Shown: piece after piece, positions 1-64,000 of the stretch
Position numbering within the stretch: position 1 is the stretch's first letter
How the letters are laid out: the number at the start of each line of letters is the position of its first letter
Source of the DNA: Methanosarcina barkeri MS
Lineage (GTDB): Archaea; Halobacteriota; Methanosarcinia; Methanosarcinales; Methanosarcinaceae
Direction of reading: 5' to 3'
Length of the DNA: 64,000 nucleotides
Assembly (NCBI RefSeq): GCF_000970025.1
Contig: NZ_CP009528.1
Location: 2,467,168 to 2,531,167 of the forward strand
The notes under the pieces: generated by a model
What the model was told of the DNA's origin: nothing
What the model saw: the letters and a program-made list of their open reading frames with translations, nothing else
Database searches by the model: none
Program-made: the position numbers and the translations under genes

Positions 1-319
1 CGTTTTTATCCTTAGAACTTAACAACATATTCCTTATTTGAAGAATATCAATACTTCCTAAAGTTTCAGAAGGAAGCTGAACTTTTTTAATAGGGATTAT
101 AATGACGATTTACTATTTAAATATTAACATTATTCTTAAATAATATGTTAAAAATTAATACTTTATGTTATTTCAGTAATAATAACCAGTTTAAATTAGT
201 AACTTTCAATGAAATAATTAACAAAAAAATCTAAATAAATATATGTACACTTAAAGAAAAAAGATAGAAATACTGTAGACTTTATCGGTGATTCATAAAA
301 GGGTTCAGAGAAACAGTGG
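1..319. other. AT-rich intergenic stretch, no gene seen
   Basis: This stretch is very AT-rich and has stop codons in all frames. I see no RNA gene or protein motif in it. Confidence 0.5.
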
Positions 320-354
320 TTCAGAGAAACAGTTTTTGAGTTTTGGGATCAGCT
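320..354 (-). repeat. Solo end of a MITE/IS-like repeat
   Basis: Read on the minus strand this matches the left end of the MITE at 48343-48472, with the shared start AGCTGATCCCAAAACTC followed by a CTCTG-containing stretch. No partner end was found nearby, so it is probably a broken copy or solo end. Confidence 0.45.
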
Positions 355-358
355 TATT

Positions 359-487
359 GTGTATCGTTTTGTCTTAACGCTGGTTAATAGTACAAGGCTA
401 AATAATGCAACTGCTCAAATGAGATACAATGGGATTTTTGTTGCAACAATTACAGGTGTGACTATATCTATCCCGACATTATTTTAA
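359..487 (+). pseudogene. Possible C-terminal gene remnant (42 codons)
   Basis: A GTG-initiated frame of 42 codons ends at TAA 485-487 and reads as a plausible hydrophobic protein tail (GIFVATITGVTISIPTLF). It begins right after the solo repeat end at 320-354. This looks like the end of a gene that lost its front to the element. I do not recognise the family, and chance is possible. Confidence 0.25.
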
Positions 488-574
488 GACTCCTCTCAGA
501 TTCAATCAAACTATTTCATAATTATATAATGCATGATTCGATTCTGATTATTCTTATTGGAAATATGTTACATG

Positions 575-1339
575 TTATAATATATCCTCTAGCAGAACAT
601 CATTATCTCGAATGCTTTTTTTCTGATAATATCTTTTGGCATGCTCCACGAGCAGGGCATGACACTCCTGGTACACCGTCGTGTCTTCAGGCAAGTTTTC
701 TTCAAACAGAACTTTGATTTCATTGTAACCTGCCTTTTCATCAGCAAGGCCCAGGTTTGTTACTATTCTTTTAGTATAAGCATCAACAACAAAGGAAGGC
801 TGTTTGAAGGCATAAAGCAGGATCGAATCAGCAGTTTCAGGGCCCACGCCTTTTAAAGAAAGAAGCTCTGTACGTTCAGGGATTCGATTTTCAAGTTTCG
901 AAAACCAGCAGGCAATGTTTTTCAGGCGTACTGCTTTCTGGTTGTAATAACCTGCCGGCCTGATAGCTTCTTTCAGGATTTCTGTGTCAAGGGAGAGAAT
1001 TGTTTCAGGAGAAAATGAGTGCATCTGTTTAAGGCTGAGGAGATCTTTAAGATTCAGAAGAGCTTTTTCAACCTGTATCCAGCTAGTGTTTTGCGTAAGC
1101 AAGGCTCCACAGATAATCTCAAACCGCTGATTTCTAGTTTGGGGATATGTATAGTCAGCAGGATGATATCCCTGGACAGAGCCGGTTTTTGTAGGATTTG
1201 TCCCCTCGGCTTCACGAAGTTCGGTTAAAGGCCACCAGCCCTGAGGACCATAGGAGTCAAGGAGCCGATCGTAGATCTTCCTGATAACAGGCTTCATCCC
1301 TGTTTTATCGGTACTGAGATTTTGAGCGCTCTTTTTCAT
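575..1339 (-). CDS. HhH-GPD DNA glycosylase (endonuclease III / MagIII-like)
   Basis: Probable base-excision-repair glycosylase that removes damaged, perhaps alkylated, bases. The 254-residue protein has the HhH-GPD core: helix-hairpin-helix [11 protein letters not shown] at about residues 162-172 and the conserved catalytic aspartate in VVDAYTKR (D186). The lysine of bifunctional endonuclease III in this hairpin (GVGRKTA) is replaced by Glu (GVGPETA), and no C-terminal four-cysteine Fe-S motif is present. Both points favour a monofunctional MagIII-like enzyme over true Nth. An alternative start is Met15. It is monocistronic on the minus strand. Family assignment is firm; substrate is inferred. 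Confidence 0.85.
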
Positions 1340-1594
1340 TTAAACATCTCATATTCAAGAATAGTTTAAAACTTTTTCATACCAGGATTAGCCTTTATGT
1401 ATTTTCATTTTTCGAACTTTACTAGCTGTACTGACCAACTTTACTAATTTTACTTGGTCTGCATAGGCCAAAATTTGTTTCAAACTTTTCCTTAGCTGTG
1501 TGATCAAAAAAGAAATAATATTTTACTCTGCCTTCTAGAGACAGAGGAGAAATTACAGCAAAGGATAAACTGCTCAAATGCTTTCAAAAAGGAA

Positions 1595-2119
1595 TTAATT
1601 GCTTTCAGAGACAGCTTTGCATTTATCTAAAACGGCATTAGCACCCTGTTTTGCAGTTTGCCCTTCGCTCTGTATAGTTGTATCAGCTCCAGAAACCCGA
1701 GATTTTGCTGGAGAATATTTGATAGCAAGCACCCTCATTATACTGAGTACAAACAATAAAGCCGCCAGACTTAAAATAAATTCATACCCAAACTCCTGTG
1801 AATAGAGGCCGACTGCGATTTCACGCAGGACTATAAATATTGTAGCATCTGTGATATCCGTAAGCCTGATCCTGTCATTTTCCTGGTAATCAACAAAAGC
1901 TTTGAAAAGGTCAATCACAATAAAAACCGTCAATACACTTGTTACCATGTGATTGAATCCGCTTTCAAGAGACTCAAAAATAATGAGACGGATATCCAGT
2001 AAGGTCTTTACCATTCCCATAATTAAAGCCAGCAGTAGTATATAAAGAAAGATTATACTGATACTATCAGTGACCTTTTTAAATAGTTTAATACTATCCA
2101 TTTTATCTCCTATATCCAC
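1595..2119 (-). CDS. PsiE-like integral membrane protein
   Basis: A 174-residue protein with four predicted membrane helices (about residues 18-42, 57-78, 89-108 and 112-132) and a hydrophilic tail of about 40 residues. The pattern matches the phosphate-starvation-inducible PsiE family: a FKAFVDY-type loop after helix 2 and a DATIFIVLREIAVG segment in helix 3. The molecular function of the family is unknown. Met1 and Met7 are both possible starts. Nothing nearby links it to phosphate metabolism. Confidence 0.7.
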   Translation of the reverse strand: MDIGDKMDSIKLFKKVTDSISIIFLYILLLALIMGMVKTLLDIRLIIFESLESGFNHMVTSVLTVFIVIDLFKAFVDYQENDRIRLTDITDATIFIVLREIAVGLYSQEFGYEFILSLAALLFVLSIMRVLAIKYSPAKSRVSGADTTIQSEGQTAKQGANAVLDKCKAVSESN

Positions 2120-2244
2120 TGCTTCTCATATTTTAGACCCTATTTATAGTTTTTCATATAATTCTTCATATTTATTCAAGAAATATATTTTTTGATTTTC
2201 AATTACCTCCTTCTCTATTCCTCCCTTCCTTTCTATTTCTCTCT

Positions 2245-2418
2245 TCCTTTCTATTCTTCTCTTCTTTTCTAAGACAAATCCTTTCTATTCTTCTCTTCTT
2301 TTCTAAGACAAATCCTTTCTATTCTTCTCTTCTTTTCTAAGACAAATCCTTTCTATTCTTCACTTCTTTTCTAAGACAAATCCTTTCTATTCTTCACTTC
2401 TTTTAAGACAATCCTTTC
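2245..2418. repeat. 34-bp tandem repeat, about five copies
   Basis: A pyrimidine-rich 34-base unit (TCCTTTCTATTCTTCTCTTC plus TTTTCTAAGACAAA) repeats head to tail from 2245. The first three copies are almost identical, the fourth changes one base, and the last is shortened. It lies between the 3' end of the ABC permease and the start of the PsiE-like gene. No protein is encoded. Confidence 0.9.
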
Positions 2419-2460
2419 AGGTTAAATGATCTCCAGTAAGGCATTCTTCTTTCTAACTGA

Positions 2461-3852
2461 TCATTCATACCTCAGTGCATCTACAGGTTTCAGTTCCGAG
2501 GCGTTCTTTGCAGGCACGAGACCTGCAATCAGACCCACAACTATGGAAACTAAGGTCGAAATAAATGTAGCTTTAAAGCTGAGAGCGAATTCGAAGGGAG
2601 CATTCATTTTTATAGAGATGAAGAAAAGAATCGTCTGCACTGCAAGTGTGCCAATGATAATACCTATGATTCCTCCTACAAGGCTGATCATTGCGGAATT
2701 GCAAAGAAAGATTAGCATTATATCCTGATTTTTTGCTCCTATGGCTTTCATGATTCCGATCTCTTTAGTCTTCTCAAGGACAGACGTAAACATTGTATTC
2801 GCGATTCCTGTCGAACCTACAAGGAGTGAAATACCTGCAATAAATGCCAGGAAGGCGGTAAGGCCGTTAATCATTTTTCTGGTACTTTCAATTGCTTCTT
2901 TTTGAGAATTCACATAGAAATCCTGAGTATCTTCAGTAACTTTTCTCGATAGCCTCAGTTTGCGCTCGATCTCTTCAATGGCTGCTTCATAATCTGCATC
3001 TTTCTTGAGTTTGACCTCTATTGTGCTGTAGACATCTGCGCTGTAATCATCCGTTTCTGTTTCAGAAAGGTCCTCGTTGCTGGAAAGGGAATATGCATCC
3101 TGGTAAGGCATATAGATACTGCTCCCGAAAAGTCCTGAAATACCTCCAAGAAGCCCACTACCCGTTGCCAGTATTCCGACTACCCTGTACGACTTGCCAT
3201 TCAATAGAATTATCTCGTTAAGCCTGATCTCCCTCTTGAAAGTATTCTTTGCGAGCTCATTTGAAAGAACCACAACATTCCGATCTCCAGTTTCCAGCAT
3301 TCGGCCCTTTTCCACATCTTTATTTGATATTCTAGGCCAGACAGCCGGATCCACGCCTGTAACCCAGACATGGGTACTCTCACCTCCGATCTTCATTTCT
3401 GCATCTTTGTCAACATTGACATTGATATATTCAATAGCCGGAATGCGGCGCAGGGTGAGTATATCCATATTTGTGAGTTGAGATTCCGTCACCTGCTCAA
3501 AATCAACAGAGTTAGATGTATTGTCCTGAGTTTCCCCTTCATTCTCTTCGGTTTCCGCAGTCGTCTCCGAGTAATCTCCAGAAACATCCGAACTTCCGTC
3601 TGTATTGTCCGAGTCCGCTACTACGAATTCTTCGTCGGTTACCTGGAAGGGGGTTGAGGCTACGATTGTGATTATATCACCTCCGAAGCCTTCCAGAGTT
3701 TCAGTTACTTCTTTCTCAAAATATTCCCCTGTAGTGACAATCGCCATTACCGAAGCAATGCCTATTATTATCCCTATTATAGTCAGCCAGCTCCTCAGCT
3801 TATTGGCTTTGACCATACTAAAGGCAATTTTTAAAATTTTTCCCGGTTTCAT
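2461..3852 (-). CDS. MacB/FtsX-type ABC transporter permease
   Basis: Permease of a MacB-like ABC system. It has an N-terminal membrane helix (TIIGIIIGIASVMAIV), a large extracytoplasmic region with an acidic Ser/Thr-rich insertion, and three C-terminal helices typical of the FtsX domain (SLLVGSTGIANTMFTSV..EIGIMKAIGA..). I chose Met at 3852 (463 residues) because GGAG sits ten bases upstream. The longer reading from 3903 overlaps the upstream gene by 17 bases and has no ribosome-binding site. It is the third gene of a minus-strand operon after the ATPase (5515-6255) and adaptor (3887-5242). The transported substrate is unknown; lipids, lipoproteins or peptides are typical for the family. Confidence 0.88.
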   Translation of the reverse strand: MKPGKILKIAFSMVKANKLRSWLTIIGIIIGIASVMAIVTTGEYFEKEVTETLEGFGGDIITIVASTPFQVTDEEFVVADSDNTDGSSDVSGDYSETTAETEENEGETQDNTSNSVDFEQVTESQLTNMDILTLRRIPAIEYINVNVDKDAEMKIGGESTHVWVTGVDPAVWPRISNKDVEKGRMLETGDRNVVVLSNELAKNTFKREIRLNEIILLNGKSYRVVGILATGSGLLGGISGLFGSSIYMPYQDAYSLSSNEDLSETETDDYSADVYSTIEVKLKKDADYEAAIEEIERKLRLSRKVTEDTQDFYVNSQKEAIESTRKMINGLTAFLAFIAGISLLVGSTGIANTMFTSVLEKTKEIGIMKAIGAKNQDIMLIFLCNSAMISLVGGIIGIIIGTLAVQTILFFISIKMNAPFEFALSFKATFISTLVSIVVGLIAGLVPAKNASELKPVDALRYE

Positions 3853-3886
3853 GGAACACAGACTCCATTTTCCGCGTTCTTCTGAT

Positions 3887-5242
3887 TTACCTGTCCGGGT
3901 CATCGAACTTTATTTCGTTAAGTTCATCTTCCTGTGCATTCTTCATTTTTATCTTCTTTTGACGCTTTTTATAGATAACAGCGCCTGCTATACAGACGAG
4001 TATAGCTAATCCGATATATTTCAGTGAGCTGGAATTACCCCCGCCCGATTCATCAGACTCGGCTAATGGGGTAAAAGACGAGGAATAAAGGGATAGCTCT
4101 CTTTCCACAGTCTGCCTGATCCCGTCATTTGAGGTGTAGGTAATTTCAAATTTTATAGGGAGTTCTTTTTCCATTGCTGCCGGCTTCAGACTGAAATCGG
4201 CAATTGTATTGTCTCCCTTTTGCAGGTTCCCAAGAACTACTGAGTTACTGCTACCGTCCGCAACAGTCCAGTTTGCCTGTCCGGGAACAGAGATTTTGAC
4301 TGAGTTTGCCGCGTTGTTTCCGATGTTCGAAACCGTGAAAGTATAATCTCCGGTCGGGCTTCTTTCCATGAACGCGATATCGAAATCCGTTGTGCCTCCG
4401 ATATAGATTCCTGCCTTGCTTTTGATTTCTTTTCGCTTCTGGTTTTCGACAGTGCCCGCTTCCGTGATAGTCTGAAGTTCTTCAATATCATCATAGGTGA
4501 GCACCATGTCCATCTTATAAAGGCCTGGCTTTGTATTGACGTTTGTCAGGACTTCAAAGCTGACATTGGCAGTGTCTCCGATGTCAATCAGGTTAATGTG
4601 CTTAACATTGCTTGAGCCCACAGGCAGGATTACGTCATTAGTACAATCCCAGGAAAACATCGCGTTCTTCAGGGGAGAGTTTCCCACATTTTTTATGCCG
4701 AAGACAAGATTGGTTTTCTGTCCTGGGACCATTTTTTCGACGCTGATGTATTCGATTTCAGCGTTTGATTCGCTATCAACTTCTATGTCAAATTCTTTTG
4801 TAAGAGTAAGCCTGCTATTATCTTTAGTTGTGTAGATGTACACTTTCAGAGGATATTTGCCTTCATTGACGTTATTTTCAAGCCCGAACTTAAATTTTAC
4901 GACCTTCTGACGGGTATCTTCATAGCGTTTTCCTAGAGTACCTATATTTTTTACAAGTGTCTCACCGCTAAGAGCTTTGAAAGGATACTCTGGCTTGATT
5001 TCAATAACACAATTCTCCAGGTCCTCATATCCCGTATTCTGGATCGAAAGCCTAATTTCAAGGACTTCTCCTGGTTTTACCGGATCTGGATCCTGGTTGA
5101 GCAGGTCGAGAGTTAAGCCTTTATCAAGGCCCGAACTAATAGAAGTACTATCATTTTCAGAACTATCCTCAGCCAGGACAGGTTGAACGCATGAAGAGAG
5201 TAGCAAAAGCAAGCAAATAAAACCTTTAAGTTTAAAACCCAT
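3887..5242 (-). CDS. COG1361-type surface adaptor protein of the ABC operon
   Basis: A 451-residue exported protein. A signal peptide spans about residues 1-24 (LLLLLSSCVQPVLA), and a single C-terminal helix (YIGLAILVCIAGAVIYKK) is followed by a charged cytoplasmic tail. Between them lie repeated beta-sandwich segments of the NEW3/CARDB type (PVKPGEVLEIRLSIQNTG, NIGNNAANSVKISVPG), as in COG1361 proteins. Such proteins commonly accompany MacB-type ATPase/permease pairs in methanogens, so a role as extracytoplasmic partner of the permease is inferred. The gene lies between ATPase and permease on the same strand. Confidence 0.82.
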   Translation of the reverse strand: MGFKLKGFICLLLLLSSCVQPVLAEDSSENDSTSISSGLDKGLTLDLLNQDPDPVKPGEVLEIRLSIQNTGYEDLENCVIEIKPEYPFKALSGETLVKNIGTLGKRYEDTRQKVVKFKFGLENNVNEGKYPLKVYIYTTKDNSRLTLTKEFDIEVDSESNAEIEYISVEKMVPGQKTNLVFGIKNVGNSPLKNAMFSWDCTNDVILPVGSSNVKHINLIDIGDTANVSFEVLTNVNTKPGLYKMDMVLTYDDIEELQTITEAGTVENQKRKEIKSKAGIYIGGTTDFDIAFMERSPTGDYTFTVSNIGNNAANSVKISVPGQANWTVADGSSNSVVLGNLQKGDNTIADFSLKPAAMEKELPIKFEITYTSNDGIRQTVERELSLYSSSFTPLAESDESGGGNSSSLKYIGLAILVCIAGAVIYKKRQKKIKMKNAQEDELNEIKFDDPDR

Positions 5243-5366
5243 CTCAATTCCTCATTTTTTACTTATTTTATAATTAAAGGAAGTCCAAAAAAGCTTTATC
5301 GGGCACATATGGTCCGAATAGAGTTTGTTTGGTATGATTTAAGTACCGATATAATCCTGATAATCT

Positions 5367-5471
5367 GAAATACTCGAAACTTAACCTGAAATACTCGAAA
5401 CTTAACCTGAAATAATCTGAACCTAACTTGAAATAATCTGAACCTAACTTGAAATAATCTGAACCTAACTT
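5367..5471. repeat. 21-bp tandem repeat (five units)
   Basis: Two copies of GAAATACTCGAAACTTAACCT are followed by three copies of GAAATAATCTGAACCTAACTT. All have a period of 21 and lie in the intergenic space between ATPase and adaptor genes. No obvious hairpin or coding capacity. Confidence 0.9.
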
Positions 5472-5514
5472 GAATATAATTTAATTTGTTCTAAACATTC
5501 CATAGTTTTCTCTC

Positions 5515-6255
5515 TCAGGTTTCGGCCTCCAGCATCTTGTGTTGAGTTTCTGGGTCAAGTTTTTCCTCATTCATATCATCCCTGATGATTTTTCCATCCT
5601 TCAGTTCGATTTGCCTGCTTGCGTATTTTGCAAGGTGCAGATCGTGCGTAACCATAACTATTGTTTTACCTTCTTCTTTCCAGAGCCTGTATAGAATTCC
5701 CAACAATTCTTTTCCGGTAACACTGTCCAGAGCCCCTGTTGGCTCATCTGCAAGGATGATTTCAGGGTTGCAGGCGAGAGCTCTTGCAATCGAGACTCTT
5801 TGTTGCTGGCCACCCGAAAGTTGAGAAGGCTTATGCTGAATTTTATCCGAAAGCCCCAGGAGCGCAAGCGTTTTCTTTGCCCGTCTTTCTGCCACCCGAT
5901 CATCAATTTCCTGGATTTCCAGGGGTAAAAGCACATTTTCAAGAGCCGTCATGCCAGGAATCAGGTTATACTGCTGGAAAACAAATCCAATTGTCCTGCC
6001 TCTCAGGGCTGCAAGATCCGATTCTTCAAGGCGGGCTATATTTCGTCCTTTCAGGAAAATCTGACCTTTTGTAGGAGTATCCAAGCAGCCCACCAAGTTC
6101 ATCATTGTGGACTTTCCGCTTCCAGAGGGCCCGACTATTGCAACAAACTCTCCTTTTCGGAATCTCACGTTCACAGATTTCAGGGCATTGACCTGAACTT
6201 CTCCCATTTGATAAATTTTCCAGACATTCTGAAACGATATAAGTATATTTTCCAT
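5515..6255 (-). CDS. MacB/LolD-type ABC transporter ATP-binding protein
   Basis: A 246-residue cytoplasmic ATPase that energises the permease encoded downstream. Visible motifs are Walker A GPSGSGKST (residues 42-50), the Q-loop in FVFQQYNLIPGMTALENV, the ABC signature LSGGQQQR (146-153), Walker B IILADE (166-171) and the switch histidine in VMVTHD. An AGGAG ribosome-binding site lies six bases before ATG. It is the first gene of the minus-strand operon ATPase-adaptor-permease. Substrate not determinable. Confidence 0.93.
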   Translation of the reverse strand: MENILISFQNVWKIYQMGEVQVNALKSVNVRFRKGEFVAIVGPSGSGKSTMMNLVGCLDTPTKGQIFLKGRNIARLEESDLAALRGRTIGFVFQQYNLIPGMTALENVLLPLEIQEIDDRVAERRAKKTLALLGLSDKIQHKPSQLSGGQQQRVSIARALACNPEIILADEPTGALDSVTGKELLGILYRLWKEEGKTIVMVTHDLHLAKYASRQIELKDGKIIRDDMNEEKLDPETQHKMLEAET

Positions 6256-6437
6256 ATTTTCTCCTGTAAAACCTACTAAACTAATAATAATTACATATTT
6301 AAAAGTTTACTCTTTTTTGAATATTATTTAAAATATCGGGTATATATATAAGAGAATAAGGTAAAATATAAAAGTAAATTAAAGAAAAAATACAAATATT
6401 ATTAAATATATTGTAAACATGAGTGTTTTTTAGGAGC

Positions 6438-6644
6438 TTATTCAAAATCCGTATCTTCAAAAACAAATAACTCATCGATTGTGGTGTCCAGGCATCTTGA
6501 GATCCGGTATGCAAGTTTTAATGAGGGGTTGTATTTTCCTTTTTCAAGAAAAACAATGGTTTCTCTCCTGACTCCTACCATTTTTGCAAGGGCTTCCTGA
6601 GTAAGATCATGCCTGGCTCGGAACTCCTTGATCCTTGTTTTCAT
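6438..6644 (-). CDS. Small XRE-family DNA-binding regulator
   Basis: A 68-residue helix-turn-helix protein ([20 protein letters not shown], then [20 protein letters not shown]) of the short YozG/Xre type that often controls an adjacent membrane-protein gene. It follows the small membrane protein gene at 6664-7059 with a 19-base gap on the same strand, so the two are probably co-transcribed. Palindromes upstream of the pair (7154-7240) are candidate operators. Confidence 0.88.
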
Positions 6645-6663
6645 TATGTAACCTCAGATGTCT

Positions 6664-7059
6664 TTATTCAACATCACTTTTTTGCATGAAATACCACCTG
6701 AAAATATTTGCTGAAATAGCCATGAAGATAAGAAGTATACCAAGCACGCTTCCAGCAGTAAATTCAACCAGTTTGAAGTAGTTTGCCAAATAGAGCACTG
6801 AAATGAGTACCAATGTCAGAAGCCAGGAATAAGTAATTCCATAAGCTGCTAGTTTTTTTGTCCTTTCATCTCTGTCTGGAAGGTCACCCTGCCTGAAGAG
6901 CCTAAAGGCTGTCAGAACAAAGAGGACTAGCCCCATGATGATTAAAAAACTTGAAACTGAAGCTTCATTTTTATAACAAATTGCTGCTATTATCCCGGCA
7001 AGCAGAATAATAACTCCTAAAGCAAGCTTGTACATATATATCTTTTTGATATTTTTCAT
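6664..7059 (-). CDS. Small four-helix membrane protein paired with XRE regulator
   Basis: A 131-residue protein with four membrane segments arranged as two hairpins (ALGVIILLAGIIAAICY, FLIIMGLVLFVLTAF, ITYSWLLTLVLISVLYLA, GSVLGILLIFMAISANIF). They are separated by a charged loop, QGDLPDRDERTKKLAAY. This resembles DUF2178-like proteins encoded beside XRE regulators. I start at 7059 because AAAGGGA precedes that ATG; an open frame continues to 7125 without support. Function unknown. Co-transcribed with the XRE gene. Confidence 0.7.
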   Translation of the reverse strand: MKNIKKIYMYKLALGVIILLAGIIAAICYKNEASVSSFLIIMGLVLFVLTAFRLFRQGDLPDRDERTKKLAAYGITYSWLLTLVLISVLYLANYFKLVEFTAGSVLGILLIFMAISANIFRWYFMQKSDVE

Positions 7060-7153
7060 AGTTATCCCTTTGAATAATCTTAGTTTTAATAAGCGTAGCC
7101 TGGTTGAGTCTATTTTATTTAACACTACCAGGGTATTGTTCCTTAGTTACAAC

Positions 7154-7240
7154 ATGTTATTAGATATTAATAACATTTTATTAGATATACACAACATTTA
7201 GTTAGATTTATTTAACATATGTTAGATCCATATAACATAT
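7154..7240. promoter_or_regulatory. Candidate operator cluster of the XRE regulator
   Basis: 7154-7176 is a perfect 9-bp inverted repeat, ATGTTATTA-GATAT-TAATAACAT. 7217-7240 is another, ATATGTTA-8 bases-TAACATAT. Two further TTAGAT..AACAT units lie between them. They are 95-180 bases upstream of the membrane-protein/XRE operon. Spaced palindromes like this suggest autoregulation, which is inferred. Confidence 0.5.
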
Positions 7241-7371
7241 TATAATATTTAAAGTTTGTCAAAAAAGAAATCTTAGCTCTGAGTCTAAATCTAAATTTTT
7301 TTATTTATTACATTTTTCTGAAAATGACCCTCTCATGCTTGACCTGCTAGGCTATCCTGACAAAGCGAGGC

Positions 7372-7769
7372 ACAATACAAAGAATAACGTAATACAAAGA
7401 GAACAACGCAATACAAAGAGAACAACGCAATACAAAGAATAACGTAATACAAAGAGAATAACGCAATACAAAGAGAATAAGCACAATGTAAAGAATAAGC
7501 ATAATACAAAGAATAACGCAATACAAAGAATAACGTAATACAAAGAGAACAACGCAATACAAAGAGAACAACGCAATACAAAGAATAACGTAATACAAAG
7601 AGAATAACGCAATACAAAGAGAATAAGCACAATGTAAAGAATAAGCATAATACAAAGAATAACGCAATACAAAGAATAAGCACAATGTAAAGAATAAGCA
7701 CAATGTAAAGAATAAGCACAATGTAAAGAATAAGCACAATGTAAAGAATAAGCATAATACAAAGAATAA
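7372..7769. repeat. About 400 bp of 17-19-bp minisatellite repeats
   Basis: Units such as AATACAAAGAATAACGC, AATACAAAGAGAACAACGC and AATGTAAAGAATAAGCAC alternate in higher-order blocks. All three minus-strand frames are open through the array and would encode cysteine- and phenylalanine-rich periodic peptides. This is an artefact of the repeat, not a gene. The array sits between the divergent XRE operon and the DUF2121 gene. Confidence 0.92.
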
Positions 7770-7960
7770 TATTTGTGCGCTGTTCTGAACTATAGAAGAC
7801 CCGGATACTAGGGAATTAATTTTGATATAACCACAAGATATCACGGAAGATGTGAGACAAGAAACAGCAGAAGTGACTCAAAAACACAAACGTCTTATAA
7901 GACAGAAGATTCCTTAAAAAGGCAGAAGATTTTTAAATAGAGGTTCTGGAGCAGATTAGA

Positions 7961-8542
7961 ATGACCCTTGTTATAGCTTTTATCGGAAAAAACGGTGCTG
8001 TAATGACCGGAGACCTGCGGGAAATTACATTCGACGGAGATAAATCGAACAGAGAGAAACTTGAAAAAGAGCTTTACAACGGGACAATAGTCACGGATGA
8101 TGAGCTCGCAAAAAAAGCCCGAGAATTCGGGGTCGGCATAACTGTTATGGACTGCAAAAGTAAGATATCGGAAAGAGACGGCATTTTAATAGGAGAAGTA
8201 TCCTCAATTGTATGCGGGGTCATCAAAAAAAGAAGGCTGTACGCCTCAGCCGGAAACTACGCAATTGCCGAGTTCAAAGATTCCGAGATTACCTTAACCT
8301 CACACGCAAAGGGAAGCAACCTGATCGTTCTCGGAAATGATTTTACGAAGCAGGTAGCCAATAAATGCTTCAAAGACAACTGGACGAAGAAGAGCACTTT
8401 TCAGGATGCCGTAAAAATTCTCATGCTCTGTATGGAAACCGCAGCAAGGAAAACCGCGTCTGTAAGTAAGCAGTTCTATCTGATTCAGACTACATCAAAT
8501 GTTGATGTTTTAAAAATTGTGGATAAGGACCGAAACAACTGA
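7961..8542 (+). CDS. DUF2121-like archaeal protein
   Basis: A 193-residue protein that begins MTLVIAFIGKNGAVMTGDLR and includes GKSNLIVLGND-like and TASVSKQFYLIQT segments. It appears to match the methanogen-conserved DUF2121 (COG4079) family of unknown function. The beta-rich start with GDLR resembles Ntn-hydrolase/proteasome-like folds, which is only an impression. A TATA-like TTTTTAAATAG lies at about 7930. It stands alone on the plus strand between two repeat arrays. Confidence 0.75.
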   Translation: MTLVIAFIGKNGAVMTGDLREITFDGDKSNREKLEKELYNGTIVTDDELAKKAREFGVGITVMDCKSKISERDGILIGEVSSIVCGVIKKRRLYASAGNYAIAEFKDSEITLTSHAKGSNLIVLGNDFTKQVANKCFKDNWTKKSTFQDAVKILMLCMETAARKTASVSKQFYLIQTTSNVDVLKIVDKDRNN

Positions 8543-8569
8543 AAAAGCAGAAGAAATAACCGAAAAACT

Positions 8570-8722
8570 GAGAAGGTATAATCGATAGCTGAAAAAGTAT
8601 AATCGATAGCTAGAAAAGTATAATAGATAGCTGAAAAAGTATAATCGATAGCTGGAAAAGTATAATCGATAGCTGAAAAAGTAGAATCAATAGCAGGAAA
8701 AGCAAAATAGATAGCTGAAAAA
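8570..8722. repeat. 21-bp tandem repeat between convergent genes
   Basis: The unit GAAAAAGTATAATCGATAGCT repeats about seven times with increasing degeneration toward 8720. It fills the gap between the 3' ends of the DUF2121 gene and the adenine deaminase gene. No coding capacity. Confidence 0.9.
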
Positions 8723-8848
8723 AATAATAAGATCAAATGAGTAGCTAAAAAACAGAATAAAAAGGTAATAAATTGAATAAATAGCTAATAAAGAAATAGT
8801 TGATGAAGATAAAATAATTCTCTGTCAGACCTTTCTCCTGCTTTTTCC

Positions 8849-10504
8849 TTATTCACCCGCAAAAAGCTCAACAAATTCGAATTTCGTCACATCAAACAGG
8901 CCTTTATCTCCCAATTTAAGTTCAGGAATTACCAGAAGCGACATAAATGAAAGTGTCATAAAAGGTGACATAAGCGAGGTTCCCAGTTTCCGGGCTTCTT
9001 CATTTAACTGTTCGTAACTTGAAGCCACTTCTTTTCCATCCAGAGTGCTCATAAGGCCTGAAACCTCCAGTGGAAGATCAATAAGATTTTCTTTGGTCCC
9101 GACAACGATTCCCCCCTGGTTTTCGACCAGCCTGTTGACGGCTTCAACTATATCCTCGTCCGTTGCTCCGACTGCAATTATATTATGACTGTCGTGAGCA
9201 ATGCTGCTTGCAATAGCTCCTTTTTTCAGGCCTATGTTCTTAATGAAACCGATCTGGACAGGGTCATCGGCATACCTGCTCAGAACAACCATTTTCAAAA
9301 TATCCCTGGCAGGATCTGAAACCAAATTTCCGTTTTCTACTTTTGGAAGTGCCAATTCCTGACCTGTGACCAGTTCTCCATCCTGGGCAACTATTACCCG
9401 GATTTTTTTCATTTGTTCCCCGTTACTCCCGGAAGCAGGCACAGCCAGTTTTACATCGTCAATTGAAATTTTGCTTCTGTTAAATACGTTTTTTGCAGGA
9501 GCTTTTTCAACTGAAAAAAGAACCTTTCCGTCATCGTAAACGCAATTTCCGTCAATAAAGGTCTTCAGCACATTGAACACTTTCAGGTCGTCAACAATAA
9601 TAAAATCGGCAGGATCTCCCTCGCGCAGCATTCCGACATTAAGTCCGTAATGTTCCACAGGATTGATAACCGCTGCCCTTATGAGGTTATAAATATCAAG
9701 TCCTTCTTCCTGCCCGCGCCTGAGAAGCTTATCGATATGTCCCTCATATATCAGAGTATCAGGATGGGAATCATCGGTGCAGAGCATAACCGATTCGGGA
9801 TATTCATCTATCAATTTGTACAGAGTTTCAAAATTCCTGGCTGAACTTCCTTCTCTTATGAGGATCTTCATCCCGAGATTTATTTTCTCAACAGCTTCTT
9901 CGTATTCGAAGCACTCATGGTCTGTTGAAATCCCTGCAGCGATGTATTTCTGAAGATCTGCTCCCCTCAGGCCGGGAGCATGACCGTCTATAATTTTGCC
10001 GTACTTTTTTGCGGATTCCAGTTTCGCCATTACGTCTGGGAATCCTAAAATCACACCTGGGAAATTCATCATCTCGGAAAGGTAACACAGATCATCTTTT
10101 ACCAGCAGGCGGTCAACAGCTTCTGCATCAAGTGCTGCTCCTGAGGATTCAAAAGGTGTGGCTGGCACACACGAGGGAACTCCAAAATAGACTTTCAGAG
10201 GGGATCTTTTTGCATCTTCAAGCATAAACTCAATGCCCTCTTCCCCCATAACATTTGCAATCTCATGGGGATCGCTGACAACTGCAACCGTTCCTTTTGC
10301 AACAGCCATCCGGGCAAAAACTGAAGGCACGGTCATGGAGCTTTCTATATGCACGTGGGCGTCCACAAGACCGGGCAGGATGTACTGCTCGTTATCGTGT
10401 TCCTTTTCTTCGACACTAATAATCTTTCCGTTTTCAACGGTAATTTCTCCTTTGAACTGCCGCCTGGAAACGGCGTCAATAATAATCCCCGAGTATTTTT
10501 TCAT
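8849..10504 (-). CDS. ade: Adenine deaminase
   Basis: Converts adenine to hypoxanthine and ammonia in purine salvage. The 551-residue protein has the amidohydrolase layout of bacterial/archaeal Ade: metal-binding GLVDAHVHIESS (about residues 45-56), DPHEIANV, GHAPG, the STDHE motif, and CTDDSHPD with the catalytic aspartate. A C-terminal region contains HDSHNIIAVG and the final LLVIPELKLGDKGLFDV typical of the family. Length is normal for the family. Single gene on the minus strand. Confidence 0.95.
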   Translation of the reverse strand: MKKYSGIIIDAVSRRQFKGEITVENGKIISVEEKEHDNEQYILPGLVDAHVHIESSMTVPSVFARMAVAKGTVAVVSDPHEIANVMGEEGIEFMLEDAKRSPLKVYFGVPSCVPATPFESSGAALDAEAVDRLLVKDDLCYLSEMMNFPGVILGFPDVMAKLESAKKYGKIIDGHAPGLRGADLQKYIAAGISTDHECFEYEEAVEKINLGMKILIREGSSARNFETLYKLIDEYPESVMLCTDDSHPDTLIYEGHIDKLLRRGQEEGLDIYNLIRAAVINPVEHYGLNVGMLREGDPADFIIVDDLKVFNVLKTFIDGNCVYDDGKVLFSVEKAPAKNVFNRSKISIDDVKLAVPASGSNGEQMKKIRVIVAQDGELVTGQELALPKVENGNLVSDPARDILKMVVLSRYADDPVQIGFIKNIGLKKGAIASSIAHDSHNIIAVGATDEDIVEAVNRLVENQGGIVVGTKENLIDLPLEVSGLMSTLDGKEVASSYEQLNEEARKLGTSLMSPFMTLSFMSLLVIPELKLGDKGLFDVTKFEFVELFAGE

Positions 10505-10720
10505 GGGGATTTATTTCGCCCCAGCAATGTATAAATTTTGCCAAAAAGCCAGGATTTAAGGACTTGAAGAAAAAGAATAAAAAAGGAAGATACAGGTTAA
10601 TTGGTCGATTACCTTTCATCAAATGCAAAAAAACTATAGAAATATATAGGCACTTTTTTGTTGACTACAAACATCGGTTTTGACCATGTAAAAGTGGCAC
10701 GAAAAGATAAATAAAAGGTA
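10505..10720. promoter_or_regulatory. Divergent promoter region of ade and serC
   Basis: The AT-rich gap between the divergently transcribed ade and serC genes. A TATA-like stretch, AAGATAAATAAAAGG, lies at about 10705-10719 just before the inverted repeat of the serC leader. Nothing else recognised. Confidence 0.45.
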
Positions 10721-10802
10721 CACTGTTAAGTCTTCGGGGATGACTATATTACATGTTCGTCTGTAACTGGAAAATTTCTTATCCCCCTAAGTCTTAACAG
10801 TG
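10721..10802. promoter_or_regulatory. Imperfect 82-bp inverted repeat before serC
   Basis: The left arm CACTGTTAAGTCTTCGGGGAT pairs with the right arm ATCCCCCTAAGTCTTAACAGTG: ten outer base pairs are perfect, then AAG and the ATCCCC/GGGGAT block. The right arm ends 20 bases before the serC ATG, so a transcript starting upstream would fold here. It could be a regulatory leader or a small mobile-element remnant. Confidence 0.45.
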
Positions 10803-10822
10803 CCAAAAAAGGAAAAGATAAA

Positions 10823-11935
10823 ATGAAACCAACACGAGTTCCTAATAATCCTTGTTTTTCTTCTGGGCCTTGCGCCAAACATCCAGGTTATTCTGTTGAA
10901 GAGCTGAAGGATACACCTTTTGGCCGGTCACACCGGAGCAAACCTGGCAAGGAAAAATTAGCTGAAGCAATTAAAAGAACAAGAGATATGCTTGGACTTC
11001 CTGATGATTATCTGGTAGGTATTGTACCGGCTTCCGATACAGGCGCTTTTGAAATGTGCTTGTGGTCTATGCTGGGGTGTCGCGGGGTTGATGTCCTGGT
11101 TTGGGAATCTTTCAGTAAAGGATGGGCAACCGACATCACTAAACAGTTAAAATTAAAAGATACCCGAGTTTTTGAGGCAGAATACGGGAAATTACCAGAT
11201 TTAAAGAAGGTCGATTTCAAGAATGATGTAGTCTTTGTCTGGAATGGGACTACAAGCGGAGTCAAAGTACCTAATGGCGACTGGATTCCTGATGACCGGG
11301 AAGGGCTCACGCTTTGCGATGCCACTTCTGCTGTATTTGCTATGGACATACCCTTCCATAAATTGGATGTCATTACATTCTCATGGCAGAAGGTTTTAGG
11401 TGGGGAAGGTGCACACGGGATGCTGATTTTGTCTCCGCGGGCTGTTCAGCGATTAGAAAGTTATACTCCTGCCTGGCCATTACCCAAGATTTTCCGAATG
11501 ACCAAAGGTGGTAAACTGAATAAGGGGATTTTTGAAGGCTCTACTATTAATACCCCATCCATGCTGGCTAATGAAGATTGGCTGGCCACAATGAAATGGG
11601 CAGAGTCTATCGGAGGGCTTAAAAAACTTATCCAGCGGACAAATGAAAATCTGGCGGTCTTTGAGGCATTTGTTGCTAAAAATAACTGGATCCATTTTTT
11701 AGCGGAAACAAAAGAGATAAGATCCAGTACCAGTGTCTGCTTTAAAGTTGATTTACCCGACGAAAAGCTTAAAGCACTGATTAAAACGCTTGAGAATGAA
11801 AAAGTTGCTTATGACATCGGTTCTTACCGAGATGCACCTTCGGGTTTGCGCATCTGGTGCGGTGCTACCGTCGAGAAAGAGGATTTACAATGCCTCTGTG
11901 AATGGATCGAATGGGCTTACAATTTGGTTAAATAA
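10823..11935 (+). CDS. serC: Phosphoserine aminotransferase
   Basis: PLP enzyme converting 3-phosphohydroxypyruvate and glutamate to phosphoserine in serine biosynthesis. The 370-residue protein starts with the family pattern [16 protein letters not shown] and [10 protein letters not shown]. The PLP-lysine lies in [33 protein letters not shown] and the C-terminal [13 protein letters not shown] are also typical of the archaeal/alphaproteobacterial SerC branch. It is monocistronic and preceded by a striking inverted repeat. Confidence 0.94.
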
Positions 11936-12173
11936 TATTAATCCTTTTTGTTATCAGCAAAGAAGAATTCATAAGAAGCCATTAATATCTTTTTTGCTGA
12001 TAGCAAAAGGATATGTTTTATCCCAAAATTTGTCTCACGCGGACAGATATTAAATATCCCTTCAAAACCCTTTTTACACACTTGATTTATCAGAGAAATT
12101 TTCATTTGTCATTGGTTAAGGATTTATTTCCTTCTCCTGGTACTCTTTTTTGAGTCCAATCTATCACTTCTTA

Positions 12174-13440
12174 TTCAAACCATTCTTGTCTGAATCTTTC
12201 TCTGTTTACATGTGGATCCAATGCTTGACTTTCATATACACTCATTATAGTTTCAAAAGTTCTTTCAATTCCACATCTCTGAAGGATTACTGTCAATAAA
12301 TTTGCTGCATTCTCTGCAAATATTGTGCTCCAACATAAATGCGTATATTGAGCCATTTTTTCAGGATGAGCTGTTGAGTTTCTTACAAGAAAATATATTT
12401 TTCTGCTAACTATTAGTGTTAATATTGCTGTCCAGACTGCTAACTATTAGTGTTAATATTGCTGTCCAGATTAGAGCCAATATTGCTGTTCAGATTAGAG
12501 CCTCAATCACTGTACATTCTTTGTTTCAAGAACTTCAAGAGCGTATTTGCTTTTTAACTCCTTAACAGCAGTTATACATCCCATCTTACCCATACAATTT
12601 TGCGATGTCTTTTGCATTCAAACCATCTTTCTGAATATTTGTGATGTATATGTGATGCTTTTTGTCCTCGCTATTATATACCGCAACAAGACGTACAGAC
12701 ATCTCATCCTGCTTTTGCTTGCCTTTATACGCTCTTCTTTTGAATACTATTTTTATAACTATATCAATATATTTTCTAGAAGGTTGTTTGATGCATTCAC
12801 TACCAGTTTTCTCCATGAAATCTTTGCACTTTGTTTTTGGTATTCCTTCATCGATTGAAACAAAACAATAGGATCCATATTCTTCCTTATTCTTGAAACA
12901 AAATATCCCCCATTTTCTTCAACTCTTGCAAACATTTGAGTTTTGTAAAAACCAAGATCAACAAGCAGAATACGGTCTTTGATCCGGGGACCTATTTTTA
13001 ATGTCTTTATCTCAGCTGTTTTTTCAGAGTACAGAGCAACGGTTCTAGGTCCGTTAGCAACTGCACTTACCATAACTCCTACTTTTATGCCTGCGACTAC
13101 TGTTCTTGATCTTGCTGCTGGAAACTTGTCTGCTAAAGAGGAGTGAAGACGAACAATTGTACTGTCCTGAATGATAACATCCTAGAAGCTACATTTGGTT
13201 CTACAAATGGATTAAAAAATTAGACTTTAAGGTAAATATATACCTGAATTTCAGAATAATTTCTGATTTATATTTAACCCCAACAATGCCAATTATCCAA
13301 TAGTAGAAATGGATCGAGTTTTGAGACAACCTGACAGGGTCAATTTTACGTTCACATTTTATAAGACCGGGTTCTTTGGCAGTTTGCCTTAACCAATCTT
13401 TGGGAAACATTTCCCGAAGAGAGTCTTCAAGAGTAAGGGG
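12174..13440 (-). pseudogene. IS4-family transposase remnant
   Basis: Transposase fragments in order on the minus strand: an N-terminal piece about 13310-13430 (MFPKDWLRQTAKEPGLIK), then a central piece 12759-13190 (RILLVDLGFYKTQMFARVEE, with the DDE-type aspartate), a shifted piece 12586-12816 (VRLVAVYNSEDKKHHIYITN), and a C-terminal piece 12174-12356 (HLCWSTIFAENAANLL). Frameshifts, stops and a 34-bp internal duplication separate them. It cannot make an active enzyme. Confidence 0.8.
12403..12470. repeat. 34-bp tandem duplication inside the dead IS
   Basis: Two adjacent identical copies, 12403-12436 and 12437-12470 (each starts CTGCTAACTATTAGTG and ends GCTGTCCAGA), followed by a shorter related unit. 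Replication slippage in the decaying transposase gene would explain it. Confidence 0.85.
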
Positions 13441-13605
13441 GAACGAGGCAACATAGATACACGAATATTGGATTAATTATATAAAAACATATAGAGAATC
13501 AATTGTCTAACGCTTAACCGATGAGGCATGGACTAATTATGCAGTTCCATTGGATCACATATGCGAAGGAAAATTTAGATAATTAGTAGATACGAGGGTT
13601 ACTAT

Positions 13606-14259
13606 ATGGCAAATCTTTTTCTAAACAACTCCATGAGCATTTATGAAATAGATTCCCTGGCACGTAAATATTGCTCGGAAAAGCAATGGGGAATGGGTAT
13701 ATTCATAGCAGTCTTTGACCCATCCATAAATGACGTTTTGCTGGTTAAAACGGGACAATATGCCATGGACGCTGACGGAGGTACTCCGTGGAATCTTCCT
13801 GGAGGAGGGGTTGAACCGGGTGAATTGCCCAGTCATGCCGCTCTACGAGAACTAAAAGAAGAAACCGGTTTATCATCTCCTTCAGGTTTACGATTTGCTG
13901 CTTGGCTGGAAAGGCCTTACTTTCGATCACGATGGGGAACTACTGGAGAGTTGGTCATCTTATTTTGCGGAGTAGATAGAACTAATGGATCTGGACTTCG
14001 TCCAGCACCGCCAGAAATAGTGCAGTGCGGATTTTATCACTTCAATTTACATGAATGGCTTAATGTACCTTCAAAAGGAAATGATAACCATCCTCTATCA
14101 CCACTTCCTCGACATTGGGTCTATTGGACTTTGATAGCTCAAATGATGCTCAAAGATCCGAAAATGTTTCCAGTTATCCACGAGTACTCTTCATCTGAGG
14201 ATATGGCACTTCCTCTAGAGGGATTAAACTATGGATGGGGATTGAATTATAAATTTTAA
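13606..14259 (+). CDS. Nudix hydrolase next to a SIR2-TPR gene
   Basis: A 217-residue protein with a complete Nudix box: G67, E73, REL at 81-83 and EETGL at 85-89. This predicts Mg-dependent hydrolysis of a nucleoside diphosphate linked to another moiety. The C-terminal half (HPLSPLPRHWVYWTLIA and a tail ending NYGWGLNYKF) is not a standard accessory domain I recognise. A GAGGGT site precedes ATG by seven bases. Its 3' end overlaps the convergent SIR2-TPR gene by 86 bases. In this setting NAD- or ADP-ribose-derived nucleotides are plausible substrates, which is inference. Confidence 0.85.
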   Translation: MANLFLNNSMSIYEIDSLARKYCSEKQWGMGIFIAVFDPSINDVLLVKTGQYAMDADGGTPWNLPGGGVEPGELPSHAALRELKEETGLSSPSGLRFAAWLERPYFRSRWGTTGELVILFCGVDRTNGSGLRPAPPEIVQCGFYHFNLHEWLNVPSKGNDNHPLSPLPRHWVYWTLIAQMMLKDPKMFPVIHEYSSSEDMALPLEGLNYGWGLNYKF

Positions 14260-16546
14260 AGCAACAAATGAGATTATCATCGCCAATGTTCTTAGCGATT
14301 TTCTCTCCTTGAGATCCCAAGTTTATTATTCTATTTAGGCTCTTTCGATCACTAATTTCATATGCTTTATCATACGCATCAATGAGCATATCCATTATAT
14401 TTTCAAGACGAAGTCGATCGTTTTTGTACTTATCTTGTTCATCTTCAGACTGAAAAAGTGATTCTATGATATTAAGCAAATTGGACAAACAATTTTGAAT
14501 TTCCTCTTGATTCTCGGCCAAAGAAAGAAGATCCTGCCAAACACGAGCCTGTTGATGCGATTCCTTTTTCTTTGCCCAGTAACCTAAGACTTTTTTGAAT
14601 TCCTTATTAGCTTTATATATTTCTTTTTTAAACCCCAGTAGTTGAGCTCTGCGGAAACGAAGTTCAATTTTGTCCCTTGTAGGTTCACCACTGCCAACTT
14701 TTACTTGTTTGAGATAATCTCGAGTTCTATTTGATTCTTCCCATGCTACATCCAACCAATGATCCCGGACTTTTGATTTGCTGTGGAGCAAACGCAAACG
14801 ATGAACCAGAAGTAAATTACGTGACTGCTGAAAACAACTACGTGGGTCTCCAATTCTAGCATGGAGGGCTAAAGCTTCATTCAACGATTTTTCTGCTTCT
14901 TGAAACATACTATCAGTCCTCTCTGCAAGTTGAGAAATAATCAAACCCTGTGCGTTGAGAATGGATGCTTTTCTAGCTATATCTCCAGCACGAGATGCGA
15001 AATCAGAAGCTTTATAGCAACATTCGATTCCCTTAATTTTATCTTTGAATATTCCTTTTCGTCCCAATCCATAGACTAGCCCCCGAAGAAAAAGTAGATA
15101 AGCCATTAATCGAGGATAATCGTAAGCCCTCTTTTGCTTCTGTAATTCAGACTTTATCTTCACTAATTCTTGTTCAATTTTATCAAGTTCGTCCAGGGCA
15201 ATGTCAAAATTCCGATCGATTCGGAGAATATTTGCCAGTTCAAGATGTGCTTCAACCATTGCCACAAGATCTCCTTGACTCCGAAACTTTTCCATAGCCT
15301 TCAGAAGATCTTCTTTGCTAGGTTTTTCCTCATCACTTCTACGGGTGATCGAGTAAGTTGTAGCACGCAATCTTTCTACTTCAGCCTTCTCTTTATCATC
15401 TTTAGCGCACTCATCAGCGTATTTTAATTCTAGATTAGCATTTGTTAAGTTACGCACTCTAATCCATAACATTGCTGCACATAGATGACGCTTGAAATCG
15501 GTAATATTTTCAACCCAGGAAAGAGAAGACTTTCTCTCACGTTTAAGGCTATTAAGATCTGCTTGAAAACTCTCTAATTTACTATTCAACTTTAGGTACT
15601 CTGGGGACTCATCAGAACTAACTAATTCTGTGAGGATATTTTTTATGGCGGAACTGCTGTTACCTTCGACAAGAAAAGAGCGTGGCTCTCGTTTTATGAG
15701 AACTTCTCTCAATGAAATATCTTCCCATTTTGCAGCCGACAAGTTTTTTGATGCTTCTTTTAGCAGATTATTCCTCTGACTCTGAAAATCACTGGAACTA
15801 GAAGTGTACTTTAACGTAGTCTCAGGTAGAAACTTGAACCAATATACTTTTTGGTCTGAATCTGTCTTCAGCAATTCAGGATGTACACTGAAATGGTCAT
15901 TTCCGCTGTAACCAAGGAAGATGAAATCTCGTTCTTGCAAACAAGTAGACAACACTTTTGCTGTGCTTTCACCAAGTCCAAGTCCAACTCTATTAAGAGT
16001 AAAACGGATCGATTTATATTTCGACAACCCTGCTTTATTCGGCTCGATAGAACCATGAAGCTTAAATAAATGTGAACTAAAGTCTGTCGGCTGTTTCTTA
16101 AGGAATTCTCGATAATGTTTCTCATAAAATATTGGCTGACATGCAATTCCTATGTTTTCGCAAGCTTTCTCAATCAATGTGTCAACGTTTGTCGTAAATA
16201 CACAATGCCCCTTGAGCAAAGCCAAAGCCAAAAAGTAGTGATTATAGTTAGGTATTCCAGAATCTAATGAGTTATAAAATTTGAGAGAGTTATTGCCGTG
16301 TACCTGCTGAATCACCTGAAGCAATACTTCAGGCCTCAATCTCTCGGTTATTAAATCAATATCTTTATTCTTTGTATGAGTCCAAGTGTCTGGACCAATA
16401 CTGCAGAGGAATTGCTTACTGAAATCTTTAAAATTTTTCAGTCCAGACTCAATAGATACTCCTGCACCAACAAAAAATGCTAATTTCTTCTTCGGTGCGG
16501 TTATTGCCTCATAAAGTAAATTATTCGGATCGTTCTCAGAACTCAT
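14174..16546 (-). CDS. SIR2-domain protein with TPR-like C-terminus
   Basis: A 790-residue protein, probably an NAD-consuming effector. The N-terminal SIR2 domain (about residues 1-280) shows GAGVS (27-31), TTNVD (118-122) and catalytic-position histidine H164 in KLHGSI, plus IFLGYSGND. The remainder (about 340-760) is all alpha-helical with TPR-like repeats (AMEKFRSQGDLVAMVEAHLE, DFASRAGDIARKASILNAQG). SIR2 fused to repeat or sensor domains is common in antiphage NADase systems. AAGGA lies eight bases before ATG. It is divergent from the AAA-RyR gene and convergent with the Nudix gene. Confidence 0.85.
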   Translation of the reverse strand: MSSENDPNNLLYEAITAPKKKLAFFVGAGVSIESGLKNFKDFSKQFLCSIGPDTWTHTKNKDIDLITERLRPEVLLQVIQQVHGNNSLKFYNSLDSGIPNYNHYFLALALLKGHCVFTTNVDTLIEKACENIGIACQPIFYEKHYREFLKKQPTDFSSHLFKLHGSIEPNKAGLSKYKSIRFTLNRVGLGLGESTAKVLSTCLQERDFIFLGYSGNDHFSVHPELLKTDSDQKVYWFKFLPETTLKYTSSSSDFQSQRNNLLKEASKNLSAAKWEDISLREVLIKREPRSFLVEGNSSSAIKNILTELVSSDESPEYLKLNSKLESFQADLNSLKRERKSSLSWVENITDFKRHLCAAMLWIRVRNLTNANLELKYADECAKDDKEKAEVERLRATTYSITRRSDEEKPSKEDLLKAMEKFRSQGDLVAMVEAHLELANILRIDRNFDIALDELDKIEQELVKIKSELQKQKRAYDYPRLMAYLLFLRGLVYGLGRKGIFKDKIKGIECCYKASDFASRAGDIARKASILNAQGLIISQLAERTDSMFQEAEKSLNEALALHARIGDPRSCFQQSRNLLLVHRLRLLHSKSKVRDHWLDVAWEESNRTRDYLKQVKVGSGEPTRDKIELRFRRAQLLGFKKEIYKANKEFKKVLGYWAKKKESHQQARVWQDLLSLAENQEEIQNCLSNLLNIIESLFQSEDEQDKYKNDRLRLENIMDMLIDAYDKAYEISDRKSLNRIINLGSQGEKIAKNIGDDNLICCFKIYNSIPIHSLIPLEEVPYPQMKSTRG

Positions 16547-16902
16547 ATCTCATTCCTTCTATCGTACGAAGAGTCACTTAATTTGTCGGCAACTGACATA
16601 ACCTATTATGCACGTTGGGTCTTAAATTTCAAATATTCCAAACGGAAACAAGCAATGTTAATGTTTATTGATAATCTGCCTAAAATTAATTTTAAATGAT
16701 GATATAGTTGACTAATTTTCTCAGTTGCAACACAAATCGTTTTTTGAGACAACAGCTTTAATGTTATTTTTCCACTCGAGTACTTAATTATTAAAAGAGG
16801 TGAATCTACTTTTCTGTTGAAATTAAAACATAAACTTATTTATTCTTTAAAAACTACGATCAAATATATAAAAGAAAGACAGATCAAAAGGAAAAACTTC
16901 CG
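16547..16902. promoter_or_regulatory. Divergent promoter region between SIR2 and AAA-RyR genes
   Basis: A 356-bp AT-rich gap from which the SIR2-TPR gene (minus) and PfkB-AAA-RyR gene (plus) diverge. A TATA-like AAATATATAAAAG lies at about 16863-16875, roughly 30 bases before the plus-strand start. Shared control of the two genes is plausible. Confidence 0.5.
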
Positions 16903-19900
16903 ATGACAAAAAAGGAATCTAAAATTGTGGTAGCTGGAGACGTAACTGTTGATTGGTTTATGTATCCTGTCAAAGCCCGTGATGAAGGTGAGAACTGGCG
17001 TTTACATGACGCATCCCATGCAGATGTACTCCCTGGCGGAGCAGCGTTACTGACCAGTTTTATTAAACAGTCAATTGAAGAAGAGGAAATATTAGCCACC
17101 GTGACGGGGTCAGAGTTACCAGAAAAAAAGTTACGTAATTTTTCACCGGAAGAAATAATCCACTCCAATGCTATGCTGGATAACTTCAAAACTTCAGGTG
17201 ATAAAAAGACTGAAATTTTACGTATAAAAGAGTTCTCAGGATATATTGGTCCTTCAGAGAACAAACCACCCCCATGGATGTTGTCACTGGTATCAAAGAA
17301 AGTCAATGCCGAAATCATTGTACTTGACGATGCAGGAAACGGATTTCGTAAGATGGAAAATTTGTGGCCTAAGGACTTAGAATCTGTCGAGGACTCGATT
17401 GTGATATATAAGATGAGTCTTCCTCTTCTTGATGGCAGTCTTTGGAAGAAAGTTAACGAAATGCATCCAAAAAATCTGATTGTAATTATAAATGCAAGTG
17501 ATCTTCGAAGAACAGCAGGAATCCATATAAGCAAATCCCTATCCTGGGATCGTACTGCGAAAGACTTAGTATATGAGCTAAACAGATCAGATCCACTTAA
17601 GTCATTGCATCAATGTCCTTATTTAGTAGTATTATTTGGTACTGATGGAGCTGTTCTTTACCGTAGAGTAAAGGAAAGAGAAGATGAAGCTTTCGTTATT
17701 TTTGATCCATGTTTACTTGAAGACTCTTTTGCATCAAATATTAATGGCAATATGATAGGTCTGACGTCGATTTTTACTGCAACACTTGTTAAACAACTCG
17801 CAAAAGAAGGTTTCTATGGACTTATAACTGGAATCCAGAAAGGACTTGCTAATTCACGTTCACTCCTTGAGATCGGGTACAAAAAGAATAATGGATCTGA
17901 AAGCCATGATGCTCTTGAATACCCGAAGCTAAAAGAGATTTCGGAAGGAAGTGTTAAACATACTTATTCCTGTAGTTCTATAGAACTGCCTACTAATCTT
18001 AAAAATCCAGATCCCAATTTCTGGCGAATTCTTGATCATAACACCCATAATATCCGACAACTTGTTGCACGGGAGATTGTCCTAAAAGGAAAAGCAAACG
18101 GATTGGAAAATGTACCTATTTGTAAATTTGGTGATATTAAAACTATTGATCGTGCTGAGATTGAAAGTTATAGTTCAATCAAGGAACTGATAATTGAATT
18201 TCTTAAGAATCAAAAACCAAAAAATCCTCTTTGTTTTGCTGTATTTGGACCCCCTGGCTCTGGCAAATCCTTTGGTGTCAAGCAAATAGCCAAATGTATC
18301 GATACAAATAGGGACCTACTCGAAAGCATATCTTTCAATGTTTCCCAGTTTGGTGACTATCAAGATATGGTTAACGCATTTCATAAAATACGGGACCTCG
18401 CTCTTTCAGGCAAGGTGCCATTTGTATTTTTCGATGAATTCGATTCGGATTGTAATGGTCAGCCGTTAGGATGGCTGAAATACTTCCTGGCGCCTATGCA
18501 GGATGGCGAGTTCAAAGAAGGCGATTCGATACATCCTATTGGAAATGCCATCTTTGTGTTTGCTGGTGGAACAAGATATACATTCGAGGATTTCGTTCAA
18601 AACTCCCATGGCAATGGCTCAACCCCCATTGTTGTTTCATCTGAAGACAATAAGACTGATCAAAACTCTGTACAGGAAACCGAAGATAAGGATAAAGAGT
18701 TTCGAAATGCAAAAGGGCCTGATTTTGTTAGTAGACTCCGAGGCTTTATCAATGTTATGGGACCCAACCGCCAGCCCTCAAAGGAAGATGATGATGACGC
18801 ATTCATTATCCGAAGAGCACAATTATTGAGAGTAATGCTTGAAAATGACCAGAGAGCCACCAGTCTTTTTAACTCCAAAAGAGAACTAAGTATTGACGAT
18901 GGCGTCCTACGGGCATTGCTAAACGTGACCAGGTATAAGCACGGTGCTCGTTCTATGACCGCTGTTATCGAAATGAGCCGTCTGGCAGGTAAAAAACGTT
19001 TTGATCTTTCAGCTCTTCCAGTTAAGAAACAGCTTGATATGCATGTGGATGCAGATGAATTCTTTTTTTTGACAGAAAAAGAACGGTATCAGTCGATGCT
19101 CCTGCTGCGAGATCTTCCTGACCCCAAAGAGACTTCCTTTCTCAAAAAGGAAAATTCAATTGTAGAGTCCGTGGCCGCAGCTATGGATACATCTATGTGT
19201 GAAAATAAGGTGAGTCCTCGGAAAGGCAAGATAACAAAATTAGATAAAGACGCTTCTTTTGAGGAACTTAAAGATGCTGCTGAGGATATTCCCAACAAAC
19301 TTTGGGCTATCAATAATGGCATCAGAAAGATCACAGGCAAAACACCACATATACCAGATATCACTGGTGATGAAATTGAGACATTTGCCAGGCTTGAATA
19401 TGGACGACTGTGCCGCAATAAAAGACTTCGACAATTATCAGACAGTAGTGAGGGTAAAACCTTCAATAATTCTATGTTACAATCTAAGAATTATGATCAA
19501 CTTGAAGAAAAAGAAAAAGATAGGTTTCGGGAATTGGTCTACACAATTCCTCCAATACTCAAAAAGGCTGGATATGAAATCTACCGCATGAAAAATGTTG
19601 AGGAAATTAGCGATCCAGAAATTATTAATCGTCTTGCCAGGGATCTTCATGAAAAATATGTTCAAGAGAGACAGCTTAAAGGAGAAAACCGTGAAACGAA
19701 CCCGTCCTTAGTTAAATTTGAAGATCTGCCAGAAGATATCAAGGAGGCTAATTTTGACAATATAAAAAAGATTCCTGAAAAACTCAGTTGGATTCACTAC
19801 AGTACTCGACGCATTCAACAGGATGAAGAGCAAAGAGAATTAACTCTAACAGAAAAAGAGATTGAAACAATGGCAAAAAGAGAACATGACCGCTGGGTCT

Positions 19901-20100
19901 GGCAAAAGATCATGCAGGGATGGACCTATAAAGAAGGCAAAAAGGACTTTGTTAATAAAACTAGCCCATTTATTGTTCCGTGGAACAAGCTTCCACCTGA
20001 TACTCGAATTAATGACTTTAATGCCGTTCGCCTTATTCCAAAACTGCTCAAAGAGGCTGGATACAAAGCCTACAAGTCTGATTCCGAGAAAAGCGATTGA
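16903..20100 (+). CDS. PfkB-like / AAA+ ATPase / tandem RyR-repeat protein
   Basis: A 1065-residue multidomain protein. Residues 1 to about 345 resemble a PfkB/ribokinase fold (KIVVAGDVTVDWF; GG at 45-46 in LPGGAALLTSF). The GAGD-type catalytic motif near residue 280 is replaced by NGNMIG, so this part is probably a ligand sensor. An AAA+ domain follows, with Walker A GPPGSGKS (about 449-456) and Walker B VPFVFFDEFDSD (about 506-517). The C-terminus holds three RyR-type repeats (about 823-895, 903-965 and 985-1058). The last has HDRWVWQKIMQGWTY and PFIVPWNKLPPDTR, the ryanodine-receptor RyR motif. It pairs with a divergent SIR2-TPR gene. A role as sensor/ATPase of a conflict system is inferred. 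Confidence 0.85.
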   Translation: MTKKESKIVVAGDVTVDWFMYPVKARDEGENWRLHDASHADVLPGGAALLTSFIKQSIEEEEILATVTGSELPEKKLRNFSPEEIIHSNAMLDNFKTSGDKKTEILRIKEFSGYIGPSENKPPPWMLSLVSKKVNAEIIVLDDAGNGFRKMENLWPKDLESVEDSIVIYKMSLPLLDGSLWKKVNEMHPKNLIVIINASDLRRTAGIHISKSLSWDRTAKDLVYELNRSDPLKSLHQCPYLVVLFGTDGAVLYRRVKEREDEAFVIFDPCLLEDSFASNINGNMIGLTSIFTATLVKQLAKEGFYGLITGIQKGLANSRSLLEIGYKKNNGSESHDALEYPKLKEISEGSVKHTYSCSSIELPTNLKNPDPNFWRILDHNTHNIRQLVAREIVLKGKANGLENVPICKFGDIKTIDRAEIESYSSIKELIIEFLKNQKPKNPLCFAVFGPPGSGKSFGVKQIAKCIDTNRDLLESISFNVSQFGDYQDMVNAFHKIRDLALSGKVPFVFFDEFDSDCNGQPLGWLKYFLAPMQDGEFKEGDSIHPIGNAIFVFAGGTRYTFEDFVQNSHGNGSTPIVVSSEDNKTDQNSVQETEDKDKEFRNAKGPDFVSRLRGFINVMGPNRQPSKEDDDDAFIIRRAQLLRVMLENDQRATSLFNSKRELSIDDGVLRALLNVTRYKHGARSMTAVIEMSRLAGKKRFDLSALPVKKQLDMHVDADEFFFLTEKERYQSMLLLRDLPDPKETSFLKKENSIVESVAAAMDTSMCENKVSPRKGKITKLDKDASFEELKDAAEDIPNKLWAINNGIRKITGKTPHIPDITGDEIETFARLEYGRLCRNKRLRQLSDSSEGKTFNNSMLQSKNYDQLEEKEKDRFRELVYTIPPILKKAGYEIYRMKNVEEISDPEIINRLARDLHEKYVQERQLKGENRETNPSLVKFEDLPEDIKEANFDNIKKIPEKLSWIHYSTRRIQQDEEQRELTLTEKEIETMAKREHDRWVWQKIMQGWTYKEGKKDFVNKTSPFIVPWNKLPPDTRINDFNAVRLIPKLLKEAGYKAYKSDSEKSD

Positions 20101-20181
20101 AACATGTTTATCTCCTGAGCCATAATACGAGAATACAAAAGTACAACGAAATATAAATACAATACAAAAGTACAATAATAC

Positions 20182-21042
20182 ATGGGAAAAAGTCATACAG
20201 AGATAAAAGGGCTAAAAATCCGGAAAATGAGGCGCGATGAAGCCGAATTTGCTATCCAAATGGCAACCGGCGAAGGATGGAACCCTGGCATCCATGACGG
20301 GGAAATTTTTTATGAAACTGACCCTGAAGGTTTTTTTATTGCAGAAGTTGAAGGAGATCCCATAGGCTGTGCCTCTGCTGTCGCATATGACGATTTCTTT
20401 AGTTTTTTTGGTCTCTATGTGGTTAAACCCGAATTCAGGGAAAAAGGAATTGGGACGAAATTAACTGAAAAATCCCTGGAACATCTGGAAAACAGGAATA
20501 TAGGACTTGATGGAGTATTGGAAAACGAAAAGAAGTACCAGGAGTTTATGAAGTTCAAGTCCTTTTACAGCAACCTGCGTTTTGAAGGAATTGGAGGAGG
20601 AAAAGTTCTGGATGGGCTTGTGAAAATCTCAGACGTCTCATTTAAAAGCCTGCTTGAGTACGACAGGGAAATGTTTCCGGCTCCAAGGTCTACTTTTCTG
20701 GAAAAATGGATTAAACAACCTGATTCTTACGCCTTTGCAGCCGTTGAATCAGGAAAGCTGAAAGGATACGGCGTTATAAGGAAGTGCCAGAGCGGATACA
20801 AAATAGGCCCTCTTTTTGCCGATGACACGATAACGGCAGAAGAAATATTTCTGGCTCTCAAGGCCTCTGTTCCGGAAGAAGTCATATATCTTGATGTTCC
20901 GGAACCAAACAAAAAAGCAATGGAAATTGCAAATAAATATGGAATGACTGTAATGTTCAAAACTATCCGGATGTACAGCCGGGAAGAGCCTGATATAAAC
21001 CTTGAAAAGGTTTACGGGGTCACAACTTTCGAGCTTGGGTGA
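20182..21042 (+). CDS. GNAT-family N-acetyltransferase with two domains
   Basis: A 286-residue protein. The N-terminal GNAT domain contains FFSFFGLYVVKPEFREKGIG, including the acetyl-CoA-binding R-x-x-G-x-G loop (about residues 85-95). The C-terminal half (about 150-280: YAFAAVESGKLKGYGVIRKC, YKIGPLFADD) is a second GNAT-like domain of the YitH/Acetyltransf_18 type. Substrate unknown. No ribosome-binding site is obvious before 20182; Met16 is an alternative start. It appears unrelated to the preceding defence-like block. Confidence 0.82.
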   Translation: MGKSHTEIKGLKIRKMRRDEAEFAIQMATGEGWNPGIHDGEIFYETDPEGFFIAEVEGDPIGCASAVAYDDFFSFFGLYVVKPEFREKGIGTKLTEKSLEHLENRNIGLDGVLENEKKYQEFMKFKSFYSNLRFEGIGGGKVLDGLVKISDVSFKSLLEYDREMFPAPRSTFLEKWIKQPDSYAFAAVESGKLKGYGVIRKCQSGYKIGPLFADDTITAEEIFLALKASVPEEVIYLDVPEPNKKAMEIANKYGMTVMFKTIRMYSREEPDINLEKVYGVTTFELG

Positions 21043-21432
21043 AGGCAAAAAAACCAAATTAGAAATCAAAGTTACGCTGGCGCAAAATTCCGTTAAGGAA
21101 GACGATAACCCTAAGCAATTTAGTTTGAGCGGAAGTTAACAACCGAAAAATGGAACTGATAAATCATATTATCATCAACGGTTACCGGGGAAGTTTTCCA
21201 TCCCCGCAGCAAGCTAGCGGGGTATTCGACTTAATAAGATGCATATAACAAAGAACTTATTTCAACAAGTTAATTGAAAGAAGTCAGTAAAACTAATTTA
21301 TTTAGATGATCCTATCTTAAAACTCCTTTAAGAGCTTATTTCAAAATTCCCTTTTCAGAATTATTAGTAAACATCACAATTGATTTTCAATATTGCCGAT
21401 AAGTTTTAGTGGAGTAATTTATTTAATTATTT
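21043..21432. other. Intergenic region with a GC-rich hairpin
   Basis: Mostly AT-rich. At 21190-21220 the only GC-rich block forms a hairpin, CCCCGCAGCAAGCTAGCGGGG (stem CCCCGC/GCGGGG), followed by TATTCGAC. It resembles the right end of IS200/IS605-type elements or a strong terminator. No gene is seen. Confidence 0.4.
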
Positions 21433-22247
21433 ATGAATTTCTCAGCAATATCTAGTATCCAGAATTTAAATCTGTATTCGACAATATCTCAAATAATTGT
21501 TAAATTGGGTGGATGGATTGCAATAACTGTGCTTGTTATTAAATACAGTGGAGACAGAATTGCTAATAAATTAGAAATAAAATGGAAAGCGGAAGAAAAG
21601 GAAAAGTTAGAAAAAATGGTTATTGAATTAACAGCAAAAGAAAATATAAAGTTAGAAAAGCTAAGTTCTGAAATTAGTCGTGAACACTCAATATTCAAAT
21701 CGATACTCGAATCTTATTCTTCAGTCTACCAAGTTTCTCAAGAAAGAAGAATCATTGCTATGAGAAATTATGGTAAAATATGTTAAAACAAAGAAATTTA
21801 ATTGCATACGTAGAAACCATATATGTTTTTCCTTTTCCTGAATCCGGTCCTCAACAGCTACATGAAAACCATAAATTAGAACCTGTAAATCGTGATAATC
21901 TTAAACCAATTTTTAATAGTGTGCTAGAATGTAGACAATTTCTTGGGGAATATCTATGGAGCTTGTATAATTCAGCATACATATTTACTTTCCGTATTAT
22001 ACGCAGCTTTAATGAAGGTCTCAAAAACAGAAAGATGGTAAACTGGCATAATGATGAGTATTTAATGGAAATGTTAAGTAAAGTTTTTACTTCTCGAGAA
22101 GTAATTCCTAATTCTGTTATTGAAACCAGATAATTATTAGAACAAAAAATACTAGCTGAGATGCTAAAAGTTACTTCTGGTGACTTAATAGCAGAAAGAA
22201 ACTTGTCAAAAGCGAAAGAAATTCAAGAAGCTATAAGTAGTAAATAA
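21433..22247 (+). pseudogene. Broken membrane-anchored coiled-coil protein gene
   Basis: The first frame, 21433-21786, encodes an N-terminal helix (LGGWIAITVLVIKYSG) and a Lys/Glu-rich coiled coil. A +1/-1 shift near 21780 leads into 21780-22133, which ends at TAA. The same frame continues past that stop to 22247 with LLEQKILAEMLKVTSGDLIA. A single ancestral protein of about 265 residues, now carrying one frameshift and one nonsense codon, fits best. Function unknown. Confidence 0.55.
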
Positions 22248-22416
22248 AGAAAACACATGACATTAAATGTGTAATATTAAATCAAGTTAATGAAAACTCC
22301 CTATAGGGATACAAATCTCTGCAGTCATTTTGAAAATAAGTTCCGATTTCATGAAATTCAAGCTCAAACCTCACATCCAATAAACAATTAATACAACCTT
22401 TACAATTATTCTCTTC

Positions 22417-25400
22417 ATGTCCCCCAAAGCCGGATGGCAATTCTGGATAGACCGCGGAGGCACGTTTACTGATATCGTAGCCCGCAGCCCTGATGGAAAA
22501 CTGATTACTCACAAGCTTCTTTCCGACGATCCGTGTCACTATAAAGATGCAGCTATGCACGGCATCCGGCAGATTCTCGGGCTGCCCGGAAACGCACCTC
22601 TACCTGCTGAAATCATAGAATCCGTGAAAATGGGAACAACAGTCGGCACAAATGCTCTTCTAGAGCGGAAAGGGGAACGAACTGTACTTGTTATAAATAG
22701 AGGGTTCGGGGATGCTTTAAGAATCGGATACCAGAACCGCCCGGATATTTTTGCTCAGAAGATCGAACTTCCGGAACAGCTTTATGAAAAGGTTATCGAG
22801 GTTTCCGGAAGGGTCGGAGCCGATGGAAAAGAGCTTGTGCCTCTTGACCTTGAAAACGCAAAAAAAGCACTTGAAGCAGCTTTCAAAGCCGGGATTCGCT
22901 CGGCTGCAATCGTACTTATGCATGCGTACAGGTATCCTGAGCATGAACTCAAACTTGGCAGACTTGCCAGAAAAATCGGTTTTACGCAGGTGTCTCTTTC
23001 CCATCAGGCAAGCCCGTTAATTAAACTCGTAAGCAGGGGGGAAACAACCGTAGTGGATGCATATCTCTCTCCTGTGCTCCGCAGGTACGTTAATATGGTA
23101 CAGGAATCCCTCGAGGAAGAAAGGAAAGGGAAAGAAAGCGGGGATGAAATCGAAAAAGAAAACGGAGATAGGACAAAAAAAGATAGCGACGATGGGTCAG
23201 AAAGAAAAATTGGAGATGGGACAGAAAAAGATAGCAGAGAATATAGCGGGGACGGAAAAGAGAACGAAGCTAAAAGAAGTCCCAGGCTTATGTTCATGCA
23301 GTCCAGCGGAGGACTTACGGACGCGGAAACTTTTCAGGGCAAGGACTGTATTCTGTCAGGTCCTGCCGGTGGGATCGTTGGAGCAGTTGCAACTTCGGAA
23401 ATGGCAGGGGCAAGAAAAATAATCACTTTCGATATGGGAGGCACATCTACTGATGTAGCCCAGTACAGCGGGGAATATGAGCGAAGCCTTGAAACCGAGA
23501 TTGCAGGAGTACGCCTGCGTTCGCCTATGATGCGTATCCATACGGTTGCAGCAGGCGGAGGTTCCATACTTCATTATGAGGGAGGCAGGTTCAGAGTAGG
23601 TCCGGATTCGGCTGGTTCGGACCCTGGGCCGGCATGTTACCGAAAAGGAGGACCTCTTACGGTTACTGACTGCAATGTCATGCTTGGAAAACTACAGCCT
23701 GGGTTTTTCCCCAGAATCTTTGGGCCCAATGCTGACCAGCCCCTTGACTCCGAACTTGTACGCAGGAAATTCGAAGAGCTTGCAGAGAAGGTTTCAGACA
23801 AAGATAAAACCGAAGGCAAAACCGAAGGCAATATCTGGACACCTGAGCAGGTAGCCGAAGGCTTCCTTTCGGTTGCGGTCGAGAATATGGCAAATGCTAT
23901 CAAGAAAATCTCTGTCCAGAGAGGATACAACATAAAAGAATATACCCTCTGCTGCTTCGGAGGAGCTGCTGCTCAGCACGCCTGCAGGGTTGCAGACAGC
24001 CTTGGGATCAAAAGCATTTTCATTCATCCGTTTGCAGGTGTGCTTTCGGCATATGGCATGGGACTTGCAGATCAGAGGCTTATTAAAGAGCGCTATATAG
24101 GCAGCGAGCTCTCGGACATGCTGGTAGAGAGTTTGAAAACAGTGTTTTCCGGGCTTGAGCATGAAGGTCGCCTGCTCATGCTCGAACAGGGCGTGCAGGA
24201 AGCCAAAATTACTGCACTTTATAAGGTACATATACGTTATGCAGGTTCGGATACGCAGCTTGTTATTGATTTTGCGGATACGGCTAGTCTCCGGAAGGGT
24301 TTTGAGGAAGCCCACAGGAAGCGCTTCGGGTTTGTAATGGAAGGCAAAGCCATGGTTGTTGAAGCAGTTTCCGTAGAGACCATCGGAATCAATGAGAGGG
24401 TTCTGGACCCTGTGCTGGAAAAGGAAGAGAATCCTGTTTTCTCTCCTGTCGTTGCAGTGCGAATGTACAGTAATGGCAAGTTTCATGATACCCCTGTTTT
24501 TCAGAGGGATGAGCTCAAGCCCGGAACCCATGTAAGCGGCCCGGCGGTGCTCATAGAAAAAAACACAACCATTGTGCTCGAACCCGGCTGGGAAGGCACG
24601 ATTACTGAACGCAACCACCTTTTCCTTAAAAGGAAAATTCCGCTCTCGGTCCGTGCAGCTATAGGAACTAATGTTGATCCTGTAATGCTCGAGATTTTCA
24701 ATAACAGATTCATGTCAGTTGCCGAACAGATGGGTTTTACTCTGCAGAACACAGCTCATTCGGTAAACATAAAGGAGAGACTGGATTTTTCTTGTGCACT
24801 TTTTGACAGTCAGGGGAACCTGGTAGCAAATGCTCCCCATATCCCTGTGCATCTGGGTTCAATGGGAGAATGCGTAAAAGCACTTATCCGGACGCAGTTG
24901 CAGGAGATGCATGCCGGAGATGTATATTTGATCAATTCCCCTTACCACGGAGGAACCCATCTCCCTGATATCACGGTTGTTACTCCAATGTTTGGAAACT
25001 CCGGGGAAATTTTATTCTATCTGGCTTCAAGAGGTCATCATGCCGATGTTGGAGGGATCAGCCCAGGGTCTATGCCTCCGAACAGCAGGACAATTGCTGA
25101 AGAAGGGGTATTGAGCAAGGGCATGAAAATCGTAGAACAGGGCCATTTCTGTGAAGAAAGGCTAAAGGCATGGCTGGACTCGGGAAAATACCCTGCAAGA
25201 AACCCTGACCAGAACCTTGCGGACATCCGAGCACAGGTCGCAGCAAATGAAAAAGGCTTATCCGAACTGCACAGGATGGTTGAAGAATTTTCCCTTGAAA
25301 CGGTTGAAGCTTACATGGGACATGTGCAGGACAATGCCGAGGAAGAGGTCAGAAGGGTTATTGACAGGCTTAAAGACGGGGAATTTACTTATGCACTCGA

Positions 25401-26213
25401 TGATGGGAACGTAATTAAAGTGAAGGTTACGATTGACCGTAAAAACCGAAGCGCCATAATTGATTTTACAGGTACTTCTCCACAACTCTCAAATAATTTC
25501 AATGCTCCTTCATCGGTTTGCATAGCTGCTGTACTTTACGCCTTCAGGACGCTTGTAAAAAGTGATATTCCCCTAAACGCAGGCTGCCTGAGACCGCTTG
25601 AAATTATTATTCCTGAGGGTTCCCTGTAAGACCAGAACCACCTGCTGCCGTTGTTGCAGGTAACGTTGAAACTTCGCAGTACATTGTTGATGCTCTTTTC
25701 GGAGCTCTTGGCACGCTTGCGGCTTCCCAGGGTACAATGAATAATTTCACTTTCGGGAATACCGATTTCCAGTATTATGAGACCATTTGCGGAGGTTCAG
25801 GAGCAGGCTCGGGTTTTTCAGGAACAGATGCCGTGCATACGCACATGACCAACTCCAGGATCACAGACCCTGAAATTCTTGAAACGAGGTTCCCGGTTTT
25901 GCTTGAGGAATTTTCCACCAGGGAAGGAAGTGGCGGAGACGGTAAATTTAGAGGGGGAAATGGGGTTGTCCGAAAGCTCAGGTTCCTGAAAGATATGAAT
26001 GCTGCCATTCTTTCAAGCCACAGGAAATTCCCGCCTTTTGGGCTCAAAGGAGGAATGCCCGCAAGATGCGGAAGAAACGCAATTGTCCGCAGGGACGGCA
26101 ATGTTCTTGAAATTGGAGGCCAGGCCGAAGTTGAACTGAAGGCCGGCGAGCTTTTTGTGATCGAAACGCCGGGAGGAGGAGGATATGGCAAGAAAGAAAA
26201 ACTCGAAGGCTGA
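22417..26213 (+). pseudogene. 5-oxoprolinase / hydantoinase A+B fusion with one frameshift
   Basis: ATP-dependent 5-oxoprolinase-type enzyme. HyuA occupies about residues 1-720 ([34 protein letters not shown]) and HyuB follows from about 755 ([31 protein letters not shown]). The frame stops at 25627-25629 directly after PEGSL and resumes one base off with RPEPPAAVVAGN through GGGGYGKKEKLEG at 26213. A lost G (CTGGTA to CTGTA) at about 25626 explains it. The intact protein would be about 1265 residues. A Lys/Glu/Asp-rich linker of about 58 residues interrupts HyuA near 229-286. A sequencing error is possible. Confidence 0.88.
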
Positions 26214-26371
26214 TTATTAATAAAAACACTGATTATTAATAAAAACAAAACGATAGAATAATATGTTGTATCCTGAAATAATTTATCAGATTCAAAATCA
26301 TTTGAAAGTTTAATACACGATACAACAACAGACAGCGCAAAAAGTTAAATGTTAAGTAAGTTCCAATTTCA

Positions 26372-26645
26372 TTTTGGTATTATAAATTTCATATTGGTAT
26401 TATAAATTTCATTTTGGTATTCATGCGTCTTCGGTTAAGTGAGGAATCGTGATGAATTGCGTCCATTTCTTCGACATTTGTCAAATATTTTAATAAATTA
26501 TGAGCTGGAATAGGGTATCGATTTCACGTAAATAGACCAAAATTTAAGACGGCTCCTAATGCAAAATCGATAGCTTTCAGGCAAGAAAATTCCTTAACCG
26601 AAGACGCATGTATTGGTATTATAAATTTCATTTTGGTATTGTAAA
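26372..26645. repeat. TTGGTATTATAAATTTCAT direct repeats flanking a MITE
   Basis: About three copies of TTGGTATTATAAATTTCAT occur at 26372-26421 and one or two more at 26612-26645. The MITE at 26422-26610 sits inside what was one array. Confidence 0.8.
26422..26610. mobile_element. 189-bp MITE with perfect 18-bp terminal inverted repeats
   Basis: Left end CATGCGTCTTCGGTTAAG (26422-26439) is the exact reverse complement of the right end (26593-26610). It is flanked by a 4-bp duplication TATT (26418-26421 and 26611-26614). It encodes no protein. The ends closely match those of the IS4-type remnant at 12103-13530, so that element or an intact relative probably mobilised it in trans. Confidence 0.85.
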
Positions 26646-26984
26646 ATAATCATGTAAAATAAAACAATTAGAAGTTGAAGTAAAATAGTGGGTCAGATGT
26701 ATACGATATATAATCAAGATAATAAAATTAAAAAGCGAAAAAAGTTTGGGATAAAACAGGGAAGACAAACCGAGTACAAATAACTTTATTCCGGGTTTTG
26801 GATTATTGAGAGGCTTAGTCTGTCTGTATGAGGGTGAAGGTTCATAAAAAAGTAATATAGAACTGATAGAACCGAGTTCATATTCTGAAAAGTAATAATT
26901 TTGTGATAAAACAAATTATTTTTGAACTTATAAAATTATTTCAGTATATAACGTTTCTCCATACAATTTGAAGAGGGTGCCTTT
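26646..26984. other. AT-rich intergenic region, no gene seen
   Basis: The 3' flank of the HD hydrolase gene. It has stops in all frames and no recognised RNA or motif. Confidence 0.5.
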
Positions 26985-27644
26985 TTATAAATCCTTTTTA
27001 CTGTTTCCTGCTTCGTTATTAAGAATCTTCAGGTAAAGGCGCATGATTTTCAGTCTTTCCTTGGCAATCTTTTTTGCAGTTTCAGTGTTCAACTTTTCAG
27101 GAATTGTGAAAGGTTTGTACTGCATATATTCGTTAAAGCCCTCAATAGGGTCTTCAATATACACGGTTCTTTTTGAACTTCCCTTATCCATTCCTGTTGT
27201 ATGCTTTAACATCCTGAGAGCTCCCATCGAAAGAACAGCTCTGAAGATCCCAACTGCTCCAAGGGCATCAATCCGATCGGCGTCCTGCAAAATTTGAGCT
27301 TCGAGACAATCCGGCTTTTCCCCTGCACTGAAACGGTGTGTCCGGATACAACCAGTAACAGCTTCAATAACCTCTTTTCCAAGCCCTGTTCTCGAAAGAA
27401 ATTCAGAAGCGATGTCGGCACTATATACGGCATGGTCCCCGCCTTCTTCATGTTCCTTAATTACGCCGACATCGTGGAGGAGAGCTGCAAGCTGAAGTAT
27501 GAGAAGATCTCCCCCTTCTTCTTTTTGGATTTCCAGGCAAAGGGCTTCTACCCGGTTTATATGGGACATATCATGGGAACTTGGCTCACCTTCAAGAAAA
27601 GTAGCTACAAATTCCCTCGTTTTTTCTATAAGGTCCATATTCAT
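26985..27644 (-). CDS. HD-domain phosphohydrolase
   Basis: A 219-residue metal-dependent phosphohydrolase of the HD superfamily. Metal ligands are visible as H24 in SSHDMSHINRV, HD in LAALLHDVG, H in THRF and the aspartate in LQDADRIDALGAVGIFRA. This matches the YedJ/PF01966 single-domain type. Its start overlaps the end of the phosphopantothenate synthetase gene by four bases, so the two are translated from one transcript. Substrate unknown. Confidence 0.88.
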   Translation of the reverse strand: MNMDLIEKTREFVATFLEGEPSSHDMSHINRVEALCLEIQKEEGGDLLILQLAALLHDVGVIKEHEEGGDHAVYSADIASEFLSRTGLGKEVIEAVTGCIRTHRFSAGEKPDCLEAQILQDADRIDALGAVGIFRAVLSMGALRMLKHTTGMDKGSSKRTVYIEDPIEGFNEYMQYKPFTIPEKLNTETAKKIAKERLKIMRLYLKILNNEAGNSKKDL

Positions 27645-28402
27645 TGTTCCAATTCTACAGTCATAGCTTTAAGGTGTTCCTGGATTTCAGAAATAGCATC
27701 TAAAAGGACTTTTTTATTATCATAAGTTGTGATTAATTTCACAAGTTCTTCATTTCTCTCCTTTTTCAGTTCCATCCCGAACTTGATCATGTTTTCAAGT
27801 GCACGGGTAAGGTTGTCAACTATCGAGATTGTAGACATCTTTGAAGTCCGTGAGAGAGGGTTCAGGTCAATAGCTATAACAGTTTTTCCCATTTCTACGA
27901 GTTTTTCACAACGATCTCCGTCTTCCAGAGGGACAAGCACTACGTCTGCAGAATATATCCCCCGGCTTTCTACCAGCCGCCTGGCGTGAGAGAGTTCAAG
28001 GCTTGCATCCGGATTTTTCCCAAGCACCTCAGAAGCCCCATTAGCTTTGAGCTGTTCTATTATAAGGTGGATCCTTGTTTCAGTCCTGTGAAAAAGATTG
28101 ACCTCGAGCTTTGCTCCTGTAACATCTGCAAGGGCTACAATTTTGTCAGGAGCGAGAGCTGCAGCATTACCGTTTACGGAAATTACAGGATTTTTTGCCA
28201 GTAGCAGGGCAGCAACTGCTGCTCTTTCAGCATACAGAGCAGACTTGGTGCTTCGCTCGCCTATAAGGTAATCAAAGCTTTCGCCTCTTCCCTGGGAAAT
28301 CAGCCCCTGAATACTTGTCATTCCCATTTTTACCCCGGCTGCAACCTTTTCACGGGCTAGCAGGGACTCATACCTCGGGTGGTCTTTGGGTATCTCGGTC
28401 AT
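27641..28402 (-). CDS. 4-phosphopantoate--beta-alanine ligase
   Basis: Archaeal phosphopantothenate synthetase (COG1701). It condenses 4-phosphopantoate with beta-alanine using ATP and replaces bacterial PanC/CoaA. The 253-residue protein shows family blocks IPKDHPRYESLLAREKVAAG, GRGESFDYLIGE, NPVISVNGNAAAL, EVNLFHRTETR and IDLNPLSRTSKMSTISIVDN. It overlaps the HD hydrolase by four bases and lies downstream of pantoate kinase on the same strand. Confidence 0.94.
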   Translation of the reverse strand: MTEIPKDHPRYESLLAREKVAAGVKMGMTSIQGLISQGRGESFDYLIGERSTKSALYAERAAVAALLLAKNPVISVNGNAAALAPDKIVALADVTGAKLEVNLFHRTETRIHLIIEQLKANGASEVLGKNPDASLELSHARRLVESRGIYSADVVLVPLEDGDRCEKLVEMGKTVIAIDLNPLSRTSKMSTISIVDNLTRALENMIKFGMELKKERNEELVKLITTYDNKKVLLDAISEIQEHLKAMTVELEQ

Positions 28403-28747
28403 ATCGGTCGCTTACCTTATTTTAATTGACTTTCTTTTAATTGACTTTCCAGTATCTTTTTTTATGTATGAACTTAATCCGTAAATGAGTTTCATCAGTT
28501 TTACATAAACTGCTTGAGTAACAGTTTTAACATAAACTACTTAATTAGTTCAGAACACTCAAATAAAACACTAAAATGAGTAATCTGAATTATATAATTA
28601 CTATTTGATCCCAATTTTCGATTTATACATTATTTTAACTCTCTTTAAGTTATAAGGAGAGTAGTTACAAGGAAATTAATTACGCAGCAATTTTCTGCAA
28701 GTATTTTTTTATTTTCCTGGCACATTCAAAATATGTTCTGCTCGAAC
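28403..28747. other. Intergenic region upstream of phosphopantothenate synthetase
   Basis: A 345-bp AT-rich gap with a short direct repeat TTTTAATTGACTTTC near 28421-28450. It probably contains the promoter of the ligase/HD operon. No gene seen. Confidence 0.45.
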
Positions 28748-29650
28748 TCATTCGTTCATCAGTCTTGGCACGCAGGTGCTTATGCCGTATTCCAGCACTT
28801 CCCCAAATTCCTGGAGGGCTTCGTAGAGACGGAACTGCTGGGAGTAAGGGGCAATTGCGAAAACCGTATCCCCAAGCATTGCCTGAGAAGCTAGCCCACC
28901 ATTTGAGTTTGCAGCTTCGATCACATCTTTTGCCCGGCTGCTCATAAGGCCTGTTTTACTGGCAAACGCTTTTGACTGCTGCATGAAGTTCTCAAGAGTG
29001 GGCTTTTTAAGCAGCTCGGACATAGCTTCTTTTCCTGCGCTGTTAATTCTTGAGGATGCAGCTTCATCCCTCAGGACCGACCCGGTAGAAATCTCACCAA
29101 GTACAATACAGAAAACCCTGGCTTCGGGAGCCGGGATCCCGTCCACAAGCCCGAATTCGGGCCCGCCAGGCTGCAGTCTGATCACGACTCCACCGCTGGA
29201 CTGGGCAGCAATATCCCCAAGTCCGCTGCAATTGACGACCTCAGCCACATGGGCATATTCAGTCAGGCTTTTTATGGTCTGATTCAGGGAAAGTGCATTG
29301 TTCAGGGCATAGGCTGTCCCGAGAGCTCCTGCACCTGAAGCTCCAAATCCGCATCCTGTTGGGATTTCTGCCCAGCTTTTTATTCTTACAGGCAGTTCAG
29401 TCATCATCTCTGCGACAGTCCGAGTAGTTCTGCCTTCAACTCTTTTTCCATTAAGAAAAACTTCGGTTTTTTCTACAGATCTCCCGATCTTTACTTCGGT
29501 GGTTACGCCTCCATTCAGGACGATTCCGCAGCCTGTAGAACCCTTACGATGAGGGTTTTCATGCTCGTGAATCTGGAAAAAACCTGTGATGTGTCCCGGA
29601 GCATAGGCTTTTGCCTGAATGTCTGCTCCTTCACTCTCATATGTATACAT
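28748..29650 (-). CDS. Pantoate kinase (GHMP family)
   Basis: Phosphorylates pantoate to 4-phosphopantoate, the archaeal first step toward CoA. The 300-residue protein has the GHMP kinase order: AKAYAPGHITGFFQIHE near residue 13, the ATP-binding loop PTGCGFGASGAGALG (about 97-111) and DIAAQSSGGVV. It has the early GHMP pattern rather than a bacterial PanK fold. It stands upstream of its pathway partner at 27641 and downstream of coaBC on the same strand, consistent with a CoA gene cluster. Confidence 0.93.
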   Translation of the reverse strand: MYTYESEGADIQAKAYAPGHITGFFQIHEHENPHRKGSTGCGIVLNGGVTTEVKIGRSVEKTEVFLNGKRVEGRTTRTVAEMMTELPVRIKSWAEIPTGCGFGASGAGALGTAYALNNALSLNQTIKSLTEYAHVAEVVNCSGLGDIAAQSSGGVVIRLQPGGPEFGLVDGIPAPEARVFCIVLGEISTGSVLRDEAASSRINSAGKEAMSELLKKPTLENFMQQSKAFASKTGLMSSRAKDVIEAANSNGGLASQAMLGDTVFAIAPYSQQFRLYEALQEFGEVLEYGISTCVPRLMNE

Positions 29651-29770
29651 AGAAAACGCCTTTTTGCCACTTTAATCATTTTTTCAAAGTTCGTTCGTGT
29701 TTTGCAGGATACTTTGCAAAATGCTTCCGGATTTTTGTGAAATACTCTGGGATACTTTGCAGCAGATTTT

Positions 29771-31030
29771 TTACTTTAACAGATCGGCTACCTCTTCAAG
29801 GATAAAGGCTGCAAGTTTGCGCTTATTTCCACTTACGTGCCTTGGTTCGCTTTTTTCCCGTCCAAGCAGGTACAATTCATTCTTCTCAGTGCCCATTCCG
29901 CCTTTCGCGACGTCGTTTGCTGCAATCAGGTCCAGTTTTGAAGTTTTAAGGGTTGAAGCTGCCCTTCTGAGAAGTTCGTCTTTTTCAATTTCGGTTTCAG
30001 CTTTGAAACCTATAATCACGAGGTCAGGATACCTTTGACGGCATTCTTTAATCAATTTGCGGGTGGGCTTCAGTCTTAAGGTAAGTTCTCCTCCCGATTT
30101 TATCTTTTCGGGAGAAGGCTCGGCTGTATAGTCTGCAATTGCTGCCGAACTGATAAGAACATCGTACTCTTTTTCAAGTTCTGAGAGTACAGCATCGGTC
30201 ATGTCGGCGGCACTCTCTACAAAAATCTCTCTGATTCCTGCAACCCCAAGCCGATCCCGATGAACCAGGGTTACATCAGCTCCATTGCGATAAGCTTCAA
30301 GGGCGAGTTCTCTGCCGGTTTTACCTGAAGCCCGGTTCGTGATAATTCGGATGGGGTCCAGGCTTTCGGCAGTAGAGCCACTTGTGATAATTATCTTTCG
30401 ATTTTCAAGGTTTTTGTTTCCGAGAGCCCTTTCTACCTTGAGCACAATTTCCTCATTTGCCGCAATTTTTGCAACGCCTTCTTCAAGTCTGGGGCCCACA
30501 ATAGAGATTCCCCAGCTTTTCAATTTTTCCAGATTCTCAACAACAGCCGGATGCCTGAACATTGATTCATGCATTGCAGGAACAACCATCACAGGCACAC
30601 CAGAGCCAAGGGCAGTTGTTGCAAACGAGGTAACAGGAGTATCATCTATTCCGCATGCGATTTTTCCTATGGTATTTGCGGTTGCAGGAGCTATAAGGAG
30701 AAGGTCGGCCCTGCCTTTAAGTCCGCAGAACTCCACATGCTCGACCCTGCCTCCAAGTTCGGTAATTGCTGGATTTCCCGTTGCATAGTGCAGGGCATCA
30801 GGGTGCAGAATACGCGTGGCAGCCTCTGTCATAACAGCATGGACTTCAGCCCCGTTTCTTATCAGCTCTCTTGCAAGTTCAACTACCCTGACCGCTCCAA
30901 TACTTCCCGTAACACCAAGAACTATGGTTTTTCCGGCAAGGAAAGAGCTCTTTTGCCCCTGGATCCAGAGTGTGGGATGGAACTTTTCGGCTCTGGACCT
31001 AGTGGCCTTTTGCTTATTTTCTTTATCCAT
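29771..31030 (-). CDS. coaBC: Bifunctional CoaBC (phosphopantothenate--cysteine ligase/decarboxylase)
   Basis: Adds cysteine to 4'-phosphopantothenate and decarboxylates the product to 4'-phosphopantetheine. The 419-residue protein has a flavin-binding CoaC half (GVTGSIGAVRVVELARELI; APATANTIGKIACGIDD; PAMHESMF) and a CoaB half (IITSGSTAESLDPIRIITNR, ASGKTGRELALEA, IGFKAETE, AANDVAKGG). Together with pantoate kinase and phosphopantothenate synthetase it gives the archaeal route from pantoate to phosphopantetheine in one neighbourhood. Confidence 0.95.
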   Translation of the reverse strand: MDKENKQKATRSRAEKFHPTLWIQGQKSSFLAGKTIVLGVTGSIGAVRVVELARELIRNGAEVHAVMTEAATRILHPDALHYATGNPAITELGGRVEHVEFCGLKGRADLLLIAPATANTIGKIACGIDDTPVTSFATTALGSGVPVMVVPAMHESMFRHPAVVENLEKLKSWGISIVGPRLEEGVAKIAANEEIVLKVERALGNKNLENRKIIITSGSTAESLDPIRIITNRASGKTGRELALEAYRNGADVTLVHRDRLGVAGIREIFVESAADMTDAVLSELEKEYDVLISSAAIADYTAEPSPEKIKSGGELTLRLKPTRKLIKECRQRYPDLVIIGFKAETEIEKDELLRRAASTLKTSKLDLIAANDVAKGGMGTEKNELYLLGREKSEPRHVSGNKRKLAAFILEEVADLLK

Positions 31031-31371
31031 TTCATCTACTCAATCCGGTCACTTTGACCGGGGCTTTCCTGGTTAGGACCCTTCTGCCCGTCTGGATTTA
31101 AAAGCCTTTCAATTGGGTTCTCATTCAGGCAGCGGAGGGATCTACAAGGTTATAAGATGGGCAATAATCTCTTAAATCAGCTTGCTTTTCAGAAAATGAT
31201 CCTGAAAACAAAGTGACATTCAATACGATATTATTAAAACTTTCGAAATAATAAGGATTAAAATTAATTAATAAATAAACTTTATAGAGAGTTATTATTT
31301 TATTAATCCAATATCTGAGTTAAAAATAATCCGATATCTGAGTTAAAACTAACAGTGTGTGAGGGAAATAG
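31031..31371. promoter_or_regulatory. Divergent promoter region of coaBC and VLRF1 genes
   Basis: A 341-bp gap. ATATCTGAGTTAAAA is directly duplicated (about 31311-31326 and 31334-31349). A GAGGG Shine-Dalgarno at 31361-31365 belongs to the downstream gene. Confidence 0.45.
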
Positions 31372-32412
31372 ATTAACGACAAAAAAGCAAAAAAAGAAGC
31401 TTCTGAAGTTACGAAAAATGGCTTAAGCACATTTCTAGGGAAAATTTCAGGAAAAGGGCAACTCGAACTTGAAATCGATAAGCTCAATTCACAGATTGCT
31501 AAACTGGAACTTGATTTGCAGAGTGCAAAAAACCAGCTTGAAAAAAAAGAAATTCTCGCAAGGCAGGCGGTTTCGGACAGGCAGGACGCTGAGGCTCTTT
31601 TAAACCAGGAACGTATTCGCACCCGAACTCTTTCCCACGAGCTCGAAACAATAAGAGCTGAATCTCAGGGTAAATTGAAGTTTCGGGGAATTGAAACTCT
31701 GAGCCCGCAAGCCGTTCAGGCTTACCTCTCCAAACTCAAGTCCATCCAAACTACTGCAGGAGACCTGCTGACCGCTTACCTGCCTCAGGGCACCCGACTC
31801 TCAGGTGTGATAAGTGAAAAGGTTCTTGAGCGCGTGGAAGAGGAAAACCGTATCCTTCTTGACAGGCTTGAGCCTGAGACCGGCCTTGTACTTTTTTATG
31901 ATTTTCACCGCATGGTCTGTGAAGCTATAGCTCCTCCTTTTCCTATCACTTTCCCAACCTGGGAGCTTGGGGACAGTTTTGAGGTCTCTGTGCTTGAAGA
32001 GATCTTAAGTAAGGACTACCGCATGCTTGTCCTTGTCCTGCACGCCGGCGAATCTTTCATAGGTTTTACTCCCGATGCACAGGTTTTCGATACTGAGGAG
32101 CTTATCCGCAGTAGCGTAAAGGAAAAGCACAGTAAAGGAGGCTTTAGTCAGCGCCGCTTCGAACGCCTTCGGGAAGAAGATATCGCACACCACATGGACA
32201 AAGTCTTCGAAGTCCTGAATAAAACCCTCGAAGAAAACTCCCCCGTAGACTGCATCGTTATGAGCGGAGACGCCCAGCTCTTAAAGGAAATACAGAGATA
32301 TCTGCCCCTCAACCTTGAGATAATAGAAAAGCCTTCTGATCTCAAATTAGAAAAAACGGGCGGGGAAGAGATCCTCCGAACGGTTTTAAGCTCCAGAAGG
32401 TATTTATTGTGA
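31372..32412 (+). CDS. Vms1-like release factor (VLRF1-type peptidyl-tRNA hydrolase)
   Basis: Probably releases nascent chains from stalled 60S/50S-type ribosomes, as eukaryotic Vms1/ANKZF1 does. An N-terminal coiled coil is followed by the eRF1-like domain with the hallmark KGGFSQRRFERLREE, which holds the catalytic-position glutamine, and VDCIVMSGDAQLLKEI. The coding pattern starts at 31372 (INDKKAKKEASEV..), but that codon is ATT after ATAG. GAGGG lies just upstream, so an ancestral ATG seems disrupted by an inserted A. The first standard start in frame is TTG at 31516 (298 residues), which would remove part of the coiled coil. Confidence 0.8.
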   Translation: MNDKKAKKEASEVTKNGLSTFLGKISGKGQLELEIDKLNSQIAKLELDLQSAKNQLEKKEILARQAVSDRQDAEALLNQERIRTRTLSHELETIRAESQGKLKFRGIETLSPQAVQAYLSKLKSIQTTAGDLLTAYLPQGTRLSGVISEKVLERVEEENRILLDRLEPETGLVLFYDFHRMVCEAIAPPFPITFPTWELGDSFEVSVLEEILSKDYRMLVLVLHAGESFIGFTPDAQVFDTEELIRSSVKEKHSKGGFSQRRFERLREEDIAHHMDKVFEVLNKTLEENSPVDCIVMSGDAQLLKEIQRYLPLNLEIIEKPSDLKLEKTGGEEILRTVLSSRRYLL

Positions 32413-32470
32413 GCACAGAAAATTTTTCTTTGAGATTCCAAAATAGCTGAAAAATATCGGGAATGCAGAG

Positions 32471-32570
32471 ATGAATGTACAGATGAATGTACAGATGAAT
32501 GTACAGATGAATGTACAGATGAATGTACAGATGAAGTACAGATGAATGTACAGATGAATGTATAGATGAA
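32471..32570. repeat. 12-bp tandem repeat (ATGAATGTACAG)
   Basis: About eight head-to-tail copies, one missing a base, directly downstream of the VLRF1 gene. No coding role. Confidence 0.92.
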
Positions 32571-33039
32571 TTTGCCCATTCCAGTTAAATAGCTTCAGTA
32601 CTGCATTAAAAATCTCTGACGTTTTTAACTATGGAAGATTTTCCCATCAGATATTTGCACCACATCATGGAATAGATGTTAACCAATTAACATATGCGGT
32701 TTTCAAATAAGAATCATTAACTTTTTATTGAAACATAGGGGTTTACTTGCGGCAGTTTGAGCACATACGGATAAATATAAATTTTATGGCAAATTCATCC
32801 AACAATCAGAGATCAAGTAATAATTCATAATTAAAAAGTAGTTAGAAAATGGTATTGTTAGATGATTAGGGCATAGAATATATAATAAATTAATAAAAAG
32901 GAGTTTATGGAGTTCAAGAGTATTTCCAGTATCATCCAAACTTCATAAAACACGTCCTAAGGGGTAGTGACCATGTTACCTGTGTGTATATTTAAGCTTG
33001 CCTATTCTGCCTCCTGGGTGCTAAACAGGAGAAAAAATA
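32571..33039. other. AT-rich intergenic region before the secreted-protein gene
   Basis: No gene recognised. It contains AGGAG at about 33027-33031 that serves the ATG at 33040. A TATA-like ATATATAATAAATTAATAAA lies near 32877-32897. Confidence 0.45.
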
Positions 33040-33837
33040 ATGGCAATGAGTAAAACTAGAGTAGGCGCAATATTTGCAGTAATGGTTTTCTTGAGTATTG
33101 CTTTAGTACCGGCTGTAATGGCATAGGAAGCATCAAAAGTAAGTGATAAACCTTCTGAACTGGAGCAAGGTCTAATTGATGCTCTAAATTCCAATACAAA
33201 AAACTCATCCACAGACGATGTGATTGCGAATTATTGTAAAGCAAACAAAGATAAGATTTCAATATCAGAGAACGCTACTGCTTCAGGCATAAATAGTTCA
33301 AGGACATATCAACTAAAAGATGGATCAAACATAACTTTTACAGATCGAGGTTATTTTTCAATTGATAACTTAAAAGTGAACAATAATACTCAACTAATTA
33401 ATACAAAAAGCGAAATTAATCCACACTCTGGAACTGATTCGCTTTATGCACCTCCTCTAACATCTTCCGTAAGTGAATATAATTGGCTTGGCTGGAAATT
33501 GTTTACTGTTTGCACACAAGGATATTTTGAGTATAATCACAAATCTGTACAGCCTTATTTTTATGATTCATGGTACGTACATAATATGCCTTTCAATCTC
33601 TGGCAAATTTCTAATTGGGAAACAGGTACGCATCAAATTTCCAGTAGCACTGCAGAAATTTATGCTCAGGGGAATTTCCATTATGGTTTTGAGTACAATG
33701 GCAATGGCTTAACTGTTCAGAACTATTACGTCAAGGTTTATTTATCGTGCGACCAAAATGGAAATTACGAGGCTCACCATTCTATAACCAATCTTAATCC
33801 AACACTCAAAATTCGTTCTTTCAATCTTGAATTCTGA
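33040..33837 (+). CDS. Secreted protein with an in-frame TAG after its signal peptide
   Basis: From ATG 33040, preceded by AGGAG, a clear signal peptide (VGAIFAVMVFLSIALVPAVMA) ends at codon 28. Codon 29 is TAG (33124-33126), and the same frame continues open for another 236 codons to 33837. The mature part is Asn/Tyr/Ser-rich and beta-like (YNWLGWKLFTVCTQGYFEYN). I do not recognise the family. Either TAG is read as pyrrolysine, or this is a recent amber pseudogene in which only a GTG at 33220 could restart, without a signal peptide. Confidence 0.55.
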
Positions 33838-33987
33838 TATCAATCGGGTTTCTGATCATGGGAAATAGTTCTGAAACTTTTATTGTAGAGAATAACTAAG
33901 ATTTAGCCTGAAACTAAAAATAATAAGGGACTGGTAAAAATGAATTTTTCTATGCTGAGAATTTATTAATGTGGATGTGAATTTATT

Positions 33988-34176
33988 ATGATGAAAAAAT
34001 CAAGAAATATAAAGTTGTTTATCTTTTGCTTTACCTTTTTTTTTCTTTTGAATTATATAAACTTGATTGAACTTAATTTATCTACTTTTATAGCAGTAAT
34101 CATTGCAGCTTTAATAGAAGCTCTCATCCTGTATTTAACCATAAAGTTATCATCACTATTTTTTAGTCTTTTTTAG
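33988..34176 (+). CDS. Small membrane protein, 62 residues
   Basis: After a short basic start (MMKKSRNIK) there are two membrane helices, about residues 10-28 and 33-60. It lies 150 bases after the amber-interrupted secreted protein on the same strand. No clear ribosome-binding site is visible. Could be a real small protein or chance in AT-rich DNA. Confidence 0.4.
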   Translation: MMKKSRNIKLFIFCFTFFFLLNYINLIELNLSTFIAVIIAALIEALILYLTIKLSSLFFSLF

Positions 34177-34199
34177 TCATATATAAGGGAATACTGTAA

Positions 34200-34419
34200 T
34201 TACCAGATACGGCAAACTTTCTGTACAGGAAACTAAAGATCAAAAGGAAAGCTGGAATTCTACCCTTGAAGAACTTGGTAAATCCAGTAATATCATATGG
34301 AATTGAGCTTACCAGATTGGATGTAAATATTTACGATGGTTTGCCTTCTAAAGAAAAAGCTGCTTTAGTTGAAGAGATTTACCAGATAATTGATGAAGAG
34401 ACAAAAAACAAAATGTGAC
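34200..34419 (+). pseudogene. Short gene remnant in two frames
   Basis: One frame gives RYGKLSVQETKDQKESWNST and ends at TGA near 34307. Another continues with LTRLDVNIYDGLPSKEKAAL and ends with TGA at about 34419. The two charged, helical segments read like halves of one small protein separated by a frameshift. Family not recognised. Confidence 0.35.
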
Positions 34420-34452
34420 TGATATTCCAGTTCTTTTTGGAGAGAGCTGATT

Positions 34453-34890
34453 TTACCAACCTGATGTCTGAAGGTTCCTTTCAATGTGGGGCCTTACAGC
34501 TTCGATATATTTTGTCGCTTTTTCTTCATCATTCAGGTCAATACGAGCTTTTCCTATTCCTGCAGTAGTATTGTCTACAAACAATTGATATTCTTTTTTT
34601 GCAGGTTCTTCAGAAAACAGTTTCCCTATGATTCTCAGAGCCGGAATGTAAGACCCAAGAGCTAATTCCGGTTCACCGTTTTCGGCTTCAGCGAGCCCTC
34701 TCATAGAAAAGACATGGTATGAAATAGCAGGGTGTTTTATCTTCTTTGCGATTATTTCCGCTTTATCCAGACCTTCAAAGGCCTTTTTAAAGCGTTTATT
34801 TTCAATATCGTCAGCTATTTTAGAAAATAGCCGGTTGCCGAATCTCTCTGCTGTTTGGACATAAAGAGAATACTCTTTTGGATTTAATAA
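34453..34890 (-). pseudogene. Truncated TPR-repeat protein remnant
   Basis: A minus-strand frame of about 145 codons with helical TPR-like units (AFEGLDKAEIIAKKIKHPAI, SMRGLAEAENGEPELALGSY) ends in RNLQTSGW. Upstream it meets TAA near 34891 with no suitable start; the first Met is at 34704. This is the C-terminal part of a larger TPR protein whose front is gone. Confidence 0.55.
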
Positions 34891-35040
34891 TAGTTATCGC
34901 GCTTCCACTGAATCTGGAAAAGAAAATTTCGTAAAATGATTCTATTCGCGGGCCTGAATGGATAAAGACAGCAAAAATTATTTGCTAAAAAGAAGAAAAA
35001 TAAAGCAAACAGGTTAGCAGGTAATTTGTCAATGACTGAA

Positions 35041-35203
35041 AAACTTGATTATCGGAGTTACAGTTTGATCTGAGTTACAGTTTGCAAAACTTCAGGTATA
35101 AAACTTGATTATCAGAGTTATAGTTTGCAAAACTTCAGGTATAAAACTTGATTATCAGAGTTATAGTTTGATCTGAGTTCCAATTTGCAGAACTTCAGGC
35201 ATG
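35041..35203. repeat. Three irregular tandem repeats (43-60 bp)
   Basis: Units at 35041-35100, 35101-35143 and 35144-35203 each begin AAACTTGATTATC and end ACTTCAGG. The middle unit lacks an internal 17-base segment. Confidence 0.85.
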
Positions 35204-35219
35204 CTTCTAGAGCCAAAAA

Positions 35220-35335
35220 ATGTTAGGAGAAGTATACACGGATTACAAAAAGACTTTAAAGAAGTATCACTATGTTATCGAGAGAGGGTATCCCCATCCT
35301 CTTGGGGCAACGCCTGATGAAAATGGAGTAAATTT
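35220..35335 (+). pseudogene. N-terminal fragment of a glycogen-debranching-type enzyme
   Basis: ATG 35220 starts a 38-codon frame that ends in ERGYPHPLGATPDENGVNF. This is the N-terminal signature of GlgX/TreX isoamylase-type debranching enzymes. It stops exactly where the IS66 element begins at 35336, where GTAA supplies a stop. The rest of the gene is not found beyond the far end of the element, so it was probably deleted. Confidence 0.7.
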
Positions 35336-36775
35336 GTAACTATTCAGAGTTATATTTAGCGGCGCTCCTTTGAGCGCCGCGAGAATACTCTCTAAAACAG
35401 GTAAACCATTCTTTCTTATTGTGGAAATATATGCTCTAATTCTGCAGAAAGCTTCCGCTCCTCGTTCAGTTTTGAAAGTTCCTGATATTTTCTGCTGTAG
35501 CTTCATCATCCTGACATCTCTTTCTGCCTGATTATTCTCAAACGGAACTTTCAAGTCTGTCAGGAAGCTCAGGATCTTGTCTTTATGTTCTATAAACCTA
35601 TCAAGCAGATTCCTTGCTTTGGTTTTTGGATGCATACCACGTTTTCCTTGTCTCTTAGGATTTAGAGAAGGTGGATTTTCTTCAATTCCTTTCACGATTA
35701 CAGCATTGAACATCTTTTCTAATGCCTTAACCTGTTCAAAATCCAGATATTTAACCTGCTCTTTACACTCATCAGTATACTTTTTCATTTCAGATAACAG
35801 CTCATTCATATCTTTAGTCCATTGCTGTTTATAATTCTCCTCAATTCCAATAAGTTCTCTTTGGAGATGAGCATTGCAAAGAGCATGATCACAATTATAA
35901 CCGTTGTAAGGTTTCCATCCATCAGGAACTGCTACCCCTTTAAACTCGGGAAGAATTCCCATAGCATCAATAGCTTCTGATCCTCTTTTTGGATGAGTAA
36001 AATAACATGTGTATTTGTCAGTAGAAGCTACATGAAGCCAATGTCTTTTTCCTTGAACTTTCATTCCAGTTTCATCACAATGGATAACAGGAGAAGCTAG
36101 TACCTTTTCTCAAATTATGGTTTCAAATTCTTCAAGATTCTGGAAACATTCTCTTTCTGCTTTAATAATAGTAGCAGAACAGATTTTTATCCCCATTACA
36201 TCATGAAACAATTCAGAAATCCTTTCGTAAGGAATGAAATGGTGATTTTTAAAGTAAATTGCAGAGGACGAAATATTAGGGCCATATTGAACCGGATATT
36301 TTACGGATTCTGGAAAATCAGCTTTATTTAATCTTCCACAGTTAGTACAGGTTTTTATCTGACTTCGATGTTCCGTAACAGTAAGATTTACAGGTGGAAT
36401 ATCAAAAATCTGTCTTTTCTCATAAGCTTCAGCTTCAATATCCTCAAGAATATGTCCACACTCTTTGCAGTAACTCAAAGAATGTTCAATTATCTACACA
36501 GGATTATCAACCATTTCAAGAGTTGTGCCTGAATGACCTTCTTGACCTCCAGGTTTCTTACCACTCTTTTTACGCAGACTCTTGGGATTAGGTTTTACTT
36601 TGGAAAAATAGTCAGTAGAAGGAGGTTTACTGCTGTTTCTACTGTTTTGATTTAAGCGAGATTCTAAAACTTGCAATCTTTCAGTGAGGTCTTTAATTTG
36701 AGACTCAAGACTTATAATATAAGCAATAACTTCAGGGCTTGAAGCACATAGAGCAAGAATCTATTCGCGTTTCAT
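35336..36775 (-). pseudogene. IS66-type transposase with TAG, TAG and TGA in frame
   Basis: From ATG 36775 one frame runs past the element's end to a TAG at 35270-35272. It contains TAG at codon 5 (36761-36763), TAG at 36494-36496 and TGA at 36110-36112. Recognisable parts are SRNSSKPPSTDYFSK, a zinc site YCKECGHILE..TCTNCGRL, a DDE motif VIHCDETGMKV and the late NNQAERDVRMMKLQQKISG. The TGA inactivates it even if TAG is decoded. Confidence 0.85.
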
Positions 36776-36864
36776 CAAGGAGAAAAAGAACTCATTTTAT
36801 ATCCAATTTTTCCTAGGTACGAGGAAAAATTGTGTAGCCTTAACAAGGATACCTGAATAGTTAC
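35336..36864 (-). mobile_element. IS66-family element, inactive
   Basis: Perfect 12-bp terminal inverted repeats GTAACTATTCAG (35336-35347) and CTGAATAGTTAC (36853-36864), beginning GTAA as usual for IS66. Length 1529 bp. The single minus-strand transposase frame carries three in-frame stops. No target duplication is visible, consistent with a deletion after insertion. Confidence 0.88.
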
Positions 36865-37294
36865 TATTATCATTCTTTGTTTATAAATACGTCGTCTTGT
36901 TGTTTTTAGTTGAGATGAAGTTTTTCTAATAATTTTCAATGTTTTCAATTTAAGAACTCAGAAAATCATTATATTTGGGATTAAGGCTAGTTTTAGTATA
37001 AGTAGTTTAAAATAATTCTGGGAATAATTATGTTCTATACGGGAGCAATAAGACTTGTGGATGTGTTGCGGTATAGTGAGCTTACAGTTAAAAAGCAGTA
37101 TCTAAGCAGGTTTTGTAATTAACTTGATCACAACGTCTATTCTGTGTGATTTTGTACTCTAAATATGTATCCTAACTGCAAGATTAAGGATTCCTACAAA
37201 GTTCAAATAAGCCTTTTTTGCAACTGTACTTTCAGGATTAAAATCCATAGGAATATTAGAATCCATAGGAATTGAGGATAGGAGTTGAGGGGAC
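36865..37294. other. AT-rich intergenic region upstream of the M13 peptidase
   Basis: No gene is recognised. A GGAATATTAGAATCCATA/GGAATT direct repeat lies near 37246-37276. A GAGGGGAC ribosome-binding site precedes the peptidase start. Confidence 0.45.
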
Positions 37295-39376
37295 ATGGAG
37301 AAGAAGGGAGTAATAAATCTGTTCGCTTTTGGCATCGTACTGGTTAACGCTTTAACGATTGTAGCTTTGGGTTCTTCCGAAACTTTGAGTAGCACAAGCA
37401 CTTCAGAAAAGGAAAAAGCTTTCGACCCCGAAAGTATGAATCTCTCAGTGAAACCTGGAGACGACTTCTATGAATATGCTGAGGGAGACTGGATAAAAAG
37501 TCATCCTGTACCCATGGATAAGTCCAGATACGGAGAGTTTGCAATAGTAGAAGACAGGACTTATGACCGTGTCAACGGAATTTTGGAGAGTGCAGCCAGT
37601 AATACCTCAGTTCCTGATGGAAGTCTCGAGCAGAAGATTGGCACATTCTACAGCATGGGAATGGATAATTTCACTCTGGAAAAGCAGCATCTTGATCCAA
37701 TCAAAGGCAAACTGAAGATGATAGACAATACCTCCAGTGCTTCCGATCTTCAGTCAGTCTCAACACAAATGATGGAGTACGGCCTGGACCCTTTCTTTTC
37801 AATGTATGCTGCACCTGACAAGAAGAACAGCAAGATCATGATTGCTACCCTTACTCAGGGAGGGCTAGGCCTTCCGGATAGAGATTTCTATTTCAGACAG
37901 GACAATGAATCTATCAAAATCAGAGAACAGTATTTGACTCATGTTACCAGGATGTTTGTCTTCCTTGGCGATAGTCCAGAGGTCGCTGAGAATAATGCCA
38001 GGACTGTGATGAGGATAGAGACCCGGCTGGCCAATGCATCCTTTACCAATGTAGAAGACCGCGATGAGGTCAAAACGTATAACAAGATGAGCCTTGAGGA
38101 GCTTCAGGCCTTTGCACCAGGCATTAACTGGTCTTGTCTCTTCGTCTCTCTGGGTTATCCGGACGTAGCCGAGGTCAACGTCAGAAATCCTTCCTTCTTT
38201 AAAGAGTTAAGCAGCGCCCTTCAGGAAGAGAACATAGCTGATTGGAAGACCTTCCTGCGCTGGAAGCTGATTTTAGGGACGTCACCTTACCTAAGCTCCG
38301 ACGTAGAAGAGGAACACTTTGATTTTTATGGAAGAAAACTCAATGGTCAGCAAGAAATGAAGCCCAGGTGGAAGAGGGTTATTGAAGCGGAAAATGAGGC
38401 TATGGGCGAGGCCGTAGGACACGTCTATGTAGATAGATATTTTGACCAAGGTTCCAGGGCCAGGATGCAGGATATGGTATTCAACCTGAAGAAGGCCTTC
38501 GGAGAGAGAATTCAAAACCTGGCATGGATGGAGTCTGAAACCAAAAAAGAAGCTCTCAAAAAGCTTGAAGTTCTGGATGTACAGGTAGGTTATCCAGATG
38601 AATGGCTGAACTATTCAGAGCTTGAATTTAAAAACGATTCATATGTTATGAATGTCCTCAGAGCTTCTAAATTCAAGTTTCATCATGGACCCAGCGGTCT
38701 GGATAGAATAGGTCAGCCTGTAAATCGCAAGCTGTGGGAGATGAATCCCCAGGAGACTAACGCCTATGCGGATTACAATAAAATAATTATAGTTTTCCCG
38801 GCAGGCATTCTTCAGCCTCCTTTCTTCAATAAGGATGCCGATGACGCTGTTAATTATGGTGCCATAGGTGCAATTATAGGACACGAGATGACTCACCATT
38901 TCGATAGCCAGGGCAGAAAGTTCGATGCAAGTGGAAATTTGACGGATTGGTGGACACCAGAAGATGCCGATAACTTCAACAAAAGCACGGAGGTTCTGGT
39001 GGACGAGTATAACAGGTTCGAGATTTTGCCTGGCCTGTACGTCAACGGCAACCTGACTCTGCCTGAGAACGTAGCAGATTTTGGCGGATTGACCGTGGCC
39101 TACCACGCTTATAAGCTCTCATTGAAAGAGGAGCCGGAAATGATTGATGGATTCACTGGAGACCAGAGGTTCTTTTTAAGCTTCACCCAGGTGTGGAGGG
39201 AGTCGGACACAGACGAATCACTAAGGACGTTAGCACTGACTGATACTCATTCACCAGCCAGGTTCAGGGTCAATGGAGTGGTTTTCAACGTGCCTGAGTT
39301 TTACAGGGCGTTCCCAAACGTAAAGCCCTCGGATAAACTCTACAGACCAGGAAGTGAGAGGCCAGTGATATGGTAA
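37295..39376 (+). CDS. M13-family zinc endopeptidase (PepO/neprilysin-like)
   Basis: A 693-residue metallopeptidase, probably membrane-anchored outside the cell by an N-terminal hydrophobic segment (residues 5-25). The M13 order is complete: MNLSVKPGDDFYEYAEGDWI near residue 48, NAYADYNKIIIVFPAGILQP, the zinc site HEMTH (530-534) and the third ligand in ENVADFGG (E591). The end RPVIW lacks the cysteine of the usual CRVW tail. M13 enzymes are infrequent in archaea. Strong GGGG ribosome-binding site before ATG. Confidence 0.92.
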   Translation: MEKKGVINLFAFGIVLVNALTIVALGSSETLSSTSTSEKEKAFDPESMNLSVKPGDDFYEYAEGDWIKSHPVPMDKSRYGEFAIVEDRTYDRVNGILESAASNTSVPDGSLEQKIGTFYSMGMDNFTLEKQHLDPIKGKLKMIDNTSSASDLQSVSTQMMEYGLDPFFSMYAAPDKKNSKIMIATLTQGGLGLPDRDFYFRQDNESIKIREQYLTHVTRMFVFLGDSPEVAENNARTVMRIETRLANASFTNVEDRDEVKTYNKMSLEELQAFAPGINWSCLFVSLGYPDVAEVNVRNPSFFKELSSALQEENIADWKTFLRWKLILGTSPYLSSDVEEEHFDFYGRKLNGQQEMKPRWKRVIEAENEAMGEAVGHVYVDRYFDQGSRARMQDMVFNLKKAFGERIQNLAWMESETKKEALKKLEVLDVQVGYPDEWLNYSELEFKNDSYVMNVLRASKFKFHHGPSGLDRIGQPVNRKLWEMNPQETNAYADYNKIIIVFPAGILQPPFFNKDADDAVNYGAIGAIIGHEMTHHFDSQGRKFDASGNLTDWWTPEDADNFNKSTEVLVDEYNRFEILPGLYVNGNLTLPENVADFGGLTVAYHAYKLSLKEEPEMIDGFTGDQRFFLSFTQVWRESDTDESLRTLALTDTHSPARFRVNGVVFNVPEFYRAFPNVKPSDKLYRPGSERPVIW

Positions 39377-39734
39377 AATTATCGCTGGAAGCCTTTTCGT
39401 TTCTGAAGATGAAATACAGCACCTATGAATAGTCATGAACCCTGAATGATAGTACCTGTTGGCAGCTCTACTCTGCTTTGAAGTTATGCAGTGAACCTGT
39501 GGGGACCCGGCAAAAGATATGCTTCCCAGTCCGGTTCCTTTGCTGGATCTATTTCAGTCAGATACCTCGTTGCTCGGCACCGGGGCTCACTACCACAACT
39601 TTGATTGCCAGTTGTCGTCAGACACCTTCTTCAGGGTGGGAAGGAAGCTGCCAGTTAAAAAATATCCTGGAAAATATCCCGGCAGGGAAAACTGAAGGAT
39701 GGGTATCTCACTCTTCTATATTCTTCCCTATACA
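39377..39734. other. Gap between convergent peptidase and nucleotidase genes
   Basis: Moderately GC-balanced, with short open frames but no recognisable protein. It may hold decayed coding sequence. Confidence 0.4.
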
Positions 39735-41498
39735 TTATTTTTCCAGAACTATGCGATTCTCAGATCCGGGAGCCAGAGGAGAAAAGGTCTCTAGGTAATT
39801 GACAAAGGCATCTAAATCTGGAGATCCTACCATCCTATCGGTCCCTTCTTTCATTACAGAGAAATTATCTCCTCCATCAGCCAGAAATCCATTCATTGTT
39901 ACGCGGTAAGGGCTGCTCGGATCAATAGAAGTTCCATTGATTTTTATACTGGATATATCGACTTTCTCGCCCGTAGGAGCGCGTTCGTTCCAGGTATAAC
40001 TAAAGCCCTTTGAAACCTGCAATATTCGCTTACTGCCAAGGGATGGGTTGTCGAATTGCTGTTCCAGCAAAGCGTCGATCTGAGTGCCGTTTAAGGTCAT
40101 TGTGACCAGATCGTTTCCAAAAGGCTGGACACTGAAGGCCTCTCCATAAGTAACCTGACCTTGCAGTTCCCCACCGCTAATTTGATCATATACCAGGTCT
40201 GTGCGAATGCCGCCTGGGTTCATGAAAGCTATAACAGCACCGCCATTGCTTAAGTTAGAAGTAGCATATAACTGAGCATCGGCTACGACGTCACCCAGAG
40301 CAGATTCACCTGAATCACTGGCTGTATTTGTAATATTCTCTGTGATGTTACAGATCACCCGGTCCGCAAGGGGCGCAACCTGAGATTTATATTCCTCTAT
40401 CAGCTCGCTTATTCCTGAGTCTTCAGTAATGTCTCTGGAAACTATGATATTTCTGGACCTTTCCTCGATCACATCACAAGTCTCGTTGCTTATCACCAGA
40501 TCGATATCCGTGAGTAAATTACCTGCCGAACCGGCTTCTGTTACCAGACGGCCGTCAATAACAGCATTGTAAGCCTGATGTGTATGGCCAGTGATGAAAA
40601 CATCTACTTCGTCGTCGGTGGCATTGATGACATCTAAAATTGGGCCGCTCATGTTCAGGCTCTCGTTATATAGTCCCTCTTGGGAACCGCCGTCATGGAT
40701 GATCACCACTATGGTTTTTACGCCCATACTCTTCAGCTTTTTGACCTGTTCATTAATGGTCGTGGCTTCGTCCAGGAACCTGAACCCTTTCACTTTGGAA
40801 GCAGTCACTATGTATGGCGTGTCTTTTAGGGCAATTCCAATGAACCCTATTGGAACTCCCTGGACGTAGGTAATGTTATAGGCAGGGAATATTGTGGCGT
40901 TTGTGCTCTCATTGACTATATTTGCAGCCAGAAACTGGAAATGTGCTCCTTCAAAGGAGGAGTTACTCAGGTTGCCATCTGTCGGCTGGTAGCTGCCATT
41001 CTGAATGCGCATGAGCTCGCCCATTCCCTCGTCCAGATCATGGTTGCCTACGGCTGAAAAGTCGAGCCCCATCATATTGAGAGCTTTTATTGTCGGTTCA
41101 TCCTGGAACAGGGCTGAGAGAAGCGGGCTGGCACCCATAGAATCGCCTGCCGATACCACAAATGTATTGGGGTTCTCAGAGCTGAGTTCCTTTATGTGAG
41201 TGGCCAGATACTCCATGCCTCCGGAATCAACGCATATGGGAGCTCCGGTCTCATTATAACCCGTAACCACTTTGCCGGTGGACGGTTCAATTTGACCGTG
41301 GAGGTCATTAATGGACAGGATCTGGACTTTTAATGTATTTTCTGACGTATTTTCCTGCGTATCTTCTAATGTACCCTTTTCAGGCCCTGAAGCCTCCAGG
41401 CAGCCAAGTGAGGCCAGAGAGACAAGTATCACTAGGCATAAATAAAAGGCAAGGTGCCTATTGGGCTTATTTGTCAAACAATTGTACTTTTTTAACAA
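39735..41498 (-). CDS. 5'-nucleotidase / 2',3'-cyclic phosphodiesterase lipoprotein (UshA-like)
   Basis: An extracytoplasmic nucleotide hydrolase of 587 residues. It starts at TTG 41498 behind GAGGG, with a lipoprotein-type signal ending LASLGC (C33). The calcineurin-like metallophosphatase half has SINDLHGQIEP, AVGNHDLDEG, IIHDGG and TGHTHQAYN. The C-terminal 5'-nucleotidase domain has FMNPGGIRTDLVY, QPFGNDLVTMTLNGTQ and ADGGDNFSV. Likely recovers phosphate and nucleosides from external nucleotides. No operon partner. Confidence 0.92.
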   Translation of the reverse strand: MLKKYNCLTNKPNRHLAFYLCLVILVSLASLGCLEASGPEKGTLEDTQENTSENTLKVQILSINDLHGQIEPSTGKVVTGYNETGAPICVDSGGMEYLATHIKELSSENPNTFVVSAGDSMGASPLLSALFQDEPTIKALNMMGLDFSAVGNHDLDEGMGELMRIQNGSYQPTDGNLSNSSFEGAHFQFLAANIVNESTNATIFPAYNITYVQGVPIGFIGIALKDTPYIVTASKVKGFRFLDEATTINEQVKKLKSMGVKTIVVIIHDGGSQEGLYNESLNMSGPILDVINATDDEVDVFITGHTHQAYNAVIDGRLVTEAGSAGNLLTDIDLVISNETCDVIEERSRNIIVSRDITEDSGISELIEEYKSQVAPLADRVICNITENITNTASDSGESALGDVVADAQLYATSNLSNGGAVIAFMNPGGIRTDLVYDQISGGELQGQVTYGEAFSVQPFGNDLVTMTLNGTQIDALLEQQFDNPSLGSKRILQVSKGFSYTWNERAPTGEKVDISSIKINGTSIDPSSPYRVTMNGFLADGGDNFSVMKEGTDRMVGSPDLDAFVNYLETFSPLAPGSENRIVLEK

Positions 41499-42158
41499 TA
41501 TCTATCCCTCTTTAAGCATTAAAATCTGAGTCGAAAAACCGGTTCTTATAGTTCCGTGCTACAGTTTTTATATAATTAGGACTTGAGTGACTGAACCGCT
41601 TAACTACGCAATTTTATCATCCTCAATTTGTACTAACAGTGTTAAGTCTTGAAACTACAAATTTTTGGACATCTTAGTATTTTAAAATATTTATATGTAA
41701 AATTGTTTATATTTTGTAATGTTTATATATGAAATTGTTTATAGGTGAACCTTTGCAAGCCTTCATAGCCAGTTATCTTTTTTTGACAACCTTTGGAAAA
41801 AGAGAATATTTGTTGATCAGGAAGTCCGCATTCAGATTTTCATTAAACGTTCTCCATTTTTTGACATTTATAAAAAAGGCAATTTACAGGGTAAAGGTAA
41901 TTTACAGAGTATTTTGTAAGATGATTTCTCGAAAGGTTGCTATGATCGATTTCTATATCTTAAAAGATGCAAAAATTAAGTTTGAAGGTTAGAAGAGCAG
42001 TAACATTTTATAAAAAATGATAGCTATCCTGATAAATTTCTATAAAAGTCAAAAAATTATATTTTAATTTATTTCTGAATTTTCTTCGTCCTGTATACCT
42101 TAGTCCAGGATGAGTTGAAGATTCTTTTCTATTTTCAGTTTAATAGCCTATTTTATTG
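41499..42158. other. 660-bp AT-rich intergenic region
   Basis: It contains the nucleotidase promoter and tandem AAATTGTTTATA-like repeats near 41690-41745. ACAGTGTTAAGTCTT at about 41635 resembles the arm of the serC leader repeat. An 87-codon frame at 41729-41992 has no ribosome-binding site or family likeness. Confidence 0.45.
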
Positions 42159-42689
42159 TTAAAACTTATTTTGTCCAAATTCTTTTATCAACCAGTGTAA
42201 AACCAAAAGAACTAGTATTCCAATCCCCAAGATTTCAGGAACAGAAGAGAGCGAAATATGAAATGTAAACGATTTTTCAAACAGTTTTGTCAAGTATTCA
42301 ATTCCATTGAAGTCCGTCCGATATTTGGGGAATTCGAATCCAAAGAGAGGCCAGAATAAAGTTCTGGGATTTGTCCACATATAATCTTCTATAAGATGGA
42401 AGAAAGAACCTGAAGCAAGGCTAAGAACTTTGATATCTTTTTTCTTTTCATATATGTATAAACCTATCAGGAATAGGGAAAGAACGAATAACAGAGTATG
42501 ACATATGATACGTCCGTTTGCAAAGGTAGAAGCAAAGATAATCATTCCTACAGGTTTGTCGATTAAGTCGGGCAGAAGAGCTCCAATGGCTAAGTATTTT
42601 GGATCTATAATAGTCCTTAGCCGGGGTATTAAAATCCCAAGTAAGAAGAATACTCCCAATGTAACCCCAATATGTCCAAAAAGAAGCAT
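42159..42689 (-). CDS. DUF457/YdjM-like membrane metal-dependent hydrolase
   Basis: A 176-residue integral membrane protein. It has the family hallmarks: a histidine in the first helix (MLLFGHIGVTLGVFFLLG), GALLPDLIDKP with two acidic residues at the membrane edge, RIICHTLL, and FFHLIEDYMWTNP later. The family is predicted to be a membrane-embedded metal-dependent hydrolase, possibly acting on lipids, without an established substrate. Single gene. Confidence 0.78.
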   Translation of the reverse strand: MLLFGHIGVTLGVFFLLGILIPRLRTIIDPKYLAIGALLPDLIDKPVGMIIFASTFANGRIICHTLLFVLSLFLIGLYIYEKKKDIKVLSLASGSFFHLIEDYMWTNPRTLFWPLFGFEFPKYRTDFNGIEYLTKLFEKSFTFHISLSSVPEILGIGILVLLVLHWLIKEFGQNKF

Positions 42690-43088
42690 CGCAAATTATC
42701 AAGACTTCAGTTATATATAAATATAGTCCATGGCTTTAAAAATTTTTAAAAAGTCGTATACTTTATTTAGAAGTGTCATTTAATTATAAAGACTAATCAT
42801 TTAGCGGACTCATGTATTAACTATTAAAAAATATAAATTTCTAAAAATGTATTTTACTATTATAGCATGAAAATACTGCCATCTACAAGTACTTTCATTA
42901 GCTGTGCATGTTATTCAAAGAATTTCATGTGTGTTTAGTGAGAACAGGCACTCTCATCTGCTGAGTTTCCTTACCTACTCTGGATTGCAGTCTGCTGAAA
43001 CTTCGTTTTCATATTTATAAGAGGCTAAAGACAACGTATAATTTTAGTTGATGTGTCTATTTTATTTCATCATACTCACAATTTTTCA
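42690..43088. other. AT-rich intergenic region, no gene seen
   Basis: Only short frames; nothing recognised. Confidence 0.45.
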
Positions 43089-43195
43089 GAAAAATTATTT
43101 GCCCTTTTCGATAGCTCCTCCCCTTACGACAAGTACTTTTTTAGAAAAATTATTTGCCCTTTTCAATAGCTTCTCCCCTTACGACAAGTACTCTT
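43089..43195. repeat. Tandem duplication of the 3' end of the usp gene
   Basis: The 53-54-base segment containing the last codons and stop of the universal stress protein gene (43143-43195) is repeated just downstream at 43089-43140 with three or four differences. The extra copy would encode a tail VVRGGAIEKGK. Confidence 0.88.
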
Positions 43196-43620
43196 ACATT
43201 AGATTGTCTAATCACATTTTCAGCTACACTTCCGATCAAAAATCTATGGACTCCAGTTCTTCCTTGTGTGCCTATAACGATAAGACCAATGTCGTTTTCT
43301 TCTGCAAAATCGACAATTTCTTCTGCAGGGTTTCCTTCAAGAATTACGGATTCGACCTTAACGTTTGCAGCTCTTCCGACATTCTCAACATAACTTGTTG
43401 CGTCCTTGCCTTCTGCTATGAGCTGGTCTTTAATTGCCTCATTCCATTCTTTACTTCTGGACTGAATTAATGAATCATAACCACCCAGTTCGATAACATG
43501 TACAGCATAAAGCTTTGCCTCGCTTAGTTTTGCAACTTCAACTGCTGTAAAAATTGCTTTTCTTACTCGTTCCGAACCGTCGGTTGCGACCATTATATTC
43601 CTGAAAACAGTATTTCTCAT
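43150..43620 (-). CDS. Universal stress protein (UspA family)
   Basis: A 156-residue nucleotide-binding protein. The N-terminal strand IMVATDGSERVRKA and the ATP-binding motif GTQGRTGVHRFLIGSVAENV (G2xG9xGS) mark the ATP-binding Usp subclass. Probably a stress or energy-state signalling protein. It stands alone on the minus strand, with its 3' end duplicated directly downstream. Confidence 0.92.
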   Translation of the reverse strand: MRNTVFRNIMVATDGSERVRKAIFTAVEVAKLSEAKLYAVHVIELGGYDSLIQSRSKEWNEAIKDQLIAEGKDATSYVENVGRAANVKVESVILEGNPAEEIVDFAEENDIGLIVIGTQGRTGVHRFLIGSVAENVIRQSNVRVLVVRGEAIEKGK

Positions 43621-43915
43621 GCCAAACTCCCCTTTCCTTTTCGTTCTTTATGCAAATTATAGGACAATGATCACTTATATATCATCAAAGGAAATGAGTA
43701 TATAAAAGCCGGTCAACTTATTTAATAAATCGATACAGAATGTACCATCGATAACAAGAAAAATTATGAAACATGAAATTTTACTGCTGAATGTGGGTTT
43801 CAAATACACTCTCCTGAATTGTAATAATAGGACTCAAGAGATTCAGATTAAATCTTCAGAAGCCTCCAGAGTCCTTAAAAACTTAATCTCCATAGATACC
43901 TTGATCCCCACAACC
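43621..43915. other. Intergenic region between usp and gap
   Basis: An AT-rich gap holding the usp promoter region and gap 3' flank. No gene recognised. Confidence 0.45.
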
Positions 43916-44932
43916 TTACTTGTTATACAGTCCAATAGCCTTATTCGTCTTTTCAATTGACTTTGCACCGTCGCTTTCAAGTTCCATCATAGCTCTTATA
44001 GCGTCAACATTTTCCGGAACTACAATCGATTCTTGATGGACAGCATGGAAGAAGTAAAGCTCTTTATCAGTCACTGTAATGGATTCGGGCCAGATACAGA
44101 GCTCCCACATATCGTGTCTGGGGCGTCCAATATCCCGCGCAAATTCAATTATCTCGGCTGTTGAAGTAATCCCCTGCCCTACTAAACGAATCCTGGACTG
44201 AGAACCAAAGATATTCTTAACGTCTTCTGCAGTGCAATCCTTATTGACTTCCATGTTTACAGTATGCACATGCATAAGAGTCGTCGGGACTTTTATAGCT
44301 GCAGTAGTTATGTTAATGTGTGGAAGCACACTCTGTACATCAGGTCCATGGTGAGACGGAAGTTTAATCGGGTTAAGTACGATTGCATCAACAGGTCCTT
44401 TTTTAATTTCATTGGGATCGACTGCTCTTCTTGTGAGACTTACCCTCACCTTATTTACTCCGAATTCCCTGTCTATAGTTGAAATAGCCCTGCAAAGTGC
44501 TGTAGTATTACATGAGACAACTCTTACAAGGTCACGGCCTACAGCCTGTTCGTAATTACTCTCCGCATTAAAGGAGAAACCTGCAAGCGGATGACTTTCG
44601 CCCCCCTGCCAGATTGCCTTTATCCCGATTTTCTCATACATAGGCTTATTTTTTTCCCCAATTCCCCCTGGAGTACAGTCCACAACCAGGTCAGCTTTTT
44701 CCAGCATTTCTTCAATACTTCCAGCTGCTGGCATTCCTGCTTTCTCAAAAGTTTCAACATTCTCAGCAGGAGCATATATATCATATCCTAGCTTATGTGC
44801 CACTGCTGCCTCATAATTCGGTTTTGTCTTGGAAATTCCGACAACTTCCATATCGTCCTGAGCCCTAACGGCGTCTGCAACCCTTTTTCCTATAGTTCCG
44901 TAACCGTTTACCGCGATTTTTGCTTTAGCCAT
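43916..44932 (-). CDS. gap: Archaeal type II glyceraldehyde-3-phosphate dehydrogenase
   Basis: Interconverts glyceraldehyde-3-phosphate and 1,3-bisphosphoglycerate with NAD(P). In methanogens it mainly serves gluconeogenesis. The 338-residue protein has the Rossmann start KIAVNGYGTIGKRVADAV and the catalytic SCNTTALCRAI with C141. Also visible are TRRAVDPNEIKKGPVDAI and HHGPDVQSVLPHINI, all typical of the archaeal enzyme. pgk, the next enzyme, lies 1.5 kb upstream on the same strand with rubrerythrin between. Confidence 0.96.
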   Translation of the reverse strand: MAKAKIAVNGYGTIGKRVADAVRAQDDMEVVGISKTKPNYEAAVAHKLGYDIYAPAENVETFEKAGMPAAGSIEEMLEKADLVVDCTPGGIGEKNKPMYEKIGIKAIWQGGESHPLAGFSFNAESNYEQAVGRDLVRVVSCNTTALCRAISTIDREFGVNKVRVSLTRRAVDPNEIKKGPVDAIVLNPIKLPSHHGPDVQSVLPHINITTAAIKVPTTLMHVHTVNMEVNKDCTAEDVKNIFGSQSRIRLVGQGITSTAEIIEFARDIGRPRHDMWELCIWPESITVTDKELYFFHAVHQESIVVPENVDAIRAMMELESDGAKSIEKTNKAIGLYNK

Positions 44933-45255
44933 TGTTATCCTATCCTTTTAATTTCCATATCTTAGGACTTACACACTCAATGTCCAAAATCAGGCACAAT
45001 AGATGCAAGGTCAAATTTGCTTCTCAGGCAGTTGAAGGTTAACAACATCGAGTTCACAGTTTAACTGCTAACTTCCATGTTCAGTTCAGAAAATTCTAAT
45101 TAAGATCCTCTCTCAGATCTTATCTGAAAGATATTGTGTCATGTTCTGCAATTTATAAAACCGGCATAATGTAACAAACCGCATCGATCCTGCAGACAAA
45201 GTATTAGACAAAGTATAACTTTTCGAATGGTCATTTTGATTTTTCTGATAAGCTC
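44933..45255. promoter_or_regulatory. Upstream region of gap
   Basis: 323 bp between rubrerythrin and gap. It probably holds the gap promoter; an AGACAAAGTATTAGACAAAGTATAA direct repeat lies near 45195-45220. No gene seen. Confidence 0.4.
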
Positions 45256-45804
45256 TTATTCAAATGCTGTAAATTTTTCTTTCAATGCACCACATATGGG
45301 ACATACATCGGGTGCATCTCCTTCAAGGGTATATCCACATACCTCGCAAACCTGAATAGGACCTAATTCTGGGTCTTTTCCTGAGTTCACCGATTCTAAA
45401 GCTTTTTCATAAATCATCTTATGCATTTTTTCAGTACCCCAGGACCATTCAAAACTTCTTTGTGCACTTTTTTCTTTCTGGAATTTTGCGACTTCAATAT
45501 ATGCAGGATACATTTCCTCTATCTCATATGTCTCACCAGCAATGGCCAGCTTAAGGTTTTTCCTGGTATCACCCGGTCCAAAAACTGCCATACTATTTGC
45601 GACAAATCCCCCCTCGAGGTGTTTTAACTCCTTATAATGGTCTCCTGCATGTACATATTCCGCATGAGCGATTGCACGAAACAACCGAGCCACATTGCTA
45701 AGTTTTTCTATCTCTGCTTGATTTGCAAAATGCACATACCTCATATATGCTTGACTTTCTCCCCCAAACGCATTGATGAGATTCTGCTGTGTCATCATTT
45801 TCAT
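45256..45804 (-). CDS. Rubrerythrin
   Basis: Non-haem diiron peroxide-scavenging protein for oxidative stress defence in an anaerobe. The 182-residue protein has a ferritin-like four-helix part (GGESQAYMRYVHFANQAE; IAHAEYVHAGDHY; AGETYEIEEMYP) and a C-terminal rubredoxin-like site with CEVCGYTL and CPICGA. A strong AAAGGGGGG ribosome-binding site precedes ATG 45804. It lies between gap and pgk on the same strand. Confidence 0.95.
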   Translation of the reverse strand: MKMMTQQNLINAFGGESQAYMRYVHFANQAEIEKLSNVARLFRAIAHAEYVHAGDHYKELKHLEGGFVANSMAVFGPGDTRKNLKLAIAGETYEIEEMYPAYIEVAKFQKEKSAQRSFEWSWGTEKMHKMIYEKALESVNSGKDPELGPIQVCEVCGYTLEGDAPDVCPICGALKEKFTAFE

Positions 45805-46046
45805 TTAAAGCCGCCCCCCCTTTCAATAAGTTTAATAATCTCGTGTCTTTAGGACTTGTATATTTTAGAGCAAAAAAGCATGAGCAAACTATTGCAATAC
45901 AATAATTAAAAAATTTAAATATCTCATGCTATTTATTTCAGTTTACCGCGTAGGCACTGAGTCATTTGCATTTGGATATAAATAAATAAAATGTCATAGA
46001 ATACAAAGCCTTTTGCATCAATTAATTGTCTAAAAAGTAAGTAATC

Positions 46047-46203
46047 AAGGAGTTCTTTAAAGAAATAAAGTAAGTAACCAAAGGAGTTCTTTAAAGAAAT
46101 AAAGTAAGTAACCAAAGGAGTTCTTTAAAGAAATAAAGTAAGTAACCAAAGGAGTTCTTTGAAGAAATAAAGTAAGTAACCAAAGGAGTTCTTTGAGGAA
46201 ATT
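46047..46203. repeat. 34-bp tandem repeat with internal palindrome
   Basis: Four full copies plus a partial one (46047-46080, 46081-46114, 46115-46148, 46149-46182 and a remainder). Each contains AAGGAGTTCTTTAAAGAA; TTCTTTAAAGAA is a perfect 12-bp palindrome in the first three copies. It lies between pgk and rubrerythrin. Confidence 0.93.
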
Positions 46204-46391
46204 TAAGTTTGAGTCACACAGTTGAATTCAGAAATAATGGCATAAAATTTCAAACTACTTGAATTGGCGTGCTTGAATTGACAGATATTTGAAAGATATA
46301 ATTGACTTTTCTATGCTTTGATAGAGTTCATGTTTTCTTTGCACTTCAAGGTCTTGAATCGTACATATAAAAGACAGCTTGTATGAACCCT

Positions 46392-47633
46392 TTAACCTTT
46401 ATGGTACCTGAATGTATTGTTTTTCAGAGCCGTGATTCCTGGCAAGGGCTCACCAGAAAGATAGGTTATACTTGCACCTCCACCCATGCTTATATGGGAA
46501 AATTTAGATCCCAGGCCGAGTTGATCTATAGCATCTAAGGTATGCCCTCCTCCTGCGACAGAATAGCTTGCTTGAGTTGCAGCCTTAAGAAGTTCATCCG
46601 TGCCAAGCCTGAACTTATCTAACTCGAAAATACCGGTTGGACCATGAAAAACACATAGCTTTGCTTCCTTAAGATATTTGGAATAATTTTCGATGGTCTC
46701 GCGGCCAATATCAGCTATTGGAAGATTTCCTTTTTTAATCTTGTCCACTTCGACTTCTTGACGTTCTCCACCATTGTTTAACGCTACATCCTGAGGTACG
46801 ATGATCTTGCCTGAGTACTCCTTGAGTAGCCTGGAAGCAATCGAAATCTGGTCAATGTATTTTTTATTTTCAATGAATTTCCTGTTGACTTCGCTTACAT
46901 CAATGTTCATTGCCATCATAAATATCGTAGCTACTACCCCGGTGGTAAGGATCTTATCAGCTCCATCCCGCTTGAGAATAGTAGAAATTGCCTTTATGGA
47001 GTCGTTTGCTTTCGCTCCTCCCAATACAAAGATTGCTGGATGCTCATGACATTTCAAGGCTTTATCTAAACCTGTAATTTCCTTGTCCATAAGCATGCCA
47101 GCAACGCTAGGCAAGACCTCTGTAAACCCTACCACAGAACACTGAGATCTATGAGAAACTGAAAAAGCATCGTTTATAAAGAGGTCAAATAGTGGATACA
47201 ACTTCTTGACCATCTGGCTTTTAGCCTGTTTATCTGGAGGGCGGTTCATGATCTCCTCAGCATTGAAGCGCGTGTTTTCAAGGAGCAGGACCTCTCCCTG
47301 GTCAAGGGATTTTATAGCATTCCTTGCGCAGGAGCTGAATATATCATCCTCGTAGGTTACTTCTCGACCCAAAAGCTCTGTTGCCAGCTTTGCATGGGCT
47401 TCCAGGGGGGTATAGTCTTCATCTCCTGGTCGACCCTGATGAGACAGCAGAACCACTTTTGAGTGCTCCAGGGACTGCAACGTAGGCAAATGACTCTTAA
47501 TTTTCTTGTCGTCCAGTATGTTTCCATTGTCATCCATGGGTGAGTTAAAGTCCACCCTTACAAGTACTCTTTTATCGTCCAGTACGACATCACTCATCGT
47601 CAAATAATTCATTCCAGTTGTTTCCTGAGACAT
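46392..47633 (-). CDS. pgk: Phosphoglycerate kinase
   Basis: Transfers phosphate between 1,3-bisphosphoglycerate and ADP. Family blocks seen are LVRVDFNSPMD near the start, LLSHQGRPGD, NTRFNAEE, LFINDAFSVSHRSQ, FVLGGAKANDS, FHGPTGIFELD and the late SVAGGGHTLDA..SMGGGAS. I start at 47633 because a GGGGGG ribosome-binding site lies eight bases before that ATG; the ATG at 47648 overlaps that very site. The result is 413 residues, normal for archaeal Pgk. Confidence 0.95.
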   Translation of the reverse strand: MSQETTGMNYLTMSDVVLDDKRVLVRVDFNSPMDDNGNILDDKKIKSHLPTLQSLEHSKVVLLSHQGRPGDEDYTPLEAHAKLATELLGREVTYEDDIFSSCARNAIKSLDQGEVLLLENTRFNAEEIMNRPPDKQAKSQMVKKLYPLFDLFINDAFSVSHRSQCSVVGFTEVLPSVAGMLMDKEITGLDKALKCHEHPAIFVLGGAKANDSIKAISTILKRDGADKILTTGVVATIFMMAMNIDVSEVNRKFIENKKYIDQISIASRLLKEYSGKIIVPQDVALNNGGERQEVEVDKIKKGNLPIADIGRETIENYSKYLKEAKLCVFHGPTGIFELDKFRLGTDELLKAATQASYSVAGGGHTLDAIDQLGLGSKFSHISMGGGASITYLSGEPLPGITALKNNTFRYHKG

Positions 47634-48339
47634 TATAGTACCCCCCATTCACATGAGTGTAAAGTTCTAACTTTCAATTCAATGCACTTTTTTCTCTGAT
47701 TAGTTTAGCCAGAGATATTATCTTAAAAATATTCTAGATGACCAGATCTAATTATAACTCGCAGAGGTTCCCCGTAATAATTCTATACGTCCAGAAAAAC
47801 CTCAAGTATTTACTCACGATAAAACACTATAGTGAGGTATATTTACTCAATTTTGCCGGTCTTACCATTGAAGGCCATCTAAGGTTTTTCTAATATTATC
47901 AAGCCAAAAACTGCCATAGATTTGCGACAAATCCCCCAACCTGTCACAAATACATTAACTTAGAGATTTTGCGATTTCATGCTATTGTTTTCAGTTCGTT
48001 GCGTAAGCCTTAATCTATTTTGCATTTGGATTTAGAGAATAAAAGCCTTTTTGGTTTAAAGAAAAAAACTATTATTTGAAACTTGATTGTTTATAATCCA
48101 TTATCTTATAATATTAATTATGACTGTGTTGTGTATATGACCGAAGAAAATAGTTTCAGAATTGATCCTTCGGTGTTGAGTTTTAACCTCTTGGAAACAA
48201 AGAAATTGATACTTAAAGAGATCCAGAAAGGAGCTTCTTTGGTTCTTCAGATTGCGACTACTGTTTAAATTTCTGAATGGATAACTTACAAAACCATTTT
48301 CGGAATCTCAAAGCAATGGAATATAGTCTACTGGGACAA
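47634..48339. other. Long AT-rich region upstream of pgk
   Basis: About 700 bp with the pgk promoter. A plus-strand frame at 48137-48268 (TEENSFRIDPSVLSFNLLE) has ATG but no ribosome-binding site; it may be a gene fragment. Nothing else is recognised. Confidence 0.4.
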
Positions 48340-48342
48340 TAG

Positions 48343-48472
48343 GAGCTGATCCCAAAACTCAAAATTGCTTCTCTGAATCATGTATTTTGAATAATCAATC
48401 AAGTTTCTGATCATGAAAACAATCCTGAAAATTCTTGATGATTGAGGACTAAATGGTTTTTGGGATAGGCTC
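48343..48472. mobile_element. 130-bp MITE with TAG target duplication
   Basis: Ends are inverted repeats: GAGCTGATCCCAAAAC at the left, and the complement of GAGCCTATCCCAAAAA at the right. It is flanked by a 3-bp duplication TAG (48340-48342 and 48473-48475). TIR style and TNA-type duplication fit the IS5/IS1031 group. No coding capacity. A related solo end occurs at 320-354. Confidence 0.78.
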
Positions 48473-48673
48473 TAGGTATACTATAAAGGATGTGCGAAGA
48501 ACCGCATAAATTTGATCTAACTTCTCAAGAGGTAAGTTGTAACTAAACAATAACTTGTTCCTTTCCCCATAATTGAAAACAAATTTTAAAGAAGAATCTC
48601 TGTTTCCAAAAGTTTGCTTATATATGTACTATGTTCTTCGGTCTGGTTTTGTCGCAAAATAGGATTTAATACA

Positions 48674-48760
48674 TTATCTGCCTAGAAGTATAAGACCGAT
48701 AATAAAAATTACAAGGCACAGTACTATAAAATATGTAATAACTTTAACTAACTTTTCCAT
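48674..48760 (-). CDS. 28-residue single-helix membrane peptide
   Basis: ATG 48760 is preceded seven bases upstream by a near-perfect Shine-Dalgarno, AGAGGTGA. The peptide is MEKLVKVITY followed by FIVLCLVIFIIGLILLGR: a short basic start, then one strong membrane helix, then an arginine and TAA. The quality of the ribosome-binding site and clean helix argue for a real small protein. Function unknown. Confidence 0.6.
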   Translation of the reverse strand: MEKLVKVITYFIVLCLVIFIIGLILLGR

Positions 48761-49320
48761 AATCAATTCACCTCTTTAGGGATTATTGTAGTGATATTCA
48801 CAGATTAACATATAATTGCTTTGAGGATTCGATTTATTGCTTTCGTAAAACTTACCTTAACTTATTATGCTTGAATATGTTTATGCCATTAACCAACACA
48901 CTGGCACCATATAATCACATATTTAAATATCATAAACACTAAATATACTTAATTATTTTATTTGTTTAATTATAATAATAAACTATTTTGTAAATAAAAA
49001 ATACCTTGTAATGTTTTGTTTTGACGGCATGAATACTACATAATTTGTGAAGAAGTGTGGTTTACGATATTTAAGTGACTCTCAAGCTCAAGGTTCTATA
49101 ATTTAAAAAAACAATGTATATATTTTCAAGCATGTGTTCAATTAATAAATATCTTTATCTACTATTTTTTAAATTTAGTAATATTGTTATACTGAGAAAT
49201 CATTTAATTTTTATGCATTAGATATTTTTTTTAGATTAAAGAGATACTCTCGCTTGTGAGCGGTCATAGTGACATACTAAGTTAGGTTGTCGACGTCAAG
49301 GAGAGGAGTCTGAAGGAATT
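48761..49320. promoter_or_regulatory. 560-bp AT-rich region upstream of the histidine kinase
   Basis: The promoter region of the kinase on the plus strand and of the small membrane peptide on the minus strand. Extremely AT-rich from 48900 to 49230. Nothing else recognised. Confidence 0.4.
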
Positions 49321-51831
49321 ATGACAATAGACCTGGAGCAATTAAAGGCAACAAACTTGAATCCTGTGCTCAGTGCTGCGAGCCTTGAGTTAGCTGATAT
49401 TCTTGATGTTCCAGCGCTCAAGTCTCTTATGAATGACTTATCTCAACTTACTTACATCACCATATCCATTATTGACCTCAAAGGCAATGTCCTTATGAGC
49501 GTTGGATGGCCGGATATATGCACAAGATTCCACAGAGCCCATCCAGAGACCTGCAAGCACTGCATAGAAAGCGATACACAGCTATCACTGGGTGTTGCTC
49601 CTGGAGAGTTTAAACTTTATAAGTGTAAGAATAATATGTGGAATTTTGTGACGGGCCTGATCGTGGAAGGACAACATATCGCCAATATATTCTCAGGACA
49701 TTTCTTTTTTGAAGATGAGACTTTGGACTATGAACTTTTCCGATCCCAGGCTAGAAAATATGGCTTCAATGAAGAGGAATATATAAAGGCGCTCGAAAAA
49801 GTTCCACGGTTAAGCAGAGAAACTGTGAACAAAAATATGTCCTTCCTTATGAAACTTGCCAACATGATCTCACAACTAAGTCACAGTAACTTCAAGCTTT
49901 CTCAAGCATTGGAGGAACGTGATATCCTTGTGGATGAGCTAAAGAAAAATAAGGAAGATCTCGATCACGCTCAAGCGGTTGGTAATTTAGGAAGCTGGCG
50001 TCTGGACGTACGTAAAAAAGAATTAACATGGTCTGATGAAAATTACCGTATCTTTGGTATCCCAAAAGACACTCACTTGACTTATGAAACCTTCTTTTCT
50101 AAAGTCCATCCGGATGACAGAAAATATGTCAAGAAAGAATGGATAGCGCAATTAAAGGGTGAACCATATAGTATAGAACATCGGATTATCGTAGACGGTA
50201 AGGTTAAGTGGATTCGTAAGAAGGCATATTTTGAATTCGACAAAAATGGAGAGATTATTGGCGGCTTCGGTATAACGCAGGATATAACTAAGCGCAAAAA
50301 AGCAGAACAAGATCTTAAAAGAGCGCATGATAGCTTAGAAGCAAAAGTTAAAGAACGTACAGATGAACTTGAAAAGGCTTATGAATCATTGATGGAAGAA
50401 AAGAGAAGGCTTTCTGAAGCCCAAAAAATAGCTCATATTGGAAATTGGGATTGGAATCTTGCAACTAATGAAATGTACTGGTCTGATGAGATGTGTCGTA
50501 TTTTTGGGTGTGTTCCCCAAAAAGTGGTTCATAAGTACAGTGAACTTTTTAACTTTATACATCCCGAAGATCAAAGTTACGTGCATAACACTGTTAAAAG
50601 TACTTTACATAGAAAGTTCTTTAGCATTGATCACAGGATTGTCTCATCTGATGGGACAGATCGCGTAGTCCACTCACATGGCGAAGTTGTTTTTGATGAG
50701 AACAAAAAACCAATTCTTCTGAGAGGAACTATTCAGGATATTACAGATAGCAAGAAAACAGAAGAGAAGATCAGGACATTAGCCGATGTTGTGGAATCAT
50801 CAAATGATGCTATTATAACTGAGACCTTAGATGGTATTATTGCAAGCTGGAATAAAGCCGCAGAGCAGATTTATGGTTATTCGGCTGAAGAGATTCTGGG
50901 GAAAAATATCTCAATCCTTGAACCAGAGAATCTTAAAGGCGAAATAAAAAAGTTTATTGAAATAGTTAAACAGGGAGAAAAAATCCAGCGTTACAAAACT
51001 TTACGGCTAAAAAAAGGTGGTAGACTAATAAATGTGTCAATAACTTATTCTCCAGTTTTTGACGCTTCTGGAAAGCTGAAGGCTGTCTCAGCTATTAGCA
51101 GAGACATTACTGAGCAAGTCAATGCGGAAAAACTTCTGGCAAAAGCCGAAGATGCCCGAAAAAAAGAAATCCATCATAGAATTAAAAATAATCTGCAAGT
51201 GATCTCTTCCCTTCTTGACTTACAGGCTGAAAAGTTCAGAAACAGAGAACGTGCTGAGAATGAAGAAGTTCTTAACGCTTTCATAGAAAGCCAGGACAGA
51301 GTAATGTCAATTGCTCTTATCCACGAAGAGCTGCATGAAGGCAGAGGAAACGATATACTAAACTTCTCTTCGTATATTAAAAGGCTTGTTGAAAATCTGT
51401 TCCATACCTATAAACTTGGAAATGTCAACACGAGCCTGAACATTGAACTGGAAGAAAACATTTTCTTCGATATGGATATTGCCGTCCCGTTGGGAATAAT
51501 CATTAATGAACTTGTTTCAAATTCCCTTAAGTACGCATTTTTAGGCAGAGATAACGGGAAAATTCAAATCAAACTTCACAAAAAATGCTCTATAAAACAC
51601 GTAAACAACGAACAAGGAAATACAAAAGAAAGTTATAACGGCACTGATTTCGTATTAACAGTCTCGGATAATGGGATTGGTGTTCCTGATGAGTTTAATT
51701 TAGAAGACTCCAATTCTCTTGGCTTACAGTTAGTGGAAACCCTGGTAGATCAATTAGAAGGTGAAATTGAGTTAAAAAGAGATTCTGGAACTGAATTCTG
51801 TATAAGATTTGCGGTACCAGTACAAAATTGA
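49321..51831 (+). CDS. PocR-PAS-PAS-PAS histidine kinase (HisKA_2 type)
   Basis: A soluble 836-residue sensor kinase without membrane helices. An N-terminal PocR domain (about residues 25-190) has conserved cysteines (C61, and CKHC near 76-79) and HFFFED. Three PAS domains follow (about 220-330, 355-475 and 480-600: NDAIITETLDGIIASWNKAA). The kinase core has phospho-acceptor EIHHRIKNNLQ (H618/H619), N box NELVSNSLKYAF, G1 DNGIGVP and G2 SLGLQLVETL. PocR domains bind small hydrocarbon-type ligands. No response regulator is adjacent. Confidence 0.92.
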   Translation: MTIDLEQLKATNLNPVLSAASLELADILDVPALKSLMNDLSQLTYITISIIDLKGNVLMSVGWPDICTRFHRAHPETCKHCIESDTQLSLGVAPGEFKLYKCKNNMWNFVTGLIVEGQHIANIFSGHFFFEDETLDYELFRSQARKYGFNEEEYIKALEKVPRLSRETVNKNMSFLMKLANMISQLSHSNFKLSQALEERDILVDELKKNKEDLDHAQAVGNLGSWRLDVRKKELTWSDENYRIFGIPKDTHLTYETFFSKVHPDDRKYVKKEWIAQLKGEPYSIEHRIIVDGKVKWIRKKAYFEFDKNGEIIGGFGITQDITKRKKAEQDLKRAHDSLEAKVKERTDELEKAYESLMEEKRRLSEAQKIAHIGNWDWNLATNEMYWSDEMCRIFGCVPQKVVHKYSELFNFIHPEDQSYVHNTVKSTLHRKFFSIDHRIVSSDGTDRVVHSHGEVVFDENKKPILLRGTIQDITDSKKTEEKIRTLADVVESSNDAIITETLDGIIASWNKAAEQIYGYSAEEILGKNISILEPENLKGEIKKFIEIVKQGEKIQRYKTLRLKKGGRLINVSITYSPVFDASGKLKAVSAISRDITEQVNAEKLLAKAEDARKKEIHHRIKNNLQVISSLLDLQAEKFRNRERAENEEVLNAFIESQDRVMSIALIHEELHEGRGNDILNFSSYIKRLVENLFHTYKLGNVNTSLNIELEENIFFDMDIAVPLGIIINELVSNSLKYAFLGRDNGKIQIKLHKKCSIKHVNNEQGNTKESYNGTDFVLTVSDNGIGVPDEFNLEDSNSLGLQLVETLVDQLEGEIELKRDSGTEFCIRFAVPVQN

Positions 51832-51941
51832 AAAATAGTAAAATCGAATTTTCACACAATGCTCAGTTTACGAAACTGGATCTTTTGTAAACTTAAGTAT
51901 CCGAATTTCAATGATTTCTTGAGTTTGGGTCCTGTCGGAAT

Positions 51942-53294
51942 TCATAGCATATAGCGAATATCTAAACATGTAGTAGGATAGGTAAATACCAGCTTTTTTA
52001 TGTCCGACGCCTTGAGTCCAAGCCGTATTACAGCAGCGAAAATATTGATAGCTTCTTCAGCATTTGGACCCAGGATATAAGCTTCCACTATACGGTCATT
52101 TGTTTCATCAATAATTACTTTTGAAGCTGCAAACTCCATTCCTGCTTTTCGGGTTGTGTACCAGTTGCTTCTGTCCTGGTAAATCACTTTATATTTGTCA
52201 CTGTCTTTAGCATTACTGGTTTCTACTGAAGCCAGGATAGGTATTGCATGAACTACACTTGGAATACCTGTATAATCCACTTCGACACTATTCTCATTAA
52301 GGATGTTAGCTGCTGCAACTTCTCCTTGAAGAGCTGCTACAGAAGTAAGTTTCATACCTTCTGATACACAATCTCCACCTGCATAGACTCGAGGGTTTGA
52401 GGTCCTCATGTACTTATCAACTACAATAGCTCCCTTTTCAATCTTAATCCCAGCTTTTTCGAGATGAAGCTCCTCTATCTTCGGGACGCGACCTGCTCCA
52501 TGAATTACCATATCCGCACGGAAGCTCCGGGTTTCTGACTCGATTCCTGATTTAGATCCAGTTCTAACCAGAAAACCATTAGCATCTTTTTCGATCGAGT
52601 CTACTGGTTTATTCATAAGAATCTTAATTCCTGCGGCTTCGGTCTCTTTAATAAGCAAATCTACCATGTCAGCATCAGAGTGCCTCAGGAGCCTTTCACT
52701 TCTGTGCAGAATTGTAACCTCCGACATGGCTCTTCGTGCAACATGAGCGAACTCCAAGGAGATATGACAGTCTCCGATGAAGATAATTCTTTCAGGGAGC
52801 TTTTCGGTCTTCATAAACTCTTCACTTGTGGTAACATACTCTTCTCCGGAAATGTTGAGTTTTCTAAGCTTTGAACCTGTAGCAAGAAAAATATGTTCCC
52901 CTTTAAGTTTGTCTTCTCCAACAACTACTGTGTTTTGATTTTCAAAATAAGTTTTCCCGTGGTATGTATTGATTCCCATTTCAACAAAATAGCTCTCAAT
53001 TCTTCCAGGACATTCTTCAGTAGCTTTCTTCTTGAATTCGAGAAGAGAAGACCAGTTAATCTTTATAGAACGATTTGTCCCCATACCTTTACCTATCAAT
53101 CGATTGTTTGAATCAATTATCTCGGCGAGATCCGTAAACATTTTTTTAGTATCACAGCCTCTGGGAGGAGATATTCCTCCCTACTCTTTCGAGTCAATAA
53201 TTGCTGTTTTTAATCCTGAATGTGCCACATTATCTGCAAAAGTTCTGCCCGAGGTTCCAGTTCCAATAATTACAATATTATAGTTCTTTTCCAT
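51942..53294 (-). CDS. Flavoprotein disulfide reductase with an in-frame TAG
   Basis: Read from ATG 53294 (behind GGGGGA), the frame starts with an FAD-binding NIVIIGTGTSGRTFADNVA. It meets TAG at codon 38 (53181-53183), then continues GGISPPRGCDTKK and on to 51942, 450 codons in all. Later motifs are IFLATGS, the NAD-binding IIFIGDCHISLEFAHVA and VYAGGDCVSEG. The TAG falls where relatives have Tyr in a YGGTC-type motif, and the first redox cysteine is replaced by Ser. It is either a pyrrolysine protein or an amber pseudogene. The frame after TAG can restart at 53141 but would lack the FAD motif. Confidence 0.7.
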
Positions 53295-53561
53295 AATGTC
53301 CCCCGTCTTCTATGTTCTCTCTTCTCCTAGTCCACGTGCTTTCCGAAAAAAATAGTAAAAAGCTATCCTCTATGCAAATTTATATTGAATTTATTATATT
53401 AAAAGATGGTTAATTAACAAGCTTTCCCGAAACTCAATATTTGATTTATGAATCTCGTATCTGAAACAGTAAATCTCGTATCTGATCTGAAAAGAGATCC
53501 TGAAAACTCTAATGATTTAAAATAAAACAGGTTTATAGAATATTCATGACAAAAATAGAGC

Positions 53562-53615
53562 AAGGAGTGAAAATCAAAGCCCTGTGCGCCCTTGGATTTC
53601 CCTGGAAGAAGTAAA
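53562..53615 (+). pseudogene. Fragment of a second MerR regulator
   Basis: About 54 bases (GCAAGGAGTGAAAATCAAAG onward) closely match 53858-53910 inside the intact MerR gene and would encode GVKIKALCALGFPWKK. It is a leftover of a tandem paralogue. Confidence 0.65.
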
Positions 53616-53705
53616 TACTCTTTTTACCATCTTAACGCGGAAGTCTCCCCCGGGGAAAAGTAAGGTTGTTTATCTAATTTCAGGATAATTACTGGATTGA
53701 GCAAG

Positions 53706-54560
53706 ATGTCAGTAGATCAGATTCCAATCGGTAAGTTTTCTTTCATGACTCGTCTCTCGCAAAAAGCACTCAGGCTCTATGACCGGAAAGGGCTGCTTGT
53801 TCCGGAAGCAAAGGACCCTTTTACGGGATACAGGTACTATACCGTTTCCCAGCTGGAACAAGGGATGAAAATTAAAACTCTGTGCTTCCTCGGATTTTCA
53901 CTGGAAGAAATTTCCCTGTTTCTGGATGCGGAAAGCAAAGGAGACTTCGAGTACATAGGAACAGGCTTCAGGAAGAGACTTGCGCAAACTCGACTGGAAA
54001 TCGGACAGCTGCAAAGGATCGAAGGGATCTTGCAGGGCGCCTGCAAACACAATGGAAAAGTTATGGAGTTATTCAAAATGTCTGTTACAGAACCCGTTAT
54101 AAAAGAAATACCCGAGATGCGAGTAATAAGCAAGCGTGAAAAAGGAACTTTTGTGGCAACTATTGGAAAACTTATAGGCGAAATCTGCACAAGCGTCGGC
54201 AGCCCTGAAAACCAGCGAAACCGTGTAAAAGTTACAGGGCCTGTTATGTTCCTCTGCCACGACGAAGAATACAAAGAAATCGGGGCTGATATCGAGATTG
54301 CCATGCCTGTATCTGGCAGGATCTCAGTCGAAGACCCGAAAATGGAAGTGAAAACCCTGCCTGCCATAAGAGCTATCTCAGTGGTCTACCGAGGTCCTTA
54401 TCCGGGAGTCGAAGCCGGTTACAACCAGATTTTCTCGTATGCAAAGGAGAATAACCTGGAAACCTTGAGCCCTGACAGAGAATTGTATTTCAATAACCCT
54501 GAAGAAGTTTCTGAAGAAGAGCTTATGACTGAAATTCAGGTCCCGATAAAGGAGAAGTAA
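53706..54560 (+). CDS. MerR-family regulator with GyrI-like ligand-binding domain
   Basis: A BmrR-type transcription regulator. An N-terminal winged HTH (GKFSFMTRLSQKALRLYDRK, GYRYYTVSQLEQGMKIKTL) and a coiled-coil linker (about residues 75-110) precede a C-terminal GyrI-like domain. That domain ends AGYNQIFSYAKENNLE and ELMTEIQVPIKEK. I chose ATG 53706 (284 residues); TTG 53697 is also in frame. It probably senses a small aromatic or cationic ligand. A second partial copy of its tail lies at 57946-58104. Confidence 0.88.
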   Translation: MSVDQIPIGKFSFMTRLSQKALRLYDRKGLLVPEAKDPFTGYRYYTVSQLEQGMKIKTLCFLGFSLEEISLFLDAESKGDFEYIGTGFRKRLAQTRLEIGQLQRIEGILQGACKHNGKVMELFKMSVTEPVIKEIPEMRVISKREKGTFVATIGKLIGEICTSVGSPENQRNRVKVTGPVMFLCHDEEYKEIGADIEIAMPVSGRISVEDPKMEVKTLPAIRAISVVYRGPYPGVEAGYNQIFSYAKENNLETLSPDRELYFNNPEEVSEEELMTEIQVPIKEK

Positions 54561-54641
54561 TTTATTCCTTGCTCCAGCTCTCTGGAGCAGTTCTTTTTTC
54601 CAAAAGGGTACTGTTTTCCAGAAGCATAATTGCATAATTTT

Positions 54642-56288
54642 ATGGCTTATTACCAGAAAAATTTCATGAAAAACTTAATGATATCTTCTGGTGTTATGAT
54701 AAATATGTATGAAGTTAATTGCGAAACTTGTGGAAGAGAGTTATTCATCAGTAAAATTTTTGAAAATTCATATGCTTATTGGTGTCCTTTTTGTTTTGGT
54801 TTAAATCCTTTAGAAATAAACGAAGCAATAAATGTATGTGAAAACTACATAACAGAAACTCGAGAAAACGCACTAGCAGTTGCACGAACCTTTTCCAAAA
54901 GTGCTTTGCTCTTTGCAGCTCTTAATTCAAGAGAGATGGAATCAAGAAACATAAGTAAGATGGAAAATAACCACGTCCAAAATATCTTATGGTCTAGTCT
55001 TATAATAAGAGATTGCATTAAAGGCAATTATAACAATAGATCGTCAAAACAGTTCACGGCACAAAACCTTTCTGAATTATTTCGATATTATGCATGTATA
55101 ATTCAATCCGAGAATCTTTTAGTTAAAGTAAAAGAAGGGCACTTTTGTCTTTTTGAAGTGGATTCAACGACAACACTTGACTATGTTCATAAAACCATCG
55201 AGACCGAAGGTAAAACGTATGTGGCTTTTCCTACTCAGCAATGGCGGTATTATTTAGAAATGCTAAAAACAATCCAAATGGGTCCTGACGAAACATTTGA
55301 CCAAATTAAGGATAAAACAAGCACTAAGTAGAGAAATATCTCAAAGAGAAGAAATCCATAGAATTCAAAATAGAACGTGCTGGAAAAAAGGCTAAAGAAA
55401 AGTGGAAAAAAAAGCTATTAAATATTGAAAAGTCATTTAGATCAGAATCGTTTGAAATAATTTACAACTCATTTCACAGTGTTTACTATAATAAAGATTT
55501 TTTTCTTTTGAAGAGATAGGCAAAAATGCGAAGATTATCGACTTTATTGATTTGATTATCGAAGCAAGCATTCAGGAAATTAAAAGTTTATCCGAAAGAT
55601 TAGGAGAGGAACAATTTCTTTATGAAATAGAAATTGGCAAATTTAAAAATTTATGTGATTCAAAAGGCTTAGATTTCATTGAAATACGGAGAATTTTAAT
55701 TTCTTCTGAAGACGATTATAAGGAATTCCCCTTGCTTGTAGAGTACGAAAATAAAATATTAGTTTGTCCTGAAACTCTTCTTTTTATCATAAGTTTAATA
55801 AAATTTGGTACAGACAAAGAAAGTTTCAAATCGAATTCGTATTTATTAGGCAACGATTTTGAAAATGACGTTAAAGCAATTTTTGAATCAAACGGTTTTA
55901 GTTTGAAACATCCCGTATATAAACACGAACTAGTCAGGCAAAAAATTGAGTTCGAAAAAGAAGGGAAACCAGCTAAGCGGGAAATAGATTTAATACCATA
56001 TGACGACGAATTATTACTTGTAGTCGAATGTAAGAGAAATTCGTTCAAGCCAGGATATATTTAAATCTTAAAGACAAAAACGAATCTCTGCTAAGAGGTA
56101 TTAAGGATGAAATTGACAATAAACACATAGATAGAGTGACATACTTCCAAGAAAAACAAAACGAATTCGGCTTTAAAAATCATAGAAAAGTTAAAGGCTT
56201 GTTAATAACGTTGATAAAAGAAGATATTGAATCTTATAGAGATATAGACATAGTTCCTCTTTGCGATTTGGAAATGTATTTAAAGTAA
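54642..56288 (+). pseudogene. Decayed zinc-ribbon / PD-(D/E)XK nuclease-like gene
   Basis: The first part, to TAG at 55331, has a zinc ribbon (CETCGRELF and YWCPFC, a CxxC-CxxC pair) and a helical middle. Further coding pieces follow in shifted frames: KQALSREISQREEIHRIQN, IERAGKKAKEKWKKKLLNIE, then 55502-56064 ending in REIDLIPYDDELLLVVECKR, and a last piece NLKDKNESLLRGIKDEIDNK to 56288. EIDLIP..VECK is the catalytic pattern of PD-(D/E)XK nucleases. At least four frameshifts separate what looks like one protein of about 545 residues. Confidence 0.65.
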
Positions 56289-56639
56289 AGTTCTTAACTC
56301 ACTATATGTTTTAATATGTTTCACTTATGGGTGGGTATCAAGGATTATGTAATAATAACCTTATAAGTTGAAAACTAGCATTGGATCAATCCCTATTTCA
56401 AAAAGAGATGGGGATGAATTACTTAGTACCCGCGACGAAATAACCTATGCAACTTATAATTAATTGTAACTTTGATTGACGACCGTGATAGTGAAAATCA
56501 AAGCGTCCAATTGGAAATCTGCGTAGTTTATTCTGAGACGGGACCTTAGTATTAGAAAGATTAAAAAGATAAGGAAAAAGGGAATAAATCCCTCCTCATA
56601 GAATCAAAAGCTTGTAATCTTTACATCAAACTCTTTTTT
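56289..56639. other. Intergenic region, no gene seen
   Basis: An AT-rich stretch between the decayed nuclease gene and the small minus-strand ORF. Nothing recognised. Confidence 0.4.
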
Positions 56640-56795
56640 CTATTTTATCCTAACATTTTTATATTTTGTTTTTTGCAATCCCATTATTTTACCTGTCACA
56701 GCATCAAATTTAACCCATAGACCCGTTTTTGGATTAAATGCTTGGAACCGATCTTTTATGGCGCCAACTCTTCCATCGCCTTTATTTGTTGCTAT
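56640..56795 (-). CDS. Small KGDGR-type protein with a non-standard start
   Basis: A 51-codon frame reads ATNKGDGRVGAIKDRFQAFN, then PKTGLWVKFDAVTGKIMGLQ, and ends KNVRIK. This is the pattern of a widespread family of small basic proteins of unknown function (KGDGRRGAVKGRSQVYNPKTG-like). The codon where ATG is expected is ATA (56793-56795), six bases after a GGGGGG ribosome-binding site. The ATG has probably mutated, so expression is doubtful. Confidence 0.55.
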   Translation of the reverse strand: MATNKGDGRVGAIKDRFQAFNPKTGLWVKFDAVTGKIMGLQKTKYKNVRIK

Positions 56796-56924
56796 ATAAA
56801 TCCCCCCTTAGTTTAAAAAGATAATAAATAAACTGTATGCATATCATTTAATAGTTTTGGATGTATAGTTGAAAACCTAGAAAGCACTTAGATCGTGGCT
56901 TGTGTGCAAATGTTAATATTTATC

Positions 56925-56945
56925 AAAAACTATTTAAATATATAA
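56925..56945 (+). promoter_or_regulatory. TATA-like element before the transglutaminase-like gene
   Basis: The AT-rich block CTATTTAAATATATAATTC fits an archaeal TATA box and lies 55-75 bases upstream of the ATG at 57001. Confidence 0.4.
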
Positions 56946-57000
56946 TTCGGTTTCAAAATTATTTTACATTGTGGTAAATATATTTATGGGGTGGTGTATT

Positions 57001-57924
57001 ATGACAGTTTATTGGAATTGGAAATTAACAAGGGACGGCGCTATACGATTCGGCCTAATGTTAATGGTATTTTCAATTGTCTATCAAAATGTCGCATGGC
57101 TAAACTCTAAATTTTTACCACAACTACCTGTTGGTTACATTCTGCTTATTTATTTTGGAATTTTTATTATTCGACATGTGTACCGAGTTTTAAAGTGGTA
57201 TTCTGTTTGGTTTAAGTATGGCACAAGACAAAAACTCGAAAATTTTATTGTGCATCTTTGTATATATTTTATTGTAATTTCAGTTGCATTATCTGTACCT
57301 AATTTGAATATGCCTAGGCTAGCTGCAGCAATAACAGCTACGAATGAAAGTAATAAAATACCAGTGTTTGAATCTGAAGTACCCGATCTAAACTCAATAA
57401 TTACTGATTCCAAGGACTTTGATCTAATAGAAAAGAATGAAACAAGAATTACATCTTCTACACTCTGGATTAACTATAATACGTATGCTATCGGTGGAGA
57501 TGGACATATAATCAAATTGAAGCAAAATTCTAGTGCAAAAAACCCAACGTATCAAGAGGTTCTTAACTTCTTACAAACAGATCAGACCGACAAATGCAAT
57601 TATGTTTTAGATAAATTTGTATGTGCTGATTTTGCAGAGCAAGTTCAAAACAATGCCGAAATCGCGGGCTATAACTGTGCATATGTGGATATCAGTTTTA
57701 CTGATAATGCTGGTCATGCGTGTAATGCATTTAATACAACAGACCGTGGGTTGATCTTCATTGACTGCACTAACAGTCTTGAGGGTGGTGGACCATATAA
57801 TGGAGACTGTATTGTTAATATTGTCAAGGGTAGTATATATAAGCCGCAATACCTGTTTAATAGCGGCGGATGGTATAACTTACCAATGGGGACTGTTAAA
57901 TCTTATACCGTGTACTGGGATTAA
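57001..57924 (+). CDS. Membrane protein with extracytoplasmic transglutaminase-like domain
   Basis: A 307-residue protein with three N-terminal membrane helices (about residues 16-34, 43-62 and 80-98). An outside domain follows, with Cys in KFVCADFAEQVQNNAE, His in NAGHACNAFNT and Asp in GLIFIDCTN, spaced as in transglutaminase/papain-like catalytic triads. ATG 57001 is preceded by GGGGTGG; a GTG at 56971 is a weaker alternative. It may be a cysteine peptidase or crosslinking enzyme acting at the cell surface; substrate unknown. Confidence 0.65.
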   Translation: MTVYWNWKLTRDGAIRFGLMLMVFSIVYQNVAWLNSKFLPQLPVGYILLIYFGIFIIRHVYRVLKWYSVWFKYGTRQKLENFIVHLCIYFIVISVALSVPNLNMPRLAAAITATNESNKIPVFESEVPDLNSIITDSKDFDLIEKNETRITSSTLWINYNTYAIGGDGHIIKLKQNSSAKNPTYQEVLNFLQTDQTDKCNYVLDKFVCADFAEQVQNNAEIAGYNCAYVDISFTDNAGHACNAFNTTDRGLIFIDCTNSLEGGGPYNGDCIVNIVKGSIYKPQYLFNSGGWYNLPMGTVKSYTVYWD

Positions 57925-57945
57925 ATATGTATCAAGGAACTATAT

Positions 57946-58104
57946 TCAGGAGTCAAAGCCGGTTACAATCTGATTTTCTGGTATGCCAGGGAAAATAATC
58001 TTGAAACTCTAGGCTCAAGTAGGGAATTGTATTTCAATGTCCCTGCAGAAGTTCCTGAAGAGGAGCTTATGACTGAAATTCAGGTTCCGATAAAGGAAAA
58101 ATAA
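57946..58104 (+). pseudogene. Tail of a second MerR/GyrI regulator gene
   Basis: The frame encodes GVKAGYNLIFWYARENNLET and on through ELMTEIQVPIKEK, matching the last 51 codons of the intact MerR gene. It begins 21 bases after the transglutaminase-like gene and has no front. It is a paralogue cut by insertion of the 54.6-57.9 kb block. Confidence 0.85.
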
Positions 58105-58156
58105 TCCGTTAAAATCGTCTGTTAATAATCTGTAACAATCTGTTAATAGTCTGTTA

Positions 58157-59039
58157 CTACTCCGGAATTCCGGAGCAATTACTCTTTTTTTCCAGAATGA
58201 TGACTGTATTATATGCAGGAGGTTCGGGCCGGATTCGCTTATATTCCCTGTAACCGTCTGGCAAATCAAGCAGAAAGTCCCGGTTTAACAGTTTCATTAA
58301 GCCTTTTTCGTAGATCCTGTAAGAAATCTTGCAGCCTGTAGGTATTACTTTTAATAAATAATCAAGAATTTTTTTTTAGGTCCGGCCTGTGCAGCTATTA
58401 TGAAAGCCTTTACCCCGATACCCAGATCTAGAAAATCAATTGGGTTCATAGAAAAATGGCTTCCGTTAATTATGGTGATATCTTTAGAAAGCCCGAGCTT
58501 GTCAAGCGTTTCTATTGAAATCTTTGCCCTTTCAGGATTCTGCTCTATCCCTGTGCCTTTTACTGCATGATATTTGAAGAAAACGATAAGCGTCAGGGGA
58601 AGAGGCCCGCTTCCGAGGAAAATAACTCTATCCCCGGCTTTTAGTTTGAAACCTTCGAATTCTGCCTGGACCAGCCTGAGGTAATTTTTGTAAAAGGGAA
58701 ATTCCTCAAGGACATTCAGGGAGATTGGCTCGCAAGAATTTCCTTTGCATATCCGGTTTCCAACCTTACCGTATATAAATTCCTGAATAGGTTCAGGTGA
58801 GCGAAAATCGGTTTCAGCTCCTGTTTATTCAGAAGAATAAAAACTAAATCACTTTCCAGGTCCCGGGTAATTAAAGAATCCAGCTTCATGAACAGTTTCT
58901 CGGGCCTATCCGAAGAGCAGGATAGGATTTCTTCATCAGAAAGCTCCCGTATGTCCTTATACAAATCGAGTATTTCTTTGAGTACAGCCTCTGAAAGCTC
59001 CAGACTTTCATCAATCGCACCAACCATACCAATCCCCAA
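58157..59039 (-). pseudogene. Nicotianamine-synthase-like gene with two frameshifts
   Basis: The minus-strand pieces form one protein of about 290 residues. 59039 to about 58830 gives the helical N-terminus (VLKEILDLYKDIRELSDEEI). A shift leads to SPEPIQEFIYGKVGNRICKG and the SAM-binding VIFLGSGPLPLTLIVFFKYH plus GTGIEQNPERAKISIETLDK. A second shift in an A9 run near 58370 leads to KKILDYLLKVIPTGCKISYR and a tail to 58157. This matches archaeal nicotianamine synthases, which build metal-chelating aminobutyrate oligomers from SAM. As sequenced it is inactive. Confidence 0.82.
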
Positions 59040-59178
59040 AGAGTATTATAGTGCGCCTAAATATATTCCTGTTGAGAATTATCAGATCCTGAAACTCAGA
59101 AGGTTGAGACTTATATAATACACTGGCAGTAAAAAATTAATAATATAAAAAATATATGAATAAAGTAGAATCCAGACT

Positions 59179-59472
59179 TCACTCGAAAATCCTTTTTAAA
59201 TCTTCCATTCCGAGAGAAACCTTAAACTCCTTTAAGCGATAAAACTTCTTGGCCCTGAGATCATCATCTTCAAGTCTGAGATCACTTTCAACAAATCCGG
59301 CTTTCTCCAGGCGTTTTAAATGCAGGTTTACTACCTGCCTTGAGAGATTCAGGTCCTTGGCGAGCTCGTACACATACCTCTCCCTTTCAGCCAGCAGGTA
59401 AAGCAGTTTAAGCCTTACGGGATGAGAGAGAGCCTCGCCAATATCCACTATTTGCTGAAGTGATTTTGTCAT
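59179..59472 (-). CDS. ArsR-family winged-helix regulator
   Basis: A 97-residue winged-helix DNA-binding protein (IVDIGEALSHPVRLKLLYLL; YELAKDLNLSRQVVNLHLKR, the recognition helix; LEKAGFVESDL wing). No cysteine metal site is present, so it is probably not a classic metal sensor. It follows the small membrane protein 59546-59770 by 74 bases on the same strand, likely co-transcribed. Confidence 0.9.
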   Translation of the reverse strand: MTKSLQQIVDIGEALSHPVRLKLLYLLAERERYVYELAKDLNLSRQVVNLHLKRLEKAGFVESDLRLEDDDLRAKKFYRLKEFKVSLGMEDLKRIFE

Positions 59473-59545
59473 CCAGAATGTCCTCGCATACTTTTGGTTG
59501 CACTTGGCCCGGAAGGTCTCCAGAGCCTGCAGCAGACATAAAGCT

Positions 59546-59770
59546 TTAGATTTCTTCCAGCTTGGATTTTATATCTTCCACTGTTTTTTTGATTTCTTCT
59601 ATATCTTTTTCCATTTTGATAATTCGTTCATTATCCCTCGGAGCTGTGTACCCGGACCTGTTCAGCAGCACTATCGCCACACCTACTATAAGAAAAATGA
59701 TTAGGAGATTCAGGAGAAATCCCCAAAAGGAACCAGTTATGCCATATCCCATGCCATTCAAGCTTTCCAC
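59546..59770 (-). CDS. Small membrane protein with coiled-coil tail
   Basis: A 74-residue protein. One membrane helix (FLLNLLIIFLIVGVAIVLL, residues 19-37) precedes a charged coiled coil (MEKDIEEIKKTVEDIKSKLE). Met7 is an alternative start. It sits upstream of the ArsR regulator, so a membrane partner or target of that regulator is possible. Function unknown. Confidence 0.72.
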   Translation of the reverse strand: MESLNGMGYGITGSFWGFLLNLLIIFLIVGVAIVLLNRSGYTAPRDNERIIKMEKDIEEIKKTVEDIKSKLEEI

Positions 59771-59929
59771 CTCGAAAATAACAGATATTCTTGAGATTAT
59801 CGGTTTTTCTTGTTCTACCGACTTTTTTCTCAGATATTGCTACCATAAATATAAAAGAATATCCGGAAAAAGGTAACTGTAAATATAAAAATCCATTAGA
59901 AATTTTTGATAAAAAGGCAATAAATTGAC

Positions 59930-60038
59930 TAATTAACCTGCAACTTGAAGAATTAACCTGTAACTCAAAGAATATCTGTAACTCGAAGAATTAACCTGTA
60001 ACTCGAAGAATTAACCTGTAACTCGAAGAATTAACCTA
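59930..60038. repeat. About 21-bp tandem repeat
   Basis: Four to five copies related to GAATTAACCTGTAACTCGAA; the middle copies are exact. It lies downstream of the PepSY-like gene. The unit resembles the 21-bp repeat at 5367-5471 (shared TTAACCT). Confidence 0.85.
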
Positions 60039-60074
60039 AAAAAATAAATAAAAAGGATAGTATTAGGGATGGCT

Positions 60075-60572
60075 TCAATATTCAATTAATATTGAAGCGC
60101 TGTTGCTCTTAGCAGGCATTTGTCCTACAGTAGCCCTGACCTCTGCCGTATCTGTTGCCTGTCTGTGCTCCTGTGCAAAAGGATAATCGGTAAACACTTC
60201 ACCGCTGAAGGAATCAATTCTTGCCTGCTTGTAAACTCCGTCTTGATCCTGATAGGAAACAATCCACCAGCGACGCATCTGAGAAATGTCCTCTTTGGAA
60301 ATGTTGCTATCTATTTTTGCCTTTGCGATTTCGAGTGCTTCATCTACAGTCTTAACCTCAAGTTCCGCAGTACTATTTGAGTTGAAATAAGGACAGTCGG
60401 AAAAGTTGCCGTAACGTGGGCCAGAATCCATGTTTCTTGCAGCCCACCTGTGCATTGATCCAGAACCATAGTTTGTCCCTGCATTATCCGAAGCAACTGC
60501 ACTGACTACTGCTGCTCCGGAAACCCCTATAAACAGTATTCCCAGAAGAATTGCTATAATTGCTTTTCTCAT
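60075..60572 (-). CDS. Secreted PepSY-like protein
   Basis: A 165-residue exported protein. The signal peptide AIIAILLGILFIGVSGAAVV ends near VSA. The mature part has a KTVDEALEIAKAKID segment and RRWWIVSYQDQDGVYKQARI-DSFSGEVF, the helix-plus-sheet pattern of PepSY domains. I start at 60572 because AAGGTG precedes that ATG by seven bases; an ATG at 60590 is also in frame. Probably a surface protein inhibiting a peptidase or binding metals; unproven. Confidence 0.75.
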   Translation of the reverse strand: MRKAIIAILLGILFIGVSGAAVVSAVASDNAGTNYGSGSMHRWAARNMDSGPRYGNFSDCPYFNSNSTAELEVKTVDEALEIAKAKIDSNISKEDISQMRRWWIVSYQDQDGVYKQARIDSFSGEVFTDYPFAQEHRQATDTAEVRATVGQMPAKSNSASILIEY

Positions 60573-60590
60573 TTTTACACCTTCACTCAT

Positions 60591-61193
60591 GTTTTTCTTT
60601 GTTTGTAACCTGTAATTAATTGTAAATGCCTGTTACTACACCATATGTAGTGTTTTGGCTACATATGTACTACAGAATAAGGATATATAATTTTTTTCAT
60701 GTACTGCTTATTTTCACGAAAAGTCAGCGGTACTTTTCATTTATCTACCCTACAAGTGGTGGTATCCAGAAAAGGTTTGCAGCAATGGTTTCAAGGGCTG
60801 TAAAAATCTGGATTATCGGGCTAAACCCAGGAGTTATGGTTTTGTGCAGCCCGAAAGGAACAAACATTATGTCAAAAAGCCGAGTATCTCTCTGCGAGTA
60901 TAAAATGAGAGCGAAATGTAAAAAAATGAATTAATAGATTAAGTACAGTAAAACTCGATATCTAAAGAATGAGAAATAAGAGTAGAAGGTTCTACTCTCT
61001 TTGAGCTCCATAGCATATCAATTTAAAATTGGAGATAATAATTTTATTTTGGAAATCCTTTTGAAGAAAAGGGTGCCAAAGTATGTTTAAGGATTCAAAG
61101 TATGTTTAAGGATTTTAATAGATTTTGAGATTCTCCTCGAACAAAACTCCAAATGTCTTGCAACAATAATGTAGGCTTCTCCAGTTTAAACTC
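60591..61193. other. 600-bp region without a recognisable gene
   Basis: Short plus-strand frames (60626-60934) lack a ribosome-binding site or family signs. GTATGTTTAAGGATT is directly repeated near 61082-61115. A permease would be expected downstream of the ATPase gene, but none is here. Confidence 0.45.
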
Positions 61194-61572
61194 TCAGGAA
61201 GTGAGCTCACCATCACTTAACTTCACAATCCTATCTGCAACGCTGGCCATTTCATGGGCGTGGGTCGCAACGGCAAAACTAACCTTCTGTTCTCTATTTA
61301 TATATTTCATAAGATCTGTGATTTTTTTCCCGGTAACCGAATCAAGGTTTCCGGTAGGTTCGTCAGCCAGAATAAGCCTGGGGTTATTTGCAAGAGCCCT
61401 GGCTATGGATACTCTTTGCTGTTCTCCTCCAGATAACTCAGAAGGCAGGTGATGTATTCTATCTCCAAGTTCAACCATGTTAAGAAGTTCAGTTGCTCTC
61501 TGTTTTTGTTGGGAACGGCTAATCCGGTTAAAATGCATTGGATAGCAGACATTTTCAAGGGCGTTCATTGTA

Positions 61573-62713
61573 GTAGGAGTTACGCAGTTGGCTCCTAGCA
61601 TATTGTTTTTTCCAAACTTTCAAATATTTGAATTAATTTAACGTGTATTGGGGATTCCTTAAGTATTCTGTCACTGCCACTCTTCTAATTTTCATAGCAC
61701 TTTCAAACCAGGATATTCCACTTTTGATTCTTTGTAATTCCAGTCTAAGAAAAGCTCTTAATGAGAACATTATATGTGCTCTTTGTGATTCTTCCTTTCT
61801 TGCCTGACATTTTTCGACACCACAGAACTGTTTTATTCCCCTATGATATTCCTCAATTTTCCATGACTTCTTTGCCAAATCTTCACGTTTTGCTTCATCC
61901 ATCTCTTGCACATCTGTAACCCAGTGTTGCGTGTCTCCATTTTTTGAAACTATCCTAAACACCTTTACAAATCCATATGCTTTGAGGTGAACCACACGTC
62001 CTTTTGGAGGAATATCTACTGTTTCAAGTGGCACATTTCCCTTGTTGTCAGGATTTACCAAACGATTATTTTTCAATCTTGTAAGGAAATGCCACTCTTT
62101 CTGTCTAATGGCTTTAAGGTTTTTCACACTTGCATACCATGTATCAAATAAAACGAATTTGGGATTAAAACCACGTTCTTCGGCCTTGTCAAGCATATCA
62201 CGGAAATGGTCATTCTTTGTTTTGTCGTCTACATCGATGTTATAAATTCGAAAATCGATAGGTATAACGGTTGTACCGTCAGTCCAAACTAAGGTAACCA
62301 GGCCTATTCCCTTTACAGTACGATGATGTTTTCCACTCCACATACGACGAACAAAAGCAATTTCTTCTGCGTATGGTTTATCTAATGTTGAATCATCAAC
62401 AATTAGGTATCCTCCCTTAAGCTTGACATAACTTTTTACTTCCTCCCATAGTGCTTCCGTGTCTGGAGGTTGCCTTTGAAGGCAACGAGTAAAAGCATCA
62501 TGAGAAGGAGCATTAGCTATGTCTGGATAACATCTAGCAGCTTCAGTACAGCTAAAAACGTTAGAAGCCGCAATGAGAAAATTAATGTAGTCAATGTCGG
62601 TACACTTAGGTGGATTTATGTCCATAACTCCGTACGTTTTTAGAGAAACACTAAGCCATAAGTATATTTATAAAGATATCAAGTTTTCGGCATTTTAACT
62701 GCGTAAGTCCTAT
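61573..62713 (-). mobile_element. IS701-like insertion sequence inside an ABC ATPase gene
   Basis: 1141 bp with 17-bp inverted ends: GTAGGAGTTACGCAGTT at 61573-61589 and the complement of ATAGGACTTACGCAGTT at 62697-62713 (15 of 17 match). It is flanked by a GTA duplication (61570-61572 and 62714-62716). One intact transposase gene lies inside, so this copy may still be active. Confidence 0.87.
61633..62625 (-). CDS. IS701-like DDE transposase
   Basis: An intact 330-residue transposase. Acidic catalytic positions are visible in LIVDDSTLDKP, FVLFDTWYASVKNLK and the C-terminal KSWKIEEYHRGIKQF..CQAR (YxxxIKQ type). Typical of the DDE_5/IS701 group widespread in Methanosarcina. It occupies nearly the whole element. 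Confidence 0.88.
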   Translation of the reverse strand: MDINPPKCTDIDYINFLIAASNVFSCTEAARCYPDIANAPSHDAFTRCLQRQPPDTEALWEEVKSYVKLKGGYLIVDDSTLDKPYAEEIAFVRRMWSGKHHRTVKGIGLVTLVWTDGTTVIPIDFRIYNIDVDDKTKNDHFRDMLDKAEERGFNPKFVLFDTWYASVKNLKAIRQKEWHFLTRLKNNRLVNPDNKGNVPLETVDIPPKGRVVHLKAYGFVKVFRIVSKNGDTQHWVTDVQEMDEAKREDLAKKSWKIEEYHRGIKQFCGVEKCQARKEESQRAHIMFSLRAFLRLELQRIKSGISWFESAMKIRRVAVTEYLRNPQYTLN

Positions 62714-63036
62714 GTAGGTATCAAATTAAAAGCCTGGAATACAAAACCTATCGTCTGTCTGTGGAGTTGGACAAGATAGGAAGAATTTCTGTAGTCAACT
62801 TCGGTACCTTCTATAAAAACACTGCCAGAAGTAGGCTGGTCAAGGCAGCCAATAATGTTAAGTAGTGTTGACTTCCCTGACCCGGAAGCTCCAATAAAGG
62901 AAACAAATTCCCCTTCTTTAATTTCCACATTTACATTCTTGAGGGCTTCTACACGCAGTCCGGAGCCAAAAGTATAAAACTTTGATAAGTCTCTGGTTTC
63001 AACAATATTCATCTATCATCCCTTTCCTGCAAGAGG

Positions 63037-64000
63037 TTAGATACCTCTCTTTTCAGAGGATTCAGGCTCTTCAAGATTAAGCACAAGTATCGCATTTGTT
63101 GCCAGAAGATAGTCCCCTTCGTCCTGAATGCTAACAAAATTCTCAGTTGGCACCAGATAGTCTCCTACCGGTTTCTCATCCAGAGCAACCTGAACAGTAT
63201 CATTTGTCTGGTATACATTCTCCCAGCTTTTACCACTTCCAAACAGAAGCTGGATGATATCTCCCAGGACTGGAAGACTACTGGTCTCCTCGTTAAAAAA
63301 AAGCTTATTTCTGGCTTCTCTGCCTGAACTGTAGCCCCCTGAAGGCGAGACTGTTATCAACTGTGCATCTGTAATATTATCGGGATTAATATCCCCTTTA
63401 AAATAAGTGGTCATTGTTGCTACTTCTGGAGTAATCCCATAATCGGCATACAGCATATCACAGCCTTCATTAATCCAGTATTCGATAGTCGGTGATTTGG
63501 GGTCCTCATAGGCGAGAAGAAGCCCGATACCCTGTACGCAAAAGGTACTTCCGTTTTTGTCCGTATTCATCAGTGAAATGGAGTAATTTCCGGGCTTGGA
63601 AATTTTTCCACTTAGGTCATATGCATTCATCCCCGAGAAATAATCATATCTTGAAACAAATCCCTTTGTGTCCGTATACATATGCCCCTCAGGCAGAGAT
63701 TCAATATTTCCTGAGCTTATAATGGAAGCGTTGAATTGCGGATATATGCCTTCAAGATCCTTTTTACTCCAGACCCAGTAAACGTAAGCTTTTGCAACCT
63801 TAATAGAACTCCCTGAAGGGGGATTAACACTAAAGTTAACCATATAGCTTTTATTGTATGCAAGCTCACCGCTGTATTTACTATCCCCAAGAGAAAAATC
63901 AAGGCCTCCATGGTTCTCGTCATGGATGATAGTCTGAAGGGGTTTGTCTCCGGCGTACGAAGCTGAAGCTGGAAAAGTGAGCAGCAGGAGATTAAGTAAA
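63037..64000 (-). CDS. DUF3344 surface protein, truncated by the window end
   Basis: The frame is open from 63037 through the window edge. At least 320 residues are visible. Near the edge is the end of a signal peptide (LLNLLLLTFPASASYAG). Then come GKPLQTI-like start, GGLDFSLGDSKYSGEL, and DUF3344 blocks VAKAYVYWVWSKKDLEG, YDLSGKISKPGNYSISL and LLLAYEDP. Its 3' end lies 24 bases before the LolD-type ATPase gene, so they form an operon. It is probably an extracytoplasmic partner of the ABC system. The true start lies outside the window. Confidence 0.82.
   Translation of the reverse strand, partial: LLNLLLLTFPASASYAGDKPLQTIIHDENHGGLDFSLGDSKYSGELAYNKSYMVNFSVNPPSGSSIKVAKAYVYWVWSKKDLEGIYPQFNASIISSGNIESLPEGHMYTDTKGFVSRYDYFSGMNAYDLSGKISKPGNYSISLMNTDKNGSTFCVQGIGLLLAYEDPKSPTIEYWINEGCDMLYADYGITPEVATMTTYFKGDINPDNITDAQLITVSPSGGYSSGREARNKLFFNEETSSLPVLGDIIQLLFGSGKSWENVYQTNDTVQVALDEKPVGDYLVPTENFVSIQDEGDYLLATNAILVLNLEEPESSEKRGI

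Follow-up and report, generated by a model that had tools for sequence, protein, structure and literature searches.

RyR domains bind isomers of cyclic ADP-ribose, and phage RyR proteins have recently been shown to bind and cleave cyclic ADP-ribose signals (PMC13232231). In RyDEP, the pocket comprises residues H75, W78, H100, and D117, of which H75 and D117 form the catalytic dyad; homologs of RyDEP either cleave the signals or else sequester them, and other homologs tested bound without cleaving despite conserved residues (PMC13232231). DUF4062 is a TIR-like NADase family that acts against phage (PMC13174449). Thoeris pairs a TIR cyclase with a ThsA effector, which is a SIR2-SLOG protein or of another kind. 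Here, a gene located in a stretch of 64,000 nucleotides of Methanosarcina barkeri MS (the window) is compared with these systems, and its product belongs to an apparently undescribed family.

The gene (16903–20100, + strand) is complete and encodes a protein of 1065 residues in which a pseudo-ribokinase domain is followed by an AAA+ core and four RyR units, as supported by the open reading frame, its orthologs, and dN/dS. Relative to the 72% identical ortholog of another Methanosarcina genome (G1110), dN/dS is 0.19 over the whole gene and stays under 0.5 in each domain. Pfam recognized RyR in two stretches (E 2.9e-15) and AAA (E 1.7e-4, above its cut-off), found no domain at E < 1 in the N-terminal 372 residues, and did not find the channel domain of the animal ryanodine receptor anywhere in the protein. 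PADLOC gave no significant match to it. Because two of the RyR units (A and B, described below) are degenerate in the window, the gene might be taken for a decaying fusion or a pseudogene without function, but all major relatives carry a full-length reading frame, the AAA+ motifs are kept, and the low dN/dS extends to every domain, which makes the probability of decay close to negligible.

The N-terminal domain (residues 1–345; 16903–17937, + strand) is predicted to adopt a ribokinase/PfkB fold, as a reading from the sequence alone had proposed. An AlphaFold2 model built from a 22-sequence alignment reached a pLDDT of 88 and a pTM of 0.91, and when this model was searched against the PDB with Foldseek, the top 50 listed matches were all of the ribokinase/PfkB type (best E 8e-11). 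The RMSD to PDB matches is large (6–11 Å) and the TM-score by target moderate (0.44–0.59), which indicates that the N-terminus represents a diverged ribokinase fold. The GG motif at residues 45–46 is present as previously noted. The search of the N-terminus against the PfkB profile that the sequence-only reading had suggested gave no match in Pfam (PF00294), a PDB sequence search with the 22-member N-terminal profile did not detect PfkB, and a comparison by hhalign with eight genuine PfkB proteins encoded in related genomes gave 12.8% over 21 columns around FGTDGA, a segment that corresponds to the nucleotide-loop strand of PfkB. With sequence homology to PfkB negative in all three comparisons, the assignment of the fold rests on structure prediction.

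At the place of the PfkB GAGD motif, the window protein reads GLTS (residues 286–289; 17758–17769, + strand), as located by alignment, the model, and motif positions, and helix 287–324 of the model starts where the GAGD anion hole is expected. The earlier claim that GAGD has been lost therefore stands, while the motif place itself is GLTS, which overlaps the NGNMIG stretch named in its stead. According to the family alignment and the model, Ser289 is the residue predicted to stand in place of the catalytic Asp. None of the 22 diverse aligned members has Asp at this position, which is occupied across the family by Ser, Thr, Ala, Pro, Leu, Asn, or Val; GAGD is kept in all eight of the PfkB proteins from related genomes. 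Since the Asp is lost throughout the family while other positions of the 22-member alignment are invariant (G12, D143, R202, S214, W215, E273, and G282), the domain appears to be maintained under constraint without the canonical catalytic base. A polar cluster conserved in the ribokinase fold (D143, D200–R202, S214, and E216) might allow a still-active kinase with an unusual catalytic residue; we consider this highly improbable, given that the GAGD base is replaced variably and no conserved acid is found at that place.

The AAA+ ATPase core (residues 386–720; 18058–19062, + strand) is supported by the Pfam AAA match, invariant columns, and motifs. Walker A (GPPGSGKS, residues 449–456; 18247–18270, + strand) and Walker B (FFDEFD, residues 509–514, also delimited as 509–512; 18427–18444, + strand) were both located by conserved columns and motif positions, in agreement with the previous view that the two motifs are kept. 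Together with an arginine-finger-like SRLRG (610–614), they hardly vary among the members from archaea and bacteria, and in the sensor-2-like GARSM (681–685) the Arg and Ser are invariant. These four motifs place the protein among AAA+ ATPases, and their near-invariance suggests that it likely hydrolyzes ATP.

In the AlphaFold2 model of the C-terminus (pLDDT 81.5, pTM 0.69), we identified four units of helix-helix-helix-strand topology rather than the three that the sequence-only reading had counted, so that structure prediction returned both the ribokinase fold and repeated RyR folds. Unit A (residues 746–809; 19138–19329, + strand) is degenerate and pairs with unit B (residues 822–895; 19366–19587, + strand), both being placed by the AlphaFold2 model and a unit alignment; the partial extra unit previously suspected near residue 785 is unit A, which we count as a degenerate unit in its own right. 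Unit B has lost the His and Trp of the HxxW pocket motif (EYGRL), which is intact (EHNRW) in the relative L003. Unit C (residues 905–970; 19615–19812, + strand) is a short half-unit with HxxY that pairs with unit D (residues 984–1058; 19852–20076, + strand). The latter, supported by Pfam, the unit alignment, and motif positions, is the sole canonical RyR unit in the window, with H995, W998, and D1038 as candidate ligand residues.

In the profile search that the earlier reading had suggested, PF02026 matched the C-terminus above its curated cut-off (56.7 versus 27.4 bits), and the RyR fold was also matched. RyR pairs were likewise detected by a PDB profile search, and the folds closest to the C-terminal model are Repeat12 of human RyR3 with ADP/AMP-PCP and full RyR1/2 channels. 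By alignment, L003 has its units in the same sequence from A to D, A and C being short and B and D canonical, and a single C+D pair is present in other relatives. Together with the four-unit model, these observations indicate that family members carry either a single tandem Repeat12-like pair or two of them, and in the window protein the four predicted units are best read as two tandem pairs resembling RyR Repeat12. The proposed resemblance to animal ryanodine receptors thus holds for the tandem Repeat12, by profile and by fold, and does not extend to the channel part.

When RyDEP residues are mapped onto unit D by their spacing (H/W/H/D at 0, +3, +25, and +42; PMC13232231), not by sequence alignment, H995, W998, and D1038 are kept in the window protein and Ser1021 lies at the place of H100; the RyDEP spacing is exact in L003, L040, and L042. 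The RyR part could accordingly be an enzyme or a sponge that ends NAD+-derived signals, with unit D acting in the manner of RyDEP and the AAA+ core regulating access. Counterparts of the catalytic dyad H75/D117 (H995 and D1038) are present in the window protein, all four ligand residues occur in the three relatives with exact spacing, and both cleavage and sequestration are known among RyDEP homologs (PMC13232231). Other homologs bound without cleaving (PMC13232231), however, the counterpart of H100 is missing in the window, and neither the exchange of RyR for SLOG-like tails described below nor the AAA+ motor would be explained, such that we regard an enzyme or sponge as improbable.

Relatives of the window protein were found in a Methanosarcinales metagenome-assembled genome, Bacteroidetes, Desulfosporosinus, and other archaea of the same phylum, as well as on plasmids of Streptomyces and Methylobacterium. 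Family members occur in 22 of 395 Bacteroidota/Chlorobi-group genomes and in 6 of 398 Bacillota genomes, and among 30 further Methanosarcina genomes, one has the full RyR form. A relative that lacks a RyR tail (L086) is encoded on one viral contig; a phage origin was considered and rejected, as the phage collection contains nothing that matches the protein over its full length.

The pseudokinase and the AAA+ core form the fixed part of the family and the tail varies: it comprises one or two RyR pairs or a SLOG-like domain, or is absent. The tail is SLOG-like in three Bacillota (L088, L089, and L091), and a RyR or SLOG tail is missing in L039, L054, and L086. The Bacillota tail shares 32% identity with the N-terminus of a SLATT/DUF4231-type protein whose gene lies beside the RyR-type relative L092, and it is named SLOG-like here on motif resemblance and a weak Pfam match to YpsA-SLOG (E 0.18). 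On the AAA+ tree, the tail type switches at least seven times, and the members with a double RyR pair, including the window protein, form one supported clade.

A TIR or DUF4062 gene apparently shares an operon with the family gene in four distant lineages, as does a SLOG-like/2TM gene in a fifth; these neighbors are immediate or nearly so and mostly on the same strand. A TIR-NB-ARC-TPR gene lies 161 bp downstream of L002, which also has a NADAR gene 4.4 kb upstream, and a TIR gene lies at 42 bp from L087. L003 is flanked on both sides by DUF4062-STAND genes, and L042 has a DUF4062-WD40 gene 17 bp away and another, divergent DUF4062 gene. Beside L092 there is a SLOG-like/SLATT-type gene at 42 bp, with a DUF4062 gene beyond it as the second neighbor, and a SIR2 gene is located near L055 on a Methylobacterium plasmid. 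The cleanest case is genome G001, in which the family gene is flanked by two DUF4062 genes, the only ones of that genome; similarly, the only TIR_2 gene of genome G297 adjoins it. A TIR_2, SIR2_2, or DUF4062 gene was found within two genes of the family gene in 6 of 10 genomes against 0.06 expected, but since the null assumes random gene order although defense genes tend to lie together, and the choice of the ten genomes was not random, the resulting probability is optimistic and the direction alone is safe. The neighbor state changes at least six times on the AAA+ tree. No NADase neighbor is found at the loci of Chlorobium-type members, which occupy a fixed chromosomal place, of Desulfosporosinus, and of certain other members.

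In the window itself, a gene for a SIR2_2-type NADase-like protein with a helical C-terminus (14174–16546, − strand; Pfam E 5e-12) lies divergently 357 bp away. Its product contains GAG, TNxD, and LHG motifs, its closest PADLOC model is ThsA (E 2e-10), and it has no match among PDB sequences. A NUDIX hydrolase gene (13606–14259, + strand; Pfam E 1e-16) adjoins it in the same island. The adenine deaminase (8849–10504) and GNAT (20182–21042) genes that bound the region are directly adjacent in four other Methanosarcina genomes, whereas in the window they are separated by approximately 9.7 kb containing a serC-type gene, a transposase fragment, the NUDIX and SIR2 genes, and the AAA+-RyR gene. In G1110, the AAA+-RyR gene stands alone at the same site, with neither SIR2 nor NUDIX. 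This rules out SIR2 and NUDIX as obligate partners and indicates that the AAA+-RyR gene is an accessory insertion that either predates the SIR2/NUDIX block or can be separated from it; the adjacency in the window may for the same reason be coincidental.

The lone Methanosarcina ortholog between adenine deaminase and GNAT, the fixed place of the Chlorobium-type members, and the lack of NADase neighbors in Desulfosporosinus and other Clostridia are the facts that would fit a housekeeping nucleotide-sensing AAA+ protein, for example a regulator or a chaperone of nucleoside or NAD metabolism, that is sometimes found in defense islands. We think this rather unlikely, because the family is patchy elsewhere, as the rarity of the full RyR form among Methanosarcina genomes illustrates, operons with TIR or DUF4062 genes arose repeatedly, and plasmid members exist.

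We propose instead, with a probability of roughly 0.5, that the window protein is a nucleotide-gated AAA+ regulator of NAD+-centered defense or stress networks that uses its RyR part as a sensor of ADP-ribose-type molecules. The C+D pair would bind an ADP-ribose-type molecule, either an NAD+-derived signal or a product, in a pocket containing H995, W998, and D1038; binding would alter the AAA+ core in its assembly or its ATPase state, and the core would then remodel or switch a partner, most likely the adjoining NADase-type effector where one is present. The dead ribokinase domain may serve as a binding or allosteric module, for nucleosides or nucleotides or for the docking of proteins, rather than as an enzyme. 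For this regulator, we infer the ligand, the direction of control, the partner, and the role in defense from the anatomy of the protein and the company of its genes. Against it stand the G1110 ortholog without SIR2 and NUDIX, the loci without NADase neighbors, the tail-less members mentioned above, and the Ser that replaces in the window the phosphate-contacting H100 of RyDEP. Ligand sensing, favored over sugar metabolism by the sequence-only reading, nevertheless remains the best reading in light of the Asp loss, the tail exchange, the NADase-type neighbors, and the RyDEP study (PMC13232231), while what the protein senses and controls is conjectured here. More tentatively, the family might constitute a new class of immune regulators in which host RyR pairs receive NAD+-derived signals and gate an AAA+ protein controlling TIR/DUF4062 NADases, with RyR and SLOG-like sensors interchangeable on the pseudo-ribokinase-AAA+ part and with the animal Repeat12 domain of common ancestry with such receptors.

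Whether RyR domains are direct receptors of cyclic ADP-ribose is a long-standing question. The present family sets host-encoded RyR pairs beside NADase-type genes on an AAA+ motor and thereby provides soluble proteins for the receptor idea; it also presents a ribokinase fold that is stripped of its catalytic base yet kept across bacteria and archaea. The combination of pseudokinase, AAA+, and RyR, and the operons containing it, were not found in the literature consulted on RyR domains, NAD networks, and DUF4062; older papers on RyR domains in NAD and nucleotide networks may mention them.

Compared with PfkB/ribokinase (PF00294), the window protein shares the predicted fold and the GG motif, and differs in that the GAGD Asp is absent from its whole family and Pfam-level similarity is lacking. 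Its RyR part resembles PF02026 proteins such as animal Repeat12 and the B. thetaiotaomicron structure 3nrt in the tandem pair and the HxxW pocket of unit D, but it is joined to an AAA+ core and a dead kinase without a channel, and three of its four units are degenerate or short. RyDEP belongs to the same domain family, and its ligand and catalytic residue spacing is equaled in several relatives; it is, however, a phage-encoded glycosidase forming a homodimer of RyR protomers, whereas the RyR part of the window protein is encoded by the host as the tail of an AAA+ protein, with no counterpart of H100. Other prokaryotic RyR proteins, with TrkA_N or RelA/SpoT domains, have a C-terminal C+D pair and occur near TIR, DUF4062, or NUDIX genes, but their output is of the membrane/RCK or RelA/SpoT kind instead of pseudokinase-AAA+.

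With Thoeris, the family has in common TIR or SIR2 NADase-type neighbors and SLOG-like or RyR nucleotide-sensor domains in the same loci. Sensor and effector are nevertheless unfused, ThsA with SLOG is absent, and the AAA+ and pseudokinase are foreign to Thoeris; in the window, the SIR2 protein has no SLOG match and the locus has no TIR gene, the two TIR_2 matches of the genome lying elsewhere. Swarozyc, the DUF4062 system, is approached by L003 and L042, which DUF4062-STAND genes directly adjoin, and by L092, where such a gene is the second neighbor, although the characterized proteins use an auxiliary domain of their own and an AAA+/RyR partner is not mentioned for them (PMC13174449). No DUF4062 gene lies beside the window gene. 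Because it lacks defining features of each of Thoeris, Swarozyc, and PfkB, the window protein falls outside all three, and it apparently represents a variant of NAD+/nucleotide-centered conflict systems in a previously undescribed form.

The AAA+-RyR gene is located in an accessory island of approximately 9.7 kb (window 10505-20181) bounded by an adenine deaminase gene and a GNAT gene, which directly adjoin each other in four other Methanosarcina genomes (L125-L128). At a further locus, L134, the AAA+-RyR gene stands alone between these two genes. The island also contains a serC-type phosphoserine transaminase gene (10823-11935, plus strand; TIGR01365, E 2e-220), absent from this site in relatives, and a DDE_Tnp_1 transposase fragment (12762-13073, minus strand); a second DDE transposase gene lies at 61636-62625.

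Outside the island, the Hydantoinase A/B gene (22417-26213, plus strand) is seemingly in two pieces: its 1070-aa ORF ends within Hydantoinase_B, the remainder of which appears to be carried by a 158-aa ORF at 25737. A frameshift is possible; the corresponding ORF of a relative, L128, is longer.

Among family members from other genomes, the Chlorobium-type ones (L097, L102, L105, and L106) have a short N-terminal stretch surrounding the glycine motif duplicated in tandem (CRMSWQHGSAALL-like) and occupy a conserved chromosomal site without NADase neighbours (TIR, DUF4062, or SIR2-type genes). In L092, a gene 42 bp from an RyR-type member (6190-7899, minus strand) encodes a SLATT/DUF4231-type region fused to a SLOG-like domain, and the N-terminus of this protein matches the tail standing in for RyR in Bacillota members.

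RyR tails also occur on other proteins. Archaeal TrkA_N-RyR membrane-type proteins (L044, L045, L047, and L048) end in the same C+D pair, a short unit followed by a canonical one, as the window protein, and several of them are encoded close to genes for TIR-NACHT-TPR proteins, or for RelA/SpoT and NUDIX proteins. An RyR protein in L046 (9812-12397) has a RelA/SpoT-TPR-(SLOG)-RyR layout, which is resembled by an RyR-tailed protein of Methanosarcina L138 (855-3419) whose gene adjoins a DUF4062-type gene.
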